Source: Prochlorococcus sp. AG-409-B13 (GTDB lineage Bacteria > Cyanobacteriota > Cyanobacteriia > PCC-6307 > Cyanobiaceae). Taken from it: DNA of 64,000 nucleotides. The DNA lies in contig QCJM01000001.1 in NCBI GenBank assembly GCA_003216035.1, positions 1 through 64,000 on the forward strand, given 5' to 3'. Below are positions 1 through 64,000 of this stretch, one piece after another (position 1 is the first letter of the stretch; each line of letters starts with the position of its first letter). Both the position numbers and the translations under genes were made by a program. The notes below the pieces were generated by a model. It made no database searches and was not told the DNA's origin. It worked only from the letters and a program-made list of their open reading frames with translations.

Positions 1-1086
1 AGTTATTACAGATGCAGTCATGCCAATCCACATAAATTAATTGATCCTTTCTTGGGAGAGAAAAGTGGAGTTATTGTCACAAGAGATTTGATTGAGGGCC
101 TTACTGAGAATCTTTCAAAACTTAACTTTGTATTTCACCCTTCGTATTTTTCAGAAGCAAAAATAGGCGGTCAATTACTATCTTGGAAACATCTAATTTA
201 CATTCATATCCCAAAGTCTGCTGGCACGAACTTCGTCATACCACTTGAATTACTAATCCAGCATATTGAATCAACCAATCAAGGAAAACCTATACATTCC
301 AAGGCAGAGCAAAAGCATTATTTATGGCATGGCAATTTAGGATCTAGATACAAGCACGATGCTTATTTATTGGAGGCGTTTCAGGGCAAAGTACTTGATG
401 ATTTACAAGGGTCATTCCTTGCTAACCACGGTGGAAAGTATGGCACTTACAATCAGAATCTTCTGGAGGTGGGAATTTCTGCGAAGAAAATCTGTCTAGT
501 AAGAGATCAATCTCAACGCTTGTATTCCCATATCAGGCATCTAGGGCGGGATGAGTTTAATAAAAGCGTCTTACTTAACAAGTGCATTACGAATGGCAGA
601 GTATCCAATATCATAGACAGATACATCTTTGACTATAACTTATTCGACGGATACAAAGAATTGCCATATTGCGACCCTTTCGATTATAAAAAGTGTGATG
701 CAATCGATTTCCTAGACATCTCCGATGATGATATAATAACCAAGGTCAGATCCTCATTCTTGAGTGCAACATTACTGCCGAATATAGTCCAGTACAATCG
801 ACTAAATACCGACAAGGATAAAGTGATTTTAAATGGGACTTGTGAAGACAAGGATTTACAAGATATACATAAAGATTTAATTTCAAAAGGGTTCCTCGAC
901 AGGGACAATCAAATTGATCTTGAGTTTCTCAAAAAGAGAACAAAAGAGCGGTTAGTCTTTCCCGAACTCATTTACAAAGGTGTTGTCCTTCATCCAATTA
1001 CATTTATATACCAAAGGAATGGTGCCGGAAAGTTGATACTCACAAAAGAGTTTATTGCAGATCCTTTAGGCGCTATAAATTGTTAG
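1..1086 (+). CDS. Sulfotransferase-like protein, 5' end cut by the window
   Basis: The reading frame is open from base 1, so the start lies upstream and only the C-terminal part is present. A TTG at 52 is an internal possibility but there is no reason to prefer it. The stretch IHIPKSAGTNF, encoded at about 202-234, matches the 5'-phosphosulfate-binding loop of the Sulfotransfer_2 family. LVRDQSQRLYSHIRH, at about 496-540, looks like the second PAPS-binding segment (R...S). The family moves sulfate from PAPS to carbohydrates or other acceptors; the acceptor here is unknown. It lies at the left edge of an island rich in glycan-modification-type genes, so a surface polysaccharide substrate is a reasonable inference. 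Family call fairly sure, function not. Confidence 0.65.
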   Translation, partial: SYYRCSHANPHKLIDPFLGEKSGVIVTRDLIEGLTENLSKLNFVFHPSYFSEAKIGGQLLSWKHLIYIHIPKSAGTNFVIPLELLIQHIESTNQGKPIHSKAEQKHYLWHGNLGSRYKHDAYLLEAFQGKVLDDLQGSFLANHGGKYGTYNQNLLEVGISAKKICLVRDQSQRLYSHIRHLGRDEFNKSVLLNKCITNGRVSNIIDRYIFDYNLFDGYKELPYCDPFDYKKCDAIDFLDISDDDIITKVRSSFLSATLLPNIVQYNRLNTDKDKVILNGTCEDKDLQDIHKDLISKGFLDRDNQIDLEFLKKRTKERLVFPELIYKGVVLHPITFIYQRNGAGKLILTKEFIADPLGAINC

Positions 1087-1168
1087 GAATTAAGAGATTT
1101 ACTTAAATCCAAGACTCAAAGAATCACAATAATTCTATAAATTGAGGTAAACTAAATACAGATCTACA

Positions 1169-1240
1169 TCTAACCAAGCGGTTTAGGCAATAGCAAAAAA
1201 AGCGAGTTCTGGAGATTGGTTGTTGTCCTGAAGTCGCCTA
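1169..1240 (+). repeat. Decayed copy of a 72-bp dispersed repeat
   Basis: By hand this aligns without gaps to 16374-16445, with about 55 of 72 positions matching. In the other copy the sequence encodes the C-terminus of a 49-residue ORF ending LEIGWYSEVA. Here the same frame gives LEIGCCPEVA followed by a stop, but a TAG replaces the upstream Trp codon, so this copy cannot make the protein. Several differences are synonymous in that frame, which suggests it was once coding. The two copies sit on opposite sides of the accessory cassette in the same orientation. Confidence 0.55.
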
Positions 1241-1390
1241 GATCTTCAATCCGTTCTCTATGAGTGCATTACACCAAGCATCCATAAATGCTTTTCTCTC
1301 TTGAAGGTCTAGTGAGTTGTCATATGCCTGTCGGGTCTTATCTCCAAGTAGATAAGCGAAGTGCAATGACTTTGATCTGTTCTTTGATTT
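1238..1390 (-). pseudogene. C-terminal remnant of a tyrosine recombinase (integrase)
   Basis: The minus strand reads YLLGDKTRQAYDNSLDLQER and then KAFMDAWCNALIENGLKI and a stop at 1238-1240. This resembles the C-terminal tail of P4-type phage integrases, which follows the catalytic Tyr and has the pattern AYDR...L..R...M..W. No catalytic domain is present upstream; the frame runs into low-complexity Lys/Ser codons at about 1375-1430. It is therefore a remnant. An integrase N-terminal remnant on the same strand lies at 15209-15628, so both could come from one gene split by the intervening island. That link is inference. Confidence 0.6.
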
Positions 1391-1444
1391 GCTTTTGTCT
1401 TTCTTTTTTTAAGTTCTTATTTTAATTATAACCCTTTGTCGATT

Positions 1445-2194
1445 TTATTTTTCATCCATTTCTTTTTGTTCTATAAATTTCTTCTTGTCTTTTCTTTTTA
1501 CCGCAAAGTTTGACTTTATTGAATAAGGCATATCAGTTTCCTGCATCCCTTCAGTGATTAAATCATTTCTAGTCCCTTGTGCCTTCTTCTCAAATACAAT
1601 TATCCCATCGTAATACGTTATTGATTGAGTTGAACATGTGAAAGGACTAACTTTGAATAATCCGTTTGTATGATGTGCATGTAATTCGTCTACTTTATTC
1701 TTTGCAAACTCTATAAAACTATTAGGGTCTTTGTATCCTCCACCATAATTTTTATCATAGCAAGTATGCGTATCTTCAATTAGATAAACTCCTTCTTTGC
1801 TTAGATGATTATATATCAAATTAAATGATTCTCTCATGTCTTTCATCTTATGACTTCCATCATCAAGTATAATATCTATCTTAGGATAATTTGAAAATAT
1901 TTGATTAATTAGTTTTGGATCTGATTGATTCCCTATGTATATTTCTATACCTTCTTCCTCAAATTTCTTGCATTTTGGATCAATATCAATTCCTACTATT
2001 TTACTTGTTTCTCCTAGATAATCTTTCCACATTTTTAGTGACCCTCCTTGAAATACACCAATCTCAATCATTACTGGAGACTTACCTCTAAATCTTTCTA
2101 GATGTTTTTCGTAAATATTTAAATAATGAATCCATTTTTGCATGTATTGCTGAGAATTATTCAAGAAATACTTATGAATATACCCATCAGACAT
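1445..2194 (-). CDS. Class I SAM-dependent methyltransferase (CmcI/Methyltransf_24 type)
   Basis: The 249-residue protein has a Rossmann-type SAM site: IEIGVFQGGSLKMW at about 43-56, followed by KIVGIDIDP with the acidic residue expected to bind the ribose. IDIILDDGSHKM at about 105-116 and LIEDTHTCY follow. This pattern is typical of cephalosporin-hydroxylase/rhamnosyl O-methyltransferase relatives that are common in cyanobacterial polysaccharide clusters. The C-terminal 30 residues are Lys/Glu-rich and unlike the family. Substrate is unknown; O-methylation of a sugar is the usual assignment. It stands alone, with MGE remnants on both sides. Confidence 0.75.
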   Translation of the reverse strand: MSDGYIHKYFLNNSQQYMQKWIHYLNIYEKHLERFRGKSPVMIEIGVFQGGSLKMWKDYLGETSKIVGIDIDPKCKKFEEEGIEIYIGNQSDPKLINQIFSNYPKIDIILDDGSHKMKDMRESFNLIYNHLSKEGVYLIEDTHTCYDKNYGGGYKDPNSFIEFAKNKVDELHAHHTNGLFKVSPFTCSTQSITYYDGIIVFEKKAQGTRNDLITEGMQETDMPYSIKSNFAVKRKDKKKFIEQKEMDEK

Positions 2195-2403
2195 AACAAT
2201 GCCTTTTAAGGAATAAAATTTTACCGATTCATTTTATAGCAGAATAGGTAATTATCAGGGCATCAAAAAATTGATCACCAACTCCTAGATCAATAGCAGT
2301 GCGACGGAGTTTCATTCAGACCTTCGTACTGCCAAGACAGTCTAGTTAGGGCAGGCGATCTCATCAGAAAGCAGTAAGTTTTAGGAATGAGCAAGAGAAG
2401 AAA

Positions 2404-2574
2404 TTGATATTCCAATCAGATGACGGCAAATCCTTTAACCAAGAACAGGCAATAGACCTGCTGGTGTCCTTGGTTGCCACTGATGTGAACTCAGAAAAGA
2501 AGTGGAGGGGTTTCTATCAATCCTTATCCAGTGCTGAACTACAGGATGATTGGGACGAGTACTGGAAATCTTGA
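2404..2574 (+). CDS. Small hypothetical protein, uncertain start
   Basis: A frame without stops from 2350 to 2574 ends in DDWDEYWKS. Codon content and the acidic, Trp-rich C-terminus look like a real small protein. No ATG occurs in the frame; TTG at 2404 is the best start, giving about 56 residues, with a purine-rich stretch just before it. Short proteins with a similar acidic ...DYW-type tail occur in picocyanobacterial islands, but I do not recognise the family. A hairpin follows at 2596-2615. It may be a fragment of something longer. Confidence 0.4.
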   Translation: MIFQSDDGKSFNQEQAIDLLVSLVATDVNSEKKWRGFYQSLSSAELQDDWDEYWKS

Positions 2575-2595
2575 AAGGATTGCAAGGCACAAAAA

Positions 2596-2615
2596 AACCT
2601 GCTCAAAGGCAGGTT
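2596..2615. terminator. Hairpin with flanking A-tract, probable terminator
   Basis: Perfect 7-bp arms AACCTGC and GCAGGTT enclose a 6-base loop. Seven A residues precede the left arm, so on the minus strand the hairpin is followed by a T7 run, the classic form. On the plus strand the tail is only CTCTT. It could end the small ORF at 2404-2574 or act in both directions. Confidence 0.55.
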
Positions 2616-2727
2616 CTCTTGGAGATCAAAGAGCGCGTGTTTCCTTGTTTCCACTGCTCGGAGGATCTCAACTCCTCACGATGGGTATTTTTACGCATAA
2701 CTCATTATTTGGCAAGCACATAAAAAA

Positions 2728-2749
2728 GGTGCCCTCATCGAGTAGCACC
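2728..2749. terminator. Second hairpin with flanking A-tract
   Basis: GGTGC and GCACC pair around a 12-base loop, with AAAAAA just left of the left arm, giving a T6 run on the minus strand. The stem is short. It repeats the layout of the hairpin at 2596-2615. No minus-strand gene is visible to its right that would need it. The rest of 2616-2866 holds no gene I can support. Confidence 0.35.
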
Positions 2750-2866
2750 CATGTCGAGAAACTTGTGTGAGGAGTCTCGTAGTTCTGTTCTACTCCTCCA
2801 TGGGAACTTTGGGAAGACCAGGACAAGCACGATGCCATGGGAGATTCTTTTCTTCTTTGAGAACCC

Positions 2867-3067
2867 ATGAAAATCGACATCAGAGAACGCTTTCTGCGCA
2901 TCCCAGAAATAGTTCATAGGACTGGCATGAGTAGAACAACTATCTACGACCGAATTAATGAAGGTAAATTCCCTAAACAAATTCCATTAGGATCTAATCT
3001 TGTTGTCTGGTTGGAATCAGATATCCAGAACTGGATGCAAGAACAAGTAGATAAAGGAAGGGGTTAA
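2867..3067 (+). CDS. AlpA-like DNA-binding regulator / excisionase-type protein
   Basis: This 66-residue protein has the AlpA/MerR-like winged-helix layout: FLRIPEIVHRTGMSRTTIYD forms the helix-turn-helix (about residues 9-28), then INEGKFPKQIPLG and a VVWLESDIQNWM segment, which is the family hallmark (R.P.....G....W....I..W). AlpA proteins come from prophages and P4-like islands, where they switch on integrase or excision genes. It is followed by a broken resolvase and sits in an island with integrase remnants, which fits. The ATG at 2867 gives the family's usual length. Confidence 0.8.
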   Translation: MKIDIRERFLRIPEIVHRTGMSRTTIYDRINEGKFPKQIPLGSNLVVWLESDIQNWMQEQVDKGRG

Positions 3068-3171
3068 CACCCCCCTCTTCCTTATATTTTAGAGGTACTA
3101 TTTTAGGTGTCCGATGCAATCGATTGAATGCAAATATGGTGTTAGGGTTAATGTTAGGGTTTTTCAAGAAC

Positions 3172-3495
3172 ATGGATCATCAAATTATTGGTTATGCACG
3201 CGTAAGCACTTCACATCAGGCAACTGATCGTCAGGTTGATGTTTTAAAAGAAAACGGTTGTTCAATTGTATAAAACGAAGTCATTAGTAGTAGGACTCCT
3301 GAACATAAAAAACCTCAACTACAGATATTTCTTACTGGACTTGAGACAGGTAATGAGTTAGTTCTTACTGCTCTTTCAAGATTGGGTAGGACAAAACTTG
3401 AGGTCATCAACAGACTGCACGATCTTCAAAGCAGAGGGGGCTTTGAATATATGGCTACAATTCGAGCAATGCAAAAGTTCGATGCAGTCCTTTGA
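3172..3495 (+). pseudogene. Broken serine recombinase (resolvase/invertase)
   Basis: From ATG 3172 the frame reads MDHQIIGYARVSTSHQATDR, with the catalytic Ser of the YARVST motif, and meets an in-frame TAA at 3271-3273. The same frame then continues with recognisable resolvase sequence (LVLTALSRLGRT..EVINRLHDLQ) to a TGA at 3493-3495. Even if the TAA were read through, the product would have only 107 codons and no C-terminal DNA-binding helix-turn-helix; the family is usually about 180-200 residues. It is therefore both nonsense-interrupted and truncated. It follows the AlpA-like gene and is part of the mobile-element debris. Confidence 0.8.
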
Positions 3496-3683
3496 GAAAG
3501 GTAAAAGTCATCTAAATGTAATTGGCTTATAGTCTTTATTTTTTGTCTAGGTCTTAATGCTTGGCAATTAGGACAATATTTCATTAATGAGACCCATTAA
3601 CAAGTCTGATCTTTTTCGAAAGCTTGTATTACATTAATCATTATTCTTACTAAAGCCAAAAGGACAAGCATTTCATATCATTC

Positions 3684-3710
3684 TATAGTATAAATTTAAT
3701 CTATACTATA
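3684..3710. repeat. 9-bp inverted repeat
   Basis: TATAGTATA and TATACTATA are perfect arms around a 9-base AT-only or nearly AT-only spacer. It lies in the 340-base gene-free stretch 3496-3835. It may be a protein-binding site or a cruciform-prone element. Function not known. Confidence 0.5.
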
Positions 3711-3758
3711 ATATATTATGGCATTGAGATGGCTAAAAGCAATGTAAAAAGACAATAA

Positions 3759-3794
3759 ACGATTATGCTAAAAATTAATTTTTAGCATAATCGT
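3759..3794. repeat. Perfect 36-bp palindrome
   Basis: Two 18-base arms, the left starting ACGATTATGC and the right ending GCATAATCGT, are perfect reverse complements with no spacer. It lies 41 bases before the dioxygenase start at 3836. A palindrome this long with no loop is unlikely by chance. It may be a recombination or attachment site, a dimeric protein operator, or a terminator-like structure. There is no other gene in 3496-3835. Confidence 0.6.
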
Positions 3795-3835
3795 ATTAAT
3801 TTGATATATGATGGTTTTGCTTGAATAAAGAATAA

Positions 3836-4699
3836 ATGGAAGATTCCACTAAAACCTTAGAGGTTTTTTACCGGAGACTTTTAAAGTCGCCACTAAAACT
3901 TGAAGAGAGAGAGAGAATAAGACTTAGTATAGTTGAAAGCGTTAGGAGTCAAAGGAATGCTGAATGGCTGTCAATATCAAAATCACTACCTAAGTTTAAA
4001 TCTCAGCTTAAATTCCTAGCTAATAATGGCTATTTAAGTATCAGCCATCCAGTTAGTTTAGAACTAGCGAAAGATATCAGTAGACTACCAAGGGGAGGGC
4101 GAGGTAACAACTTACGTACAGGAAATGAAGAAGTTGAAGCTTTATCTGGAGTAATAAATATCAATTCTGTTCAATCTTTAGTAAATGACAAAGCTTTATA
4201 CCAACTTGTAAGTCTATATTTAGGTGCACCAGCAAGAATTTATTCAGTAAGTGCCGCATGGCAATACCCTATGCCAACTAATCATAAACCTAGCAATGCA
4301 CAATTGTGGCATAGAGATAGGGATGACTTTGCATTCCTAAAGCTATTCCTTTATGGAAGTGACGTAGATAAGACTTGTGGGCCTCATGCATTCATCCCTA
4401 GAACACACAACAGTAAATCATCAAAAGAGATATTTAAGTCTTCCCAAAAAAAATACGAATCAATAATAGATGGTTCAAATCACCAGTTTTTTAACGATGA
4501 TTTATTAAAATCAATAGCTCACAATATAAAACCTTTAATATGGGTTGGTCCAAAGGCAACCTGCTTCTTAGAGGATACAAATGGGTTTCATAGGGCTTAC
4601 ATGCCCACAAAAAAACCTCGTCTTCTATTCCAAATCATCTGGACACTAGGCCCTGGATTTGATCCAGATCTTTACAAAAGGCAGTTAGAAGCGCTCTAA
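3836..4699 (+). CDS. Fe(II)/2-oxoglutarate dioxygenase, phytanoyl-CoA hydroxylase-like
   Basis: This 287-residue protein shows the facial triad of the PhyH superfamily: LWHRDRDD gives His159 and Asp161, and NGFHRAYMP gives the distal His252, followed by Arg262 (KPRLLFQ), which would bind 2-oxoglutarate. The double-stranded beta-helix region spans about 130-275, with a helical N-terminus. These enzymes hydroxylate or desaturate small molecules or carrier-bound acyl groups using O2. The substrate is unknown. It converges on the DUF4910 gene, with stop codons about 26 bases apart. A role in tailoring the product of the nearby cassette is only an inference. Confidence 0.7.
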   Translation: MEDSTKTLEVFYRRLLKSPLKLEERERIRLSIVESVRSQRNAEWLSISKSLPKFKSQLKFLANNGYLSISHPVSLELAKDISRLPRGGRGNNLRTGNEEVEALSGVININSVQSLVNDKALYQLVSLYLGAPARIYSVSAAWQYPMPTNHKPSNAQLWHRDRDDFAFLKLFLYGSDVDKTCGPHAFIPRTHNSKSSKEIFKSSQKKYESIIDGSNHQFFNDDLLKSIAHNIKPLIWVGPKATCFLEDTNGFHRAYMPTKKPRLLFQIIWTLGPGFDPDLYKRQLEAL

Positions 4700-4724
4700 T
4701 CATTAGAGAAAATTTTCCACTCTG

Positions 4725-6020
4725 TTATAATAAGTTAATCAATCCATGTTCTCTCAACTTTCGAATTATTGGAGCAACCTTCCATATTGGAACCTCTAAA
4801 AGATTAGCTATTGTTAAAAGATCAAGATTGCCATCACAATAACTAATAATATCCATCATTAACTGAGTAGAGTCCCAAGATCCCTTTATAGATAAGTCAG
4901 GATAAAGTCCTCTTTTCCCTAATTGTGGTTCGCCTAAAACTGTTACTAGAGGAGTATAGTTATCTTCAATAGCTTCAATAGTTCTCTGTAAAAGTAAATA
5001 GCTTTCTTGAAGTGCCTCAGGAGTAATAAGATCTAAATTATCTAATGAAGTATGGTATTCAGGATACTCACCAAATTTACTCCGACTAAATGTTGCTACA
5101 GGCAAGTCAATCCCTGGCGCACAATATTGACGTTCATCACTACCTCTATCTCTCCATGTATACTTTTTAAAGCTTGGAGCTGTAAATGAAATTGTATGTA
5201 GCAAAGCTTTGTCAGACAAAGTATTTCCATTTCTAGAAGGGAGAAATGAATAGTTTCTACTATCACCTACACAAGTTATATTAAAACCCGCTATCATAGT
5301 GCTTCTTAGATGTTCTAATTTACGACTTATATAAACAAGCGAACCAATAGTCTCAGGAATGAATACAGCCCTATAAGAATACCTATTTGTCTCCCTAGAT
5401 GAGATCCATTTCAATAGATTTGTTAAAACAACAGGTCCTGATATCTCATTATTAGCCATAGAAGGATGGCAAATATAAGTAGAAAAGAAAATCTCTTCCT
5501 CTGTACTTCCAGGGATAAATATTTCACCATAAGTCAGTGAACCTTCAGAAAGGCTTGAATCAATATGTACAAAGTATTTGCCTTCCTTTAGTGATTGTCT
5601 GAGATTATGCGAAAGGCAAAATCCCCATCTGGCCTTATAATAAGATGTGACATATGGAATTGCATCAGGCTGCTCTGGAATTGAATATAGGTGATCTTGT
5701 AAATCCTCCAGAGAAAGCCATTCACTTACAGGCTCAGAATAACCGACAACATGTAAATTATTCTTATCAAAGTCAATAATTTTTTTACCATTACTATCTA
5801 AAATATATGCTGAGTTTATCCTCCATTCCTTAGGCACTACCCAATCAAATGCCTTTGTGCCACTTGAAACCTCATGCAACCTTAACTCTGGCAAATGCCT
5901 AGATAAGATCGCAAGTGTTTCTCTAACACCAGGTCCAGTTAAGCTTCTACAGATTGGGAATAAATCAACAGCCAAGTTCCACATCTCTAACTTCATAGAC
6001 TCATCCTTTTGCCCACTCAT
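4725..6020 (-). CDS. DUF4910/DUF2172 aminopeptidase-like protein with C-terminal winged helix
   Basis: The 431-residue protein has the N-terminal LFPICRSLTGPGVRETL signature of the family, an M28-like zinc-peptidase fold with a nested DUF2172 domain, and a C-terminal winged-helix-like segment (about 370-431). Candidate metal ligands are in TYICHPSMANNEISG, DRGSDERQYCAPGIDLP and the PEYHTSLDNLD segment. Members are frequent in surface-polysaccharide loci of many bacteria; a glycan-related hydrolase or amidase role has been assumed, but the reaction is not established. It lies downstream of the AAC(3)-like gene on the same strand with a 92-base gap, probably one unit. Confidence 0.8.
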   Translation of the reverse strand: MSGQKDESMKLEMWNLAVDLFPICRSLTGPGVRETLAILSRHLPELRLHEVSSGTKAFDWVVPKEWRINSAYILDSNGKKIIDFDKNNLHVVGYSEPVSEWLSLEDLQDHLYSIPEQPDAIPYVTSYYKARWGFCLSHNLRQSLKEGKYFVHIDSSLSEGSLTYGEIFIPGSTEEEIFFSTYICHPSMANNEISGPVVLTNLLKWISSRETNRYSYRAVFIPETIGSLVYISRKLEHLRSTMIAGFNITCVGDSRNYSFLPSRNGNTLSDKALLHTISFTAPSFKKYTWRDRGSDERQYCAPGIDLPVATFSRSKFGEYPEYHTSLDNLDLITPEALQESYLLLQRTIEAIEDNYTPLVTVLGEPQLGKRGLYPDLSIKGSWDSTQLMMDIISYCDGNLDLLTIANLLEVPIWKVAPIIRKLREHGLINLL

Positions 6021-6112
6021 AGGTTTAAATCTTCTAACTTAAATTCATAGCATATAAACATGCTCAATAATAAGGGCATATCAAGTAGAATATATTAATT
6101 AACATTATTAAG

Positions 6113-6934
6113 CTAAGAAAGTGCCGCTAAGGATCTACGAGCGTTAGGATATTTAGGATTAACGGGAAAAACATATTTCCTAGAATTAGCAACATCAATT
6201 GAAGCCATATCAACTGACTCCTTAATATTAATAAGTTGAATATTTATATCATTAAAACTCGTTGTGATTAAATAAGAATCCTGCTCTAAAGCTATTTGAT
6301 ATTCTGGACTTATGCCTGTAGAAGAACATTTTTCTACATCCCTAACATAATGGATAAAACCTAATTTTTCTGTTTCAAATCCATGTCCAGTATAATTAGC
6401 ATGGAAAACTTTATAATAACGATAATCAACTTTTGCAATGATTTCTGCTAAATGCACGAAGGTAAACATCTCTCCGAATCCTTTACCTATAAACAGATTA
6501 AAACCTCTATTTTTATAAACATCTCCAAAACAGCTTTCCATGCCTAATCCATCCATACTCCTATTGCTAAGTAAAAGGTCCATATGAGGACCTTTTACAT
6601 AGAAGGAGTAAATAGGATGAAAGGTTCTTTTATAGCCAATTTTTTTTGCAATTCTAGCCAAAGCACCAGTGCGTCCAGGAGTTTGATATATATCAAAATC
6701 TTTGCCAATACAAAAATCCCAATTAAATGCTGGTATTAGAATAGTTGCTCCAGCTGATTCCAACCAACTATTTAAAGTGTTCAAGATTAATTCTCCTACA
6801 ACGGCAGGCTTAATACCGGTTTCTATTAAGAATGCACTTAAAAGAAGAACGTCACTACTTATAACATAGGGAGCTGGCTTAGGGATGCCGAATGATGCAA
6901 CAAGATGCGCATACAGAGGGCTAAAAATCTTCAT
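6113..6934 (-). CDS. AAC(3)-family N-acetyltransferase
   Basis: The 273-residue protein carries the family core TPGRTGALARIAKK (matching TPSRMGAL... of aminoglycoside 3-N-acetyltransferases), RTFHPIYSFYVKG, GLGMESCFGDV and the FTFVHLAEI segment. The family uses acetyl-CoA to acylate an amine on a sugar. In environmental bacteria, relatives inside polysaccharide clusters are thought to acylate amino sugars rather than confer drug resistance, and the context here favours that. The pairing with a DUF4910 gene suggests an acylate/deacylate or glycan-tailoring pair, which is inference. It diverges from the ACP operon. Confidence 0.75.
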   Translation of the reverse strand: MKIFSPLYAHLVASFGIPKPAPYVISSDVLLLSAFLIETGIKPAVVGELILNTLNSWLESAGATILIPAFNWDFCIGKDFDIYQTPGRTGALARIAKKIGYKRTFHPIYSFYVKGPHMDLLLSNRSMDGLGMESCFGDVYKNRGFNLFIGKGFGEMFTFVHLAEIIAKVDYRYYKVFHANYTGHGFETEKLGFIHYVRDVEKCSSTGISPEYQIALEQDSYLITTSFNDINIQLINIKESVDMASIDVANSRKYVFPVNPKYPNARRSLAALS

Positions 6935-7235
6935 TTAATTCATGCCTTATTACTTTTATCTTAGACTATCGAATACGAACAATGCAGGCGATACAATGCA
7001 AGAGTAAAAAGTTATCATCTCTAATGAATTGGAAGGACATTTTTAACTAGGCATAAACAAAAAGGTAGTCACGAGCCTTACTCATATTGCAAAATAAGAA
7101 TCCATCAATCAATGATTGAAAGTATGCAACTTAGTAAATACATAAGAATTGAAATTAAGGAGTATCATAATAACGAGTGGATTAGGCTATGGTCATGGTA
7201 TAATTAGTGAGTATGATTATTAGTTCCATCTATCA
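6935..7235 (+). promoter_or_regulatory. Divergent intergenic region with an extended -10 promoter for the ACP operon
   Basis: This 301-base gap separates the minus-strand AAC(3) gene from the plus-strand ACP operon. TGGTATAAT at 7196-7204 is a perfect extended -10 (TGnTATAAT), 31 bases before the ACP start codon. No good -35 is seen at the usual distance, as expected for an extended -10 promoter. The rest is AT-rich with no ORF I can support. Confidence 0.5.
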
Positions 7236-7484
7236 ATGGATGATCTTCTTCGGATCTACCAAGACGCCTTTGTGGAAGCATTTGAGCTTGCCGACAAGAG
7301 CACTCTTGCTGATCTGAAGTATCAAAGTATAGAAGAATGGGACTCTATCGGACATATGGCTTTAATGGCTGAATTGGAGTCAGGTTTCAACATTACAATT
7401 AAAACAGAAGACCTAATTCAGTTCGAGTCATATGTACAAGGAGTTGAAATACTTTCTCGTTATGATGTTCATATAAAAATCTAA
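7236..7484 (+). CDS. Acyl carrier protein, specialised
   Basis: The 82-residue protein has the 4'-phosphopantetheine attachment motif WDSIGHMALMAELE with Ser37 as the modified residue, and the four-helix length typical of ACPs. It is clearly different from the housekeeping AcpP at 47495-47737 (which has ADSLDTVE), so it is a dedicated carrier. It is the first gene of the plus-strand operon ACP, radical SAM, SDR, TktN, TktC. The likely job is to hold the acyl substrate that the convergent ligase/LuxE/LuxC genes activate or reduce. That partnership is inferred from position. Confidence 0.85.
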   Translation: MDDLLRIYQDAFVEAFELADKSTLADLKYQSIEEWDSIGHMALMAELESGFNITIKTEDLIQFESYVQGVEILSRYDVHIKI

Positions 7485-7511
7485 CTCTTATAAAATAACA
7501 AAATTCCAATC

Positions 7512-8594
7512 ATGCCACTCTTGCAAAAGCCACTAGTAGTAGATAAGTTTAGAAGTTTCCATGACTATGTTAAAGCTAATGATGGGAAAATAGGCTTAAA
7601 GCAACGTGGCCTAGATATTAATCTAAATAATGCGTGCAATCTAAAGTGTGAGCATTGTTTTACACTATCTCCAAAAGGTTTGCATGCTAAAGATAGATTC
7701 CCTATAGAAAAAATAAAGGAAATAGGTGATCAAGCTGATCAACTAGGAATATTTGAGATTGATCTGCAAGGCGGTGAGCTATTACTTGACCAGAATTACC
7801 TGTATTCGGTACTCAAAGCACTCAAAACAGAAAGGTTCTACGTATACGTAACAACAAATGGTTTCTTCATGACTAAAGAAGTTGCTGAAAATCTGTTCGA
7901 ATTGGGTGTTGACAGAGTGTCAGTTAGTATAGATAGTATTGATCCTGATACTCACGATAAATTTAGGGGAAAGAAAGGCTCCTGGGAAAGAGCAATTAAA
8001 GCTCTTGAATATGTAAAAGAGGCGGGAATGTCACCTTATCTTAATATTACTGTTGGTAGATATAATGTAGATTCTGAAGACTTAAAACTTCTATTAGATT
8101 ATTCAAAGGATAACAGGTACACAACTCTATTAAACGTAGCAACACCTGGTGGGATGTGGGCAAGTATGCATGAGATATGCATTAATGATGACGACCGAGA
8201 ACATCTAATAGCTATGAGGAAAAAATACAAGAATATCCTAAGGAATCTTTGGGATCCATTTGATCGGAATAGAGAAGGTGTGATCGGTTGCAATACGATC
8301 AATAGGTTATATATAACTCCTATTGGGGATGTACTTCCTTGTCCATATGTACATATTAAAATCGGGAATATCTTTGAACAGACTCTTCAAGAAATATCAG
8401 AGAATGGGTTTAGAGTAAAATATTTTAGAGAGTATAGTGAGAAATGTCTTGCAGGAGAGGATAGAGACTTTATAAATAATTATATGGCAAAGGGTAATAC
8501 AACTATTTTTAATCCCAAGAATTATGAAGATCTTTTTGGCGAGGATGAAATATTTAAAGATAAGGTATCTCTCCCTGCCAAGCCAATGGGATAG
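7512..8594 (+). CDS. Radical SAM/SPASM-domain protein
   Basis: This 360-residue protein has the [4Fe-4S]-SAM motif CNLKCEHC (Cys42, 46, 49) after a short N-terminal region, then a TIM-barrel with the GGE motif (LQGGELLL) at about 93-100. A C-terminal SPASM-type Cys set follows: GVIGCNTINRLYITPIGD, then LPCPYVH, then SEKCLAGED, which should bind at least one auxiliary Fe-S cluster. SPASM enzymes oxidise or rearrange peptides, alcohols or amines, or anaerobically mature proteins. The substrate here could be the ACP-bound group or a sugar; it cannot be told from sequence. It is 27 bases behind the ACP stop, clearly in the same operon. Confidence 0.85.
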   Translation: MPLLQKPLVVDKFRSFHDYVKANDGKIGLKQRGLDINLNNACNLKCEHCFTLSPKGLHAKDRFPIEKIKEIGDQADQLGIFEIDLQGGELLLDQNYLYSVLKALKTERFYVYVTTNGFFMTKEVAENLFELGVDRVSVSIDSIDPDTHDKFRGKKGSWERAIKALEYVKEAGMSPYLNITVGRYNVDSEDLKLLLDYSKDNRYTTLLNVATPGGMWASMHEICINDDDREHLIAMRKKYKNILRNLWDPFDRNREGVIGCNTINRLYITPIGDVLPCPYVHIKIGNIFEQTLQEISENGFRVKYFREYSEKCLAGEDRDFINNYMAKGNTTIFNPKNYEDLFGEDEIFKDKVSLPAKPMG

Positions 8595-8608
8595 AGAATG
8601 TACTAACT

Positions 8609-9340
8609 ATGAAGCATATGTTCATAACAGGAGCAAACTCTGGGATAGGACTTAGTACGTTTCTTCAATGCTTTGAAAACGGTATATTTCCCATAGGGGG
8701 AGTTAGAAGAGAGCAAGAGTTTAGAAATGAACTAAATCAAATGAATATTAAACCTGACTCATATGAAATAGTAGAAATGCGAATGGAGGAAATCAAGTCA
8801 CTTGAGAAATTAGTTCCTAAAATCAAGACTATTACAAAAAGCCTCGACGCTCTAGTTCTGAATGCAGGAGCAATTGAAACAGCACCTTCACTAATGACAA
8901 GCATAGAGAGTATCGAAAGGCATCTAAAGATTAATTTCACTCATCAAATTTATATAGCACAATCGATAGCAAAATCATTCTTCATTAAAAAAAGGAAAGG
9001 ATCGATTGTTGCAATTAGCAGCTCAGCCGCGATTGATGCGAATCCTGGAAGGCTTGCATATGCTGCATCCAAGTCAGCTTTGACGACTGCGATAAGAGTA
9101 ATGTCAAAAGAACTTGGTAGTGTAAGTATCAGATGCAATGTTGTGGCTCCAGGCCTTACTGAAACTAAATTAATGAGATCCTCAACAGAAGATGAGCAAA
9201 TTAAATTATTCACCCAAAATATTTCAATAAAAAGGCTAGGAAAACCAAATGAAATAGCGGATACTATTCATTTCCTATGTTCAGATAAAGCTAGCTTCAT
9301 CACTGGACAAGTTATTAATGTTGATGGAGGAATTCGATGA
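8609..9340 (+). CDS. Short-chain dehydrogenase/reductase (FabG-like)
   Basis: The 243-residue protein has the NAD(P)-binding motif TGANSGIG (residues 7-14), NAG at 85-87, the active-site Ser region ISSSAAID at about 136-143 and YAASK with Tyr151 and Lys155. The tail TGQVINVDGG is typical of the classical FabG-like group. It would reduce a ketone or oxidise an alcohol, possibly on the ACP or on the ketol made by the transketolase pair. It overlaps the next gene by 4 bases (ATGA), which implies translational coupling. Confidence 0.85.
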   Translation: MKHMFITGANSGIGLSTFLQCFENGIFPIGGVRREQEFRNELNQMNIKPDSYEIVEMRMEEIKSLEKLVPKIKTITKSLDALVLNAGAIETAPSLMTSIESIERHLKINFTHQIYIAQSIAKSFFIKKRKGSIVAISSSAAIDANPGRLAYAASKSALTTAIRVMSKELGSVSIRCNVVAPGLTETKLMRSSTEDEQIKLFTQNISIKRLGKPNEIADTIHFLCSDKASFITGQVINVDGGIR

Positions 9341-10155
9341 TAAGGCAAATAGATTGGAGAGAATTCAATTCAAAAGTAGAGCTTTTGAGAAGCACTTGCT
9401 TAAGAATAGCTGTAGCAGGTGGTGACAATGCAGCCCATATAGGCGGAGCATTGTCATGCATTGATTTTATTGCTATTGCTGATTCAATCTATAACTTTTC
9501 ATCTAATGCTAAAAGTATGCAATCATTAATTCTTTCAAAAGGTCATGCATGTCTTGCAATTTATGCTCTCTTAGCAACCTCAAAGATAACAACTATAGAT
9601 GAGATCATTGAATCATTTGAAAAAAATGGTTCAAGATTCTTAGGCCACCCTTGTAAGCATCAGGACTTAGGTATTATGTATTCAACTGGAAGTTTAGGTA
9701 ATGGACTTGCATATGCTGTAGGGCAAGCATTACATGAATCAAAATTCAAAAAAGATGAGGCTTCAAAAACTCCTATTGTTTGCATTATAGGAGATGGTGA
9801 ATGTAATGAAGGAATAGTATGGGAAACAATGGAATTTATTAGCAAGCTAAAGCTTGATAATCTCATCATTTTTGTTGACTGCAATGGGTGGCAACAAACT
9901 CAAAGATGTCTATACTTCAAAGATGATTATAAACTTTTACATATGAGGTTTAACACATTTAATATAGATTCTTATTTGATAGATGGACATGATTACGATC
10001 AGATAAATAGTGTCCTGAATATAACCTCAAACAAGACAAAAGTAATCCTAGGGAAAACAATAAAAGGCAAAGGATATGAACTCTTTGAAAATAATAATGA
10101 ATGGCATCATGGAATACTTACTAAGCAACATTTTGACGAAATTCATTCAAATTAA
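9337..10155 (+). CDS. Transketolase N-terminal subunit (thiamine diphosphate-binding half)
   Basis: The 272-residue protein matches the first third of transketolase. It has KGHACLAIYALL, SLGNGLAYAVGQA and the ThDP/Mg motif GDGECNEG at 152-159, with Asn157 in the GDG...N pattern. The second half is the next gene, 6 bases on, so the active enzyme is probably an alpha2-beta2 assembly. A full-length housekeeping transketolase is also in the window at 49049-51058, so this pair is likely to have a dedicated substrate. C2 ketol transfer to an aldehyde, or from a ketose phosphate, is the family chemistry. Confidence 0.85.
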   Translation: MIRQIDWREFNSKVELLRSTCLRIAVAGGDNAAHIGGALSCIDFIAIADSIYNFSSNAKSMQSLILSKGHACLAIYALLATSKITTIDEIIESFEKNGSRFLGHPCKHQDLGIMYSTGSLGNGLAYAVGQALHESKFKKDEASKTPIVCIIGDGECNEGIVWETMEFISKLKLDNLIIFVDCNGWQQTQRCLYFKDDYKLLHMRFNTFNIDSYLIDGHDYDQINSVLNITSNKTKVILGKTIKGKGYELFENNNEWHHGILTKQHFDEIHSN

Positions 10156-10161
10156 TCATCA

Positions 10162-11151
10162 ATGGAAAATAAAATTACATTCGAATTTTCAAAAAAAGAC
10201 TCAAAACGTGCAAATATACTTGGACTAAGAGCTGCATATGGATTGTCGACTCTAAACTGTAAAGAAGCCTATCCAGATTTAGCGGTATTTACAGCTGACA
10301 CCTCGACTTCTGCAGGACTAGATAGATTTAAAAATAGCTATCCAGACTCTTTTTATGATTGTGGGATTGCAGAACAATGTCTTATATCAAGTGCAGCAGG
10401 TTATGTAGCCTCAGGAGGAACAGCACTTGCTTCTACTTTTGCACCTTTCTTGATACTTAGAGCAGCTGAACAAGTACGTCTATCTCTTGGATATATGAAT
10501 ATACCACTATTGATTACTGGTTTAGCAAGTGGGCTCACTTTAGGTCATCTTGGTTACACTCATTGTTGTGTAGAAGATCTATCTTTTATTCTAAGCATAC
10601 CTAATATTCTAATTTACTCTCCTTCAGATTCATATGAGCTTAAGTGTATCCTTCCAAAACTTATAGAATTGAAAAGGCCAACATACATAAGGTTAACTGG
10701 AAGTGCAAAAGTAAAGGCAGTTCATAAAGAATCTTTTACTACGGACTTCTTCTCACCTATTCATATTTTAGGATCTGGGAATAAACTACTTCTTCTTAGC
10801 ATTGGAACAATTTCAGGTAATGCAATTCAAGCACTAGAGTCATTAGGGAGCTCATATCTAGACCAAATAAGTCTATTTGTAGTTCCATTTTTGAATGGTG
10901 AAAAAACCAGGTCAGCAATTTCAAAACTTATCTGTAATTTTAATAATATACTTGTACTGGATGAATCAACTTATGGAGGCCTAGCTGCACTTGTCGGTAG
11001 GGAAATCCTAAAGATAAATCATAAAATCAACTATGCTTACAATATCCATCCAGAATATTATCTTATCTCAGGTCAACATGATTACATGCTTTCACAATGT
11101 AAGCTTGATACAAAGGGTATTAAGGATAGTATAATTAATCTTCTTGAATAA
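10162..11151 (+). CDS. Transketolase C-terminal subunit (pyrimidine-binding half)
   Basis: This 329-residue protein has the pyrimidine domain and C-terminal domain of transketolase. DCGIAEQ carries Glu71, which should activate the ThDP aminopyrimidine. ASTFAPFLILRAAEQVR is the usual helix after it. It works with the N-terminal subunit immediately upstream (6-base gap). The stop codon is only 5 bases from that of the convergent FabZ-like gene. The last gene of the plus-strand operon. Confidence 0.85.
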   Translation: MENKITFEFSKKDSKRANILGLRAAYGLSTLNCKEAYPDLAVFTADTSTSAGLDRFKNSYPDSFYDCGIAEQCLISSAAGYVASGGTALASTFAPFLILRAAEQVRLSLGYMNIPLLITGLASGLTLGHLGYTHCCVEDLSFILSIPNILIYSPSDSYELKCILPKLIELKRPTYIRLTGSAKVKAVHKESFTTDFFSPIHILGSGNKLLLLSIGTISGNAIQALESLGSSYLDQISLFVVPFLNGEKTRSAISKLICNFNNILVLDESTYGGLAALVGREILKINHKINYAYNIHPEYYLISGQHDYMLSQCKLDTKGIKDSIINLLE

Positions 11152-11156
11152 TCAAT

Positions 11157-11582
11157 TTATTCTAATGGCCATAATAATTGCAATAAGGCTTTCGAAATAA
11201 GTTTCTTATCTTGAAAATTTCTTATCTTACAAGAAAATTGATAGATGTTTCTTATCTTTTCTTCATGCTCAGCTGAAACCTCGATAAGCATCCCTGGTAC
11301 TACCTTTTTACGGAAGGATGCAGAAATAACAGATACTAAATAAAGTTTTTTAGGAGGAGGGTCACATGAAAATAAGCAAAGCGAAGCAGTCTGGCTCATA
11401 GCCTCAAGTTGCAGCATTGCAGGCATATTAGGGTCACCCTCCCAATGGCACTTAAAGAACCATTCATCCTCAGATAATGAAAGCTTGGTTAATGCCTTCT
11501 GATAAGGCGTTACCTCTAATACTTCATCTATAAATAAAAATGGTGGCCTATTAGGTTGTACTAGTAAAAGGTTTTTCTCCAT
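11157..11582 (-). CDS. FabZ-like hot-dog dehydratase
   Basis: The 141-residue protein has the FabZ N-terminal pattern PPFLFIDEVLEV and the active-site segment FKCHWEGDPNMPAMLQLEAM, with His46 and Glu60 as the expected catalytic pair. The usual GHFPG is altered to CHWEGD. It would dehydrate a 3-hydroxyacyl thioester, presumably on the island's own ACP, but divergence leaves a thioesterase or isomerase role possible. Its start overlaps the LuxC stop by one base (TAATG), making it the last gene of the minus-strand operon. Confidence 0.75.
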   Translation of the reverse strand: MEKNLLLVQPNRPPFLFIDEVLEVTPYQKALTKLSLSEDEWFFKCHWEGDPNMPAMLQLEAMSQTASLCLFSCDPPPKKLYLVSVISASFRKKVVPGMLIEVSAEHEEKIRNIYQFSCKIRNFQDKKLISKALLQLLWPLE

Positions 11583-12790
11583 TAGATAAATACCTGCCTA
11601 GTCAAGGTTTCCAGGAAATGCTGTCCATCCCAAAGCAAACTGAATTTAAGGGCATGTCCAATTGGTATTATACGATCTGGAGTTTTAGAACCAAGTTTAT
11701 TTGATATTTTAACTGCAAAGTCATAATCCATTGGATTAATTAATGAAAGAGTTTGAATATCACTAGGCCACGTATTTACTATTTCTTCTTCATAATCTGC
11801 ATTAATAAAATATACATGACAATCCATTTGTTCTTTTGAAATAGAAGGGACTTCTTTTGACGATATGTAATAAATAGACTTACCTGCTATTAGTTGTATT
11901 GGTTTACACTTGGTACGTTGCAATAAATTAGACTGATTATCAAGGAAATTATTGGTACTCATAACTCCCATTTCAGTTTCACTCCTAGCTATCATTCCAG
12001 AAATTCGTTCTAGAAAGTCTAATACTAATAAATATTTTTCAGATTTACGACCCAGCCAATAAGTATAGTGAGGTGATGAGCAAGCTTTGAATGTAAATTG
12101 TATTGTGTCATCTATATATCTACGGCACAATAGGTTGCGTCCTGTATTATCTAATTCTGAATAATTTCCCACATCAATAATAGAAACAGAATGTCTTGTT
12201 GGAAAGCACAAATCAATTACAGCTTCAGTAGGATATTTAGATCTAATGGTACTTATAGTAGAATAACTTCCCCAAACAATTCTTACCTTACAAACTTTGC
12301 TAGCGATTAAGGTAAGCTGCTCGCTATATTTACTGGAGTAGAATATATTCATCTTCCCATCAATTGGACCTATCACCTTATCTATCAAGTCAACTAAGCG
12401 CCCTATATAAGTATCATCCAACCTTCTACTAATACGAACTATATTTGGATTTCCTGCAAGGTAAGAAGGCAGCCAGGAGTAGAAAGGCATAAGAGGAATG
12501 TTTCCAGAAGGTATATGAAACGTCGTTCCCTTACCAAAATAAATTTGAGACTTCTCTTTAAACCATGTATGAAATTGCTCTACTAATTCAAAAGAGAATA
12601 CTGATAAGGCTAATAAATCAGAATCTTTCTGATAAACTGCTAAATCCTTAATTGAGTTAGATAATTTAACTAATTTATCAATTCTTTCCAAATTAACTCT
12701 AGAGGACTTTAGGCAATTAGATTGAAGGTATTCTGCTGCCTCATTTAAGTCAATGCTTGACTTAATAAACATCGCTACATCCTCGAACAA
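11582..12790 (-). CDS. LuxC-family acyl-thioester reductase
   Basis: The 402-residue protein matches PF05893 (LuxC). HIPSGNIPLMPFYSWLPSYL at about 92-111 is the nucleotide-binding entry region, and FKACSSPHYTYWLG contains the expected catalytic Cys237. The family reduces acyl thioesters to aldehydes with NADPH, taking the acyl group from LuxE. It overlaps the LuxE-like gene by 29 bases, so the two are tightly coupled. No LuxA/LuxB luciferase genes occur in the window, so the aldehyde is not for light here. Its aldehyde could be the acceptor for the split transketolase, which is inference. Confidence 0.85.
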   Translation of the reverse strand: MFEDVAMFIKSSIDLNEAAEYLQSNCLKSSRVNLERIDKLVKLSNSIKDLAVYQKDSDLLALSVFSFELVEQFHTWFKEKSQIYFGKGTTFHIPSGNIPLMPFYSWLPSYLAGNPNIVRISRRLDDTYIGRLVDLIDKVIGPIDGKMNIFYSSKYSEQLTLIASKVCKVRIVWGSYSTISTIRSKYPTEAVIDLCFPTRHSVSIIDVGNYSELDNTGRNLLCRRYIDDTIQFTFKACSSPHYTYWLGRKSEKYLLVLDFLERISGMIARSETEMGVMSTNNFLDNQSNLLQRTKCKPIQLIAGKSIYYISSKEVPSISKEQMDCHVYFINADYEEEIVNTWPSDIQTLSLINPMDYDFAVKISNKLGSKTPDRIIPIGHALKFSLLWDGQHFLETLTRQVFI

Positions 12791-13781
12791 TGGTCTTTTT
12801 TAGCCTTCCTAAAATATGAAAGTATTTACCAGGCTTCCCACAAATACAATCGTCCTCTCCATAACATATGCCTATATCCTCAGTAAGTAAAGATTGGCCT
12901 GGGTAACTTTTTGGTAATAGCGAAATGCTCTGGACAATTCCTTCATCCCCAAAATTCTTTTTATTAAAATTGTTATCTCTAATAATAAGAGAATTGTACT
13001 GATTTGTATGAAGATACCCTTTATTGCACTCTATAGAAATTGACCCAGTTTGTTCAATCATTCCATAATAGTTTCGACAAACCACATTTGGTATGACAGA
13101 AGATGCTATCTTATTAAATTCTTTATTTGGAATCCCATAACTAGCGAGTTTTTTCCAGCCGCCACCATGCAAAAGCACCATATTTTTACCATTCAATTTT
13201 ATGCCTAAGTCTAACAATTTCTTCAAGAAATCTAAATAAACTGTATAAGTAAACCCAAAAGCTAAAACTTGTTTAGTTTCACATCGCAATTCTTCCAAGA
13301 CTTCCTCATTCAAATCTCCATTCTCATCAAGAACAAATCTAATTCCTCTACCAAGAGAAGAAAAGCCCCTTATAGCTGCATAGCGTGCATCAAGGGCACC
13401 AGAGTTGGATTCTGGATAGGGCCTATCAATAACATAATAATTTGGTCGAGACAATAGATTAAGGTCAAGGTCATCAAGAACTATCTTTTTCAATGCTCGC
13501 TGCTGATCAATTCTTGTGTATCGATCAGCATATACATGACTTCTACTAGAACTAGAAGTGCCAGAAGAAAGAAATAATATCATTTCCCTTTCATCTTTAT
13601 TAGTACTAATTAATTTATTAGTTTTAAACAAGCCTGTATGTATAAATATATTCTCAGGTTGGGAATCAATAAGAGGACTCCATCCAAGGCCATCTATAAT
13701 GTTTCTAAACCCTTCGCATTTCTCATAGTGCCATTGGTGAAGGCTCTTTAACTCATCATAAAAATAATTCGAGGTGTCCAT
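12762..13781 (-). CDS. LuxE-like acyl-protein synthetase
   Basis: This 339-residue protein belongs to the LuxE family (PF04443), an adenylate-forming enzyme lacking the small C-terminal domain. The nucleotide loop LFLSSGTSSSSRSHV lies at about 69-83, and the C-terminal GRLKKTIVRGCSDVY carries the conserved RGCSD that ends LuxE-type proteins. LuxE normally activates an acid with ATP, forms an acyl-Cys and hands it to LuxC. It is upstream of and overlapping LuxC, and 5 bases after the AMP-ligase gene. The presence of two adenylating enzymes side by side suggests two activation steps or one degenerate copy. Confidence 0.8.
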   Translation of the reverse strand: MDTSNYFYDELKSLHQWHYEKCEGFRNIIDGLGWSPLIDSQPENIFIHTGLFKTNKLISTNKDEREMILFLSSGTSSSSRSHVYADRYTRIDQQRALKKIVLDDLDLNLLSRPNYYVIDRPYPESNSGALDARYAAIRGFSSLGRGIRFVLDENGDLNEEVLEELRCETKQVLAFGFTYTVYLDFLKKLLDLGIKLNGKNMVLLHGGGWKKLASYGIPNKEFNKIASSVIPNVVCRNYYGMIEQTGSISIECNKGYLHTNQYNSLIIRDNNFNKKNFGDEGIVQSISLLPKSYPGQSLLTEDIGICYGEDDCICGKPGKYFHILGRLKKTIVRGCSDVY

Positions 13782-13786
13782 ATTGA

Positions 13787-15181
13787 TTATTTACTGACCT
13801 GAATATTATTTAATAACTGCTTATATGCAATTTTACCAGAAGAAGTTATAGGTATATTTAACCTAAGAAGAAGAAATTTTCGTCTAGAGATTCCCGTCAT
13901 ATCTTTAAGCCTATTTATTATATATTCTTCCTTAGGATTCAAATCTCCAGGCACTACTACATATATAAGATCATCATCTGAGACTAAAGCTATATCTCTA
14001 ATATTAAGCCTAAGCTCTCCTTCCAATGCATCCAGGGAAATTCTATATCCATCAATTTTAGCAAATCTTGAGGTTCTCCCAGTGATAGAGATGCATCCAT
14101 CTTTATCAATTATACCTAAATCACCAGTTTTAAGCCTTCCGCAATTGTTATCAATAGGATTGATCAGTTGTTCTCTACCTGTAAAGTAACCAAGGCTAAT
14201 ATTTCTTCCTTTAAAGATTAATTCAACTTCTTCTCCTGACCTATTTTCATTTAAGTCAAGAGTAACTCCATTAATTGGCCTGCCAACTGACCCTATTTTA
14301 GAAGGCTCTCTAGTTAATTCCAAATACGTCAACCTTGCCGTGGCTTCAGTCTGTCCATACATTATAAATAATTTGATTTGATTTGACAAACTCCAACTTA
14401 GAAACTCCATTTGTATTTCCTTCTCCAGCTTCCCTCCAGCCTGAGTAAGATGTTTAATACTCTTTGGAAAGAGACTTTTATAATCTAAGTTGTTCAAGTC
14501 TCTATAAGACTTAGGAACACCAGAAAAATCAGTAACTCCAAAGTATTTCAAATCATCCCAAAATGACTTTCTAATAATAGATGGCTCTTCGCTACAGATA
14601 TAACTACCACCCTTAAATAATGTTGTGTTTAGAACTGAGAGCCCATAGGAATAACTACATGGCAAGTTATTTACAGAGCGCGTATCTTTATCATTCTCTA
14701 AATAATCACATATAGAAGAGCAATTTGTTAATAGATTTTCATATGTTAACCCTACATATTTAGGCGTGCCACTGGAACCTGATGTCCCTAACAAAAGTAA
14801 AGGAGAATTCGTCAATTCCTCTTTATTAGGTGAACTTTCTAGTTTACACAAGTTAAATAATTCTGTTTCTATTTGATTAGTAAAGCCACATTTATTCATC
14901 TGTTTTTTACTGCCTAATATAACTCCTGGTTTAAATGCATTTAATATTGACGCTAATTGTCTTTCTACTAAACTTGAATCGAGCAATATAATTGTTCGCT
15001 TAGCTATTACACATGAAATAATTGAGAGCACAGTCGAGGCACTTTTATCATCTATAATCAAAGTCAAATCGGCTAGGTGGATTTCTTCATTAATGATATG
15101 ACTACCCAATGCAAAGCTTTCGGAATTGAACTCCCTCTCTCTTGTAAGTATCTTACCTTTAGTATAAAGAAGATTGTTCAT
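13787..15181 (-). CDS. AMP-dependent acyl-CoA/ACP synthetase (ANL superfamily)
   Basis: The 464-residue protein has the ANL P-loop LLGTSGSSGTPKYVGL (about 130-145), the adenine motif YGQTEATARL at 275-284, the TGD hinge at 352-354 and a C-terminal SSGKIAYKQLL with the candidate catalytic Lys. It is short for the family (usually 500-550 residues), mainly in the N-terminal part. It would adenylate a carboxylic acid and load it onto CoA or onto the island ACP. First gene of the minus-strand operon ligase, LuxE, LuxC, FabZ. The chain length it accepts is not predictable here. Confidence 0.8.
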   Translation of the reverse strand: MNNLLYTKGKILTREREFNSESFALGSHIINEEIHLADLTLIIDDKSASTVLSIISCVIAKRTIILLDSSLVERQLASILNAFKPGVILGSKKQMNKCGFTNQIETELFNLCKLESSPNKEELTNSPLLLLGTSGSSGTPKYVGLTYENLLTNCSSICDYLENDKDTRSVNNLPCSYSYGLSVLNTTLFKGGSYICSEEPSIIRKSFWDDLKYFGVTDFSGVPKSYRDLNNLDYKSLFPKSIKHLTQAGGKLEKEIQMEFLSWSLSNQIKLFIMYGQTEATARLTYLELTREPSKIGSVGRPINGVTLDLNENRSGEEVELIFKGRNISLGYFTGREQLINPIDNNCGRLKTGDLGIIDKDGCISITGRTSRFAKIDGYRISLDALEGELRLNIRDIALVSDDDLIYVVVPGDLNPKEEYIINRLKDMTGISRRKFLLLRLNIPITSSGKIAYKQLLNNIQVSK

Positions 15182-15208
15182 AATCTCTGGTTAATAAATA
15201 ATTTATAG

Positions 15209-15628
15209 TTAAGAGAAAACACGTAACTCTCTCCATTTTTTGTATCCACTATCTCCACCTCGACGATCGAACTCAGGTTGAAAGTATGCGTCCCAGTAAT
15301 TAACTAATGCTTTTTGTGGTCTACCGCTTTGTTCATCTAACTTTTCTCGAAGCTCGCGTTGCTTATCAATAACCCATTTCACTGCTTTCTTTGCTACCTC
15401 ATAAGGATCTTGAGTATCTAAAGATCCATCTATAGTTTTACGTTTCCCACTTTTGGTACGACCTTGATTAGGTCTTGGTTCGTCTTCTGGTAGGGGAAGG
15501 AATCTTCCGAAGATATTTGGACTTTTATTATTTTTAAAAATGCGAAGATCCCTTGGATATGAACCTCTTATCGCAAACACCTCAGCGAAATTAAGGTTTC
15601 TCCAGCCAATAGGTATGTCCTTCGGCAT
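15209..15628 (-). pseudogene. N-terminal remnant of an integrase, probable
   Basis: The 139-residue frame reads MPKDIPIGWRNLNFAEVFAI and later PRDLRIFKNNK, DPYEVAKKAVKWVIDKQREL, YWDAYFQPEFDRRGGDSGYK and ends KKWRELRVFS. The segment ...YWDAYF...FDRRG...YKKW resembles the N-terminal SAM-like/core-binding part of tyrosine recombinases from picocyanobacterial islands. The catalytic R-K-H-R-H-Y domain is absent, so it is truncated if the call is right. The family is recalled from pattern only and could be wrong; otherwise it is an unknown basic protein. The acyl-ligase gene starts 28 bases beyond its stop. It pairs with the C-terminal remnant at 1238-1390. Confidence 0.5.
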
Positions 15629-15752
15629 CCAGTCCTCTACCTCCGAGTAACACTAATCCGACGAATAGTTACCCCATATTGGCACAAAAGGCATGAGAGT
15701 GGTATGGAAGTGAGGTAAATTTTGTTGCTTTTTCCTTACTAACACTGGAATC

Positions 15753-15872
15753 TCAAGTGTTTATCCCCAGTTCGAATTTGGTTGCCGCATTCTTACCTTT
15801 CTTAAAACCGATCCCTGTGATCAGTTGCAAGAACTCAAATATTAGATCTCTTTTCCTAATTCTTTTCGCCAT
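15753..15872 (-). CDS. Small basic hypothetical protein
   Basis: ATG at 15870-15872 opens a 39-residue frame: MAKRIRKRDLIFEFLQLITG, then IGFKKGKNAATKFELGINT. It is basic at the N-terminus with a hydrophobic helix. No family recognised. It starts 9 bases after the pseudoknot-like inverted repeats at 15882-15948 and precedes the integrase remnant on the same strand, so it could be a small mobile-element regulator. Too short to be sure it is expressed. Confidence 0.3.
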   Translation of the reverse strand: MAKRIRKRDLIFEFLQLITGIGFKKGKNAATKFELGINT

Positions 15873-15881
15873 AAACGGTGG

Positions 15882-15948
15882 CGGTACATTGGTGTTACTC
15901 GACTAGTACCATCGACCTATCTTTAATGTACCGTCTTTGTAACACCAA
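15882..15948 (-). promoter_or_regulatory. Interlocked inverted repeats, possible RNA pseudoknot or recombinase site
   Basis: Two pairs of complementary segments are interleaved. CGGTACATT (15882-15890) pairs with AATGTACCG (15925-15933), and TTGGTGTTAC (15889-15898) pairs with GTAACACCAA (15939-15948). The order A-B-A'-B' is that of an H-type pseudoknot. Related GTAACACTAA occurs at 15647-15656. It lies directly upstream of the minus-strand ORF starting at 15872. Either a cis-acting RNA or a set of protein-binding arms is possible. The rest of 15629-16048 has no other gene. Confidence 0.4.
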
Positions 15949-16048
15949 GTCAGTAACAGGGAATTTTGTAATTTATGACCTATTGCTCACTATTGGATTA
16001 TCAAGTTTGCTTAGGGTCATCGGAAATAGAAACTAACTTAATTTTAAA

Positions 16049-16193
16049 ATGGCAATAATTAATTTTCAAAGCCAAGCATTAATGACAGGGACAAACATAG
16101 GACTAGGACTTTGCAATTGCTGAAGAATTAAGCAGTACAAAATGGACATCTTATTATATATCCAAGGCGTCACTAAATATACCAATAGTCTAA
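16049..16193 (+). pseudogene. Collapsed short-chain dehydrogenase remnant
   Basis: ATG 16049 starts MAIINFQSQALMTGTNIGLG, which has the SDR nucleotide-binding pattern TGxxxGxG. The frame stops at a TGA after GLCNC. One base shift at about 16112 restores AIAEELSSTKWTSYYISKAS and then LNIPIV and a stop at 16191-16193. YYISK looks like the SDR catalytic YxxxK. In a real SDR these motifs are about 130 residues apart, so a large internal deletion plus a frameshift has occurred. It is unrelated in position to the intact SDR at 8609-9340. Confidence 0.6.
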
Positions 16194-16296
16194 AGTAATT
16201 GATTTGCAGAACCCATAACTTCACTTCCACTAGAACCACCCGCTCTAAAAACTTGTGAGCAAACAGCAGTGCCCATAAAGCTGCGAAAAAGAACTA

Positions 16297-16446
16297 ATGG
16301 AACAAGATATTTTTCACTTAATAAATCGTGGAGTTACTCAGTCCGAATCTGCTATAGCGATCAAAGAAAAATACCTAAGCAAGCTTTGCAGGCAATGGCA
16401 GAAGAAGCAATTACTGGAGATTGGTTGGTATTCTGAAGTTGCTTAA
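16297..16446 (+). CDS. Small hypothetical protein ending in the repeated EVA tail
   Basis: ATG 16297 opens a 49-residue frame: MEQDIFHLINRGVTQSESAI, then AIKEKYLSKLCRQWQKKQLL and EIGWYSEVA. It is predicted helical with a basic middle. Its 3' 72 bases recur, with a stop, at 1169-1240 and, much shorter, at 16811-16838. In the two longer copies this frame keeps the same end point and several synonymous changes, which supports coding. No known family recognised. It may be a short conserved protein of picocyanobacterial islands. Confidence 0.45.
   Translation: MEQDIFHLINRGVTQSESAIAIKEKYLSKLCRQWQKKQLLEIGWYSEVA
16374..16445 (+). repeat. 72-bp dispersed repeat, intact copy
   Basis: Ungapped partner of 1169-1240 in the same orientation. 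It covers the C-terminal 24 codons of the ORF at 16297-16446. A 28-base match to its 3' end, with small indels, is at 16811-16838. Confidence 0.55.
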
Positions 16447-16543
16447 AAACAGGTATTTGTCACCATTGAATATTGCTCGCAGCGATCTAAAATTGAATTA
16501 GGAGTCAGAGCACGAACTGCCTAAAAAATAAGTGCTTGACTCA

Positions 16544-16571
16544 AAGGGCGGGATCGAAATACCCCGCCCTT
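16544..16571. terminator. GC-rich hairpin, terminator-like
   Basis: AAGGGCGGG and CCCGCCCTT form a perfect 9-bp stem around a 10-base loop. The tail is CTTAATG on the plus side and TGAGTC on the minus side, so no strong T-run follows in either direction. It lies about 100 bases after the 49-residue ORF. Confidence 0.55.
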
Positions 16572-16641
16572 CTTAATGCATTACTGAAATCAAAAAAATC
16601 GACTAAAAGAAGGGCAGCCAAGTCCCGATCCATGTCTCTGA

Positions 16642-16812
16642 TACCACCGATGGGAATACATCACTAAGGACGCAAAAGCTATAACGAAGCAGGTTGTCCT
16701 TTCTGCGTTAGTTCTTCTACTTTCACTTTGGCTCATAAGAGCACTCATCCCTTGGATAATAGTTGCTTTGTTGGGGGCTTGTGCATTCAAATGGTGGTCG
16801 AAGGGCAGTTGA
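16642..16812 (+). pseudogene. Small membrane protein lacking an obvious start
   Basis: The plus frame reads YHRWEYITKDAKAITKQVVL, then SALVLLLSLWLIRALIPWII and VALLGACAFKWWSKGS before TGA at 16810-16812. It holds two strongly hydrophobic segments and a basic end, like many short cyanobacterial membrane proteins. No ATG, GTG or TTG occurs early in the frame after the preceding stop, so it is either a truncated gene or starts at a rare codon. A minus-strand ORF at 16590-16790 overlaps it but has a less protein-like composition. Confidence 0.4.
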
Positions 16813-16835
16813 TTTGGTTGTCTCCCTGAAGACGT

Positions 16836-16964
16836 CTAGTTGTAGTCTTTTAACTCATTCATTGATTTGATCTTGCCTCCAAACCTGATCTTCGGAACTG
16901 GCTTGATTGTGCATCTTGCTCTTTGAGCAGACTTCTCAGCGAGAAGCTCATAGATGACTACCAC
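16836..16964 (-). CDS. Small basic hypothetical protein, GTG start
   Basis: GTG at 16962-16964 opens a 42-residue frame with YELLAEKSAQRARCTIKPVP and KIRFGGKIKSMNELKDYN. Base composition and lack of low complexity suggest coding. I do not recognise it. The stop is immediately next to the short repeat copy at 16811-16838, just as the integrase remnant stop at 1238 abuts another copy. Confidence 0.35.
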   Translation of the reverse strand: MVVIYELLAEKSAQRARCTIKPVPKIRFGGKIKSMNELKDYN

Positions 16965-17015
16965 AAAGTAACAATCACGAGATCAAGGTGGACAATCTAA
17001 ATGGAGATAATTCAT

Positions 17016-17522
17016 CTATAAATTCATTGTTGCCTTCATATGGGAAAAGGATTTCCTCAAAGTAATTGCGATAGCTCCTGTATGCTCATATATATATCTT
17101 CTATCTCGTTTAATTTCTAGCCCATAGGGATTCAAGAAAATTGAAAGCAAGATTCTTAAGAATCTGAGTAAATTATTCTTTCCCGAAGAATCTTCAAGAC
17201 ATAATTGAGCAAGCCGACATATCACATCTTCACGAAAAATTTGATCTTCTCTAAATACTTTAATTATTCTATCCCTCTCCCTCACATTTAAAGTATCAAT
17301 CAGTATTTTTAAACTTCTTATTGAATCCATATCTCCTTTAATAATTTCTCTTCCTATACTTTGATATAGATTCTCCCATTTATATGGTTCCTTTATAAAA
17401 AGATCAACAGCATTAGAGGCTAAGTTTGCTTTGGAAAGGCGTTTCTGATCATCATCATCATCTTGTGCCGATCTCCAATATTCATAAAGGGGAGAAGCTT
17501 GGGCCAGCCCAGAAAAATTCAT
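17016..17522 (-). CDS. Hypothetical protein
   Basis: The 168-residue frame starts MNFSGLAQASPLYEYWRSAQ and contains an Asp-rich run DDDDDQ at about 21-26, then mixed charged helices (RERDRIIKVFREDQIFRED) and a hydrophobic stretch NNLLRFLRILLSIFL at about 115-129. The composition is that of a real soluble protein. No motif recognised. No operon partner; the nearest genes are small and unrelated. Confidence 0.5.
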   Translation of the reverse strand: MNFSGLAQASPLYEYWRSAQDDDDDQKRLSKANLASNAVDLFIKEPYKWENLYQSIGREIIKGDMDSIRSLKILIDTLNVRERDRIIKVFREDQIFREDVICRLAQLCLEDSSGKNNLLRFLRILLSIFLNPYGLEIKRDRRYIYEHTGAIAITLRKSFSHMKATMNL

Positions 17523-17764
17523 AATGAATGGAAAATAGTCTTAAGGTGATCGGAGGCAACTTCACTTAGGTTACTCTCAAGCATGCTTCACAGATATCTA
17601 CCTTATGCGATGCAGCTGTAAGCAAGAGGTAACAGCCTAAAAATCATCTTCTTTCAATTTCCTCCTCAAAACCCTAGAACATATTAAAAGCAATAGCGTT
17701 TTCAAAAGCAAAAAATTGTCCCCTTGCCGTGGTACATATAAGTAATGCACCAAACCTAAAAGAT

Positions 17765-17917
17765 ATGGCTTTCAACCCTCCACGTTGCTCTAATTGCAAA
17801 AACTTCGAAGGCTCTGCTCAGACTGGAGGCTTCTGCCGGCTTTGGTGTGTTGCTGTTCCACAAGATTCAATGAAATCAATTAAATGCCAATATTGGTATC
17901 CAAAAGCCAATAATTAG
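17765..17917 (+). CDS. Small Cys-rich protein, possible zinc ribbon
   Basis: ATG at 17765 gives 50 residues starting MAFNPPRCSNCKNFEGSAQT; a GTG at 17729 would add 12. The Cys pattern is CxxC near residue 8, then FCRLWC and a Cys near the end (IKCQYWYP), enough to bind one metal. Short proteins with this CxxC...C...C spacing occur across picocyanobacteria with no known role. It ends in KANN. Confidence 0.55.
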   Translation: MAFNPPRCSNCKNFEGSAQTGGFCRLWCVAVPQDSMKSIKCQYWYPKANN

Positions 17918-18078
17918 ATCCACTGATTTATCTAGAATATACAAATTTAAATACATTAAAGTAAAAGGTATTTTAGGGTTCATGATTCTAAGAAGACTAC
18001 AAGAACGGCTAAGGTCTAAGAAAAATTCTACAAATGAACTGATACATACTAAGAACAATCAACTTATCATCATTCACA

Positions 18079-18351
18079 TTAATCTAATTTTTCCCCGGGA
18101 CCATTTAGATATCTACAACAAGCATAAATAGGCTTATTTAATATAGGCTCTCCATTCTCATGATGCTCAACACCAATCCGATGACAAGTCTTCAATAATT
18201 GATTACTTACACCTCTCACAAAATTCATACTTGATACATCATTGTCTAGGCCTGTTTCACCATAGCGAATTTCACAAGACCTAACATTAGCTTTTACCTC
18301 CAAAGGGGACATGAGAAGCATACTGAATATAAAAAAAATCTTTCTCATCAA
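18079..18351 (-). CDS. Small exported Cys-containing protein
   Basis: The 90-residue protein starts MMRKIFFIFSMLLMSPLEVK with a clear signal peptide and a probable cleavage after VKA at about residue 22. The mature part has four Cys (RSCEIR, KTCHRI, YACCRY), suitable for disulfides in the periplasm. No family recognised. It lies 45 bases downstream of the 143-residue gene on the same strand, so the two may be cotranscribed. Confidence 0.6.
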   Translation of the reverse strand: MMRKIFFIFSMLLMSPLEVKANVRSCEIRYGETGLDNDVSSMNFVRGVSNQLLKTCHRIGVEHHENGEPILNKPIYACCRYLNGPGEKLD

Positions 18352-18396
18352 TTCTCTTGCTTAAGCTCAGCCAAGAAAAGTATAGTCACTTAATCA

Positions 18397-18828
18397 CTAG
18401 TCTATTGCATCAATAATACCTTCAGTGATATATCTAGCCATATTTCTTATATTCTTATCAAGTTCTCCTCTAGAGATATCCCATCTACCAGATATTTTCT
18501 GTGATAAGTTATTTTTTTTTGCATATACAATCATAGTGTTCGCAAGGTGAGGAGGCAGATCTGCTTTCTTTCTTTCGCTCAAATCATTCCAATCAGCCTG
18601 AGTTAGGCCACCAATAAAATGAATATCTTCTGAGCCAGCATAGTTATAAAGCTCCATAATTCCAACATACAGAAAAATCTGACCAAGCTCATGCAAAGGG
18701 CTATCGCTATCATCGGAATTTTTATAGGTTTCCAATAAGCGCTTTAATTCTTTCCCCTGATCAGCATCTCCTTCCTTTGCAGAGTTAAGAGCTCTATAAA
18801 ACTTGCTGAACTCTACCGGCTTGGTCAC
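18397..18828 (-). CDS. Hypothetical protein
   Basis: This 143-residue soluble protein begins MTKPVEFSKFYRALNSAKEG and is helical and acidic, with a C-terminal RWDISRGELDKNIRNMARYI. No signal peptide, membrane segment or known motif. It is upstream of the small exported protein on the same strand. Function unknown. Confidence 0.6.
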   Translation of the reverse strand: MTKPVEFSKFYRALNSAKEGDADQGKELKRLLETYKNSDDSDSPLHELGQIFLYVGIMELYNYAGSEDIHFIGGLTQADWNDLSERKKADLPPHLANTMIVYAKKNNLSQKISGRWDISRGELDKNIRNMARYITEGIIDAID

Positions 18829-19077
18829 AGGTTAAGAATGCTTCAAGCCACATATTAATTCGAAAACACAACTTCTCAACCAAAAATGTAATGTCAATGA
18901 AAGGAAAATTATTTTTAGCGTTTAGAGCTATCAGTTTTTATTTTTCAGCCTAAATATATACAGCCTGCACAAGGTAAGCATTTACAAAATCTGTGACATT
19001 TCCGTAAACTAAATTGCAATTATGAATCCAGAGAATTTTTTCTGTCATGATTGATTGCCGCTTAATTTCCTCGAATC

Positions 19078-19170
19078 ATGATAGAAACACCAATAGTTGA
19101 GTTTCTAATAATAATAACTTCAGCCATCTGGCTATATATACTAAGAAATCCACCAAGCAGGGAAGAGTAA
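19078..19170 (+). CDS. 30-residue putative membrane peptide
   Basis: ATG 19078 to TAA 19170 encodes MIETPIVEFLIIITSAIWLY and then ILRNPPSREE, a single hydrophobic helix with a charged C-terminus. It has the look of the tiny single-span proteins found in cyanobacteria, but the length is too short to rule out chance. An 8-bp inverted repeat (TCATGATT 19045-19052, AATCATGA 19074-19081) overlaps the start codon. Confidence 0.3.
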   Translation: MIETPIVEFLIIITSAIWLYILRNPPSREE

Positions 19171-19255
19171 ATGTCAATTACTTTATAAAGACAACTCATA
19201 TCTGCATAGCAGATCTCTTTTCAAAGAAACCTAAATTATCTCTGCTTATCTTCAA

Positions 19256-19453
19256 TCAATAATCTCCATCAGCGACACATCTACCAAGACAACGAATACC
19301 ATTATTTAGCGTACGCTTGCAATGATGACAAAGTACTGCATCTTTTGTATTTCTAACAAATGCATCCCCCTGCAAAACATCCTGATCATTATTGGCTGAG
19401 AAAGTGTCATCTCCCAAGACTGATTGAAAATTCATTGGATTAAAGGACAACAA
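19256..19453 (-). CDS. Small Cys-rich conserved protein of picocyanobacteria
   Basis: The 65-residue protein ends in LCHHCKRTLNNGIRCLGRCV followed by ADGDY. The CxxC...NGI.C.G.CVAD.DY tail is a pattern I associate with small conserved proteins of Prochlorococcus and marine Synechococcus. The four Cys could bind zinc. The start is uncertain: ATG 19453 or the Met six codons later. Role unknown. Confidence 0.65.
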   Translation of the reverse strand: MLSFNPMNFQSVLGDDTFSANNDQDVLQGDAFVRNTKDAVLCHHCKRTLNNGIRCLGRCVADGDY

Positions 19454-19854
19454 AAAGGTCGTCAGTTGGAGTGAGATTATTCCCCTAGCTAATACATAAT
19501 AAGCTAAATTGAATAGTTTAGCCTGCCTACCATAGAGGAATTAACTCCAAATAAGTTTTCTTCTCTATAAAGGCCTTTTAGACTTAAATAAAATTATTCC
19601 TGAAGCGACTCGAAATTCACAGAAATAGTTGGCCAAGAGATAGCATCCAACTAAATTATGCTATCTGGAGTTGCTTTAAAAAATAGAGCAATCATACCCC
19701 CCCTTCTCTCTAAACAACTTACTAACTATTTAATCCGCTTGAATAAGACAGACTAAAAGAAACTGAGGGGGGGGGTGAGTGTATTAACTTACTGAAATTA
19801 GTAAAAAGATATTGATATCGAAAGCCCAACCTTTCTCACAAAATGAGTAAAGGT
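19454..19854. other. Gene-free stretch with G9 and C7 runs
   Basis: No ORF is supportable here. It holds seven C residues at 19697-19703 and nine G residues at 19767-19775, about 63 bases apart, which could pair. A fragment at about 19650-19675 weakly resembles the end of the 72-bp repeat, too weak to call. Confidence 0.5.
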
Positions 19855-20514
19855 TCAAGCCCGGGTGGAGTTTGTAAGATTTGGATCAGGACTTACCACC
19901 ACTGGCATACTGCTCGCTTTTGCCCGAAGCGGAACAACCTTCACAGCCGGCTCACTAGTAGGAGGATTAGGAGGGGTCGGAGGGGTCGGAGGAGTCGGAG
20001 GAGATTCTTCTTGAGAGCAAGCTGCCAAAGCCTCTCTCAGTAAAGAATCAAAAGTTGAGCCAGGTAAACGATGGCGGGCAACTTCAAGAAAAGTACGTGG
20101 CAACGATTCAGACGCAGCGCTTCTTAAGGCTGGATTATTTCGGCGATGCTCCTGTTCCTCATGAATTGCTTTTATAAATCTGAGAGTCACATCCCTTTTT
20201 GTCGAAGCCTTAATCAAAGTATCGTTATCACCAATCCCCTTGCCTGTTTCACGTTCTAGATCTATTAGTCGTCGCTCCAAACTTTCTAAAACCTCCTCAG
20301 CTTCTTTCCCTATATGGGCAAGCTGACCATCAGAAAGATTTGGCAAATCAGCTACGTAGACCTTGCCATGGTCTCTAAGTGTCAAAAAAGTTGGTCTAGG
20401 CCCTTGACGATAATGAGAATTGAAATCTTCTGAAGAGCCAAGAGGTCTCCGTGGTGGCACGGGCCCTGCAGAACTACGGCGACGTGTGAGTCGCTGGGGC
20501 GTATCAAAAGGCAT
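19855..20514 (-). CDS. Conserved hypothetical protein with Pro-Thr repeat
   Basis: The 219-residue protein has a basic N-terminus (LTRRRSSAGPVPPRRP), a central helical region with coiled-coil character (about 75-125, EEVLESLERRLIDLERE) and a C-terminal tract of four PTPP/PNPP units at about 170-184. No signal peptide. It appears to belong to a picocyanobacterial group without known function. It is upstream-adjacent to the core region, 154 bases from the purM stop on the same strand. Confidence 0.65.
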   Translation of the reverse strand: MPFDTPQRLTRRRSSAGPVPPRRPLGSSEDFNSHYRQGPRPTFLTLRDHGKVYVADLPNLSDGQLAHIGKEAEEVLESLERRLIDLERETGKGIGDNDTLIKASTKRDVTLRFIKAIHEEQEHRRNNPALRSAASESLPRTFLEVARHRLPGSTFDSLLREALAACSQEESPPTPPTPPTPPNPPTSEPAVKVVPLRAKASSMPVVVSPDPNLTNSTRA

Positions 20515-20668
20515 CGAGCTAAATAAGATCTAACAATTCAGCTGCAGAACAGTTGTTCGGCTTGCATGAAAAAAATATTAATAGGACGAATGAAAAAATG
20601 AGTAAAAAAGCACATCTCGTATGAGACCGATGCAATCACCCACACATACATGGCACGAGCAACATTGA

Positions 20669-21706
20669 TCAAATAGGCAAGCCAACCACACCACCTTCAT
20701 CAGAGGCCAAAGACTCTTCCACGCGCCCTATAGGCCAAGCTTCCAATCTATGGTTTCGACAAATCTGAATTGCGTCTTCAACGGCTTCGGAAGCCAAAAC
20801 CAAACAGAATCCAACTCCAAGATTAAAAGTATGCCAAAGATCCCTCTCAGGAATCTCCCCAGCTTGCTGAAGCCACTGAAAAAGCTCTGGCCTCTCCCAA
20901 GTCATCACATCCACAAAGGGTCTCACCCCTAAAGGTAAGCATCTAGGCAAATTCTCTGGCAATCCACCACCAGTGATATGAGCCATGCCATGAATAGGCA
21001 CTTGCTCGAGAAGAAAATCTTTAACCAGAGGGGCGTAAATCGTTGTTGGCTCTAAGAGAGCTTCTATCAAAGAAAGTTTTTTTTGTCCGAAATAGCTGCT
21101 TTCATTGGCCCCTGTCATCTGCAAAACCTTTCTTATCAGACTGAATCCATTACTGTGAGCCCCACTACTTGCCACTCCAAGAATCTGATCTCCAGCCTTA
21201 ACTTTGTGGCCATCCACCATGCAAGATTCTTCAACTACAGCCACACAAAAACCAGCCAAGTCATAGCTACCAGGAGGATAGAAACCTGGCATCTCAGCAG
21301 TCTCTCCTCCCAACAGAGCACAACCACTTTTAAGGCACCCCTCAGCAATACCCTCAACCACCTCAGCCATAGCTTCAGGTCCTAAAACCCCAGTCGCGAT
21401 GTAATCAAGGAAGAACAATGGGCTTGCCCCACTAGTAATTACATCGTTTACACACATCGCAACTAAATCTAGGCCTACCCCAAAATGTGCCTGATATTCC
21501 TGAGCGAGCTCTAACTTGGTACCTACTCCATCTGTCCCAGCGACAAGAATTGGTTTAGAGAGTCCCTCTGGGAGCCGCATTAAGCCTCCAAATCCACCCA
21601 ACCCACCAATCACCTCTGGACGATGGGTCCCTTCAACGCTGGATTTAATCCGGTTTATAAATGCCCGGCCAGCCTCGACATCCACTCCCGAGGTCTTGTA
21701 ATCCAT
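20669..21706 (-). CDS. purM: Phosphoribosylformylglycinamidine cyclo-ligase
   Basis: AIR synthetase, fifth step of purine synthesis, converts FGAM to AIR with ATP. The 345-residue length is standard. It starts [13 protein letters not shown] and shows [14 protein letters not shown] and [20 protein letters not shown], the family's substrate-binding segments, then [11 protein letters not shown] and the [12 protein letters not shown] motif. All expected parts are present. It is divergent from panC/cmk. Confidence 0.97.
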
Positions 21707-21848
21707 GGTTTCAATTAAAGCCTCAACCAGCTATCAATGACCTGATCTTCCTCCTTTGTTCTCTATTTACCAAATATGCAAGCAACAAAGTCATTAGTCA
21801 GATCAACCTTCTTAACCAAACAATGAAGATGATTGCAAGAGGGTTCTG

Positions 21849-23405
21849 TTGAGCTTTTCCATCTTAAGAACCCATAGTGAACTGACGCTATGGCAACAAA
21901 AACAAAAAGCTGGGCTTCATTTTGTTCCAACAATGGGGGGACTCCATCGCGGGCATCAACAACTCATCACAACAGCTAAAGGATTTGATTTAATCCAACC
22001 AAACCCTGTGCTGGTTAGTATTTTTGTAAACCCCCTTCAATTCGGTAAAGGAGAAGATTTTGATTTTTATCCACGTGATCTTTCCTTGGACTGTGAGTTA
22101 GCCCAAGAAGCAGGAGCAGATGCCGTTTGGGCACCTTCGGTCGATGAGATCTTTCCAGGAGGTGCTGACTCACATCGCAAGCTAATAGCACCATTACATC
22201 TTCAAGCAAATCTGTGTGGATTAAGTCGCATAGGCCATTTTGATGGAGTGGCCAACGTAATGATCCGCCTCTTATCCCTTGTAAAACCCAAAGTTCTCGT
22301 CCTTGGGGAAAAAGACTGGCAGCAATTCGTAATACTTCGCCAACTCATAAAGGATCTCTCTTTACCTATTCAAATCAAAGGAGTGGCCACAGTTAGAGAA
22401 GCCGATGGCCTCCCACACAGTTCAAGAAACCGGTATTTAACCAAATCAGAACGACAGAAGGTATTAGCTTTACCTCAGTTGCTTACTAAAGCTGCCAGAG
22501 ATGTTTCGGAGGGGGAAATCCTAGATCTAAAAAAAATCAGGGCTTCAATAGAAGAAAAAGGCTTAAAAGTTGAGTATTTAGAAATTGTAGACCCATTACT
22601 TCTCAGGCCGGTTACCAAGACCCAACAAATAAGTCTTCTAGCTGCAGCTGTTCATTGTGGAAGTACTCGTTTAATTGACCACATTTTTCTTATGAAACGC
22701 CATCCAATCGTTGCTATTGATGGGCCTGCAGGCGCAGGGAAGAGCACTATTACCCGAACTCTTGCTGAAAGGCTTGATTTGGTTTACCTAGATACTGGAG
22801 CAATGTATAGAGCCGTAACTTGGCTTATTAAACAACAAGGAATCAAGCCTGAAAATCACAAACAAATTTCCTTTATCTTAAAAGATCTTAAACTCGAGCT
22901 AAGGCAATCTATCAAGGAAGGGCAAACAGTTTTAATCAATGGCAAAGATGTAACTGAATTAATCCGCTCACCTGAGATTACTGCTTCAGTATCTAAATAT
23001 GCTGCAGAAGTTCCTATTAGAGAAGCTCTAACTAAACAACAAAAGGAGATCGGGATCAATGGCGGAATTGTGGCCGAAGGTAGAGATATTGGCACCGCTG
23101 TATTCCCCGACGCTGAATTAAAAGTGTTTCTAACTGCCACCCCCAACGAAAGAGCCAAACGGCGGGCTGCTGACATGGCAAATCAGGGATTCGAAGTGCC
23201 AAGTATCAAAGAATTAGAAGCACAAATCAATGAACGTGACCAATTAGATAGTAATAGAGAAATCTCTCCTCTGAGGAAAGCAAAAGATGCTACAGAATTA
23301 ATCACAGATGGCATGAGCATAGAAGATGTAACGCAAGCCTTAATAGAACTATTTCGTTCTCGAATCCCTGAAGAAGTATGGCCAACACCCAGGTCTATCA
23401 ATTGA
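21849..23405 (+). CDS. panC/cmk: Bifunctional pantothenate synthetase / cytidylate kinase
   Basis: The first about 280 residues are PanC: FVPTMGGLHRGHQQLI carries the ATP-binding HxGH-like site, with VFVNPLQFG-type SIFVNPLQF and LVLGEKDWQQ. From about residue 285 (HPIVAIDGPAGAGKSTITRT, Walker A) to the end it is cytidylate kinase, with AEGRDIGTAVFP. The fusion of coenzyme A and nucleotide metabolism enzymes is known in cyanobacteria. The best start is TTG at 21849, as the frame has no ATG near. It converges on the phosphatase gene with an 8-base overlap. Confidence 0.95.
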   Translation: MSFSILRTHSELTLWQQKQKAGLHFVPTMGGLHRGHQQLITTAKGFDLIQPNPVLVSIFVNPLQFGKGEDFDFYPRDLSLDCELAQEAGADAVWAPSVDEIFPGGADSHRKLIAPLHLQANLCGLSRIGHFDGVANVMIRLLSLVKPKVLVLGEKDWQQFVILRQLIKDLSLPIQIKGVATVREADGLPHSSRNRYLTKSERQKVLALPQLLTKAARDVSEGEILDLKKIRASIEEKGLKVEYLEIVDPLLLRPVTKTQQISLLAAAVHCGSTRLIDHIFLMKRHPIVAIDGPAGAGKSTITRTLAERLDLVYLDTGAMYRAVTWLIKQQGIKPENHKQISFILKDLKLELRQSIKEGQTVLINGKDVTELIRSPEITASVSKYAAEVPIREALTKQQKEIGINGGIVAEGRDIGTAVFPDAELKVFLTATPNERAKRRAADMANQGFEVPSIKELEAQINERDQLDSNREISPLRKAKDATELITDGMSIEDVTQALIELFRSRIPEEVWPTPRSIN

Positions 23406-23868
23406 TCTCAGATAATAATCCCTGACATGCATCCTCAAGTAAATCTAGAACTTTCTCAAATCCATCTTCACCTCCATAGTAAGGATCGGGCACTTCAATC
23501 AAATCGGTTTTTTTTGCATAACTCAAAATCGGCCTAATATTTGCACAATCATCCACAACATGCTTACTGGCAAGTGCTTTAACTACCTGGAGATTTTCAT
23601 TATCCATCGTTAAAATCAAGTCAAAAGTCTGCAAGTCATTAAAGGTTATTTGCCTAGAAATACTTGGCAAATCAATTCCTCTTCTTTTTGCTGCATTACG
23701 CATTCTTGAATCAGCTGGGTTGCCGACATGCCAACTCCCAGTTCCTGCAGAATCAACCTTATAATTTTCTTCTAGTCCTTGAAGTTTAATTAAATTCAAG
23801 AAAACCCCTTCGGCCGCAGGAGAGCGGCAAATATTGCCTAAGCAAACAAACAAAAGTCCTTGAACCAT
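23398..23868 (-). CDS. Low-molecular-weight protein tyrosine phosphatase
   Basis: The catalytic loop CLGNICRS (C-x5-R-S) follows MVQGLLFV at the N-terminus, and VPDPYYGGEDGFEKVLDLLE has the general-acid Asp loop. From ATG 23868 the protein is 156 residues, the normal size; an upstream in-frame ATG at 23934 would add an atypical 22 residues. The family dephosphorylates Tyr kinases of polysaccharide export or small-molecule phosphates. Downstream of the bilin genes' end, on the same strand as pebB. Confidence 0.9.
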   Translation of the reverse strand: MVQGLLFVCLGNICRSPAAEGVFLNLIKLQGLEENYKVDSAGTGSWHVGNPADSRMRNAAKRRGIDLPSISRQITFNDLQTFDLILTMDNENLQVVKALASKHVVDDCANIRPILSYAKKTDLIEVPDPYYGGEDGFEKVLDLLEDACQGLLSEIN

Positions 23869-23975
23869 TTTAATTAACCTACAAGCAGCACACATGAATT
23901 CTATTCCAAAAACCACCTTTTGGAATGGTGACAAGCTTTATCAAATCAAAATTACTATTTCTTCTTTGAAACAAA

Positions 23976-24749
23976 TTAGAGGTCAAAAAGAACCTTATGT
24001 ATATATGAATCTGTCCATTCCTGACCATAAAACTTCTTTAGCATACCTTTTGCGGGATCATTCTCTGCCCGATAAGCTATATATCGCTTTTGTCCATCAA
24101 AAAGCAAAGCTGAGCGTTCAGAGGAAACGACCTTAGCTTCACGAACTAAATTCAAATATAGTTCTAAGTAATCAATAAAAGCAGGCATTAATACATTAGA
24201 AATCAACTCATCGCCCTCTTCTCCCAGAGGCAGTCTGGCCCACAAAAAACCAGGTGAGAAAAATTGTTGAGCTTCTTTTGGAATAAGGCCTCCATGTTTT
24301 AAAAGGCCTTGCCAGTGATCGTGCAGAGGTAATAATTTCCTCCATACTTCTTGAGTATGTAGCTTGTCATTTTTCAAAACTGGTTGAAAATCCAATGCCA
24401 GAAGGTGTCCAGACGCAAGGGTTACAAAGTCAGCACCAAAAAAAGGGAGTTCAAAAATATGGAAGGGGTTAATGACAAAATTCATAACAGAGGCATAACT
24501 CCCAGCCTCCAAACAAGCTGCACGCACTTGTCTCAGTTTTTTCGTTTTACAAGCCCATGTTTCAGTAAAAACTCTTTGGGGTTTTAACTTTGACCTTACA
24601 ACTGATTCTTTCTCAAGAAAGTCTTGAGCGATTGGATATGGCTCTAGATCGAAATCTGAAAAAGCCTTAATTATCTCATTTAAGAATGGGGCCCAACGCC
24701 AGTCAGGGATCTTCACAGGATCAAGGCTACATTTCCGCGAGATACTCAT
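23976..24749 (-). CDS. pebB: Phycoerythrobilin:ferredoxin oxidoreductase
   Basis: PebB reduces 15,16-dihydrobiliverdin to phycoerythrobilin using ferredoxin. The 257-residue protein belongs to the ferredoxin-dependent bilin reductase family; it has [20 protein letters not shown] and [10 protein letters not shown], with acidic residues lining the substrate pocket. It follows pebA by 19 bases, as in other Prochlorococcus. It is third in the ho1-pebA-pebB set. Confidence 0.93.
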
Positions 24750-24768
24750 TTTTATCTAGTTCAATTAG

Positions 24769-25494
<726 letters not shown>

Positions 25495-25676
25495 TCACTG
25501 CCAGTAATTTTGCTCTGAAATTTGCAAAGGTGGACTCAATTCATCTAAATTATAATTAGCAGATAACGAAATAAATAACAATAGAAAGTCTGGCATGTAT
25601 TGAGGTTTTGCCAAAATAAATCCAAAAGCGATACTAGGGATAAAGTTGCTCCAGTATCTTTACACCTACATTATAA

Positions 25677-26402
25677 TTAGCGGTTGATAGCCTTTTTATC
25701 TGTACTGCCTTTTCTCTTCTTATGGGTTATAAAGCCAAACAATACTTTACCAATAGCAGCTATCAAATTTCCCTCTAGCTCCTGAAACATATCCATGTTG
25801 TATTGAAAAGCCTTATTGGCTTCCTCCACAATTAAATCAGCCATTAATTGATCAATTGGCAACCCATCTAATGTGGAGCTGTACTTAACCTTAAAAGCTT
25901 TCTCATCATCAATCAAATCAAACTCATAAAAGCGCAAACCATTCTGCTCTGAAAGGTTCATTGCCTTCTGAGCAATTTTTTTAAGGATCTGCCCCCCAGA
26001 GAGATCCCCTATATATCTGGTGTAATGATGTCCAATAAGTAGTTCAGGTGATTGTTTGGCAACCTCATGAATTCGTTCTACATAAACCTCAGCCGCAGGG
26101 GTTGGCTTAACCAGACTTTTCCAATCTTTTCCAAAATAAAAATCTAGATCTTGCTCAAGAGTCTCTCTTCGATTAAGTTCTGGGAAACCAATTGGTCCAA
26201 CAACAGGATGTGATTCCTTACTGAGCTGACCAATCTCACTTTCCATGGCTGAATAGACAAAATAGAGATCCGCTACCAATTCCCGATAGATGGATTTATC
26301 AACCACACCTTTTAGGAAGCAGCTCACAAAACCAGTATTTTCAGCCATTGTGTGGGCCTTTTTTGTACCTTCTCTAAGTTGACTCGAGAGAGCTACTGAC
26401 AT
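25677..26402 (-). CDS. ho1: Heme oxygenase
   Basis: Opens heme to biliverdin IXalpha with ferredoxin and O2, feeding PebA. The 241-residue protein starts SVALSSQLREGTKKAHTMAE with the proximal His of the KxAHxxAE pattern, and has IGHHYTRYIGDLSGGQILKK, the distal-helix glycine motif GDLSGGQ. The length is normal. First of the bilin genes. Confidence 0.96.
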   Translation of the reverse strand: MSVALSSQLREGTKKAHTMAENTGFVSCFLKGVVDKSIYRELVADLYFVYSAMESEIGQLSKESHPVVGPIGFPELNRRETLEQDLDFYFGKDWKSLVKPTPAAEVYVERIHEVAKQSPELLIGHHYTRYIGDLSGGQILKKIAQKAMNLSEQNGLRFYEFDLIDDEKAFKVKYSSTLDGLPIDQLMADLIVEEANKAFQYNMDMFQELEGNLIAAIGKVLFGFITHKKRKGSTDKKAINR

Positions 26403-26478
26403 TGGGGAACATTCAGAAGAAAATTAAAGGAAGTGAGAAGAAATCCCTTCTCATTATGTGCCTTAGGCTTACCAACGG

Positions 26479-26922
26479 TTAAGTGGAATCCCCTGAAGCA
26501 GAACAGGAAGGGAAAAGATCAAACAAGGCTCGGCAAATTTCATGCAACTGAGCCATTTGAGCAGGCTCTGGCAAAAATGAGCCTGTAGGCTGCCAATCGC
26601 CAACAGTTGCTAATCGCCAACGCTCACCTTCAAAAGTCATTCCTCGAATGAGAACACCCAATAGATGAGGGGCATCTCCTCCTTGAGGACTTTTGATTCT
26701 TAACTGCATAAGCAAACTACGGCATTGCAATCGAGGACTCCAACCAGGGAAATGAAATGCTAAATCGATAGTCTCACTTTCACACCATCGCCGCGTCTCA
26801 GGATCATCTCTCCATGGCATGAGATTTGCTGAAGCCGCAGGGAAGTAACTGCGCACAAGAGTTAACGCTGAAGCCAAGGCACTAGCAAAAGCCACGCTTT
26901 GCACTTGCTCAGCAGCGTTCAC
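26479..26922 (-). CDS. Conserved cyanobacterial hypothetical protein
   Basis: This 147-residue soluble protein starts MNAAEQVQSVAFASALASAL and has many Trp and Arg residues, DPETRRWCESETIDLAFHFP and GWSPRLQCRSLLMQLRIKSP. No motif of known function. It sits just upstream of ho1 on the same strand (76-base gap), and could be cotranscribed with it. The higher GC of its codons relative to the island fits a core gene. Confidence 0.65.
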   Translation of the reverse strand: MNAAEQVQSVAFASALASALTLVRSYFPAASANLMPWRDDPETRRWCESETIDLAFHFPGWSPRLQCRSLLMQLRIKSPQGGDAPHLLGVLIRGMTFEGERWRLATVGDWQPTGSFLPEPAQMAQLHEICRALFDLFPSCSASGDST

Positions 26923-27169
26923 CGAAACCTCCTTCCAAATACTTTAGTAATGACCATGCCATGCAATCAGCGTTATGGCACATTTGCAACGCTCCTGTTA
27001 AAAGTGGTCTTGCAACCACCCTGAAACATTGGTTCGCCTTTCTCACAACCTCGACCATAGAGAACTAATAACTAAGCATAGATAAAAATGAGATTGAAAG
27101 AACTAATGCTCAAAGTTGATCCTTTCAGAATTATCGGCACTGGCGAAGCGACTATTCAAGCCATCATAG

Positions 27170-27956
27170 TCATAATCCTAGCGAAAGTTTCACCCCTATG
27201 GTTGAGTAATCTACTTGGATTTTTTGCAGCTTCAATAGCAAACCACACCATGTCCTTAAAGGCAATAAAGAAAAGGAAAGAATTCCATCTAATGCATAAC
27301 TAAAAAGTTTAAAAATATTCCAAAAGCTACGTCCAGCGACCCTAGCAATACTTTTATGATTCACCTCAATACTCCTATAACCGGTCGCCGGTACTAATCC
27401 CTTTTAAAAGCGACTAAATTCACGCATATTGGTAAGTGTTTGAACAACACAGGTACACTCAATAAGAAATAGTACCCAGAACCTTGTTTTAACTGAATAG
27501 AATCAACAATCTTATTGAAAATTCTATAAAACCATGAGGCCATTTTGACCTTTAAGAGAGATTCTGGATCTTGATGAGTTCTGACTGCTGTAACTATTTC
27601 AGTCCCTTCCTTCCACACCTTAACTATTTCAATAATCAGCGCAGAAGGATGCTTTACATTCGATTCAATAAGCGCAGCTACTCCAAACTCCCCTCGGGCA
27701 TAATCCAATCCTGCAAGCATTGCAGCTCCTTTCCCAAAATGCCTTGTCAAATCAAGTAAAACTACTTTGTTCAAACTTATTGCTGAAGGACATGTTGCTG
27801 GCAATTCCTAATGGTAAAAACAGTCACATTCTTAGAACGATCATCAACTAGAACTAAACGGCTGAAGTCCTCCACCGCAGCAATGCGTTCTAAGAACTCA
27901 CAAATAACTGCCTCTTCATTGAAGCAAGCCGAAAATACCCAAATCTAAGAATTCAT
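27170..27956 (-). pseudogene. Decayed family 2 glycosyltransferase (DPM1/GtrB type)
   Basis: The minus strand reads IWVFSACFNEEAVICEFLER then VLVDDRSKN, the GT2 start, with a stop after its third codon. After a frameshift it continues VVLLDLTRHFGKGAAMLAGL, DYARGEFGVAALIESNVKHP (the usual DADLQDPP is lost) and MASWFYRIFNKIVDSI. Another shift leads to the membrane part ARVAGRSFWNIFKLFSYALD then GILSFSLLPLRTW. Such enzymes, about 310-330 residues, transfer sugars to undecaprenyl phosphate. At least one stop and two frameshifts make it non-functional. It lies in a gap between two core genes, ho1's neighbour and icd. Confidence 0.75.
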
Positions 27957-28117
27957 AGAAATACCCCTCAAAATTGTCAACCGAGCGGAATTCAAAAAGC
28001 AAAGCTGTGTTCACACAGATCCTTACAGGAGCAAACTAGATGGCGAAGACACATACAGAAAGCACCCAATGAAGTCATAGGCTCGCCTGCAGAGAAAGAT
28101 TTTGCCAAAAAAAGCAT

Positions 28118-29554
28118 ATGGCCCAGTTCCAAAAAATAGTGGCTCCCAAACAAGGCTCAGCCATCCAGTTCATCAACGGCAACCCCCAAGTCCCTAGCAA
28201 TCCAATAATCCCATTCATTCGAGGAGATGGCACAGGTGTAGACATTTGGCCTGCTACACAAAAAGTTCTTGATACAGCAATAAAGCAGGCATATGGGAAC
28301 GAACGAAAAATTGAGTGGTTCAAAGTTTTTGCGGGTGATGAAGCATGTGATCTCTATGGGACCTATCAATATCTTCCTGAGGACACGCTTGAAGCGATTA
28401 GAACCTATGGGGTGGCAATCAAAGGTCCTCTCACTACTCCTATAGGTGGTGGAATTCGGTCACTGAATGTTGCGCTGCGTCAAATATTTGATCTTTATTC
28501 ATGCGTACGTCCTTGTCGTTATTACAAAGGGACCCCTAGTCCTCACAAACGTCCACAAGATTTAGATGTCATCGTTTACCGCGAAAATACCGAAGATATA
28601 TATATGGGTATCGAATGGGAATCAAGTGACCCTATTGGGAAACAACTTATTGATCTACTTAACTCTGAAATAATTCCATCCAATGGAAAGCTAGGTAAAC
28701 GACAAATCCCATTAAATTCCGGACTGGGTATAAAGCCTGTTAGCAAAATTGGTAGTCAACGCCACATTCGAAGAGCTATTCAACATGCTCTAAAACTCCA
28801 AGGGAAAAAAAGGCACGTGACCTTAGTACATAAAGGAAACATCATGAAGTTTACAGAGGGAGCTTTTCGCGATTGGGGTTATGAATTAGCAACAAATGAA
28901 TTTCGCGCAGTATGTATTACCGAGCGTGAAAGTTGGATCCTTAGCAATAAAGAAAAGAACAACAACCTAAGCCTAGAAGAGAATGCAAAAATGATTGACC
29001 CTGGCTACGACGCCCTAACGGTCCAAAAGAAAGAAGCCATTTGCAATGAAATCAAAGCAGTTATTGACTCAATTGGACAAAGTCATGGCAAAGAAAAATG
29101 GAAACAAATGATTATGGTCGACGATCGTATTGCAGACAGTATCTTTCAACAAATACAAACTCGGCCTCAGGAATACTCAATTCTTGCGACCCTAAACTTA
29201 AATGGTGACTATATATCTGATGCAGCAGCTGCAATTGTTGGTGGTTTAGGAATGGCCCCTGGAGCAAATATTGGCGACAATGCAGCAATATTCGAAGCCA
29301 CACATGGTACCGCACCCAAGCATGCGGGCCTTGATCGAATCAACCCTGGTTCAGTAATACTTAGCGGGGTAATGATGTTAGAGTTTCTAGGGTGGCAAGA
29401 GGCGGCCGATCTAATTACTAAAGGATTGAGCAACTCCATCTCAGATAAGAAGGTAACCTATGACCTAGCCCGATTAATTGATCCACCGGTCGAACCATTA
29501 AGTTGCAGTGGTTTTGCAGATTCGATTATTCAGAGTTTCAAATTAGATGCTTAG
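28118..29554 (+). CDS. icd: NADP-dependent isocitrate dehydrogenase
   Basis: Converts isocitrate to 2-oxoglutarate, which feeds nitrogen assimilation in cyanobacteria with an incomplete or modified TCA cycle. The 478-residue protein has IPFIRGDGTGVDIWPATQ, KGPLTTPIGGGIRSLNVALR with the phosphorylatable-loop Ser, VYRENTEDIYMGIEW and NLNGDYISDAAAAIVGGLGM. Standard cyanobacterial length. It converges on the DUF1537 gene. Confidence 0.97.
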   Translation: MAQFQKIVAPKQGSAIQFINGNPQVPSNPIIPFIRGDGTGVDIWPATQKVLDTAIKQAYGNERKIEWFKVFAGDEACDLYGTYQYLPEDTLEAIRTYGVAIKGPLTTPIGGGIRSLNVALRQIFDLYSCVRPCRYYKGTPSPHKRPQDLDVIVYRENTEDIYMGIEWESSDPIGKQLIDLLNSEIIPSNGKLGKRQIPLNSGLGIKPVSKIGSQRHIRRAIQHALKLQGKKRHVTLVHKGNIMKFTEGAFRDWGYELATNEFRAVCITERESWILSNKEKNNNLSLEENAKMIDPGYDALTVQKKEAICNEIKAVIDSIGQSHGKEKWKQMIMVDDRIADSIFQQIQTRPQEYSILATLNLNGDYISDAAAAIVGGLGMAPGANIGDNAAIFEATHGTAPKHAGLDRINPGSVILSGVMMLEFLGWQEAADLITKGLSNSISDKKVTYDLARLIDPPVEPLSCSGFADSIIQSFKLDA

Positions 29555-29621
29555 ACCTTATGAATAAACTTCAATCTCAATAAGATCAATAAAGGCAATG
29601 GAGAAGTGAAGGAGTCAATGT

Positions 29622-30980
29622 TTATTTGATATTTTCCATCAGCTCCCATGCTCTTAAAAGCGTATTTACATCTCCTAGATTTCCTGGGAATGTAATAATC
29701 GGTAACCGCACCTTCTGTTTTTCAGCATTAGCAAGTACAACTGATAAGCCAGGCAAAATCTGTCCCTTAAGATCAACTACTTGAAGGCCCAATCCCTTCG
29801 AGAGAAGCATCTGTGTCGTAATACCTCCTTTACTGATTATGTATCCCAATGAAGGAATTAACTGCGCCACAATGCGCGCCATGAATTCCGCCAAAAAAAT
29901 ACCAAATGACATTCTTTCTGAATCCAAATCAAAGCTAATCTCTCCTCTACTTGTATAGAAAACAGGAGTTTTTCTAGAGGATAAAATCTTTCTAAGTAAG
30001 ATCAACAACTGACTCTCAAGATCAACCATCATCTGACATGAAAAGGATCCATCAAACATTCGTTCAACCTTATTTACTGGCAATTCAACCGGCTCACAAG
30101 CTGGATCTTCGAGCAAAGCTGTCAACTGAGAGTCTGCAAGTTGAACATGAGAACCAACCATCACCAACCCTGGCTTCAAGTCTCCTGATCGATCTAAAAT
30201 CCTTAGAGAAGGAAGCTGCTCTATAAAAGAAGAATGAGATGGAATATTGGCCAAGCCATTAATCAAGCTTGCTGCAGAACGAAATAGAAACCTTTTTTTA
30301 CCTAACAATTTTCTTACTGCTAATGAAAAAATAGCAAGATGTATAGATGATTCAGCATCAACAACAACCAGTCGGTTAAAAGACAGGCATGAGAGCCAAG
30401 CAATTAATTCATTCATTCCTGCCTTAGTCTTTGCCGCTCTCTCCAATAGGTCAATCCCCAAGTGAAAAACATTTTTTGCCATTATTTCTCCTCCACTCTT
30501 TTCTTCCAACCAATCAGCGACATCACTAGTGGAATAACCAAATATTCGATCTTTTGCAAAAGGGGTTTTATGAACTGGAAGTCCATTTAAATAATGAACT
30601 CCTTGTTTGGTAGTACGGCCTCCTTCCAAAAATGCTGGGACATGAAAAGTCGCATCAAAAGGACCCAGCTCTTGAGCAATAACCTTTGGCTCTATTACTC
30701 CATGTCCTCGAAGTGTCGAATCTCCTCGGCTAACAACAATTAAATTTTTTATGGGTAGGCCTTCCAAATGGCAAGCATCAATTAAAGATCTACATATCTC
30801 TCTGGTTCTTGACGCTGCAAATTCAGCGGAAACTGAACGTGTATTGGCCAAGATAAACATTAAAGGAGAAGGATCTGTGATATATTTTCGAATATTTTTT
30901 TGATCCCAACTTAAAAGCAAAGGACAAGCACTTACAGTCTGGGAGCCTGTAGGATCATCATCAAATACAATTATCTTCAT
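29622..30980 (-). CDS. DUF1537 four-carbon acid sugar kinase family protein
   Basis: The protein starts MKIIVFDDDPTGSQTVSA (ATG at 30978-30980, 452 residues); an upstream in-frame start at 31031 would overlap the neighbouring gene. DDDPTGSQ, VVSRGDSTLRGH and FHVPAFLEGGRTT are hallmarks of the OtnK/DtnK family, which phosphorylates D-erythronate, D-threonate or similar acids. GYIISKGGITTQMLL is the C-terminal nucleotide site. The gene follows an FMN hydroxyacid oxidase by 35 bases and a D-lactate dehydrogenase, so it may act on a hydroxyacid handled by them. Substrate not predictable. Confidence 0.85.
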   Translation of the reverse strand: MKIIVFDDDPTGSQTVSACPLLLSWDQKNIRKYITDPSPLMFILANTRSVSAEFAASRTREICRSLIDACHLEGLPIKNLIVVSRGDSTLRGHGVIEPKVIAQELGPFDATFHVPAFLEGGRTTKQGVHYLNGLPVHKTPFAKDRIFGYSTSDVADWLEEKSGGEIMAKNVFHLGIDLLERAAKTKAGMNELIAWLSCLSFNRLVVVDAESSIHLAIFSLAVRKLLGKKRFLFRSAASLINGLANIPSHSSFIEQLPSLRILDRSGDLKPGLVMVGSHVQLADSQLTALLEDPACEPVELPVNKVERMFDGSFSCQMMVDLESQLLILLRKILSSRKTPVFYTSRGEISFDLDSERMSFGIFLAEFMARIVAQLIPSLGYIISKGGITTQMLLSKGLGLQVVDLKGQILPGLSVVLANAEKQKVRLPIITFPGNLGDVNTLLRAWELMENIK

Positions 30981-31015
30981 TAAATATCTTTGAGATTTAA
31001 AACTAGATTCCGAAC

Positions 31016-32221
31016 CTAATTGGAATCCCAACTCGCAGGTATCTTTACATAAGATCTATTCAAATTAGCTACTGAATCACATCCTAATAACTTCATAGTT
31101 CTCAGAACATCCGTACGAATTATCTCGATTGAACGAGCCACTCCTGCACCACCAGCTGCCCCGAGGCCATATGCATATGCCCTACCTATAAGTACACCTT
31201 TTGCACCTAAACACAGAGCTTTAACAACATCAGCTCCACGCCTAATTCCACCATCTAAAAGCACATCAATTTTACTATTTACTGCTCTAACGATTTGAGG
31301 CAAAGCTTGAATTGTTGGCGCAACACTATCTAGCTGTCTTGCTCCATGGTTGGAAACGACAATGGCATCCACACCTAAATCAACAGCCTTTCTTGCATCA
31401 TCTGGGATATGCACACCTTTCACGACAATCTTCCCACCCCATGCTTCTCGAATCCACTTAAGATCATCCCAAGTGACCACTGAAGCCTCTAAAGCGGGTC
31501 CAATTTCGGTATAGCCCATTGGGCCATCTTCTAGTTGAACATTCGGAAAGCTCATCAACCCTCCATCGCCAAGCCAATCAGTAAGCCAACAAGGCTTTAT
31601 CAACATCTGCGGCAGATAAGGAAGCATAGTGAAAATATTTCTAGACAGTAATTCCTTAGTTCCATTGCGCAAGTCCCGCTCCCTAAGTCCAGATACAGGA
31701 GTATCAATAGTAACTACAATTGCAGAGAATCCAGCTGCTTTTGCCCTAGCAATTGTCTTCAAGGCAACATCTCTACCCCCAAGCAGATAAAGCTGATACC
31801 AAGCAGGCGAAGTAGTGGCTTTTTTGACATCTTCCAACCTGCAACCCGACAAAGTGGAAAGCGTATAGCCTGTCCCAGCTTTTCCCGCTTCCCCTGCAGC
31901 AACTACTTCGCCTTTTGGGTAGAAAAGCCTGCTGCTTCCAACGGGTGCGAGCATAAAAGGCAATTGAAATTCTTGCCCAAGCACTGTGACCTTAAGGTCA
32001 CAGGATGGGACTGCCACTGCGCAACGGGGTTGAAAAAGTATCTCATTATAAGCAGTACAATTTTGAGATAGTGTTTGCTCTTTATCCGCACCACTATCTA
32101 TATAATCGAAAACCATCCTAGGTAAACGCCGCTTAGCTAGAACACGAAGATCGGCAATATTTACCACATTTGGTGCCGAGACATTTGCACCCATCTTTGC
32201 AAGAAAAAGGATATCAATCAT
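31016..32221 (-). CDS. lldD: FMN-dependent L-2-hydroxyacid oxidase/dehydrogenase (lactate type)
   Basis: The 401-residue protein belongs to the glycolate oxidase/LldD family. VVSNHGARQLDSVAP has the catalytic His and following Arg, LLDGGIRRGADVVKALCLGA binds the FMN phosphate, and YTLSTLSGCRLEDV is the substrate-side loop. In marine cyanobacteria relatives tend to prefer L-lactate, but glycolate use cannot be excluded. An internal ATG at 32194 is an alternative start. Middle gene of dld, lldD, DUF1537 on the minus strand. Confidence 0.87.
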   Translation of the reverse strand: MIDILFLAKMGANVSAPNVVNIADLRVLAKRRLPRMVFDYIDSGADKEQTLSQNCTAYNEILFQPRCAVAVPSCDLKVTVLGQEFQLPFMLAPVGSSRLFYPKGEVVAAGEAGKAGTGYTLSTLSGCRLEDVKKATTSPAWYQLYLLGGRDVALKTIARAKAAGFSAIVVTIDTPVSGLRERDLRNGTKELLSRNIFTMLPYLPQMLIKPCWLTDWLGDGGLMSFPNVQLEDGPMGYTEIGPALEASVVTWDDLKWIREAWGGKIVVKGVHIPDDARKAVDLGVDAIVVSNHGARQLDSVAPTIQALPQIVRAVNSKIDVLLDGGIRRGADVVKALCLGAKGVLIGRAYAYGLGAAGGAGVARSIEIIRTDVLRTMKLLGCDSVANLNRSYVKIPASWDSN

Positions 32222-32322
32222 TATATTCTAATGGATTAACTGGAAAAACGAATAAAATAATTCTTTATCAAAAGCAAAGTTCGGTGTAATCTGATTAAGG
32301 CAAACGGCTTAGGGGGAAACCA

Positions 32323-34023
32323 TTACTCATAATATTTATTCTTTGATGTCATCCCTATTCCAGAATTAAAAGTATTTGTTGGATCCAACTTCCTATAAAA
32401 TCTTCGCAATACATTATCCGCTTTATACAAATGGCCTACATTGTGCTCCGCAGGATACTTAGCTCCAGCTCTATTAAGAGCATCAAGGATTTGTATTTTT
32501 AATTTATCAGAATCAACACCTTTCTTGACCACAAAGTCCAAGTGAAAGACCATACATAGAAAATGTCCCATTTGAAAAGACTCAGCCATCTGACAGAGAA
32601 TCTCTCGCGGCAGGATTTCATTCCATGTCTCACAGTTGCGAGGCAGTGCAATATCCAAAGGCAGAAGTTCTCCTGACTCATCAGAGTTAATAGCTTTAAA
32701 CCGTGCCGGCGCAGCACCCGCAACATATCGATGAAGAAGTATATCCTTTCCCTCTAGTTGAGTGCATTCAATATAATCAAATTCTCTACTTTCTGAAGTT
32801 TCATTCATCAATAACTTGCGAGTTTCTTTTATGCTTGTATCACTAGCCAAAATAAGCATATAGTGCTCAAATCTATTGCGAAAATCTCTTATCCTTTCAG
32901 GAAGATGATTTGGAAATATCTCCGAAACAAATTGCAGAGTTTTATCTGAAATGTTATCTGGAATAATTGGCATACTCGAAGCTAAATTATCAATGACTCT
33001 TTTTGCAAATAAAAGTCTCGGCAAGATCTCTGTTCCCAAATATTTAATAAGAAGGAAAGAATCTTTGCAGTATTTATCTGCCCCATCAAAATAACTCCGA
33101 TGCATATACTCACCCATATCAGGAAGGGCTTTAAACTTTGATAGTATTTCCTTCCGCAAATGAGTCAATCTTTTTGGCTTATTTGTTCCTACAAAAAAGA
33201 CCTGTTCTTCTTTCGGCTTAGGGAAAGTATCGAGACGAACCGCAAAAACTGCCAATTTGCCTGCACATCCACTAGCCTCATAAAGACGTCTTTCATCAGA
33301 ATTAAATCTTGCAGGAGTATTTGCACCAATGTCTCGGACTCGTTCATGGTAAGAAGTATCTGAAGCTAACCGATTAGATTCAGTCAAGTTAAAAGTCTCA
33401 AAGTTCAAGTTTTGCAAATTAGTTAAAATTTCCTCTGGTTTATCTCCAAGTGCAATACCTAAATGATTAACTAGTCCCAATCTTCCTTCAAGATCTAATC
33501 TTGCATAAAGAGAGTACTCAGTATAAGCAGGGCCTCGATTTACTAAATTACCTCCAGAGTTATTACATACTCCTCCAATCACTGATGCCCCAATGCAAGA
33601 AGATCCAATAATTGAATGTGGGCTTCTATTTAAAGAAGAAAGACTTTTCTCAACCTGGTACAAAGTTGTTCCAGGGAATGCGAGTATCTGATTACCGCCT
33701 CTAAGCAGAGCTAGTTGATTAAGGTTAAGAGTGTTAATAATTACAATATCACGATCATAATCATCTCCATCAGGTGTAGAGCCTCCAGTCAAGCCAGTGT
33801 TAGCTGCTTGAACAATAATGATCTTGTCAAAAGCAATGCATGTCTCTAGTACTTTCCAGAAATTCAACAAGCTTCTAGGGAAAACAACCGCACATGCTTT
33901 TCCTTTGCCAACTCGAATACCTGTTCGGTAGGGAAGAGTTCTTCTCTCATCAAATATCACATTTTTTCTCCCGACAATAGATAAAAGTACTTGCTTTAAT
34001 TCTTCTAATCGGTCATTCTTCAT
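32323..34023 (-). CDS. dld: Quinone-dependent D-lactate dehydrogenase, E. coli type
   Basis: Peripheral membrane flavoenzyme that oxidises D-lactate to pyruvate, passing electrons to quinone. The 566-residue protein follows E. coli Dld over its whole length: AANTGLTGGSTPDGDDYDRD, SIIGSSCIGASVIGGVCNNS (FAD domain), RVRDIGANTPARFN, SSGCAGKLAVFAVRLDTF-type SGCAGKLAVFAVRLDTF and the C-terminal KYPAEHNVGHLYKA. This form is mainly known from gammaproteobacteria, so horizontal acquisition is likely. It leads the hydroxyacid cluster. Confidence 0.93.
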   Translation of the reverse strand: MKNDRLEELKQVLLSIVGRKNVIFDERRTLPYRTGIRVGKGKACAVVFPRSLLNFWKVLETCIAFDKIIIVQAANTGLTGGSTPDGDDYDRDIVIINTLNLNQLALLRGGNQILAFPGTTLYQVEKSLSSLNRSPHSIIGSSCIGASVIGGVCNNSGGNLVNRGPAYTEYSLYARLDLEGRLGLVNHLGIALGDKPEEILTNLQNLNFETFNLTESNRLASDTSYHERVRDIGANTPARFNSDERRLYEASGCAGKLAVFAVRLDTFPKPKEEQVFFVGTNKPKRLTHLRKEILSKFKALPDMGEYMHRSYFDGADKYCKDSFLLIKYLGTEILPRLLFAKRVIDNLASSMPIIPDNISDKTLQFVSEIFPNHLPERIRDFRNRFEHYMLILASDTSIKETRKLLMNETSESREFDYIECTQLEGKDILLHRYVAGAAPARFKAINSDESGELLPLDIALPRNCETWNEILPREILCQMAESFQMGHFLCMVFHLDFVVKKGVDSDKLKIQILDALNRAGAKYPAEHNVGHLYKADNVLRRFYRKLDPTNTFNSGIGMTSKNKYYE

Positions 34024-34226
34024 TTCAAAAGTTCCTCATAAGTAGATTGGAAGAGCTAATTTAAAAAGCACAAGGAAGATCTACAAGGAGCACCTTAACT
34101 TTTAATAGAGTTCGATTCACAAGCTCTAGGATTCTAATCAGTAAAATAATATTGGAAATAGATTTTTATAAAAGGGGCTCAACTCTATTTTTATTCTAAG
34201 AATCTTCCCAAGCGAATTTAAAAAGA

Positions 34227-35081
34227 TTAACTAGCATCAAAAGAGCAACTAAGGTCGTGAGATCCTCCTGGCTGAAGCAAAAGCAGTCGTTCCCCACTAT
34301 TCAGCGAGTTCCTAGGACTGGTCCAAGGTTCTAAACAAACCATTTGCCTTGGGGGATCAGTCCAAACAACAGTTAAATTCATAGGCTCTTGCTGATGCAA
34401 TTGAAGACGGTCTCCCTTCGCTAGATCAACTAGTGTTACAGGCCCTGAAGCAGTGGTCAGAAAATCAATCCCCGCTGACAAGTGTTCAAGTTGATTACAA
34501 GTCTGCGATTCCGACATCTCTAAATGGTTGTAACAAGCTGCAGACAATCCTTCGATATGCGTTTTTTGTAGGTTAGAAACATTAAAGTATGGGTGTAATC
34601 CAAAGCTAAAAGGCATATCCACTTCGCTTAAATTTTGAATTTTGGTTCTTATTTCAAGTCGGCTTTCCTTAAGGCAACATTGCATCTCAATCATAAAAGA
34701 GTATGGATAAACTGCCTGAGTGATCTCATTATCAGAAAGGTTTAAGGAAATACCAGTCTGATCCTCAAGAAGGTTAATTTGCCAAGGGAGATCCCTTGCA
34801 AATCCATGCTGCCCTATCTGAAAGTCACCCTTAGGTAATTTCAAAAGCCCATCTGGCAAGTCACCACAGATAGGGAATAAGACTGGGATGCCGCCTCTAA
34901 TACTCTTTTTTATTTGGCCAAATCGTTTTAAATCGAAATAAAGAATTTCACGATCATTACATCGCCACTCAGTAACCAAGCCTCCTCGTTCAGGGACAAC
35001 TCGTATTCTATTGAAAGTATTAGGTTGTACATACTCCCAATGAGGGTATGGCACTTCCTTATGAGTAAGACTCATCACCAC
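34227..35081 (-). CDS. Aldose/hexose-6-phosphate 1-epimerase family protein
   Basis: The 284-residue protein belongs to the galactose mutarotase-like superfamily. RGGIPVLFPICGDLPDG, GQHGFARDLPW and FSFGLHPYFNVS (with the expected His residues) match YeaD-type glucose-6-phosphate 1-epimerases, which interconvert alpha and beta anomers. The C-terminal VCLEPWTSPRNSLNSGERLL has the catalytic Glu. A start two codons in (MSLTHKE) is equally good. It lies downstream of the hydrolase gene, 32 bases apart. Confidence 0.85.
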   Translation of the reverse strand: MVMSLTHKEVPYPHWEYVQPNTFNRIRVVPERGGLVTEWRCNDREILYFDLKRFGQIKKSIRGGIPVLFPICGDLPDGLLKLPKGDFQIGQHGFARDLPWQINLLEDQTGISLNLSDNEITQAVYPYSFMIEMQCCLKESRLEIRTKIQNLSEVDMPFSFGLHPYFNVSNLQKTHIEGLSAACYNHLEMSESQTCNQLEHLSAGIDFLTTASGPVTLVDLAKGDRLQLHQQEPMNLTVVWTDPPRQMVCLEPWTSPRNSLNSGERLLLLQPGGSHDLSCSFDAS

Positions 35082-35113
35082 AAGCCAATTTTTTTAATAA
35101 GGACATCTTTCAC

Positions 35114-36064
35114 TTAGGGATCGATCTGCACTGCACTTACCTCATCATGAGATTGAGTTGCCAGCCATTCCAACAAAGCCTGATTAACCTGATCTGGCAC
35201 CTCGTCATGAGGGCAATGTCCTGCATCCAAAACCACTTCTGTTGTAGCAGAAGGTGCATGTCGCAAAAAACTTGCTCGTTTACCAGCAGCATTCATCCAA
35301 GGATCTCTCTGGCCCCAAAGTAATAAAAGAGGTGCCTTTAATTCTGCAAACAATTGATCTAAAGGCTGCCCTTGAGGACCACGCGTATCGAAAACACTCT
35401 TAAAGACCTTGAATGCTCCAGGATCTAAAGAAGGTCTTCTAATTGCCTCAACTAGATCATCATCAACATTAGTACGGTCTATATAAACCTGATTAAGTGT
35501 GCGGCGAATAGTTCCAGGTTGACGAAGATTCTCAAAAATCAATCTCTGCACCAAAGGATCTTTCAATAAACCACCTCCGACTCTCTGACGAAATTTCGCC
35601 ATCCAACTTTTTGAAACACGCTTGTCATCACTAAAATATCCAGCCGCATTCAGTAAAACGACACCAGCAGCATCTTCCCCTAAATCAGTGCCTGCGGCTA
35701 AAGCTGCATAACCTCCAAGAGAATTACCAACAATGACAGTAGGTCGGCAAATTCTCTCTTTGACATAAGCAACAACCTGCTTACGCCAAAGAGCACCTCC
35801 ATAATTCAATCCTGCCGGCTTAGCACTTCTACCAAAACCAAGAAGATCTATTGCATGAACCTCATAGGCTTTTGAAAGAACAGGAATATTGTGTCTCCAA
35901 TGATCTGTGGAGGCTCCAAAACCGTGCAAAAGCAAAAGGGCAGGGCCATCCTCCTTTTTCAATAGGACATCTTTAGCCTGCTGAGAAGGCCGACTGCTCA
36001 AGCAATGCACATCATGGCCTAGATAGCTCCAAGAAGTATTGGGAAGTGCAGCTTGAACAGACAT
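35114..36064 (-). CDS. Alpha/beta hydrolase
   Basis: The 316-residue protein has LLLLHGFGASTDHWRHN (oxyanion region), the nucleophile elbow VGNSLGGYAAL with Ser in GNSLG, LLWGQRDPWM with the acid and AGHCPHDEVP with the His. Haloalkane-dehalogenase or lipid-ester-hydrolase relatives are the closest type; many cyanobacteria carry several. The substrate is unknown. Same strand as the epimerase and the antiporter. Confidence 0.87.
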   Translation of the reverse strand: MSVQAALPNTSWSYLGHDVHCLSSRPSQQAKDVLLKKEDGPALLLLHGFGASTDHWRHNIPVLSKAYEVHAIDLLGFGRSAKPAGLNYGGALWRKQVVAYVKERICRPTVIVGNSLGGYAALAAGTDLGEDAAGVVLLNAAGYFSDDKRVSKSWMAKFRQRVGGGLLKDPLVQRLIFENLRQPGTIRRTLNQVYIDRTNVDDDLVEAIRRPSLDPGAFKVFKSVFDTRGPQGQPLDQLFAELKAPLLLLWGQRDPWMNAAGKRASFLRHAPSATTEVVLDAGHCPHDEVPDQVNQALLEWLATQSHDEVSAVQIDP

Positions 36065-36196
36065 CAGAACAACGAAACAATAAATTTAGAAAGAGGATGC
36101 TAGACACCTTCAGGGAAAAAACAGAGATTCTGCTCTCCCTAAGATGTTCTCTTAACTAAGAGGCACGTCTGTTTATTACTGATATCCAATCCAGGC

Positions 36197-37570
36197 CTAT
36201 AGGAGGCCAACAGGGTTCGCGGCTACATCATCAGGTATTGAATTCCCACCACCAGGACTTTTGTCCTTAAGAACTAGTCGAAGCAGTACAGGAGCAAGAA
36301 AAGTAGTCCCAATAACCATCAACAAAATGGCTGCTTCAAGAGAAGGCGTCAAAAGTCCTGCACTAGTTCCTAATCCTAAAAAAATAAGACCAACTTCTCC
36401 GCGAGGCATCATCCCAAGACCAACAACAAGACGATTGGTTGGTTTATCAATTACAAATGACCAACCAGCAGCAATTTTTCCCACAATCGCAATTAAGAGC
36501 AGGAAGCCCGCAACTACAAGTGCTGAACGACTACTTGGATCCAGTGGGTTGATAACTGAAAGGTCCATTCCAGCCCCTACTAAGACAAAAAAGATTGTTG
36601 CGAACAAAGAGACCAGGGGCAAAACAGACTGCTGAATAGCGTGATTGTTCTTAGAGCTACTAAGGATTAAACCTGCCGCGAAAGCACCTAAAGCCGCTTC
36701 CAAGCCAATAGCTGTGGCAACAAAACAACTCAATACAAGGATCACAAAAGATGCAACTACAACCGCACCAGGAGCTTTAAGTCTGTCAAGCAACCAATCA
36801 AAAGCTGGGGCAGCAGTCCTGCTCAGGCCAATGGCTCCCAGAACAAAAACAACTGCAGCTAAAACAAGCTTCACAATTGGAGCTATTTCTAAAGACCCAC
36901 CAGTGGCCAAAGCAACAACCACTGCAAGGATCACAATCCCAAGGATGTCATCCAAAACTGCTGCGCCAATAACTATCTGCCCCTCACGAGTTTTGAGATA
37001 TCCCAGCTCTCCAAAGACACTAGCCGTGATGCCAATGCTAGTGGCAGTCATAGAAGCTCCGGCAAAAATCGCAGGAATCAAGTCAACTTGAAAGAGGAAC
37101 ATCAAGCCAAATGTCCCCAAAGCAAAAGGCAGAATTACTCCTGCCATAGCAACAGTAAAAGCTTGTGCGCCTACTGCGACTAATTCTTCCAACTCACTCT
37201 CCAAGCCAGTGAGAAAAAGCAATGCATAAAGTCCCAAAGTGGCGACTGCCTGAAGAGAAGGGAAAGTTTCAAAATAGAGATCAGGTACCGCCTCAGGGGG
37301 AACTGACGCCAATGCGCTGATCAAACTCACAAATCCTTCATTCAACTGAGCACTTGTTGATGGAGGCATCAAAAGATGAAAGCCTGAGGCTCCAATCACA
37401 ACCCCTGCAAGCAACTCACCAACAATTGTGGGGAGATTCAAACGCACTAAAACTTCAGCCAAAGTCCTTGCTGCAAGGAAGATTAGAAGAAAATTAATTA
37501 CACCTATAAGAGTTTCAGCTACCTCAACTTCATGGGTACTCAACACTGACAGGCAATGAGGCAAAAACAT
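36197..37570 (-). CDS. CPA2-type cation/H+ antiporter (NapA-like)
   Basis: The 457-residue protein has about 12 hydrophobic segments. NLPTIVGELLAGVVIGASGF and FAGASMTATSIGITASVFGE are typical of the KefB/NapA family, and AAVLDDILGIVILAVVVALA has the two adjacent Asp residues used in ion exchange. It probably exports Na+ or K+ for protons across the plasma membrane, useful in sea water. The C-terminus lacks an NAD-binding RCK domain. It diverges from glgP. Confidence 0.85.
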   Translation of the reverse strand: MFLPHCLSVLSTHEVEVAETLIGVINFLLIFLAARTLAEVLVRLNLPTIVGELLAGVVIGASGFHLLMPPSTSAQLNEGFVSLISALASVPPEAVPDLYFETFPSLQAVATLGLYALLFLTGLESELEELVAVGAQAFTVAMAGVILPFALGTFGLMFLFQVDLIPAIFAGASMTATSIGITASVFGELGYLKTREGQIVIGAAVLDDILGIVILAVVVALATGGSLEIAPIVKLVLAAVVFVLGAIGLSRTAAPAFDWLLDRLKAPGAVVVASFVILVLSCFVATAIGLEAALGAFAAGLILSSSKNNHAIQQSVLPLVSLFATIFFVLVGAGMDLSVINPLDPSSRSALVVAGFLLLIAIVGKIAAGWSFVIDKPTNRLVVGLGMMPRGEVGLIFLGLGTSAGLLTPSLEAAILLMVIGTTFLAPVLLRLVLKDKSPGGGNSIPDDVAANPVGLL

Positions 37571-37842
37571 GTAAGCCGATTTTTGAATCGTGTCTGGAAC
37601 ATAAATTACCGACCAGCCCTTTTCGAATTATTCACCTCAAAACCTTTTAAAAAGATATTGGTGTTGATCTGAAGTCACTGGCCAAAACAACGAGAAACAG
37701 GAGCTACTGTCCACCGATACATCTTTAGAAATAAATGAGTGAATCTTTTTATTCACCTTTTACTTCCTAAAAAGCATCCTGTGTCTTACTAGAGCCTCTT
37801 CAGAAAAGACACCCCCCCTTACAAGCTTCCATCAAAGCCCTC

Positions 37843-40365
37843 ATGAGCAGCTCACAGCCCTTAGATCTGCGTCTGCCCACACCTGGCTGCTATGCAGACC
37901 CAGAAAGAGCAGGCATTGATGCAGATGCAGTTTTCGATGGGATGACCGAGCATCTCTTCTTTACCCTCGGAAAACTCGCTTCAACTGCAAGTCTTCATGA
38001 TCTCTACATGGCACTGAGCTATGCAGTCAGAGATAGGTTGATGACTCGATACCTAGCCAGCCAAGAAGCCATTCGAGCTAGGCCCCAAAAAACAGTTGCA
38101 TATCTTTCTGCTGAATTCTTAATTGGTCCACAATTAAACAATAATCTTCTCAACCTAGGAATCCAGAAAGAAGCCGAAGAAGCCTTGCGCCGGTTTGGGA
38201 TTGAATCCCTAGGACACATTCTTGAAGTAGAGGAAGAACCTGGGCTAGGCAATGGTGGTCTTGGGCGTCTAGCTGCCTGCTATATGGAATCACTGGCAAG
38301 CTTGCAAGTACCAGCTATTGGCTATGGAATCCGCTATGAATTTGGGATATTTAACCAATTAATCCGCAATGGATGGCAAGTAGAAGTCACAGATAAATGG
38401 CTTAAAGGAGGTTGGCCATGGGAACTACCTCAGCCAGATGAAGCCTGCTTCGTTGGCTTTGGAGGTCGCACTGAGAGCTATATCGATGATAAAAGTAACT
38501 ATCGATCCCGTTGGATCCCTGCAGAAAATGCAATAGGCATTCCTCATGATGTGCCTGTTCTGGGTTACCGAGTAAACAGTTGCAATAGACTCCGTCTATG
38601 GCGTGCAGACGCGACCGAAAGTTTCGATTTTTACGCCTTCAATATTGGTGATTATTACGGAGCAGTTGAAGAAAAGGTTGGCTCTGAAACTCTCTCAAAA
38701 GTTCTTTATCCCAATGACGGCACAGATGAAGGGCGGCGACTTCGACTAAAGCAACAACACTTTTTTGTAAGTTGCTCCCTACAAGACATGGTGAGAAGTC
38801 TTGAAAGGAGAGGGATTCCAGTGGAAGACTTCCAAAAACACTGGACAGTTCAACTGAACGACACTCATCCAGCAATAGCAGTTGCAGAACTAATGCGACT
38901 TCTCATAGACGACCACCATTTTGCGTGGGAAAAAGCCTGGGAAATTACGACAAGTTCTGTGGCATATACCAATCACACTTTGTTACCTGAAGCTCTTGAA
39001 AAATGGGACCTTTCACTATTCAAAAGTCTTTTACCAAGACATCTCGAACTTATTTATGAAATAAACCGCCGATTTCTCCAACAAATTCGTCTTCGTTACC
39101 CTGGCAATGATTCAATTCTAAGAAAATTATCAATCATTGATGAAGAAGGAGGCAAAGCTGTTCGGATGGCACACTTAGCCACTATTGGAGCCCATCATGT
39201 CAATGGTGTTGCAGCATTGCATTCTGATCTAATTAAGCGACAACTATTACCAGAGTTCGCAAAACTCTGGCCAAAAAAATTCACAAACGTCACCAATGGA
39301 GTAACCCCAAGACGCTGGGTAGCTCTAGCAAATCCTGAACTTTCCGATTTACTAGATCAAGAGATAGGACCTGACTGGATAACTAATATGGAGTTACTTA
39401 CTAAGCTAGAGGGAAAAGCAAAAGATTCAAGTTTTCTTGAAGTATTTGACTCAACAAAATTATCTTGCAAGCGCAAGCTAGCTGGATATATCCATCGTCA
39501 GACTGGCGTGCTAGTGGACCCCTCAAGCATGTTTGATGTACAAGTAAAAAGAATCCACCAATACAAGCGCCAACATCTAAATGCCTTACAAGTTATCGCT
39601 CAATACTTAAGAATTAAAAATGGTAAAGCATCTGGCATGGCTCCAAGAACAGTGATCTTTGGTGGTAAAGCAGCTCCTGGTTATTTCATGGCCAAGCTAA
39701 TCATTAGATTTATAAATGGCATTGCAGAAATGATTAATGCAGATCCTGATATGGATGGTCGCTTAAGAGTTGTATTCCTACCTGATTACAACGTAAAACT
39801 TGGAGAGCAGGTTTATCCGGCCACAGACCTTTCAGAGCAAATTTCCACAGCAGGGAAAGAAGCCTCTGGCACTGGGAACATGAAGTTTGCAATGAATGGA
39901 GCACTCACAATAGGCACTCTTGATGGTGCCAATGTTGAAATTCGTGAGCGCGTGGGTCCTGAAAACTTCTTCCTATTTGGCAAAACCGAATCGGAGATTA
40001 TGGAGCTACGAAACAATAATTACAGCCCAAAACAATGTCTGCAAGATTCACCTGAACTTTCAGAAGCAATACGTTTAGTAGAGCTTGGGCATTTTAGTAA
40101 TGGAGATACAGAACTTTTTCGCCCAATACTCGATAACCTGACTGGAAATGATCCATTTTTTGTAATGGCTGACTTCGATGATTACTTAAGGGCTCAGGAT
40201 AATGTCAGCAAAGCCTGGGCTAATCGGCAAGAATGGAATCGAATGTCACTTCTTAATACAGCTCGCTCAGGTTTCTTTTCTTCAGACCGTTCAATAAGAG
40301 ATTACTGTAATACAATTTGGGAGGTAACTCCCTTACATGTAGATATAACATGTGACGTGAATTAA
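37843..40365 (+). CDS. glgP: Glycogen phosphorylase
   Basis: Releases glucose-1-phosphate from glycogen, the night-time carbon store. The 840-residue protein has EEPGLGNGGLGRLAACYMES, VQLNDTHPAIAVAELMRLL and the PLP-site EASGTGNMKFAMNGALTIGT, where the Lys of NMKF binds pyridoxal phosphate, then LDGANVEIRE. Length is normal for the family. The rest of the gap 40366-40508 shows a weak hairpin only. Confidence 0.97.
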   Translation: MSSSQPLDLRLPTPGCYADPERAGIDADAVFDGMTEHLFFTLGKLASTASLHDLYMALSYAVRDRLMTRYLASQEAIRARPQKTVAYLSAEFLIGPQLNNNLLNLGIQKEAEEALRRFGIESLGHILEVEEEPGLGNGGLGRLAACYMESLASLQVPAIGYGIRYEFGIFNQLIRNGWQVEVTDKWLKGGWPWELPQPDEACFVGFGGRTESYIDDKSNYRSRWIPAENAIGIPHDVPVLGYRVNSCNRLRLWRADATESFDFYAFNIGDYYGAVEEKVGSETLSKVLYPNDGTDEGRRLRLKQQHFFVSCSLQDMVRSLERRGIPVEDFQKHWTVQLNDTHPAIAVAELMRLLIDDHHFAWEKAWEITTSSVAYTNHTLLPEALEKWDLSLFKSLLPRHLELIYEINRRFLQQIRLRYPGNDSILRKLSIIDEEGGKAVRMAHLATIGAHHVNGVAALHSDLIKRQLLPEFAKLWPKKFTNVTNGVTPRRWVALANPELSDLLDQEIGPDWITNMELLTKLEGKAKDSSFLEVFDSTKLSCKRKLAGYIHRQTGVLVDPSSMFDVQVKRIHQYKRQHLNALQVIAQYLRIKNGKASGMAPRTVIFGGKAAPGYFMAKLIIRFINGIAEMINADPDMDGRLRVVFLPDYNVKLGEQVYPATDLSEQISTAGKEASGTGNMKFAMNGALTIGTLDGANVEIRERVGPENFFLFGKTESEIMELRNNNYSPKQCLQDSPELSEAIRLVELGHFSNGDTELFRPILDNLTGNDPFFVMADFDDYLRAQDNVSKAWANRQEWNRMSLLNTARSGFFSSDRSIRDYCNTIWEVTPLHVDITCDVN

Positions 40366-40508
40366 AGGAGTGAGGGGTATCTTTAGAGAATATTTTCTAT
40401 TAAAAAATATCTCAAAAGAAGCATATTAAAAGATGATATATCTCCTGGGAACTCTAGTTAAGGGCAATAATTATTACCCAACTATTTATAAAGCTAGTTC
40501 TAAATAGA

Positions 40509-40967
40509 TTAACTTCTATCAGGGAGGTCTGGAGTTTGATGCAAAAGGCGATTCAAGCGTAAACGGTCAACATTCAATGGGTCTGGAGCTAATTCCCCAG
40601 CCAATTCTCTGAATTTTTGTTCTACAAGCTCAGGAACCTTCACATCAAAGATTCGCTCCATCAGAACTTCTATAGAAAAAAGATGGGCATTAATATTTTC
40701 CAGGTCTGCAATCGCTTGCTGCAAAGCATCCTCAGGCTCCTCAGACCCAAGTGCAAGAACTTCTTGATCAGATGCATTATTTGTGTTGTTGGAAGTCTGT
40801 TGTTTCTGCAGATCTTCTAGCACTCGTCCAGAAAGGGTTCGGAATGACTGCAAAGCAGCCCAATTGAGCTCTTGCTGCTGTCGAAGAGTCGGGCATTCAC
40901 GAATCAATCGATCATGCTCTCTATAGAACCTTTGACAATCTGGGCATTGGCAGGGCTCTTCAGGCAT
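40509..40967 (-). CDS. Conserved hypothetical protein with N-terminal Cys cluster
   Basis: This 152-residue protein starts MPEEPCQCPDCQRFYREHDR, giving C-x-C-x-x-C plus a Cys at about residue 26, which may bind zinc. The rest is charged and helical (EPEDALQQAIADLENINAHL). Found upstream of the short gene near rnpB in picocyanobacteria; function unknown. It is 37 bases from the next minus-strand gene. Confidence 0.65.
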   Translation of the reverse strand: MPEEPCQCPDCQRFYREHDRLIRECPTLRQQQELNWAALQSFRTLSGRVLEDLQKQQTSNNTNNASDQEVLALGSEEPEDALQQAIADLENINAHLFSIEVLMERIFDVKVPELVEQKFRELAGELAPDPLNVDRLRLNRLLHQTPDLPDRS

Positions 40968-41004
40968 CGGAGTCCCTCTAGCACATATCCCATCATTACA
41001 CTTG

Positions 41005-41334
41005 CTATGCCGCTATAGGAGGTTCACCTGGAAAACCATCCTGTTCCTCTTCAATCTCAACGCTTTCTGGAAGAGGTATCTCAACAGTAGTAACAACCTG
41101 AATTACATCCCGCAGTCGCATCGAATCAGCGAACCAACCCATTGCTTGCTCAGTATCGCCTCTACGCTCAGCATCACTAGCCTGATCTTCGTGTGCTTCA
41201 GCTAAAAGAGCCAACCAACATAGACATCGTGCTTGTACAACCGATAGGTCCAAATCTGCTGGCTGAGCATTTGCAATTTTCTCGCTTTCCTGTTGTACAA
41301 GAAGACGAAGCCTGAGATCGTGAAGCTGGGCCAT
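41005..41334 (-). CDS. Conserved hypothetical protein
   Basis: The 109-residue acidic protein starts MAQLHDLRLRLLVQQESEKI and contains a helical repeat-like region (RCLCWLALLAEAHEDQASDA). No motif known. It likely forms a unit with the 152-residue gene downstream on the same strand. It ends in GEPPIAA. Confidence 0.65.
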   Translation of the reverse strand: MAQLHDLRLRLLVQQESEKIANAQPADLDLSVVQARCLCWLALLAEAHEDQASDAERRGDTEQAMGWFADSMRLRDVIQVVTTVEIPLPESVEIEEEQDGFPGEPPIAA

Positions 41335-41430
41335 AGAGACTGTTTCACTAAAGCAACACTAGCGGCAGTGTGCCGTTTGCATAGCCCACCAAATGTAGTA
41401 CTGATTTTTTTAATCTGTTGCTAAAGAACG

Positions 41431-41503
<73 letters not shown>

Positions 41504-41538
41504 TTTGAATGAATTATGCCCAAGAGGCATTATGGACT

Positions 41539-41944
41539 TTGAAAGCAGGAGAGGTGATCGCGATCGACGTTTAGTAGCTTCAAGCTAGTAAGCGTCGGTT
41601 GAGGAAAGTCCGGGCTCCCTAATGGCCAAGCTTGCTGGGTAATGCCCAGTGCGGGTGACCGTGAGGAAAGTGCCACAGAAACACACCGCCGATGAACAGA
41701 CAGGAGCTTCCTCTCTGGAACAGGTAAGGGTGCAAAGGTGCGGTAAGAGCGCACCAGCAGCATCGAGAGGTGCTGGCTTGGTAAACCCCGGCTAGGAGCA
41801 AGGCGAAGGGACGAAGGCTGGCCATATAGCCCAATCCCAACTTTCAGAGCCGCTAGAGGCTGTCGGCAACGCCAGTCCCAGATAGATGATCACCCATCTA
41901 CCCTCAGGCTGATGAACAGAACCCGGCTTACGACCTGCTTTCTC
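41539..41944 (+). ncRNA. rnpB: RNase P RNA
   Basis: Catalytic RNA that trims the 5' leader from precursor tRNAs. GAGGAAAGTCCGGGCTCCC is conserved region I, and ACAGAACCCGGCTTACG near the end is region V. GAAAGCAGG (41541-41549) pairs with CCTGCTTTC (41934-41942) to form helix P1, which sets the approximate ends. It lies 62 bases upstream of rnc, so two RNA-processing functions are adjacent. Confidence 0.95.
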
Positions 41945-42005
41945 CCCCTTGGAACCTTTGCGATCAAGAATCAAATAAAGACCTGGCATTAATCAATCTC
42001 AAGCA

Positions 42006-42755
42006 ATGAAAACTCAAATAAACGAGACAATTTCCAAAGCGCGAATCCAAAAACTCCACTTATTGCTTAAAAGAATAAATATTGATCAATATCATCCAGA
42101 ATACGAAAAAGTCAGTAATTCTCATGGGCTAAGAATTCTCAATGAAGCTCTCACTCATACATCTGCAGAAACCTCAATTAATTACGAGCGGCTGGAATTT
42201 CTGGGTGATGCTGTTCTAAGACTGGCTGCCTCAGAATTCATTGAAAGCACTTTCCCAAATATGAAGGTTGGGGATAGATCTGAACTCAGAGCGCAACTAG
42301 TAAGTGATAGCTGGCTTTCAAAAGTTGGCAGAGAAATTGAAATACATGAAACTTTAATAATTGGGAACAAAGCAGCAGGAGATTCATATGCACGCGCAAC
42401 ATTAGAAGCGGAGGCAACAGAAGCCCTTATAGGAGCTTTATATGAATGTTTTAAAGGCATTGAGCATATAATCTCTTGGCTTAAACCACATTGGGAGAAA
42501 GCAAGCACTAATGTTTTATCTGATCCCCACAAAAACAACTACAAATCTGCCCTTCAAGAATGGAGCCAAGGCAAAGGATTAAATAGGCCTGAGTATCATG
42601 TTGAAGAATGCAGCCAAAGGCATGGAGATCCTTTTCGCTTCTTTTGCAGAGTCCATTTAGAAGGGGAAAAACTGGGAGAAGGGCGAGGTTCCTCCCGAAG
42701 GAATGCTGAAAAAGAAGCGGCGAAAGAAGCCTTAAAAAAACTCACCAAATCTTAA
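42006..42755 (+). CDS. rnc: Ribonuclease III
   Basis: Cuts double-stranded RNA such as rRNA precursors. The 249-residue protein has the signature YERLEFLGDAVLRLAASEF at about 59-77 with the metal-binding Glu and Asp, a second acidic site ATLEAEATEALIGALYECF, and a C-terminal double-stranded RNA-binding domain (from about 178, YKSALQEWSQGKGLNRPEY, ending RRNAEKEAAKEALKKL). All active-site residues are present. Confidence 0.95.
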   Translation: MKTQINETISKARIQKLHLLLKRINIDQYHPEYEKVSNSHGLRILNEALTHTSAETSINYERLEFLGDAVLRLAASEFIESTFPNMKVGDRSELRAQLVSDSWLSKVGREIEIHETLIIGNKAAGDSYARATLEAEATEALIGALYECFKGIEHIISWLKPHWEKASTNVLSDPHKNNYKSALQEWSQGKGLNRPEYHVEECSQRHGDPFRFFCRVHLEGEKLGEGRGSSRRNAEKEAAKEALKKLTKS

Positions 42756-42784
42756 ATTCTGTATATAATAATTTGAGCACCCAC

Positions 42785-42808
42785 GAAGATTTTCAACGGG
42801 AAATCTTC
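42785..42808 (+). terminator. rnc terminator-like hairpin
   Basis: GAAGATTT and AAATCTTC form an 8-bp stem around an 8-base loop, followed by TTCTT. It lies 30 bases after the rnc stop and near the ndhS stop on the other strand (42824), so it can serve both convergent genes. The left part recurs at 60483-60505. Confidence 0.6.
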
Positions 42809-42823
42809 TTCTTAAACTTATTT

Positions 42824-43009
42824 TCAATCCATAATCAGATTCTTAATAGGCACTGTTATCAATTTATCCCAGTTTCCACCTTCAAAAAGCACCGCAGCAT
42901 TTTTACCACTTATACGTTGTACAAAGCCTGTATAACCATTGTAAATAGAACAACAATCATTAACCTTGACTGTGGAGCCAGGCAAAATAAGTGAATCTGA
43001 AGACGTCAT
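42824..43009 (-). CDS. ndhS: NAD(P)H dehydrogenase (NDH-1) subunit S
   Basis: A 61-residue SH3-like subunit of the photosynthetic NDH-1 complex, thought to help ferredoxin dock. LPGSTVKVND and AAVLFEGGNWDKLITVPIKN match the family (formerly DUF3252), where the EGGNWDKL block is nearly invariant. It diverges from rimM; the starts are 55 bases apart. Confidence 0.85.
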   Translation of the reverse strand: MTSSDSLILPGSTVKVNDCCSIYNGYTGFVQRISGKNAAVLFEGGNWDKLITVPIKNLIMD

Positions 43010-43064
43010 AAATCACAAACACCTAAGTCATAAGGTAATTATCAAATCAAATGATGGACCAAAA

Positions 43065-43595
43065 ATGCTACTTAGAGACACTTGGCTGATTATTGGAAAT
43101 ATTGTAGCTCCGCAAGGACTGCAAGGTGACGTACGAGTTAATCCTAGTAGTGACTTCCCAGAACGCTTTGTAAAGCCTGGCAAACGGTGGTTACAAGAGA
43201 ACAAAGAAACGCCTCAAGTCATCAAATTAATCTCTGGAAGGCAATTGCCTGGTAAAAATATATTTATAGTTCGTTTTAAAGGTGTTAACGATCGTTCACA
43301 AGCAGAATCCCTTGTCGGCAAAAAACTGCTTGTACCATCCAATGATCGTCCTCAGCTTGCACCAGAGGAATTTCATCTCCTTGATCTGGTAGGTCTCAAA
43401 GCAAAATTAGAGGCAAATGGACCAGCTATTGGCAAAGTCACCAACCTGACCACAGCAGGCAACGACTTACTTGAAATAGAGCTTTTAGAAGGACGAAAAG
43501 TACTTATCCCCTTTGTCAAGCAAATCGTGCCTGAGATACAAATTCATGAAGGCTGGCTAAGGATCACTCCACCCCCTGGGCTTCTAGATTTATAA
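43065..43595 (+). CDS. rimM: Ribosome maturation factor RimM
   Basis: Helps assemble the head of the 30S subunit around S19. From ATG 43065 the protein is 176 residues: WLIIGNIVAPQGLQGDVRVN starts the RimM domain, and the C-terminal PRC-barrel contains GNDLLEIELLEGRKVLIPFV and ends RITPPPGLLDL. An upstream frame start at 42966 would run into ndhS and add a non-conserved 33 residues, so it was rejected. Confidence 0.94.
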   Translation: MLLRDTWLIIGNIVAPQGLQGDVRVNPSSDFPERFVKPGKRWLQENKETPQVIKLISGRQLPGKNIFIVRFKGVNDRSQAESLVGKKLLVPSNDRPQLAPEEFHLLDLVGLKAKLEANGPAIGKVTNLTTAGNDLLEIELLEGRKVLIPFVKQIVPEIQIHEGWLRITPPPGLLDL

Positions 43596-43651
43596 AAAAT
43601 CGACAAGAATTGACTTTCTGCGCGATCCTTAGGAAGTCGAAGCCTTAATTA

Positions 43652-45097
43652 GTGCAAGTTTCCACCTCTCTAATACCTGTGATTCTTTGTGGTGGAACAG
43701 GAACTCGACTTTGGCCTCTATCGAGAGCAAGTTATCCAAAACAATATTGGGCTCTTAATGGGAACAGCAAAGAAACCCTTCTTCAACAAACTCAGCAACG
43801 CTTAAAAGGAATTCAAGGCTTACAAGACCCTTTGTTGATTTGTCATGAAGAGCACCGCTTCATTGTGGCCGAACAAATGCGCCAAATAGATATCGATCCA
43901 TGCGCAATTTTACTTGAACCAGTTGGCCGCAATACAGCCCCAGCCATTGCTGTGGCAGCACTTCATGCAACTGCAGAGGGAAATGATCCACTACTTCTAG
44001 TTCTGGCAGCAGACCATGTAATTCGAGATTCAAAGGAATTCCGCCGAATAATCGAAATCGGACGGAGTCATGCAGAGGAAGGTCGCCTAGTGACATTTGG
44101 CATTATCCCAACATCACCTGAAACAGGTTATGGATATATAGAAGCTAAAGAACCACTCGAAATTGCAAACCCAAGAGGGGTTTCTATTACAAAATTTATA
44201 GAAAAGCCTGACTTAAAATCAGCGAAGGAATTCTTAAAAGACAAGTGTTTTACTTGGAATAGCGGAATATTTTTATTCAAAGCAAGTTCAATCATTAGCG
44301 AATTAGAAAATTATGCTCCTGAGATTTTGAACTCTTGCCAAGCAGCATTGGAGGGGGATTTATCTGATCTTGACTTTTTAAGATTAGAGAGCGAAGCCTT
44401 TACTAATTGCCCCAATTTAGCAATAGATGTGGCAGTCATGGAAAAAACCATGCTTGGGACAGTTCTACCTCTTCAAGCTGGCTGGAGTGATGTTGGAAGT
44501 TGGAGTGCTCTCTGGGAAACTTCAGATAAGGATGAAAAAGGCAACGTACTTATAGGTAGAGTCATTGCTCATGAAAGTAAAAACTCTTACCTGCGAAGTG
44601 AGCACCGGTTAATTGTTGGACTTGGTGTTGAAGATCTTGTCATAGTTGAAACAGATGACGCAGTATTAATTGCTAACAAGCACCAAACACAAAGCGTTAA
44701 AAGTATAGTTAATCAGCTTGAAAGAGATGGTAGTCCAGAGGCTAAAGCGCATCGCAAGATTTATCGTCCATGGGGGCATTACACAGGAGTAGTTGAAGGC
44801 AATCGCTGGCAAGTAAAAAGAATTGAAGTCAATCCTGGAGCGAGCCTATCTTTGCAAATGCACCATCACAGAGCAGAGCATTGGGTCGTCGTAAAAGGCA
44901 CAGCCTTAATCGAAAAAGATGGTAAGAAACAACTACTCTGTGAAAATCAAAGCACATATATCCCCTTGGGATGCAAACATCGGCTAACTAATCCTGGGAA
45001 AATGCCCGTCGAATTAATTGAAATTCAAAGTGGCTCTTATTTAGGCGAAGATGACATTATCCGCTTCATAGATAGCTATCAAAGGCTTAGCCTATGA
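43652..45097 (+). CDS. manC: Mannose-1-phosphate guanylyltransferase / mannose-6-phosphate isomerase
   Basis: Makes GDP-mannose for fucose, mannose or rhamnose-type surface glycans. The 481-residue protein starts with GTG and has LCGGTGTRLWPLSRASYPKQ (nucleotide site), FIEKPDLKSA and GWSDVGSWSALWE; the C-terminal cupin (from about 370) has HRAEHWVVVKGTALIEKDGK with the metal-binding His residues. Located 55 bases after rimM. Its product could also supply the glycan genes of the island, but this is not shown. Confidence 0.95.
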   Translation: MQVSTSLIPVILCGGTGTRLWPLSRASYPKQYWALNGNSKETLLQQTQQRLKGIQGLQDPLLICHEEHRFIVAEQMRQIDIDPCAILLEPVGRNTAPAIAVAALHATAEGNDPLLLVLAADHVIRDSKEFRRIIEIGRSHAEEGRLVTFGIIPTSPETGYGYIEAKEPLEIANPRGVSITKFIEKPDLKSAKEFLKDKCFTWNSGIFLFKASSIISELENYAPEILNSCQAALEGDLSDLDFLRLESEAFTNCPNLAIDVAVMEKTMLGTVLPLQAGWSDVGSWSALWETSDKDEKGNVLIGRVIAHESKNSYLRSEHRLIVGLGVEDLVIVETDDAVLIANKHQTQSVKSIVNQLERDGSPEAKAHRKIYRPWGHYTGVVEGNRWQVKRIEVNPGASLSLQMHHHRAEHWVVVKGTALIEKDGKKQLLCENQSTYIPLGCKHRLTNPGKMPVELIEIQSGSYLGEDDIIRFIDSYQRLSL

Positions 45098-45109
45098 TCC
45101 CAAACCAAA

Positions 45110-47014
45110 TCACTCGACCGTAACACTTTTAGCTAAGTTGCGAGGTTGATCTACATCAAGCCCCCTCAAGGCCGCTATGTGATAGCTCAGCAATTGCATT
45201 GGCACTACAGAAAGAAGAGGGCTGATCCATTCACAAACATCTGGGATTGGCATTAAGGCATCAAAAACTTCCGTTTCCGGCCCTTTAGGTGCAATGCCTA
45301 TCAATTGAGCATCTCGTGCTTTTGCCTCCTGAGCATTACTTAAAACTTTCTCAAAAACCACTCCTGGTACAGCTATTGAGATAACTGGAACTCGAGGGTC
45401 AAGTAATGCTATAGGGCCATGCTTCATTTCTCCTGCAGGATACCCTTCTGCATGGATATAACTTATTTCTTTCAATTTTAATGCTCCCTCAAGAGCAATT
45501 GGGAAATTAATGCCACGCCCTAAAAAAATTACATCTTGAGTATCTGAAAAACGATGGGCTAAATGTTCCGCCAGTTGATCATGATGTTTAACAAGGTCAC
45601 GCAAATAATTTGGTACTGACTTAAGTTCCTCCGCCAATCTAAGAATCTCCTCAGGCTTACGACTACTCCGTCTGGCTGCAAAAGCAAGCGCCAACCCATA
45701 AAAAGCTAATAACTGTCCCAAAAAAGTTTTTGTAGCAGCAACCCCAATTTCAATTCCAGCTCCAATATCAAAAATATTTTGTACTTGTCGAGACAACGAG
45801 CTTTCAGGTCTGTTTGTGATCCCAAGCTGCCGAGAAGCAAAAGCAGGGTCACTATGGGCTGACCGACGCTCATCCTCCATCAAAAGCGCTGCAAGAGTAT
45901 CTGCTGTTTCACCAGACTGAGTGACTCCGATAGTGAGCGTATTTGGCGCCAGTGGTGGTGCGGCATAACGAAATTCACTTGCGTAAAAAACTGAAGTTGG
46001 CAAGTCAGCAAACTGCTCTAATAAATAAGCCCCGACCATCGCAGCATGTCGGCTGGTACCACAAGCAAGAATCTGAACCCTCTCAATCCCTTCATAAAAA
46101 GATTCTTCAAAAGGCAACGCCACTGGAGAATCAGCAGACAAGCCCCTAGGAAGGTGACGAGCTACCCAAAGCTCTGCAGTCTCTGGCTGCTCATGAATTT
46201 CCTTAAGCATGAAGTGACGAAATTGTCGTTTATCAACTACCTGATCAAAACCACTTAGCAATGAAGGGCTTCTTTGCTGGCGCTCACCCTCCTCGTTATA
46301 AAGCTCAATACCTAAAGGAGTTAAGAGAGCAAACTCACCATCTTCCATAGGCAAAATTGTTCTAGTCCAACCTGCCAATGCAGGCGTATCACTAGCACAT
46401 ATGAATTCTCCCTCTCCTAGTCCAATAACTAATGGAGCCTGCCTCCTAGCAACTACCAAGGCATCAGGCGTTTCAGCCCAAACAACTGCAAGAGCAAAAG
46501 CCCCCTTCAACTGAGACGAAACTCTTTGTACGGCCTGCAGAAGCATCGTTCCATTAATTTCTTGCCCTTCACCTTTTAAAAGCTCTAATTCTCGAGAAAT
46601 TAGATGCGGAATCACTTCTGTATCAGTCTGAGAGTCAAATTTCACTCCTTCAGAGACAAGAGAATGCCTCAAGGCCCTGTGATTCTCAATAATTCCATTC
46701 TGGACTACAGCTATTTCTCCAGAGGAATCTCTATGAGGATGGGCATTATGGATTTCAGGTTTACCGTGAGTAGCCCATCTAGTGTGCCCTATTCCTACAT
46801 AACCTGGAGAACCTTTCTCATCAATCAAACGAGAAAGGTTTACAAGTTTCCCTTTGGCTCTTCTACAGGTAATAAGTCCAGAGGATTGACCTTCATCAGT
46901 GTGAACAGTTGCTAAGCCAGCAGAATCGTAACCACGATATTCAAGCTGCCTAAGACCCTCCAGAAGGAGTGGGGCTGCCTCCCGAGAACCAATTACCGCA
47001 ACGATTCCACACAT
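45110..47014 (-). CDS. glmS: Glutamine--fructose-6-phosphate aminotransferase
   Basis: First step of UDP-GlcNAc and hence peptidoglycan synthesis. ATG 47014 gives MCGIVAVIGSREAAPLLLEG, where Cys is the N-terminal nucleophile after Met removal; the upstream start at 47044 would bury it and is rejected. The glutaminase domain has RWATHGKPEIHNAHPHRDSS; two SIS domains follow (ACGTSRHAAMVGAYLLEQFA, GVTQSGETADTLAAL, LKLKEISYIHAEGYPAGEMK). The 634-residue length is normal. Confidence 0.96.
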   Translation of the reverse strand: MCGIVAVIGSREAAPLLLEGLRQLEYRGYDSAGLATVHTDEGQSSGLITCRRAKGKLVNLSRLIDEKGSPGYVGIGHTRWATHGKPEIHNAHPHRDSSGEIAVVQNGIIENHRALRHSLVSEGVKFDSQTDTEVIPHLISRELELLKGEGQEINGTMLLQAVQRVSSQLKGAFALAVVWAETPDALVVARRQAPLVIGLGEGEFICASDTPALAGWTRTILPMEDGEFALLTPLGIELYNEEGERQQRSPSLLSGFDQVVDKRQFRHFMLKEIHEQPETAELWVARHLPRGLSADSPVALPFEESFYEGIERVQILACGTSRHAAMVGAYLLEQFADLPTSVFYASEFRYAAPPLAPNTLTIGVTQSGETADTLAALLMEDERRSAHSDPAFASRQLGITNRPESSLSRQVQNIFDIGAGIEIGVAATKTFLGQLLAFYGLALAFAARRSSRKPEEILRLAEELKSVPNYLRDLVKHHDQLAEHLAHRFSDTQDVIFLGRGINFPIALEGALKLKEISYIHAEGYPAGEMKHGPIALLDPRVPVISIAVPGVVFEKVLSNAQEAKARDAQLIGIAPKGPETEVFDALMPIPDVCEWISPLLSVVPMQLLSYHIAALRGLDVDQPRNLAKSVTVE

Positions 47015-47019
47015 AAATA

Positions 47020-47039
47020 AGCCCGGCCGTTGCCGGGCT
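47020..47039 (-). terminator. Hairpin between psaC and glmS
   Basis: AGCCCGG and CCGGGCT form a perfect 7-bp GC-rich stem around a 6-base loop. On the minus strand it is followed by TATTTATG just before the glmS start, so it may end psaC transcripts or attenuate read-through into glmS. Confidence 0.6.
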
Positions 47040-47093
47040 GACATATGGGCTTGGTTAAAAAAACCTAGCCCAGCGACTTAGAAAATTGAAAAT

Positions 47094-47363
<270 letters not shown>

Positions 47364-47494
47364 CTATCGCAAGAGTAACCGGCAAACATCAAACTTAAAC
47401 AACTTTGTACCTTTGCCGTCACTGTTGTTAACTCCCCACCTCTAGCCCTACTCCACCGCTAGCCCGTAGGATGAATAGTCCAGTCTTCAAGGCT

Positions 47495-47737
47495 ATGTCC
47501 CAGGAAGCGATCCTCGAGAAAGTCCGCTCTATCGTTGCGGAGCAACTAAGTGTTGATGGCAACGAAGTAAAACCGGAATCAAATTTCCAAAATGACCTTG
47601 GAGCTGATTCACTCGACACTGTCGAGCTTGTTATGGCTCTAGAAGAGGCATTCGACATTGAGATCCCAGACGAAGCAGCAGAAGGCATCGCCACAGTTGG
47701 TGATGCTGTCAAATACATCGAAGACAAACAAGCCTGA
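47495..47737 (+). CDS. acpP: Acyl carrier protein (housekeeping)
   Basis: Carries growing fatty-acyl chains. From ATG 47495 it is 80 residues: [20 protein letters not shown], with [18 protein letters not shown] holding the phosphopantetheine Ser. An upstream in-frame start at 47471 adds 8 atypical residues. It is 8 bases before fabF and divergent from psaC, as in related genomes. Confidence 0.96.
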
Positions 47738-47744
47738 GGATCGA

Positions 47745-48992
47745 ATGGTGGAGGGTCTTAATCGCGTTGTGGTCACAGGCCTCGGCGCGATCACACCTAT
47801 TGGCAATACCGTCAGTGATTACTGGGACGGGCTTTTGTCTGGTCGCAACGGTGTGGCGGCCATATCACTTTTTGATGCCTCGGCACATGCCTGTCGTTTC
47901 GCGGCAGAGATTAAAAACTTCGACCCCACTGGATTCCTTGAGCCTAAGGAGTCAAAAAGATGGGATCGATTCTCAAAATTTGGCGTTATTGCAGCCAAGC
48001 AAGCGTTGGCAGATGCAGGGATAATCATCAACGCAAGCAACGCATCCGAAATTGGAGTAATTATTGGCTCGGGTGTTGGTGGTTTATTAACCATGGAAAC
48101 CCAAGCACATGTACTGGCTGATAAAGGTCCAGGCCGAGTAAGCCCTTTTACGGTTCCCATGATGATTCCAAATATGGCTACTGGCTTGGCAGCCATAGCT
48201 CTTGGAGCTAAAGGACCAAGCTCGGCAGTGGCCACCGCTTGTGCAGCAGGGTCCAATGCAATTGGGGATGCGTTCAGGCTCCTCCAACTAGGCAAAGCAT
48301 CAGTAATGTTGTGTGGAGGAGCTGAGGCAAGTATCACTCCACTTGGTGTGGCTGGATTTGCAAGTGCTAAAGCTCTTTCCTTCCGAAACGACGATCCATT
48401 GTCAGCTAGCAGACCCTTCGACGCTGAAAGAGATGGCTTTGTAATTGGAGAAGGGTCTGGAATCTTGGTGCTGGAAACTCTTGAACATGCACAATCACGA
48501 GGTGCCTTAATTCATGCAGAGCTTGTTGGATATGGAACAACTTGCGATGCCCACCACATCACATCACCAACCCCAGGGGGAATAGGCGGTGCAGAAGCTA
48601 TGCGAAAGGCGCTTAATGATGGCTCTATCAACCCCGAGGATGTCGATTACATCAACGCCCATGGAACAAGCACACCTGCTAACGACAGCAATGAAACATC
48701 TGCTATCAAAAATGTTCTCAGAGAAAACGCAAATCAAACTCCAATTAGCTCTACAAAATCCATGACTGGTCATCTCCTAGGAGGGTCTGGTGGCATTGAA
48801 GCCGTAGCTTGTGTGCTAGCTCTCAAACACGGAGCAATACCTCCCACAATCAATTACTCCAATCCAGATCCTGACTGTGATCTGGATTACGTGCCCAATA
48901 CGGCACGAGAGCAAAAATTAGGAATTGTGCTCTCCAACTCCTTTGGCTTTGGTGGTCATAACGTCTGCCTTGCCTTCCGCAAAATCCTCTAA
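47745..48992 (+). CDS. fabF: 3-oxoacyl-ACP synthase II
   Basis: Condenses malonyl-ACP with acyl-ACP in fatty acid elongation. ATG 47745 gives 415 residues starting [20 protein letters not shown]; an earlier start would overlap acp[17 protein letters not shown] holds the catalytic Cys, [15 protein letters not shown] the first His and [14 protein letters not shown] the second. Confidence 0.96.
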
Positions 48993-49020
48993 ACGGATCT
49001 GCTCAACCATCCTTCAGAAT

Positions 49021-49041
49021 CCCCAATCCCCAATCCCCAAT
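49021..49041 (+). repeat. Three tandem copies of a 7-bp unit
   Basis: CCCCAAT is repeated three times exactly in the 56-base gap between fabF and tkt, ending 8 bases before the start codon. It is short enough to be slippage-prone. Function unknown. Confidence 0.6.
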
Positions 49042-49048
49042 TAATAAA

Positions 49049-51058
49049 ATGGTCGCTGCGCCTGCTTCCCTCGACACGCTCTGCATCAATAGCATCCGGA
49101 TGCTTGCCGTAGATGCAGTTAACAAATCCAATAGCGGCCATCCAGGTCTCCCAATGGGCTGCGCTCCAATGGGATATGCACTTTGGGATAAGTTCCTTAA
49201 TCACAATCCCAAAAACCCAAAATGGTTCAATCGCGACAGGTTTGTACTTTCAGCAGGTCATGGCTGCATGCTGCTTTACGCGCTCTTGCACCTAACCGGA
49301 TATGACTCAGTCACCATTGAAGATATAAAACAATTTCGCCAATGGGGTGCCCGAACCCCTGGCCACCCAGAAACATTTGAGACCCCAGGAGTAGAAGTCA
49401 CCGCAGGCCCTCTAGGTGCAGGCATATCTAATGCAGTTGGTCTAGCAATTGCAGAAGCTCATTTAGCCGCAAAATTCAATAAGCCAGATACGACAATCGT
49501 CGATCACTTCACCTACGTAATCATGGGGGATGGATGTAACCAAGAAGGGGTTGCATCAGAAGCATGTTCACTAGCTGGTCATCTGAAATTAGGAAAACTC
49601 ATTGCCCTATATGACGACAACCACATCACAATCGATGGCCGAACTGATGTTTCCTTCACTGAAGATGTTCTTAAGCGTTATGAAGCATATGGATGGCATG
49701 TACAACATGTAACTGAAGGAGATACAAATCCCAATTCGATTGCTCAAGCGATCGAATTGGCCAAAACAGTCACTGACAAACCTTCCATCATCAAAGTAAC
49801 CACAACAATTGGTTATGGATCTCCTAACAAAAGTGATACAGCTGGGGTCCATGGGGCCCCATTAGGAGAAGAAGAAGCCAATCTCACTAGAAAAGAACTT
49901 AACTGGGCTCATGATCCATTCGAAATCCCTCAAGAGGCATACGATCACTACCGAAAAGCCATTGAACGAGGTGCAAAGTTAGAAGCTGATTGGAACGAAG
50001 CTTTAGCCAAATATCGCAGCAAATATTCCTCAGAAGCCTCCGAATTCGAGAGGATGTTAAGAGGAGAGCTCCCGACAGGGTGGGAGAAAGATCTCCCCAG
50101 ATATAGCTCTAATGACAAAGGTCTGGCGACTAGAAAACACTCCCAGATATGTCTTGGTGCCTTAGGACCAAATCTGCCAGAACTCATCGGAGGCTCAGCA
50201 GACCTCACTCACTCCAATTACACAGACATCAAAGGGGAATCAGGCTCATTCCAGCATGACTCACGCGAGAAGCGTTATCTCCACTTTGGAGTAAGAGAAC
50301 ATGCAATGGCTGCAGTCCTTAATGGAATTGCTTACCACAACAGTGGGCTAATCCCTTACGGAGGCACTTTCTTAGTGTTTGCAGACTATATGAGGGGTTC
50401 TATGCGTCTTTCAGCTTTAAGTGAGTTGGGAGTCATCTACGTACTTACTCATGACTCAATTGGCGTTGGTGAAGACGGCCCAACCCACCAACCTATCGAG
50501 ACAATACCTTCCCTAAGAGCAATGCCAAATATGTTGGTATTCCGCCCAGGTGACGGTAACGAAACCAGTGGCGCCTACAAAATTGCCATCCAAAATAGAA
50601 AGCGTCCTAGTTCACTATGCCTAAGCAGGCAGGGCATGGCGAACCAAGTAAATTCTTCTATAGAAAAAGTCTCTTTTGGAGGTTATATCCTCGACGATTG
50701 CGTCGGGACTCCTGAACTGATTCTTATTGGTACAGGCAGTGAACTTGATCTTTGTGTACAAGCTGCCAAGAAGCTCACTTCAGATGGACACAAAGTTCGT
50801 GTGGTCTCCATGCCATGTGTAGAACTCTTTGAAGAGCAAAGTGAGTCCTACAAAAATGAAGTCTTGCCTTCAACTGTTCGCAAACGAATAGTGGTTGAAG
50901 CGGCCGAATCATTTGGCTGGCACAAATTTATTGGACTGGATGGAGACAGCATCACAATGAATCGATTTGGGGCTTCAGCTCCTGGCGGGACTTGCATGGA
51001 GAAGTTTGGATTTACCGTAGACAATGTTGTCAACAAATCAAAGAAATTACTAAGCTAA
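49049..51058 (+). CDS. tktA: Transketolase (housekeeping)
   Basis: Moves C2 units in the Calvin and pentose phosphate cycles. The 669-residue protein has all three domains: [40 protein letters not shown] (GDG...N ThDP motif), [19 protein letters not shown] with the catalytic Glu, and a C-terminal domain. It is the full-length counterpart of the split pair in the island. Confidence 0.96.
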
Positions 51059-51103
51059 ACTTCTTACAAAGATCTGTACTAAAAACTCACAAATATACAA
51101 ATA

Positions 51104-51136
51104 ATGATCCAAGTTCTTAGCTAGAATTTGGATCAT
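51104..51136 (+). terminator. tktA terminator
   Basis: ATGATCCAA and TTGGATCAT form a perfect 9-bp stem around a 15-base loop, followed by CTTTTATT. It lies 46 bases after the tktA stop. Confidence 0.7.
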
Positions 51137-51255
51137 CTTTTATTAATTAAGGCCTAATTTTCTACCTATTTCTCAATATAAATTACCCTATCATAATGGA
51201 CTTTATAATTAAAAATAAGCATATATTAATTGCCAATAAATCGATCCACCTTCCG

Positions 51256-52644
<1,389 letters not shown>

Positions 52645-52699
52645 CTAAAAAGCCATAGGAAAGGCCAAGGGTGACTGCAAGCCTTTGATCACGCTTTAT

Positions 52700-52788
52700 C
52701 ACTTCCCTTCGCCGGTGTAATCCGGATCAGGTTCGGAGGGTGTGATCTCAGCCCGTCAGACAAATCTGCTCAGGCACCCCTAGTGTTA
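52700..52788 (-). promoter_or_regulatory. TPP riboswitch (THI element)
   Basis: On the minus strand ACTAGGGGTGCCTGAGCAG, CTGACGGGCTGAGATCACAC and CCTCCGAACCTGATCCGGAT, then TACACCGGCGAAGGGAAGT, match the conserved thi-box (CTGAGA and ACCTGATC...GGAT...GCG.AGGGA). It lies about 59 bases upstream of the thiC start, so TPP excess should repress thiC. Confidence 0.95.
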
Positions 52789-52920
52789 TTTGAAAGCTAG
52801 CTATATTTCATCTGAAGGGCTGCAACAAAACATCAAAAAGACAAACAAACAATAAAAGCAACAAATCCAAACCCTTAGAAAGAAAGCTTTGATCTAATGA
52901 ACTATTCAGTTAATCAAGCC

Positions 52921-53139
52921 TTATACAAAATCCTGGTCCTTTCTGCGAATTGCATCTAGAAGCTTTCTACGACGATTGCTACGCCCAAAAGCCCCGCTAA
53001 TAATTAAACCAATACCTACAACTAAGGCTGGCAAAGCCTGCAGTTGATCACTTCCTTCCCGCTGCAGAAATCCCCAAATTGCTACAACAATAAGTGAGGG
53101 TGCAGCCATTGAAAAAAGGACATTACCTAGTCTCTTCAT
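52921..53139 (-). CDS. Small two-helix membrane protein
   Basis: This 72-residue protein has hydrophobic segments NVLFSMAAPSLIVVAIWGF (about 6-24) and LPALVVGIGLIISGAFG (about 36-52) and a basic tail SNRRRKLLDAIRRKDQDF. Its start overlaps the amidohydrolase stop by 4 bases, so translation is coupled. Function unknown. Confidence 0.65.
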   Translation of the reverse strand: MKRLGNVLFSMAAPSLIVVAIWGFLQREGSDQLQALPALVVGIGLIISGAFGRSNRRRKLLDAIRRKDQDFV

Positions 53140-54332
53140 AATTTCTTAGTTGTCAAATGAGAACACTCCTCCATCCACCTAAAGAGAGTTGACGTTATTA
53201 CCTGAATACCAATTTGCAAGCTGCCCTCGGCAGGAGAAAACTCACAATGATGAAGAGGAGCACAGCCTTGGTCCCCTGCGACTCCAAGACGAAACATGGT
53301 TCCTGGCACATCTTGCAAAAGCTCTGCAAAATCCTCTGCACCTAAGGATGGTTGTTCTAGATCTATTACTTTTTCTCTTCCTAGCTCTGATATCGCACAT
53401 CTTTCCAGCAAGCGAGTTAATTGAGGATCGTTATACACAGGTGGAGCAATAGATTTATATCGCACAACAGATTTGGCCCCAAAACTGGCACAAATAGCTT
53501 GCACCGTGTCTGCAATCCAATCTGGCAATAGCTTATGAACATTGGAATCTAGGCACCGAACAGTTCCCAAAAGCTTCACCCGATCAGCAATAACATTGAA
53601 TGCTCTGCCACCTTCAATTTTTCCAAAGCTAACCACAACAGGCTGAAGAGCATCCAAACGTCTACCAATTGCTTCCTGAAGTCCGCTTACTACCCGTGCA
53701 GCTATCCAAATTGCATCGACAGCTTGATGGGGCCTAGCACCATGGCCACCTTCTCCAAGAATCTCAATCTCCAATTCTCCAGCTGCAGCAGTGAGACTTC
53801 CCTTTCTGATTCCGATTTGACCAACAGGTAAATCAGGGAAAACATGTAATCCGAAGAGGGCTTCGAGGCCTTTGATCGCACCATCCTTTTTCATCCACAA
53901 AGCCCCTTGAGCAATCTCTTCAGCTGGTTGGAATAACAGCCTTACGCCTGTCAGGAGATCATCTTCACCTCCCAAAAGTCTTGCGACTCCAAGGCCTACA
54001 CAAATATGAAAATCATGCCCACACGCATGCATTACACCTTGTTGGCGCGAAGAATAATCCAAATTGGTTCGCTCCTCGATAGGCAAAGCATCCATATCCA
54101 CACGTAAACCAACCAATGAGCCATTAGTAGGACCAATCTCAGCTACCACGCCAAGCCGACCAACACCTTCCCTAACTCTCCAGCCAGATCTCCTCAACTC
54201 ACCTGCAACCAAAGCTGCAGTCTGATGCTCTTGCCCACTCAGCTCTGGATGTGCATGAAAATGCCTTCGTAACTCAAGGAGCTCTGGCATCAATTGATGC
54301 AATCGATCAGGCCAGCTAGTTGAAAATGTCAT
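53136..54332 (-). CDS. M20-family amidohydrolase (N-acyl amino acid / hippurate type)
   Basis: The 398-residue protein has VGLRVDMDALPIEE and MHACGHDFHICVGLG, the metal-binding motifs of the HipO/IAA-amidohydrolase family, and GEGGHGARPHQAVDAIWIA at the dimer domain, then QPSLGAEDFAELLQ. These enzymes release amino acids or auxin-type acids from N-acyl conjugates. It overlaps the genes on both sides by 4 bases, so it is part of ruvB, TPR, amidohydrolase and membrane protein. Confidence 0.9.
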   Translation of the reverse strand: MTFSTSWPDRLHQLMPELLELRRHFHAHPELSGQEHQTAALVAGELRRSGWRVREGVGRLGVVAEIGPTNGSLVGLRVDMDALPIEERTNLDYSSRQQGVMHACGHDFHICVGLGVARLLGGEDDLLTGVRLLFQPAEEIAQGALWMKKDGAIKGLEALFGLHVFPDLPVGQIGIRKGSLTAAAGELEIEILGEGGHGARPHQAVDAIWIAARVVSGLQEAIGRRLDALQPVVVSFGKIEGGRAFNVIADRVKLLGTVRCLDSNVHKLLPDWIADTVQAICASFGAKSVVRYKSIAPPVYNDPQLTRLLERCAISELGREKVIDLEQPSLGAEDFAELLQDVPGTMFRLGVAGDQGCAPLHHCEFSPAEGSLQIGIQVITSTLFRWMEECSHLTTKKL

Positions 54333-55135
54333 GGACTTTCCAAGTCAAGAAAAGCCATTAAGTCTTTAGTGGGCTGAGGTGGCCAGCGTCGGACATTCAA
54401 AATCCATTCTCTCTGTCTATATCGACTATCAAGTCCAGCGGCAGCAGCCCAATGACTCTCAGCCTCCCCAAAAGAACCCCTTTGCCACAAGAGCGCAGTT
54501 AGCGCAGCCCGAGCATCAGCCAGCATTGGGTATTTACGAATTAATGCTCGCAATTCTGATTCCGCTTTCTCCAATTCCCCAATCTGATAAAGAGCCAAAG
54601 CCTTACTTGAACGAGCCAACACAAATCCAGGACGCACCAAAGAAGCTTGATCAAAGAAAGTTTCAGCCCGTGACCAGTCGCCCAAGGAGCCACTCACATT
54701 CCCAAGGTTATAAAACGCGGAAGCATCCTCAGGATAATGCTCAAGAATCCATTCGTAATCTTTTTGTGCTTCCTGCCAATGCTGCAATGACTCTTCTGCG
54801 ATTCCACGATTTAAATAAGGGTCTAGTTCAAGCGGAAGTAACTTGATGGCCATTGTCTGGTCGGCAATAGCACCTTCAGCATCACCTAGAGCCAATCGAA
54901 CATTGCCCCTGTTACTCCAGGCGGCTGCATCTTTTGGAGAAAGTTCCAGGAACTGATCCCACAGTAAAAATGCCTCTTCCAAATCCCCACTCCTACTAAC
55001 CTCTAAAGCTTGATCAAAAAGAAAATGAAGTGACTCTGAAGCTAAAACTTTGATTGGTTGTAAAAGCAAAAGCACAAACAAAAAAAAACTCACCAAAAGA
55101 TATAAAAGATTTTTTACTAGGCCCAATGAACTCAT
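54329..55135 (-). CDS. TPR-repeat protein with N-terminal signal or anchor
   Basis: The 268-residue protein begins with a hydrophobic segment ([20 protein letters not shown]) that acts as a signal or anchor, then about four or five tetratricopeptide repeats: [60 protein letters not shown]. TPRs bind other proteins, so a scaffold role at the thylakoid or plasma membrane is likely. It starts within the ruvB stop (4-base overlap). Confidence 0.85.
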
Positions 55136-56190
55136 TTCTTATCCAACCTTCCAAGATGTATTCGTCCAGCCTCTGTAACAACCCTCCCTCTAGGAGTTCT
55201 ATTTAGAAAACCAACTTGCATCAAAAACGGTTCTACAACAGATTCCAATGTGGCTGAATCTTCACCTAGAGCGGCAGCAATTGTGTCAAGACCGACTGGA
55301 CCGCCGCCATGCACTTTAAGCAAAAATTCCAACAATCTCCTATCACTTGCGTCGAGCCCTTTCCTGTCCACTCGATGCAATTCAAGAGCTTCATCAACCA
55401 ACTGAGCATCAATCACATTCATCCCGCCTCTAACAGTTGCAACATCCCGCACACGCTTTAACAATCGATTGGCAATTCTCGGCGTACTTCTACATCTACG
55501 AGCAATCTCTAAGCATGCATCATTAGTAAGAGAAAGTTTCAATAGACACGCTGCTCTTTCAACAATTGCTTGCAAATCTTTCAACCGATAAAACTCCAGG
55601 CGCTGACTAAGTCCAAAGCGATCACGCAAAGGCGAACTTAAAGCACCTGCTCGAGTTGTTGCCCCAACAAGTGTGAACGGGGGAAGATCAACGGATCTTG
55701 TTCTAGCGGTGTTGCCCTTCCCAACATTCAAATCCAAACGGCGATCCTCCATCGCTGGATAAAGCAACTCTTCAGCTACTTTTGGGAGCCTGTGGATTTC
55801 ATCTACAAAAAGCAACTCGCGAGGCTGCAAATTCATTAATAAACCAACTATGTCGCGAGGACGCTCTAAAGCAGGTGCACTAGTAAGGCGAGCCTTAACC
55901 CCAAGTTCCTTTGCCAAGACAAGAGCCATCGTGGTTTTACCCAAACCAGGAGGGCCATATAACAAAACATGATCCAATGCCTCTCCTCGCCCCAAGGCCG
56001 CTGTAACAGAAATTTTGAGAACCTGCTTTAGCTCAGTTTGACCTATGTAATCCTCAAAACAGCTGGGCCTCAAACTATCTTCGCGTGACAGAGTTCTCTC
56101 CTGCTCTATTGGTTCAGCATGAACAAGCCTTTCTCTTCCCTTTGGAGTGGGAGAATCAGCTTTAGAAATTTTTGAAGAAACAATCGCCAT
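55132..56190 (-). CDS. ruvB: Holliday junction helicase subunit RuvB
   Basis: ATPase ring that drives branch migration with RuvA. From ATG 56190 it is 352 residues. [20 protein letters not shown] is Walker [11 protein letters not shown] is Walker B, and [18 protein letters not shown] has the arginine finger region; the winged-helix end contains [14 protein letters not shown]. The upstream extension to 56268 is hydrophobic and not conserved; it overlaps smpB. Confidence 0.96.
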
Positions 56191-56240
56191 GATGGCAGGG
56201 TAACGACACCTGTATATGGTCGGAATATGAATGAAAGAAG

Positions 56241-56738
56241 ATGGCAAAAGCAGGAAACAAAAAGTCAACTAAAGCCGCCCGAGATGCTGCCAAAAGACTC
56301 TTTGCAGACAATCGTTTCGCACGTCATCAATATGAAATCCTCGAAACTCTAGAAACTGGGATTCAGCTAGTAGGGACAGAAGTCAAGTCCATCCGTGCTG
56401 GGCATGCAAATCTTCGAGATGGCTTTTGCCTAATCCGCAAAGGTGAACTCCTTCTGCACAATGTTCATATTTCTCCGCATAGTCATGCTGGCAAATATTT
56501 CAATCACGATCCTCTCCGGATCAGAAAGCTCTTGGCACATCGAAAAGAGATCAACAAGCTCCGTCTTCAACTAGACAAAAAAGGACTCACCTTGATTCCT
56601 TTAAACATTCATCTTCAAGGTTCATGGATCAAAGTCACTATCGGCCTAGGGAAAGGACGCAAACTGCATGACAAAAGACAAGAGGAGAAAAAAAAGCAAG
56701 CTAATCGTGACATGAAAGCAGCATTAGCTCGCTACTAA
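56241..56738 (+). CDS. smpB: SsrA-binding protein SmpB
   Basis: Brings tmRNA to stalled ribosomes. The 165-residue protein has [39 protein letters not shown] and a basic C-terminal tail ([20 protein letters not shown]) that inserts in the mRNA channel. Divergent from ruvB with 50 bases between starts. Confidence 0.96.
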
Positions 56739-56914
56739 TAAAGAGAATCCTCCCTCAAAGGCTCTAAAAAGCTTTTCGAGACCCCTCAAAAATATCCTCT
56801 AGAGGCATAGAGGTTTCAGGACCCAGAACAACTTAGTTTGTTAAGTAAAGTTTGCATCACATCCTTGGCTCAGGAGGAGAACAAATTGATCCCCTTACCT
56901 ACACGCATTAGATC

Positions 56915-57391
56915 ATGAGCCATTCTTGGCTCGAACAACTAGAGAAAGAGCTAGAAAAGAAGTTTGAAGACTTCTTACGCTCTAATCCTTATCAAGAGTC
57001 GTTGCTAATCGAACAAAGTCAAAAAGAGCAATTTCTAAAGCTTCAAACTAATCAGAAAAAGATCCAAGCCACAGCAGAACGACTTCGCACTGAATTACTT
57101 GAACTCTCAGAAAATGTAAGGGAATGGAAAGATAGAGCCAATCGAGCAAAAGCTGCCCAAGCCAAAGAGCTAGCCAGAAAAGCCGAGGAACATGTTAACA
57201 ATCTAATTAATAAAGGCCGTCAACTTTGGTCCGAGCTTGATCAGTTAGGTAGCCAATTCAAAAGGGTTCAAAAAGAATTATTAGAAATCTCCAAACAAGC
57301 ACAAAACTCCAAAGGAACACGCCAAGAGTCCTGGGAGAAATTCGATGCCGAAGAGGGACTAAACCATCTACGCAAGAAAAATCAGATCTAA
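56915..57391 (+). CDS. Coiled-coil protein of the TIGR04376 type
   Basis: This 158-residue protein is almost all helix and Lys/Glu-rich, with heptads through LEKELEKKFEDFLRSNPYQE, ELLELSENVREWKDRANRAK and NLINKGRQLWSELDQLGSQF. The pattern fits a small cyanobacterial coiled-coil family (TIGR04376) of unknown role. No signal or membrane segment. It converges on the 87-residue gene. Confidence 0.75.
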   Translation: MSHSWLEQLEKELEKKFEDFLRSNPYQESLLIEQSQKEQFLKLQTNQKKIQATAERLRTELLELSENVREWKDRANRAKAAQAKELARKAEEHVNNLINKGRQLWSELDQLGSQFKRVQKELLEISKQAQNSKGTRQESWEKFDAEEGLNHLRKKNQI

Positions 57392-57398
57392 GGCCACC

Positions 57399-57662
57399 TC
57401 AGCCCTTCGCAGAAGGTGGCTCAAGGCTCACATTCTCGGGAGGGGGCGTTGGATCAGGATCAGCAATCAACATGTGCTGAAGCACAATTTCAGGTCGCTC
57501 ACTATCGCGCCAACGTATGCGATAGGCAGGCATTTTGGTGCCGCGACTCGTTGTTTGTTCAACAGGTTCCATGACCCAGCCACGCCTAGAACGTCCCTGG
57601 GGATTGCGCTTGACCACCGCATCTGCGTGCTTGAAGCGGAAACCTACGCGCTCGCCACTCAT
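57399..57662 (-). CDS. Conserved cyanobacterial hypothetical protein
   Basis: An 87-residue basic protein: MSGERVGFRFKHADAVVKRN, RGWVMEPVEQTTSRGTKMPA, YRIRWRDSERPEIVLQHML. It looks like a small beta-barrel fold. The C-terminus is Pro-rich (DPDPTPPPEN). It follows lysS by 45 bases on the same strand and is probably cotranscribed. Function unknown. Confidence 0.65.
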   Translation of the reverse strand: MSGERVGFRFKHADAVVKRNPQGRSRRGWVMEPVEQTTSRGTKMPAYRIRWRDSERPEIVLQHMLIADPDPTPPPENVSLEPPSAKG

Positions 57663-57707
57663 ATTGAAGAGGACCTTACCACTGGCTCAATTATCCACTT
57701 TGGTGGT

Positions 57708-59210
57708 TCAACTCTCAGAAATTGATGCCTTTGACTCAGGACGAAGGACTGGAAAAGCAATCACATCTCGAATAGATGGGCTATCTGTTAGGAGCATTAC
57801 CAAACGATCAATACCTATTCCAAGTCCACCCGTTGGTGGCATTCCCACCTCTAATGCATTTAAGAAGTCCTCATCGATCCCATGAGCTTCGAGATCACCA
57901 GCCTGTTTGCGTATTTGCTGAGATTCCAAACGCTGACGTTGATCTATAGGATCTATCAGTTCACTAAAAGCATTAGCCATCTCTCGTCCAAAAATAAAAA
58001 GCTCAAACCGTTCAACTAATCCACTTTTACTACGATGTTGCCTAGCTAAAGGAGATATTTCTATTGGATAATCAAGAACAAATGTAGGTTGGATAAGATT
58101 AGGCTCTACGGCTTGCTCAAAAACTGCATTTAATAAACGTCCAACACTATCTGCTGTCTCAGGAACATCCAGTCCAGCCTCATGCATTGCGTTAGTAGCC
58201 TCTGCATAATCAGTGAGCTTACTAAAGTCAATTCTAGTCGCTTCTAAAACTAAAGAATGCATTGTTTCCCTTCTCCAAGGAGGGCTAAGATCAATAACAG
58301 TCCCTTGGTAAGTGATTTTTATAGATCCACAGATCTCAAGACAAATAGATGCTATGAGCTCCTCTGTAAGATTCATCATATCGTTGTAATCAGAGAATGC
58401 TTGATAAACCTCTACCGAGGTAAATTCAGGATTATGCCTAGTACTAATTCCCTCATTGCGAAAGATACGGCCTAACTCATAAACTTTTTCAAAGCCACCT
58501 ACAACAAGTCTCTTTAAGTGCAATTCCGTTGCAATGCGAAGAAAAAGAGGCAGATCAAGAGCATTGTGGTGAGTCATAAATGGCCTAGCTTCAGCACCTC
58601 CCGCTTCTGCTTGAAGTACAGGTGTCTCAATTTCTAAAAAGCCTCGTGCATCTAAGAACCGACGAATAGCACTCACCAACAAGGCTCGCCTTCGAAAAGT
58701 CTCCCGCGACTGAGGAGAAACAATCAGGTCCAAATATCGTTGTCGATAGCGCTTTTCAATATCTGCAAGCCCATGCCATTTATCAGGCAAAGGTTGCAAT
58801 GATTTGCTCAACATCTGCCATTTATGAACTTTTACGGATAGCTCTCCCCGATCAGTTCTACGCAAAATGCCTTGAACACCAATCCAATCGCCTGAGTCAA
58901 CAAGGTCAGTTAATTGCTTAAATGAATCAATCCTTTGAGCCTCAAGTGCTGCCTTCTCTAGATAAAGCTGGATAGTTCCACTCTCATCAGCCAACGTAAA
59001 AAATGCCAACTTCCCCATCACTCGACGGGACATAATTCGCCCAGCGACAATCACAGCTCCATCACGCTCTTCTCCATTTGGTAAGTCCTTATGCTCTTCC
59101 TGCAAAAAGGCGGTTGCATGAGTGGGCTTAAACCCCACAGCATAGGGACCATTCCCCAGCTCTCTCAGGGCTTGAGCCTTATCCAGACGAGTATCGCGTA
59201 AGTCAGACAA
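57708..59210 (-). CDS. lysS: Lysyl-tRNA synthetase (class II)
   Basis: Charges tRNA-Lys. The 500-residue protein has an N-terminal OB-fold anticodon domain ([20 protein letters not shown]), motif 1 ending [10 protein letters not shown], motif 2 [20 protein letters not shown] and motif 3 [20 protein letters not shown]. Complete. Confidence 0.97.
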
Positions 59211-59281
59211 TGCACTATTAACAGACCCGGAACATATTGCCGGTATATGGCCCCTAATTTCTATTAATAGGAATGTCTTCT

Positions 59282-60136
59282 TTAACTGGCTATAGCCACA
59301 GGAAATTCTCCCATTCGCTGAGAAGCATACCCAATGCCTCTAACAGTAAGGATCAATTCCGGGTTACGTGGATCAGGCTCTAGTTTTCCCCGCAAGCGGG
59401 CCACGTACACGTCAACAACACGCAAATCAGCTGCACGTCTTGGAGGATATCCCCAGAGCTGCTCAAGAATCTCTGCCCTTGGAACGACTCGACCAGGCTC
59501 ACGGAACAACAATTCCAGCAGACTGAATTCTGTATAAGTAAGTCCTATTCGCTCTCCTGCCCTGCTGACTTGCCTCCTATTCGTATCAACAACTAAATCC
59601 CCCAGCCGCATAACCCCCTGCCCAACAGGAAGGTCCCTTGGCTCAGCCACCGCAGCTCCTGGGCCAACCCGCCTGAGGATAGTAGCGATTCTTGCTTCAA
59701 GCTCTTTAGGGCTAAAAGGCTTAGAAAGATAATCATCTGCTCCAAGATCAAGTCCGGCAACACGTTCAGAAATTGCCTCAAGAGCAGTGAGAAAAATTAT
59801 CGGGACGCAAGACTCCGCTCGAAGTCGCCTACAAACAGCAAAACCATCAAGCTTAGGAAGCATTACATCAAGCACTACAAGATCAGGTGATTCACCATGG
59901 AATACTTCTAGAGCTTGTTCTCCATCTTCAGCTGAAATAACCCGATATCCAGCGAGTTGAAGACGTGTTACTAAAACACGCAATACAGCCGGCTCATCAT
60001 CAACCACAAGAATCGTGGCTTTTGGATGCGTCATAGCCTTTTGAACAGGCCCATCAACTTTCTTAAGCTGAGCTGGACCTCCACCTGGCATGAGCAATTC
60101 CTCATCAAGAAAAGCAACCATAACCTTCCAACCCAA
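59282..60136 (-). CDS. OmpR-family response regulator, RpaB-like
   Basis: The receiver domain has [12 protein letters not shown] (acidic pair), the phospho-acceptor Asp in [15 protein letters not shown] in FLTALEA and K in [15 protein letters not shown] winged-helix C-terminal domain follows ([20 protein letters not shown], then [18 protein letters not shown]). The [12 protein letters not shown] and [11 protein letters not shown] stretches are like RpaB, which controls photosynthesis and high-light genes. The start is uncertain: ATG 60136, 60121 or 60034 are all in frame; the last gives the usual length. Its kinase is not in the window. Confidence 0.88.
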
Positions 60137-60581
60137 ACAAAAAGCCGCTAAAAGTCCCTACTCAAAATAGATATCAGGTTTTTTTAAGCTTTAACAAGTA
60201 TTTTTACTTGAGTATTTATGCTTATTTTTCTCCTTTCTGGCTTGGCTTTTATGGTCATCCATTCTGGCAACTATTCAGGCTGAGAAAAGAGTCTTCAACT
60301 TTTCGGCCAATTCCTTTTGCCATAGGAATGACTAAGAAGGATGAAAATACATAATTCTTTGCATGCGCTTTTCTGCTGACCTCCTTTCAAAGCTCTGCTC
60401 ACGAAAACTAGATAGGCTCAGTTGAAAAGCTATCGATTTAGAGACATTGCTCAATAGCAAATAAAAATAAGCTTAACTTAGGCCCACCAAGATTTTCACA
60501 GGGAACCCTAAATCTATCAGATTAAATATTCCATTAAAAGCTCTATTTATTTATAATTATAGAATATAAACTAACCGAGCT
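60137..60581. other. Gene-free stretch between the response regulator and mreD
   Basis: No ORF is supportable. It contains a short palindromic hairpin (CAAGTA...TACTTG, about 60190) and a 23-base segment at 60483-60505 that resembles the region after rnc (42780-42802). Promoters for the minus-strand response regulator should lie here. Confidence 0.5.
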
Positions 60582-61091
60582 TTAGAGAGAAAAGCGCCTT
60601 CGCCATAACAACAATAGCCAAGAGCAAATCATAGGAGCAAGCAAACCTGTAATAATAGCCTGGGCGAGTAGAGTATGCAGACCCCAATAATTTATGACCA
60701 GCCCTATTTCTAAATATTGTAGAAATAATGTTTGGGCCCATAAGCTAAATCCCAAGAAGAAAGTTCCTATCAACGCCAACAATCCGAGAATAAAACTTTG
60801 TTCAATCGGCCTACCTCTTCTCCCAAGCCGTCCCCACCAATAACCAAGCCCAACCAATGCAGGGATATGTGATGCCCCACCAAGGCTAATTCCATCCAAT
60901 GAGAGCCCAAGGCATATTCCAGCCACAACTCCTGAGGTTGATCCATATATCAATCCCCCAGGTAACAACCACAAAACGGCCCAAGATGGGCCAACTCCTG
61001 AGAGACTGAGGAATGAAGGAGCAAAAAGATTCAAGAAAGGGACCAGACACCCTGATGCAATCCAAAGAGAGCGTTTGTGGAATTTGAACAT
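60582..61091 (-). CDS. mreD: Rod shape-determining protein MreD
   Basis: Membrane part of the elongasome. From ATG 61091 it is 169 residues with about five hydrophobic segments (SWAVLWLLPGGLIYGSTSGV, LGLLALIGTFFLGFSLWAQT, ...AICAWLL-type end) and a basic C-terminus RRRFSL. MreD is poorly conserved, so the call rests mainly on position: its start overlaps the mreC stop by one base. Confidence 0.75.
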   Translation of the reverse strand: MFKFHKRSLWIASGCLVPFLNLFAPSFLSLSGVGPSWAVLWLLPGGLIYGSTSGVVAGICLGLSLDGISLGGASHIPALVGLGYWWGRLGRRGRPIEQSFILGLLALIGTFFLGFSLWAQTLFLQYLEIGLVINYWGLHTLLAQAIITGLLAPMICSWLLLLWRRRFSL

Positions 61092-61837
61092 TACTTTTCT
61101 TGCACCTGAACCCAATCAATAGCCTCTGGAGAAGCAGTTAATTGAACAAAAGCATTAGGAGCAGGTAAAGCCTCATTATCAACTGATTGAATAACACCAA
61201 CTGGCAAGTTCGGAGGCATAAGGGTGCTCGCTGGTGAAGTACTTACAACATCACCTGGGAGAGCTTTTGTGTCAGTATCTAGAAAACGCAATTGAGGCCT
61301 ATTTGTTCCCATTCCAATCAAAATTCCATGCCGCTTATTCCGAGATATCCATACTCCTATTCTGCTGCCAGGTGAAGTGAGCAATCGAACTCTTGATGTT
61401 TTAGGAGTAACGCTATAAATAGTTCCCAACAAGCCTCCAGGCCCAAGAACAGCGTCACCTTCATCAATACCGTCAAGAGACCCCTTGCCTAATTCTAATT
61501 GCTGCCACCAACCCTTAGGTTGGCGTGAAATAACTGCTGCCGAGATACTAAAAGAATTTGAAGACCTCTCTAAGGAAAGCATTTCTCGCAGTCTTTTATT
61601 ATCCTTCTCTAATAAGCTAATCCTAGTTTGATATTCAAAATACGCGCCACTCTGTATCCATTCTTTTTGTGAAGTTCCTGGCCAGAAAGGTCTAGTTAAT
61701 AGAGCATAAATTTCAGAAAATAATGCTCCTTTACTCAACCGAATCAGCCCAAATGCTCCTATCAGCAAAAGAGAAGGTCCTATACGACGCCAAAACCTAA
61801 AGCGGGAAATAGCCACTAAAGGGTTACTTCCCATCAA
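61091..61837 (-). CDS. mreC: Rod shape-determining protein MreC
   Basis: The 248-residue protein has an N-terminal transmembrane segment (IGPSLLLIGAFGLIRL), a coiled-coil (ISLLEKDNKRLREMLSLERS) and a beta domain (GDAVLGPGGLLGTIYSVTPK, then SRVRLLTSPGSRIGVWISRN), as in MreC of the periplasm. One base after mreB, one base before mreD. Confidence 0.92.
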   Translation of the reverse strand: MMGSNPLVAISRFRFWRRIGPSLLLIGAFGLIRLSKGALFSEIYALLTRPFWPGTSQKEWIQSGAYFEYQTRISLLEKDNKRLREMLSLERSSNSFSISAAVISRQPKGWWQQLELGKGSLDGIDEGDAVLGPGGLLGTIYSVTPKTSRVRLLTSPGSRIGVWISRNKRHGILIGMGTNRPQLRFLDTDTKALPGDVVSTSPASTLMPPNLPVGVIQSVDNEALPAPNAFVQLTASPEAIDWVQVQEK

Positions 61838-61838
61838 T

Positions 61839-62918
61839 TCAGTCCTTCAATGAGTTCCTAGCAAACTCAGGTGTATCCAAGACTCTTCTCAGCCTCTTGA
61901 AATCCTCCAAGACCTGCCCACATCCGTTTACAACACAAAGGAGAGGGTCCTCGGCTACATGGGTAAAAATTCCAGTTTCATGACTGAGAAGATCACTAAT
62001 CCCTCTGACGAGTGCTCCGCCTCCAGCCAACATGATCCCCCTATCAACAATATCTGCAGCCAATTCTGGTGGTGTTCTTTCCAAGGTGCGTTTTACAGCA
62101 TCAACAATTTTGTTGAGAGGTTCTGCCATTGCCTCACGTAAATCCCCAGCCTGCAAATTGACTGATCGAGGTAAACCAGAAAGCAAATGAAGCCCTCTTA
62201 CATCCATCGATTGCAAGTCAAAATCATTATCAGGAAAGGCTGAACCTATTCGAATCTTTATCTCTTCAGCTGTTCTTTCACCGACTACTAAATTATGGAC
62301 TTTCTTCAAATATGTCCCAATTGCATCATTTAGCTCATCACCTGCAACACGAACTGACTCACTTAAAACAGTCCCTCCAAGACTTAGCACAGCCACTTCA
62401 GTTGTTCCTCCCCCAATATCCACAATCATCGTGCCAATAGGCTCAGTAACTGGAAGAGAAGCTCCTATAGCAGCAGCCACAGGCTCATCAATTAAATGAA
62501 CTTCCCTTGCACCAGCCATACCTGCCTCACGAACTGCCCTACGTTCGACACCAGTCACTCCACTAGGGATGCCTATTACTAAGCGAGGCGAAATAATGCC
62601 ACGTCCTTCATTGCACTTCTGAATAAAGCTTTTGAGCATCTGCTCAGCAGCATCAAAATCTGCAATAACTCCATCTCTCAATGGTCTAACTGCACGAATA
62701 TTGCCAGGGGTTCTTCCCAACATGAGCTTCGCATCATCCCCGACGGCCAAAGGCACACCCTCCTCGAGATCTAATGCCACAACAGAAGGCTCCTGCAGCA
62801 CTATCCCCTTACCAGACACATATATCAATGTATTGGCGGTGCCAAGGTCGATACCAATATCACGCGACAACTTAAAACGACTTAAAAACACAGGTTTGAG
62901 ATCGAATCGGCGAATCAT
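61839..62918 (-). CDS. mreB: Cell shape actin homologue MreB
   Basis: Forms filaments that guide wall synthesis. The 359-residue protein has IGIDLGTANTLIYVSGKGIV (phosphate 1), MIVDIGGGTTEVAVLSLGG (phosphate 2), VAAAIGASLPVTEPIG and IMLAGGGALVRGISDLLS (adenosine). Length is standard. First gene of mreB-mreC-mreD. Confidence 0.96.
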   Translation of the reverse strand: MIRRFDLKPVFLSRFKLSRDIGIDLGTANTLIYVSGKGIVLQEPSVVALDLEEGVPLAVGDDAKLMLGRTPGNIRAVRPLRDGVIADFDAAEQMLKSFIQKCNEGRGIISPRLVIGIPSGVTGVERRAVREAGMAGAREVHLIDEPVAAAIGASLPVTEPIGTMIVDIGGGTTEVAVLSLGGTVLSESVRVAGDELNDAIGTYLKKVHNLVVGERTAEEIKIRIGSAFPDNDFDLQSMDVRGLHLLSGLPRSVNLQAGDLREAMAEPLNKIVDAVKRTLERTPPELAADIVDRGIMLAGGGALVRGISDLLSHETGIFTHVAEDPLLCVVNGCGQVLEDFKRLRRVLDTPEFARNSLKD

Positions 62919-63031
62919 AGGAGGATTAGATATGAGCTCTTGTTACTACCCACGAAGAGTATGGAACTCCTTGCATTACTTGTCCTGAAATTTGCCCCAT
63001 GATTGGACAAAATCAAACCTAGGAGAAATTA

Positions 63032-63421
63032 ATGAGCGTAAATTCCGTCACTCTTGTAGGGAGAGCTGGCCGAGACCCAGAAGTGCGCTACTTCGAATCT
63101 GGAAGCGTTGTAGCCAATTTGACTATGGCGGTAAATCGAAGGAACCGCGACGACGAGCCTGACTGGTTCAATCTTGAAATCTGGGGAAAGCAAGCTCAAG
63201 TAGCAGCTGACTATGTCAAAAAAGGCTCTCTAATAGGCATAGCTGGCAGCTTCAAGCTAGATACATGGAACGATCGTCATTCTGGGGACTTAAGAAGTAA
63301 GCCTGTTATTCGCGTAGATCGACTGGAGCTACTAGGTTCTAAAAGAGATGCTGAAGTCAGTGGCTTTCAAAAAGGAACTTTTGGAGCAAATAATCCAACT
63401 AATGAAGAGGTTCCCTTTTAA
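63032..63421 (+). CDS. ssb: Single-stranded DNA-binding protein
   Basis: The 129-residue OB-fold protein starts MSVNSVTLVGRAGRDPEVRY and has WFNLEIWGKQAQVAADYVKK, GSLIGIAGSFKLDTWNDRHS. The end NPTNEEVPF keeps the short acidic-hydrophobic tip that binds partner proteins. AGGAGAAATTAATG before the start is a good ribosome binding site. Confidence 0.93.
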   Translation: MSVNSVTLVGRAGRDPEVRYFESGSVVANLTMAVNRRNRDDEPDWFNLEIWGKQAQVAADYVKKGSLIGIAGSFKLDTWNDRHSGDLRSKPVIRVDRLELLGSKRDAEVSGFQKGTFGANNPTNEEVPF

Positions 63422-63426
63422 AAAAA

Positions 63427-64000
63427 TTAATTGCGTTGATTTCTTCTGGTCCAAATACGTAAAAACAACCAAGACAATCCAGAAACAAATACAACTGCAA
63501 GAATTAATTTAATGCCCTTAGAAACTGGATCAATCCACAACTCGACATTGCTATAACTTTCTCCAAGTGCAAAACCCGCAACGGTTAGAAACAAAGTCCA
63601 TATAAGACTCCCAGCAGTTGTCCAAAGAATGAAAGGCATTAACGGCATCAACTCAATCCCAGCAGGCACAGAAATCAAGGTTCTTATTCCTGGAACCAAG
63701 CGTCCCCAAAAAACCAGCGCAGTACCAAATCGACTAAACCACCTTCGACTTCTCGCTAGGTCTTCAACTTGAATACCTAAAAATTGACCATATTTATTTA
63801 GCCAAACTTCTAGCTTCTTTTCATTCACTAATCGACCAATGCCATACCAAGGGAAAGCGCCTAAAACTGTGCCCAACAAGCCAGCCAAAACAACTGGAAA
63901 AAAACTCAATTGTCCCTGCTGAACATAAAAGCCGCCAAGAGGCATTATTAACTCAGAAGGGATTGGTGGAAACAGATTTTCCAAGAACATCGCCAATAGA
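63427..64000 (-). CDS. DedA-family membrane protein, N-terminus beyond window
   Basis: The frame is open to the last base, and the residues before the first Met are LLA followed by MFLENLFPPIPSELIMPLGG, a motif that is normally about 25-40 residues into DedA proteins. The gene therefore starts outside the window. FPPIPSELIMPLGGFYV and FSRFGTALVFWGRLVPGIRT (the arginine-containing SNARE/DedA signature) are present. DedA proteins are lipid scramblases or flippases. Converges on ssb. Confidence 0.9.
   Translation of the reverse strand, partial: LLAMFLENLFPPIPSELIMPLGGFYVQQGQLSFFPVVLAGLLGTVLGAFPWYGIGRLVNEKKLEVWLNKYGQFLGIQVEDLARSRRWFSRFGTALVFWGRLVPGIRTLISVPAGIELMPLMPFILWTTAGSLIWTLFLTVAGFALGESYSNVELWIDPVSKGIKLILAVVFVSGLSWLFLRIWTRRNQRN

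Follow-up and report, generated by a model that had tools for sequence, protein, structure and literature searches.

We identified nine genes in a Prochlorococcus genome that probably act as one biosynthetic cassette, predicted by sequence comparison to equip a surface glycan with an unusual substituent or sugar derived from an acyl group. They lie in a window of 64,000 nucleotides (positions 1 to 64,000, forward strand, of contig QCJM01000001.1 from Prochlorococcus sp. AG-409-B13, assembly GCA_003216035.1). Eight of the genes recur together in other genomes, and the split transketolase among them has lost residues of its sugar-phosphate site.

Gene content and setting of the locus

The cassette and two neighboring genes that are probable extensions of the locus are as follows.

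4725–6020, minus strand: DUF4910/DUF2172 aminopeptidase-like protein, probable extension
6113–6934, minus strand: AAC(3)-like acyltransferase (Pfam Antibiotic_NAT), probable extension
7236–7484, plus strand: acyl carrier protein (ACP), with the Ser37 phosphopantetheine site in WDSIGHM
7512–8594, plus strand: radical SAM/SPASM-twitch protein (Pfam radical SAM 2e-27, SPASM 9e-8)
8609–9340, plus strand: SDR (FabG-like) reductase (Pfam SDR 2e-44; S138/Y151/K155 intact)
9337–10155, plus strand: TktN, ThDP-binding half of a split transketolase (Pfam Transketolase_N 1e-23)
10162–11151, plus strand: TktC, its pyrimidine-binding half, 329 aa (Pfam Transket_pyr 2e-22)
11157–11582, minus strand: FabZ-like hotdog dehydratase (Pfam FabA-like 2e-17; catalytic H46/E60 intact)
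11582–12790, minus strand: LuxC-type acyl reductase (Pfam LuxC 4e-19)
12762–13781, minus strand: LuxE-type acyl-protein synthetase (Pfam LuxE 1e-34)
13787–15181, minus strand: AMP-forming acid:ACP ligase (ANL; Pfam AMP-binding 2e-32)

The nine ORFs that an earlier note had read between 7236 and 15181 are all present and intact at these positions, and their catalytic residues are intact in sequence comparisons across the cassette enzymes. Pfam domains were assigned; the ACP falls below the PP-binding cutoff (17.6 versus 20.8 bits), but its phosphopantetheine serine is invariant, as D36/S37 of the DSxGHM motif are unchanged in 77 cassette ACPs. Intergenic distances within the cassette run from −29 to +27 nt, LuxC starting at a TTG at 12790 and overlapping LuxE, and 5 nt separate the two convergent operons. 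The locus sits in an island of low G+C content: 34% over the cassette and 35% over positions 1–20,000, against 43% in the remainder. A promoter and terminator scan returned matches at or below chance. Relatives of the Antibiotic_NAT acyltransferase occur in four transketolase-positive cassettes (L011, L030, L039, and L052) and in a radical SAM cassette (L024); those of the DUF4910/DUF2172 protein occur in L030, L039, and L052. The window also encodes a housekeeping transketolase at 49049–51058.

The two operons are inherited together

Searching genome contigs with a single LuxE sequence gave 0 matches, and an alignment query found relatives. Among 300 genomes of the host family, the four other LuxE-positive genomes all carry TktN/TktC/SDR/ACP together with AMP ligase/LuxE/LuxC/FabZ; the eight core genes are thus together in 5/5 host-family loci, and the same eight are found on the Rhizobium plasmid pRlX3. 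Because of this co-occurrence, we conclude that the two operons are one system, as the earlier note had proposed, and its alternative that they are unrelated neighbors is ruled out by their co-inheritance. The outcome that the note had named as refuting its reading, a failure of the genes to co-occur elsewhere, was looked for and did not arise; the radical SAM gene proved optional.

Farther afield, 66 longer LuxE loci were compared from other genomes, and 29 of these have TktN/TktC; the 80 loci collected are the best LuxE matches and not a random sample. The two transketolase genes adjoin LuxE/LuxC in at least eight phyla: Bacillota, Pseudomonadota, Bacteroidota, Cyanobacteriota/Melainabacteria, Synergistota, Elusimicrobiota, Planctomycetota, and Spirochaetota. 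In the converse test, covering 367 genomes of the phylum, every genome with a cassette-type TktC (>400 bits; next match, 317) is also LuxE-positive (6/6; Fisher 8.6e-12, ignoring kinship). We conclude that these genes are found together much more often than chance would allow. The evidence supports the surface setting that had been suggested for it, the loci being surface-glycan or flagellin-glycan islands. One copy of the locus (L026) is in the endophyte Kosakonia oryzendophytica; a search of E. coli genomes found no DNA resembling the Kosakonia copy, and no LuxE relatives were found in viral contigs.

The split transketolase has an altered acceptor site

In E. coli numbering, the window TktN retains the equivalents of H26, H66, H100, D155, N185, and H261, and TktC those of E411, F434, F437, and H473. 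Across the cassette transketolases H261 and E411 are kept in all, and H26, H66, H100, and H473 in nearly all. The sugar-phosphate site is altered: the window enzyme keeps R358 and S385, and H461 is replaced by Ala, D469 by Leu, and R520 by Gly. Every cassette transketolase examined has lost H461 and D469, and nearly every one has lost R520 (to Gly, or to Asp in L030; it is kept in L056). H461, D469, and R520 are residues that adapt a transketolase active site to phosphorylated hydroxyaldehydes. All three are kept in the housekeeping transketolase of the window, in E. coli TktA, and in 24 housekeeping split transketolases. These acceptor-site residues, together with the gap in scores across the phylum, rule out a housekeeping or catabolic split transketolase.

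D469 and R520 have been mutated so that E. coli transketolase takes non-polar aldehydes, and an enzyme evolved in the laboratory for aliphatic and aromatic aldehydes was altered at S385, D469, and R520 (PMC5073344). The residue comparison supports the earlier proposal of a transketolase acting on an aldehyde: the active site of the cassette enzyme is of the kind that a non-phosphorylated aldehyde calls for. The same losses might also weaken binding of a phosphorylated ketose donor, and hydroxypyruvate is a possible donor.

These residues also bear on the published reading of flagellin islands (PMC4875605, PMC7575072), in which a fatty-acid-type pathway places an ordinary lipid or acyl chain on the glycan (a "liposugar") and the transketolase genes merely supply sugar precursors. 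We consider this unlikely for the cassette: its transketolase lacks sugar-phosphate-site residues and a housekeeping enzyme is already encoded in the window, LuxE and LuxC produce aldehydes and not acyl chains, and the window locus has no ketosynthase, KAS III being absent from 29/34 transketolase-positive loci.

The ThDP partner is exchangeable

Of the 66 LuxE loci, 29 have the transketolase, 14 have an acetolactate-synthase-like ThDP carboligase, and none has both (p = 1e-4, ignoring kinship); 23 have neither. The two kinds of partner interleave on the LuxE tree, on which the ThDP partner has switched many times. Since a pyruvate-type carboligase can stand in for the transketolase, aldehyde acceptors fit better than a second role that had been suggested for TktN/TktC, namely to load the ACP with a glycolyl (hydroxyacetyl) group taken from a ketose phosphate, the substrate of LuxE/LuxC being either glycolyl-ACP or a different acyl group. 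The dedicated ACP does share an operon with the transketolase genes, and PMC7570522 reports a precedent for a split transketolase with an ACP in nonribosomal peptide pathways. That route, as described there, comes with a KAS III (NapE/DinQ) and a long DinS of 754 aa; in the window locus KAS III is absent and TktC has 329 aa, and only 5/34 transketolase-positive loci have a KAS III. The absence of KAS III from the locus disfavors glycolyl loading, to which we give little credence. We favor an aldehyde followed by ketol transfer because of the acceptor-site losses, the replacement of the ThDP partner, and its repeated switching on the LuxE tree.

Acid activation, reduction, and an optional module

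Gly180 of the ligase aligns (to LgrA) where an Asp anchors alpha-amino groups, and Gly occupies this column in 99% of 81 cassette ligases; this Asp-to-Gly change rules out an amino-acid:carrier ligase of the DltA or NRPS A-domain type. The SSGT motif of LuxE is invariant. So are its C335, which lines up with the cysteine of KGCS in the 7xc6 LuxE (89 LuxE sequences), and C237 of LuxC, in ACSSP (82 sequences). Both proteins score far under the curated equivalog cutoffs (LuxE 42.4 versus 550; LuxC 33 versus 750 bits), ruling out a luciferase-type LuxCE. The genes assigned at the locus include neither luxAB luciferase nor the thioesterase luxD, in agreement with the luciferase absence reported earlier. 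AMP ligase and LuxE are both acid-activating and hard to order, which counts against the pathway proposed below.

The FabZ catalytic pair is conserved (H46 in 97% and E60 in 100% of 33 sequences), its equivalog score being 77 bits versus the 113 needed. The radical SAM protein has C42xxxC46xxC49 and three further invariant cysteines (C260, C277, and C312); its structure model (pLDDT 86.5) has SkfB as best fold match, and the match to BtrN, a radical SAM alcohol dehydrogenase, is weak (5e-6). It is not a core member, as had been assumed; with FabZ it makes up an optional module, in which a GMC oxidoreductase can replace it. The partner of ∼140 aa that accompanies the GMC enzyme matched no Pfam family, and no radical SAM relatives were found on plasmids.

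Proposed pathway and its significance

The comparisons establish the gene set, its conservation, the intact catalytic residues, the altered acceptor site, and the exchange of ThDP partners; in the scheme below, the reactions, their order, the donor, the cargo, and the product are inferred. The AMP ligase would activate a carboxylic acid other than an alpha-amino acid and load it onto the dedicated ACP. The LuxE cysteine, charged either directly from acid and ATP or from the ACP, would hand the acyl group to LuxC for reduction to an aldehyde. TktN/TktC would then add a two-carbon ketol unit to the non-phosphorylated aldehyde, giving a 1,3-dihydroxy-2-ketone, and the SDR would reduce a carbonyl. 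An optional oxidation/dehydration module may consist of FabZ and the radical SAM protein or, in other loci, of FabZ and the GMC oxidoreductase.

The transketolase could instead act first, on a small metabolite, its product being oxidized to the acid for the ligase and LuxE/LuxC reduction coming last before attachment. Loci without any ThDP enzyme still have ACP, SDR, AMP ligase, LuxE, and LuxC, which means that a pathway can stop at the aldehyde, and the radical SAM or GMC oxidoreductases could produce the acid. Against this order, both oxidoreductases are missing from most transketolase-positive loci (23/34), and the order of the genes says nothing about that of the reactions; we regard it as improbable. 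The order ligase, ACP, LuxE, LuxC, transketolase, SDR is the one we prefer. More tentatively, the cassette may exemplify a widespread chain-extension logic, in which carrier-activated acids become aldehydes that interchangeable ThDP carboligases extend (transketolase by a C2 ketol, the acetolactate-synthase-like enzyme by a C2 acetyl unit) to higher-carbon sugars or polyol substituents on bacterial surface glycans; a further module for dehydration would use either a radical SAM or a GMC enzyme as its oxidant.

For gene blocks filed under fatty-acid synthesis in flagellin-island papers, the proposal offers a chemical function that can be tested. Their hosts are as varied as picocyanobacteria and SAR11 of the open ocean, Clostridia of the gut, and enterobacteria associated with plants. 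The proposal may also help explain unassigned glycan masses: the flagellin glycan of Aeromonas piscicola has an unknown 102 Da moiety (PMC7874193), and its island carries a short form of the cassette, which we offer as a lead only. Natural transketolases altered where engineers mutated for non-polar aldehydes would be useful for biocatalysis.

Comparison with known systems

The cassette shares with the fatty acid reductase complex of luxCDABE the acyl-cysteine region of LuxE and the catalytic cysteine of LuxC; it differs in lacking LuxD and LuxAB and in having a dedicated ACP and AMP ligase. Flagellin-island blocks have the same core genes, and the Dickeya block has both transketolase genes, but their gene lists lack the FabZ/radical SAM module of the window. 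Dickeya papers file these genes, beside flagellin, under "fatty acid biosynthesis," and such blocks have been assigned to the synthesis of fatty acids or liposugars, or judged unlikely to be flagellar, with ketol chemistry not proposed; our literature search found no paper proposing aldehyde-then-ketol chemistry for this gene set. In the available part of PMC7570522, the two-component transketolases NapB/NapD and DinS/DinU stand, as in the cassette, beside a dedicated ACP, and NapB/NapD are proposed to transfer glycolyl to it in naphthyridinomycin-type pathways; these systems are tied to KAS III and NRPS, have a longer partner subunit, and are described there with no LuxE/LuxC. The closest solved relative of TktN and TktC is the split transketolase of Carboxydothermus hydrogenoformans (6YAK/6YAJ), for which bulky aldehydes are acceptors when hydroxypyruvate is the donor (PMC7661550). 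That enzyme keeps the equivalents of H461 and D469 (in THAGL and GED) and an Arg at the R520 position (in GRS), whereas the cassette enzymes have lost them.

The nine-gene cassette is one co-inherited system

Nine intact ORFs at 7236-15181 form two convergent operons whose ends are separated by 5 nt.

Within 7236-15181, plus strand: ACP, radical SAM/SPASM protein, SDR, TktN and TktC (ORFs; Pfam except ACP)
Within 7236-15181, minus strand: AMP ligase, LuxE, LuxC and FabZ (ORFs; Pfam)

The ACP is slightly under the Pfam cut-off, and its phosphopantetheine serine is invariant. The cassette, at 34% G+C versus 43%, lies in a low-G+C island; window 1-20000, at the contig edge, resembles a surface-polysaccharide island (35% versus 43% in the remaining window). 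The 287 aa protein at 3836-4699, which had no match in Pfam or NCBIfam, resembles a phytanoyl-CoA-dioxygenase on reading, and loci L024 and L039 have ORFs of similar look.

The earlier note allowed that the operons were unrelated neighbours and proposed nine-gene co-occurrence as one check. Across 300 genomes of the host family, we found LuxE in 4 besides the host, and all 4 contained AMP ligase, LuxE, LuxC, FabZ, TktN, TktC, SDR and ACP; the genes followed one of three arrangements. The host's family includes Prochlorococcus sp. AG-409-G20 (genome G006, whose contig is that of locus L016). Rhizobium plasmid pRlX3 also has this set of eight, and both LuxE and TktC occur on related plasmids from Rhizobium. 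When 84,980 species genomes were scanned with a profile, at least 551 LuxE relatives emerged; among the best 80, 66 non-duplicate loci had at least 10 kb, and TktN/TktC were present in 29 of these, mostly on the same strand and a few kb from LuxE, with contig ends hiding partner genes in some sampled loci. Conversely, cassette-type TktC occurred in 6 of 367 genomes of the phylum, all six with the LuxE cassette. Because of this reciprocal co-occurrence, we rejected unrelated neighbours; co-occurrence held for eight genes, while radical SAM was present in 7 of 34 loci with TktN/TktC (Tkt+). Other members of the phylum have a second, distantly related LuxE-like family (L104-L113), in some cases within long ORFs (842 and 868 aa), with no tie to the cassette.

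The transketolase acceptor site is altered

Aligned to E. coli TktA, window TktN/TktC keep H26, H66, H100, D155, N185, H261, E411 and H473, and have A at 461, L at 469 and G at 520. No cassette transketolase examined retains D469 or H461 (we place H461 in the phosphate-binding site); R520 is replaced in nearly all (exception, L056), and some have Y or F at 385. H461, D469 and R520 are all kept in the window's housekeeping transketolase (49049-51058) and in 24 housekeeping split transketolases from other genomes of the phylum; plasmid-borne catabolic split transketolases usually retain H461 and R520. In the E. coli enzyme, the phosphate of the substrate is contacted by S385 and the entrance is narrowed by R520; stepwise evolution of that enzyme toward non-polar aliphatic and then aromatic aldehydes gave the S385Y/D469T/R520Q variant (PMC5073344). 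The Carboxydothermus split transketolase accepts bulky aldehydes with hydroxypyruvate (PMC7661550).

Two ThDP carboligases exchange beside LuxE/LuxC

An acetolactate-synthase-like (ALS-like) enzyme was present in 14 of the 66 longer loci (L020, L028, L029, L035, L036, L040, L042, L049, L050, L062, L068, L079, L090, L091), none with Tkt (p = 1e-4, ignoring phylogeny, among best-match loci). On the LuxE tree, where some loci are truncated, the Tkt label requires 28 changes and the ALS-like label 12; well-supported branches force at least 16 and at least 12 changes, respectively, the bootstrap being not fully converged. No other finding argues as strongly for the LuxC aldehyde being the acceptor of both carboligases: two unrelated enzymes that add C2 to a carbonyl acceptor exchange beside an aldehyde-making pair.

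NeuB-type nonulosonate genes were enriched in ALS-like loci (12/14 versus 4/34 Tkt+). An AAC(3)-like/DUF4910 gene pair adjoins the cassette (4725-6934), with relatives in Tkt+ cassettes of SAR11 (L039), Methylocystaceae (L052) and Lachnospiraceae (L030) and none among longer loci with the ALS-like or neither enzyme. Doubled TktN/TktC (L030, L048, L058) or LuxE/LuxC (L071) pairs suggest that extension occurs twice in succession or that two products are made.

A FabZ/putative oxidase module and the proposed route

Of the 34 Tkt+ loci, 10 combine FabZ with radical SAM or GMC, and 22 lack all three (p = 9e-7, ignoring phylogeny). GMC occurred in 5, never with radical SAM; the gene between FabZ and SDR is radical SAM in L039 and L054 and GMC in L010, L011, L013, L052 and L066. 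We infer that the radical SAM and GMC enzymes both oxidise an alcohol, which sequence and fold do not decide; among radical SAM enzymes, BtrN is known as an alcohol dehydrogenase.

Our best reading of these genes is that the AMP ligase, which lacks the Asp for an amino group, would load an acid as acyl-ACP; an acyl group, drawn from either the ACP or the free acid, would pass to LuxE/LuxC and become an aldehyde, which the transketolase would convert to a C2-ketol product, to be reduced by the SDR and joined to a glycan.

Comparison with published gene sets

The gene set is already on record, but the papers open to search gave no chemistry for it. ACP, FabG, AMP synthetase, LuxE and LuxC occur in Aeromonas group II flagellin islands (PMC7874193), and similar sets in Enterobacteriaceae islands (PMC4875605), both interpreted as liposugar. 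The Aeromonas piscicola AH-3 island has the short ACP/SDR/AMP/LuxE/LuxC form, and its flagellin glycan carries a 102 Da moiety left unidentified in that paper (PMC7874193); this moiety is possibly the product of the short form.
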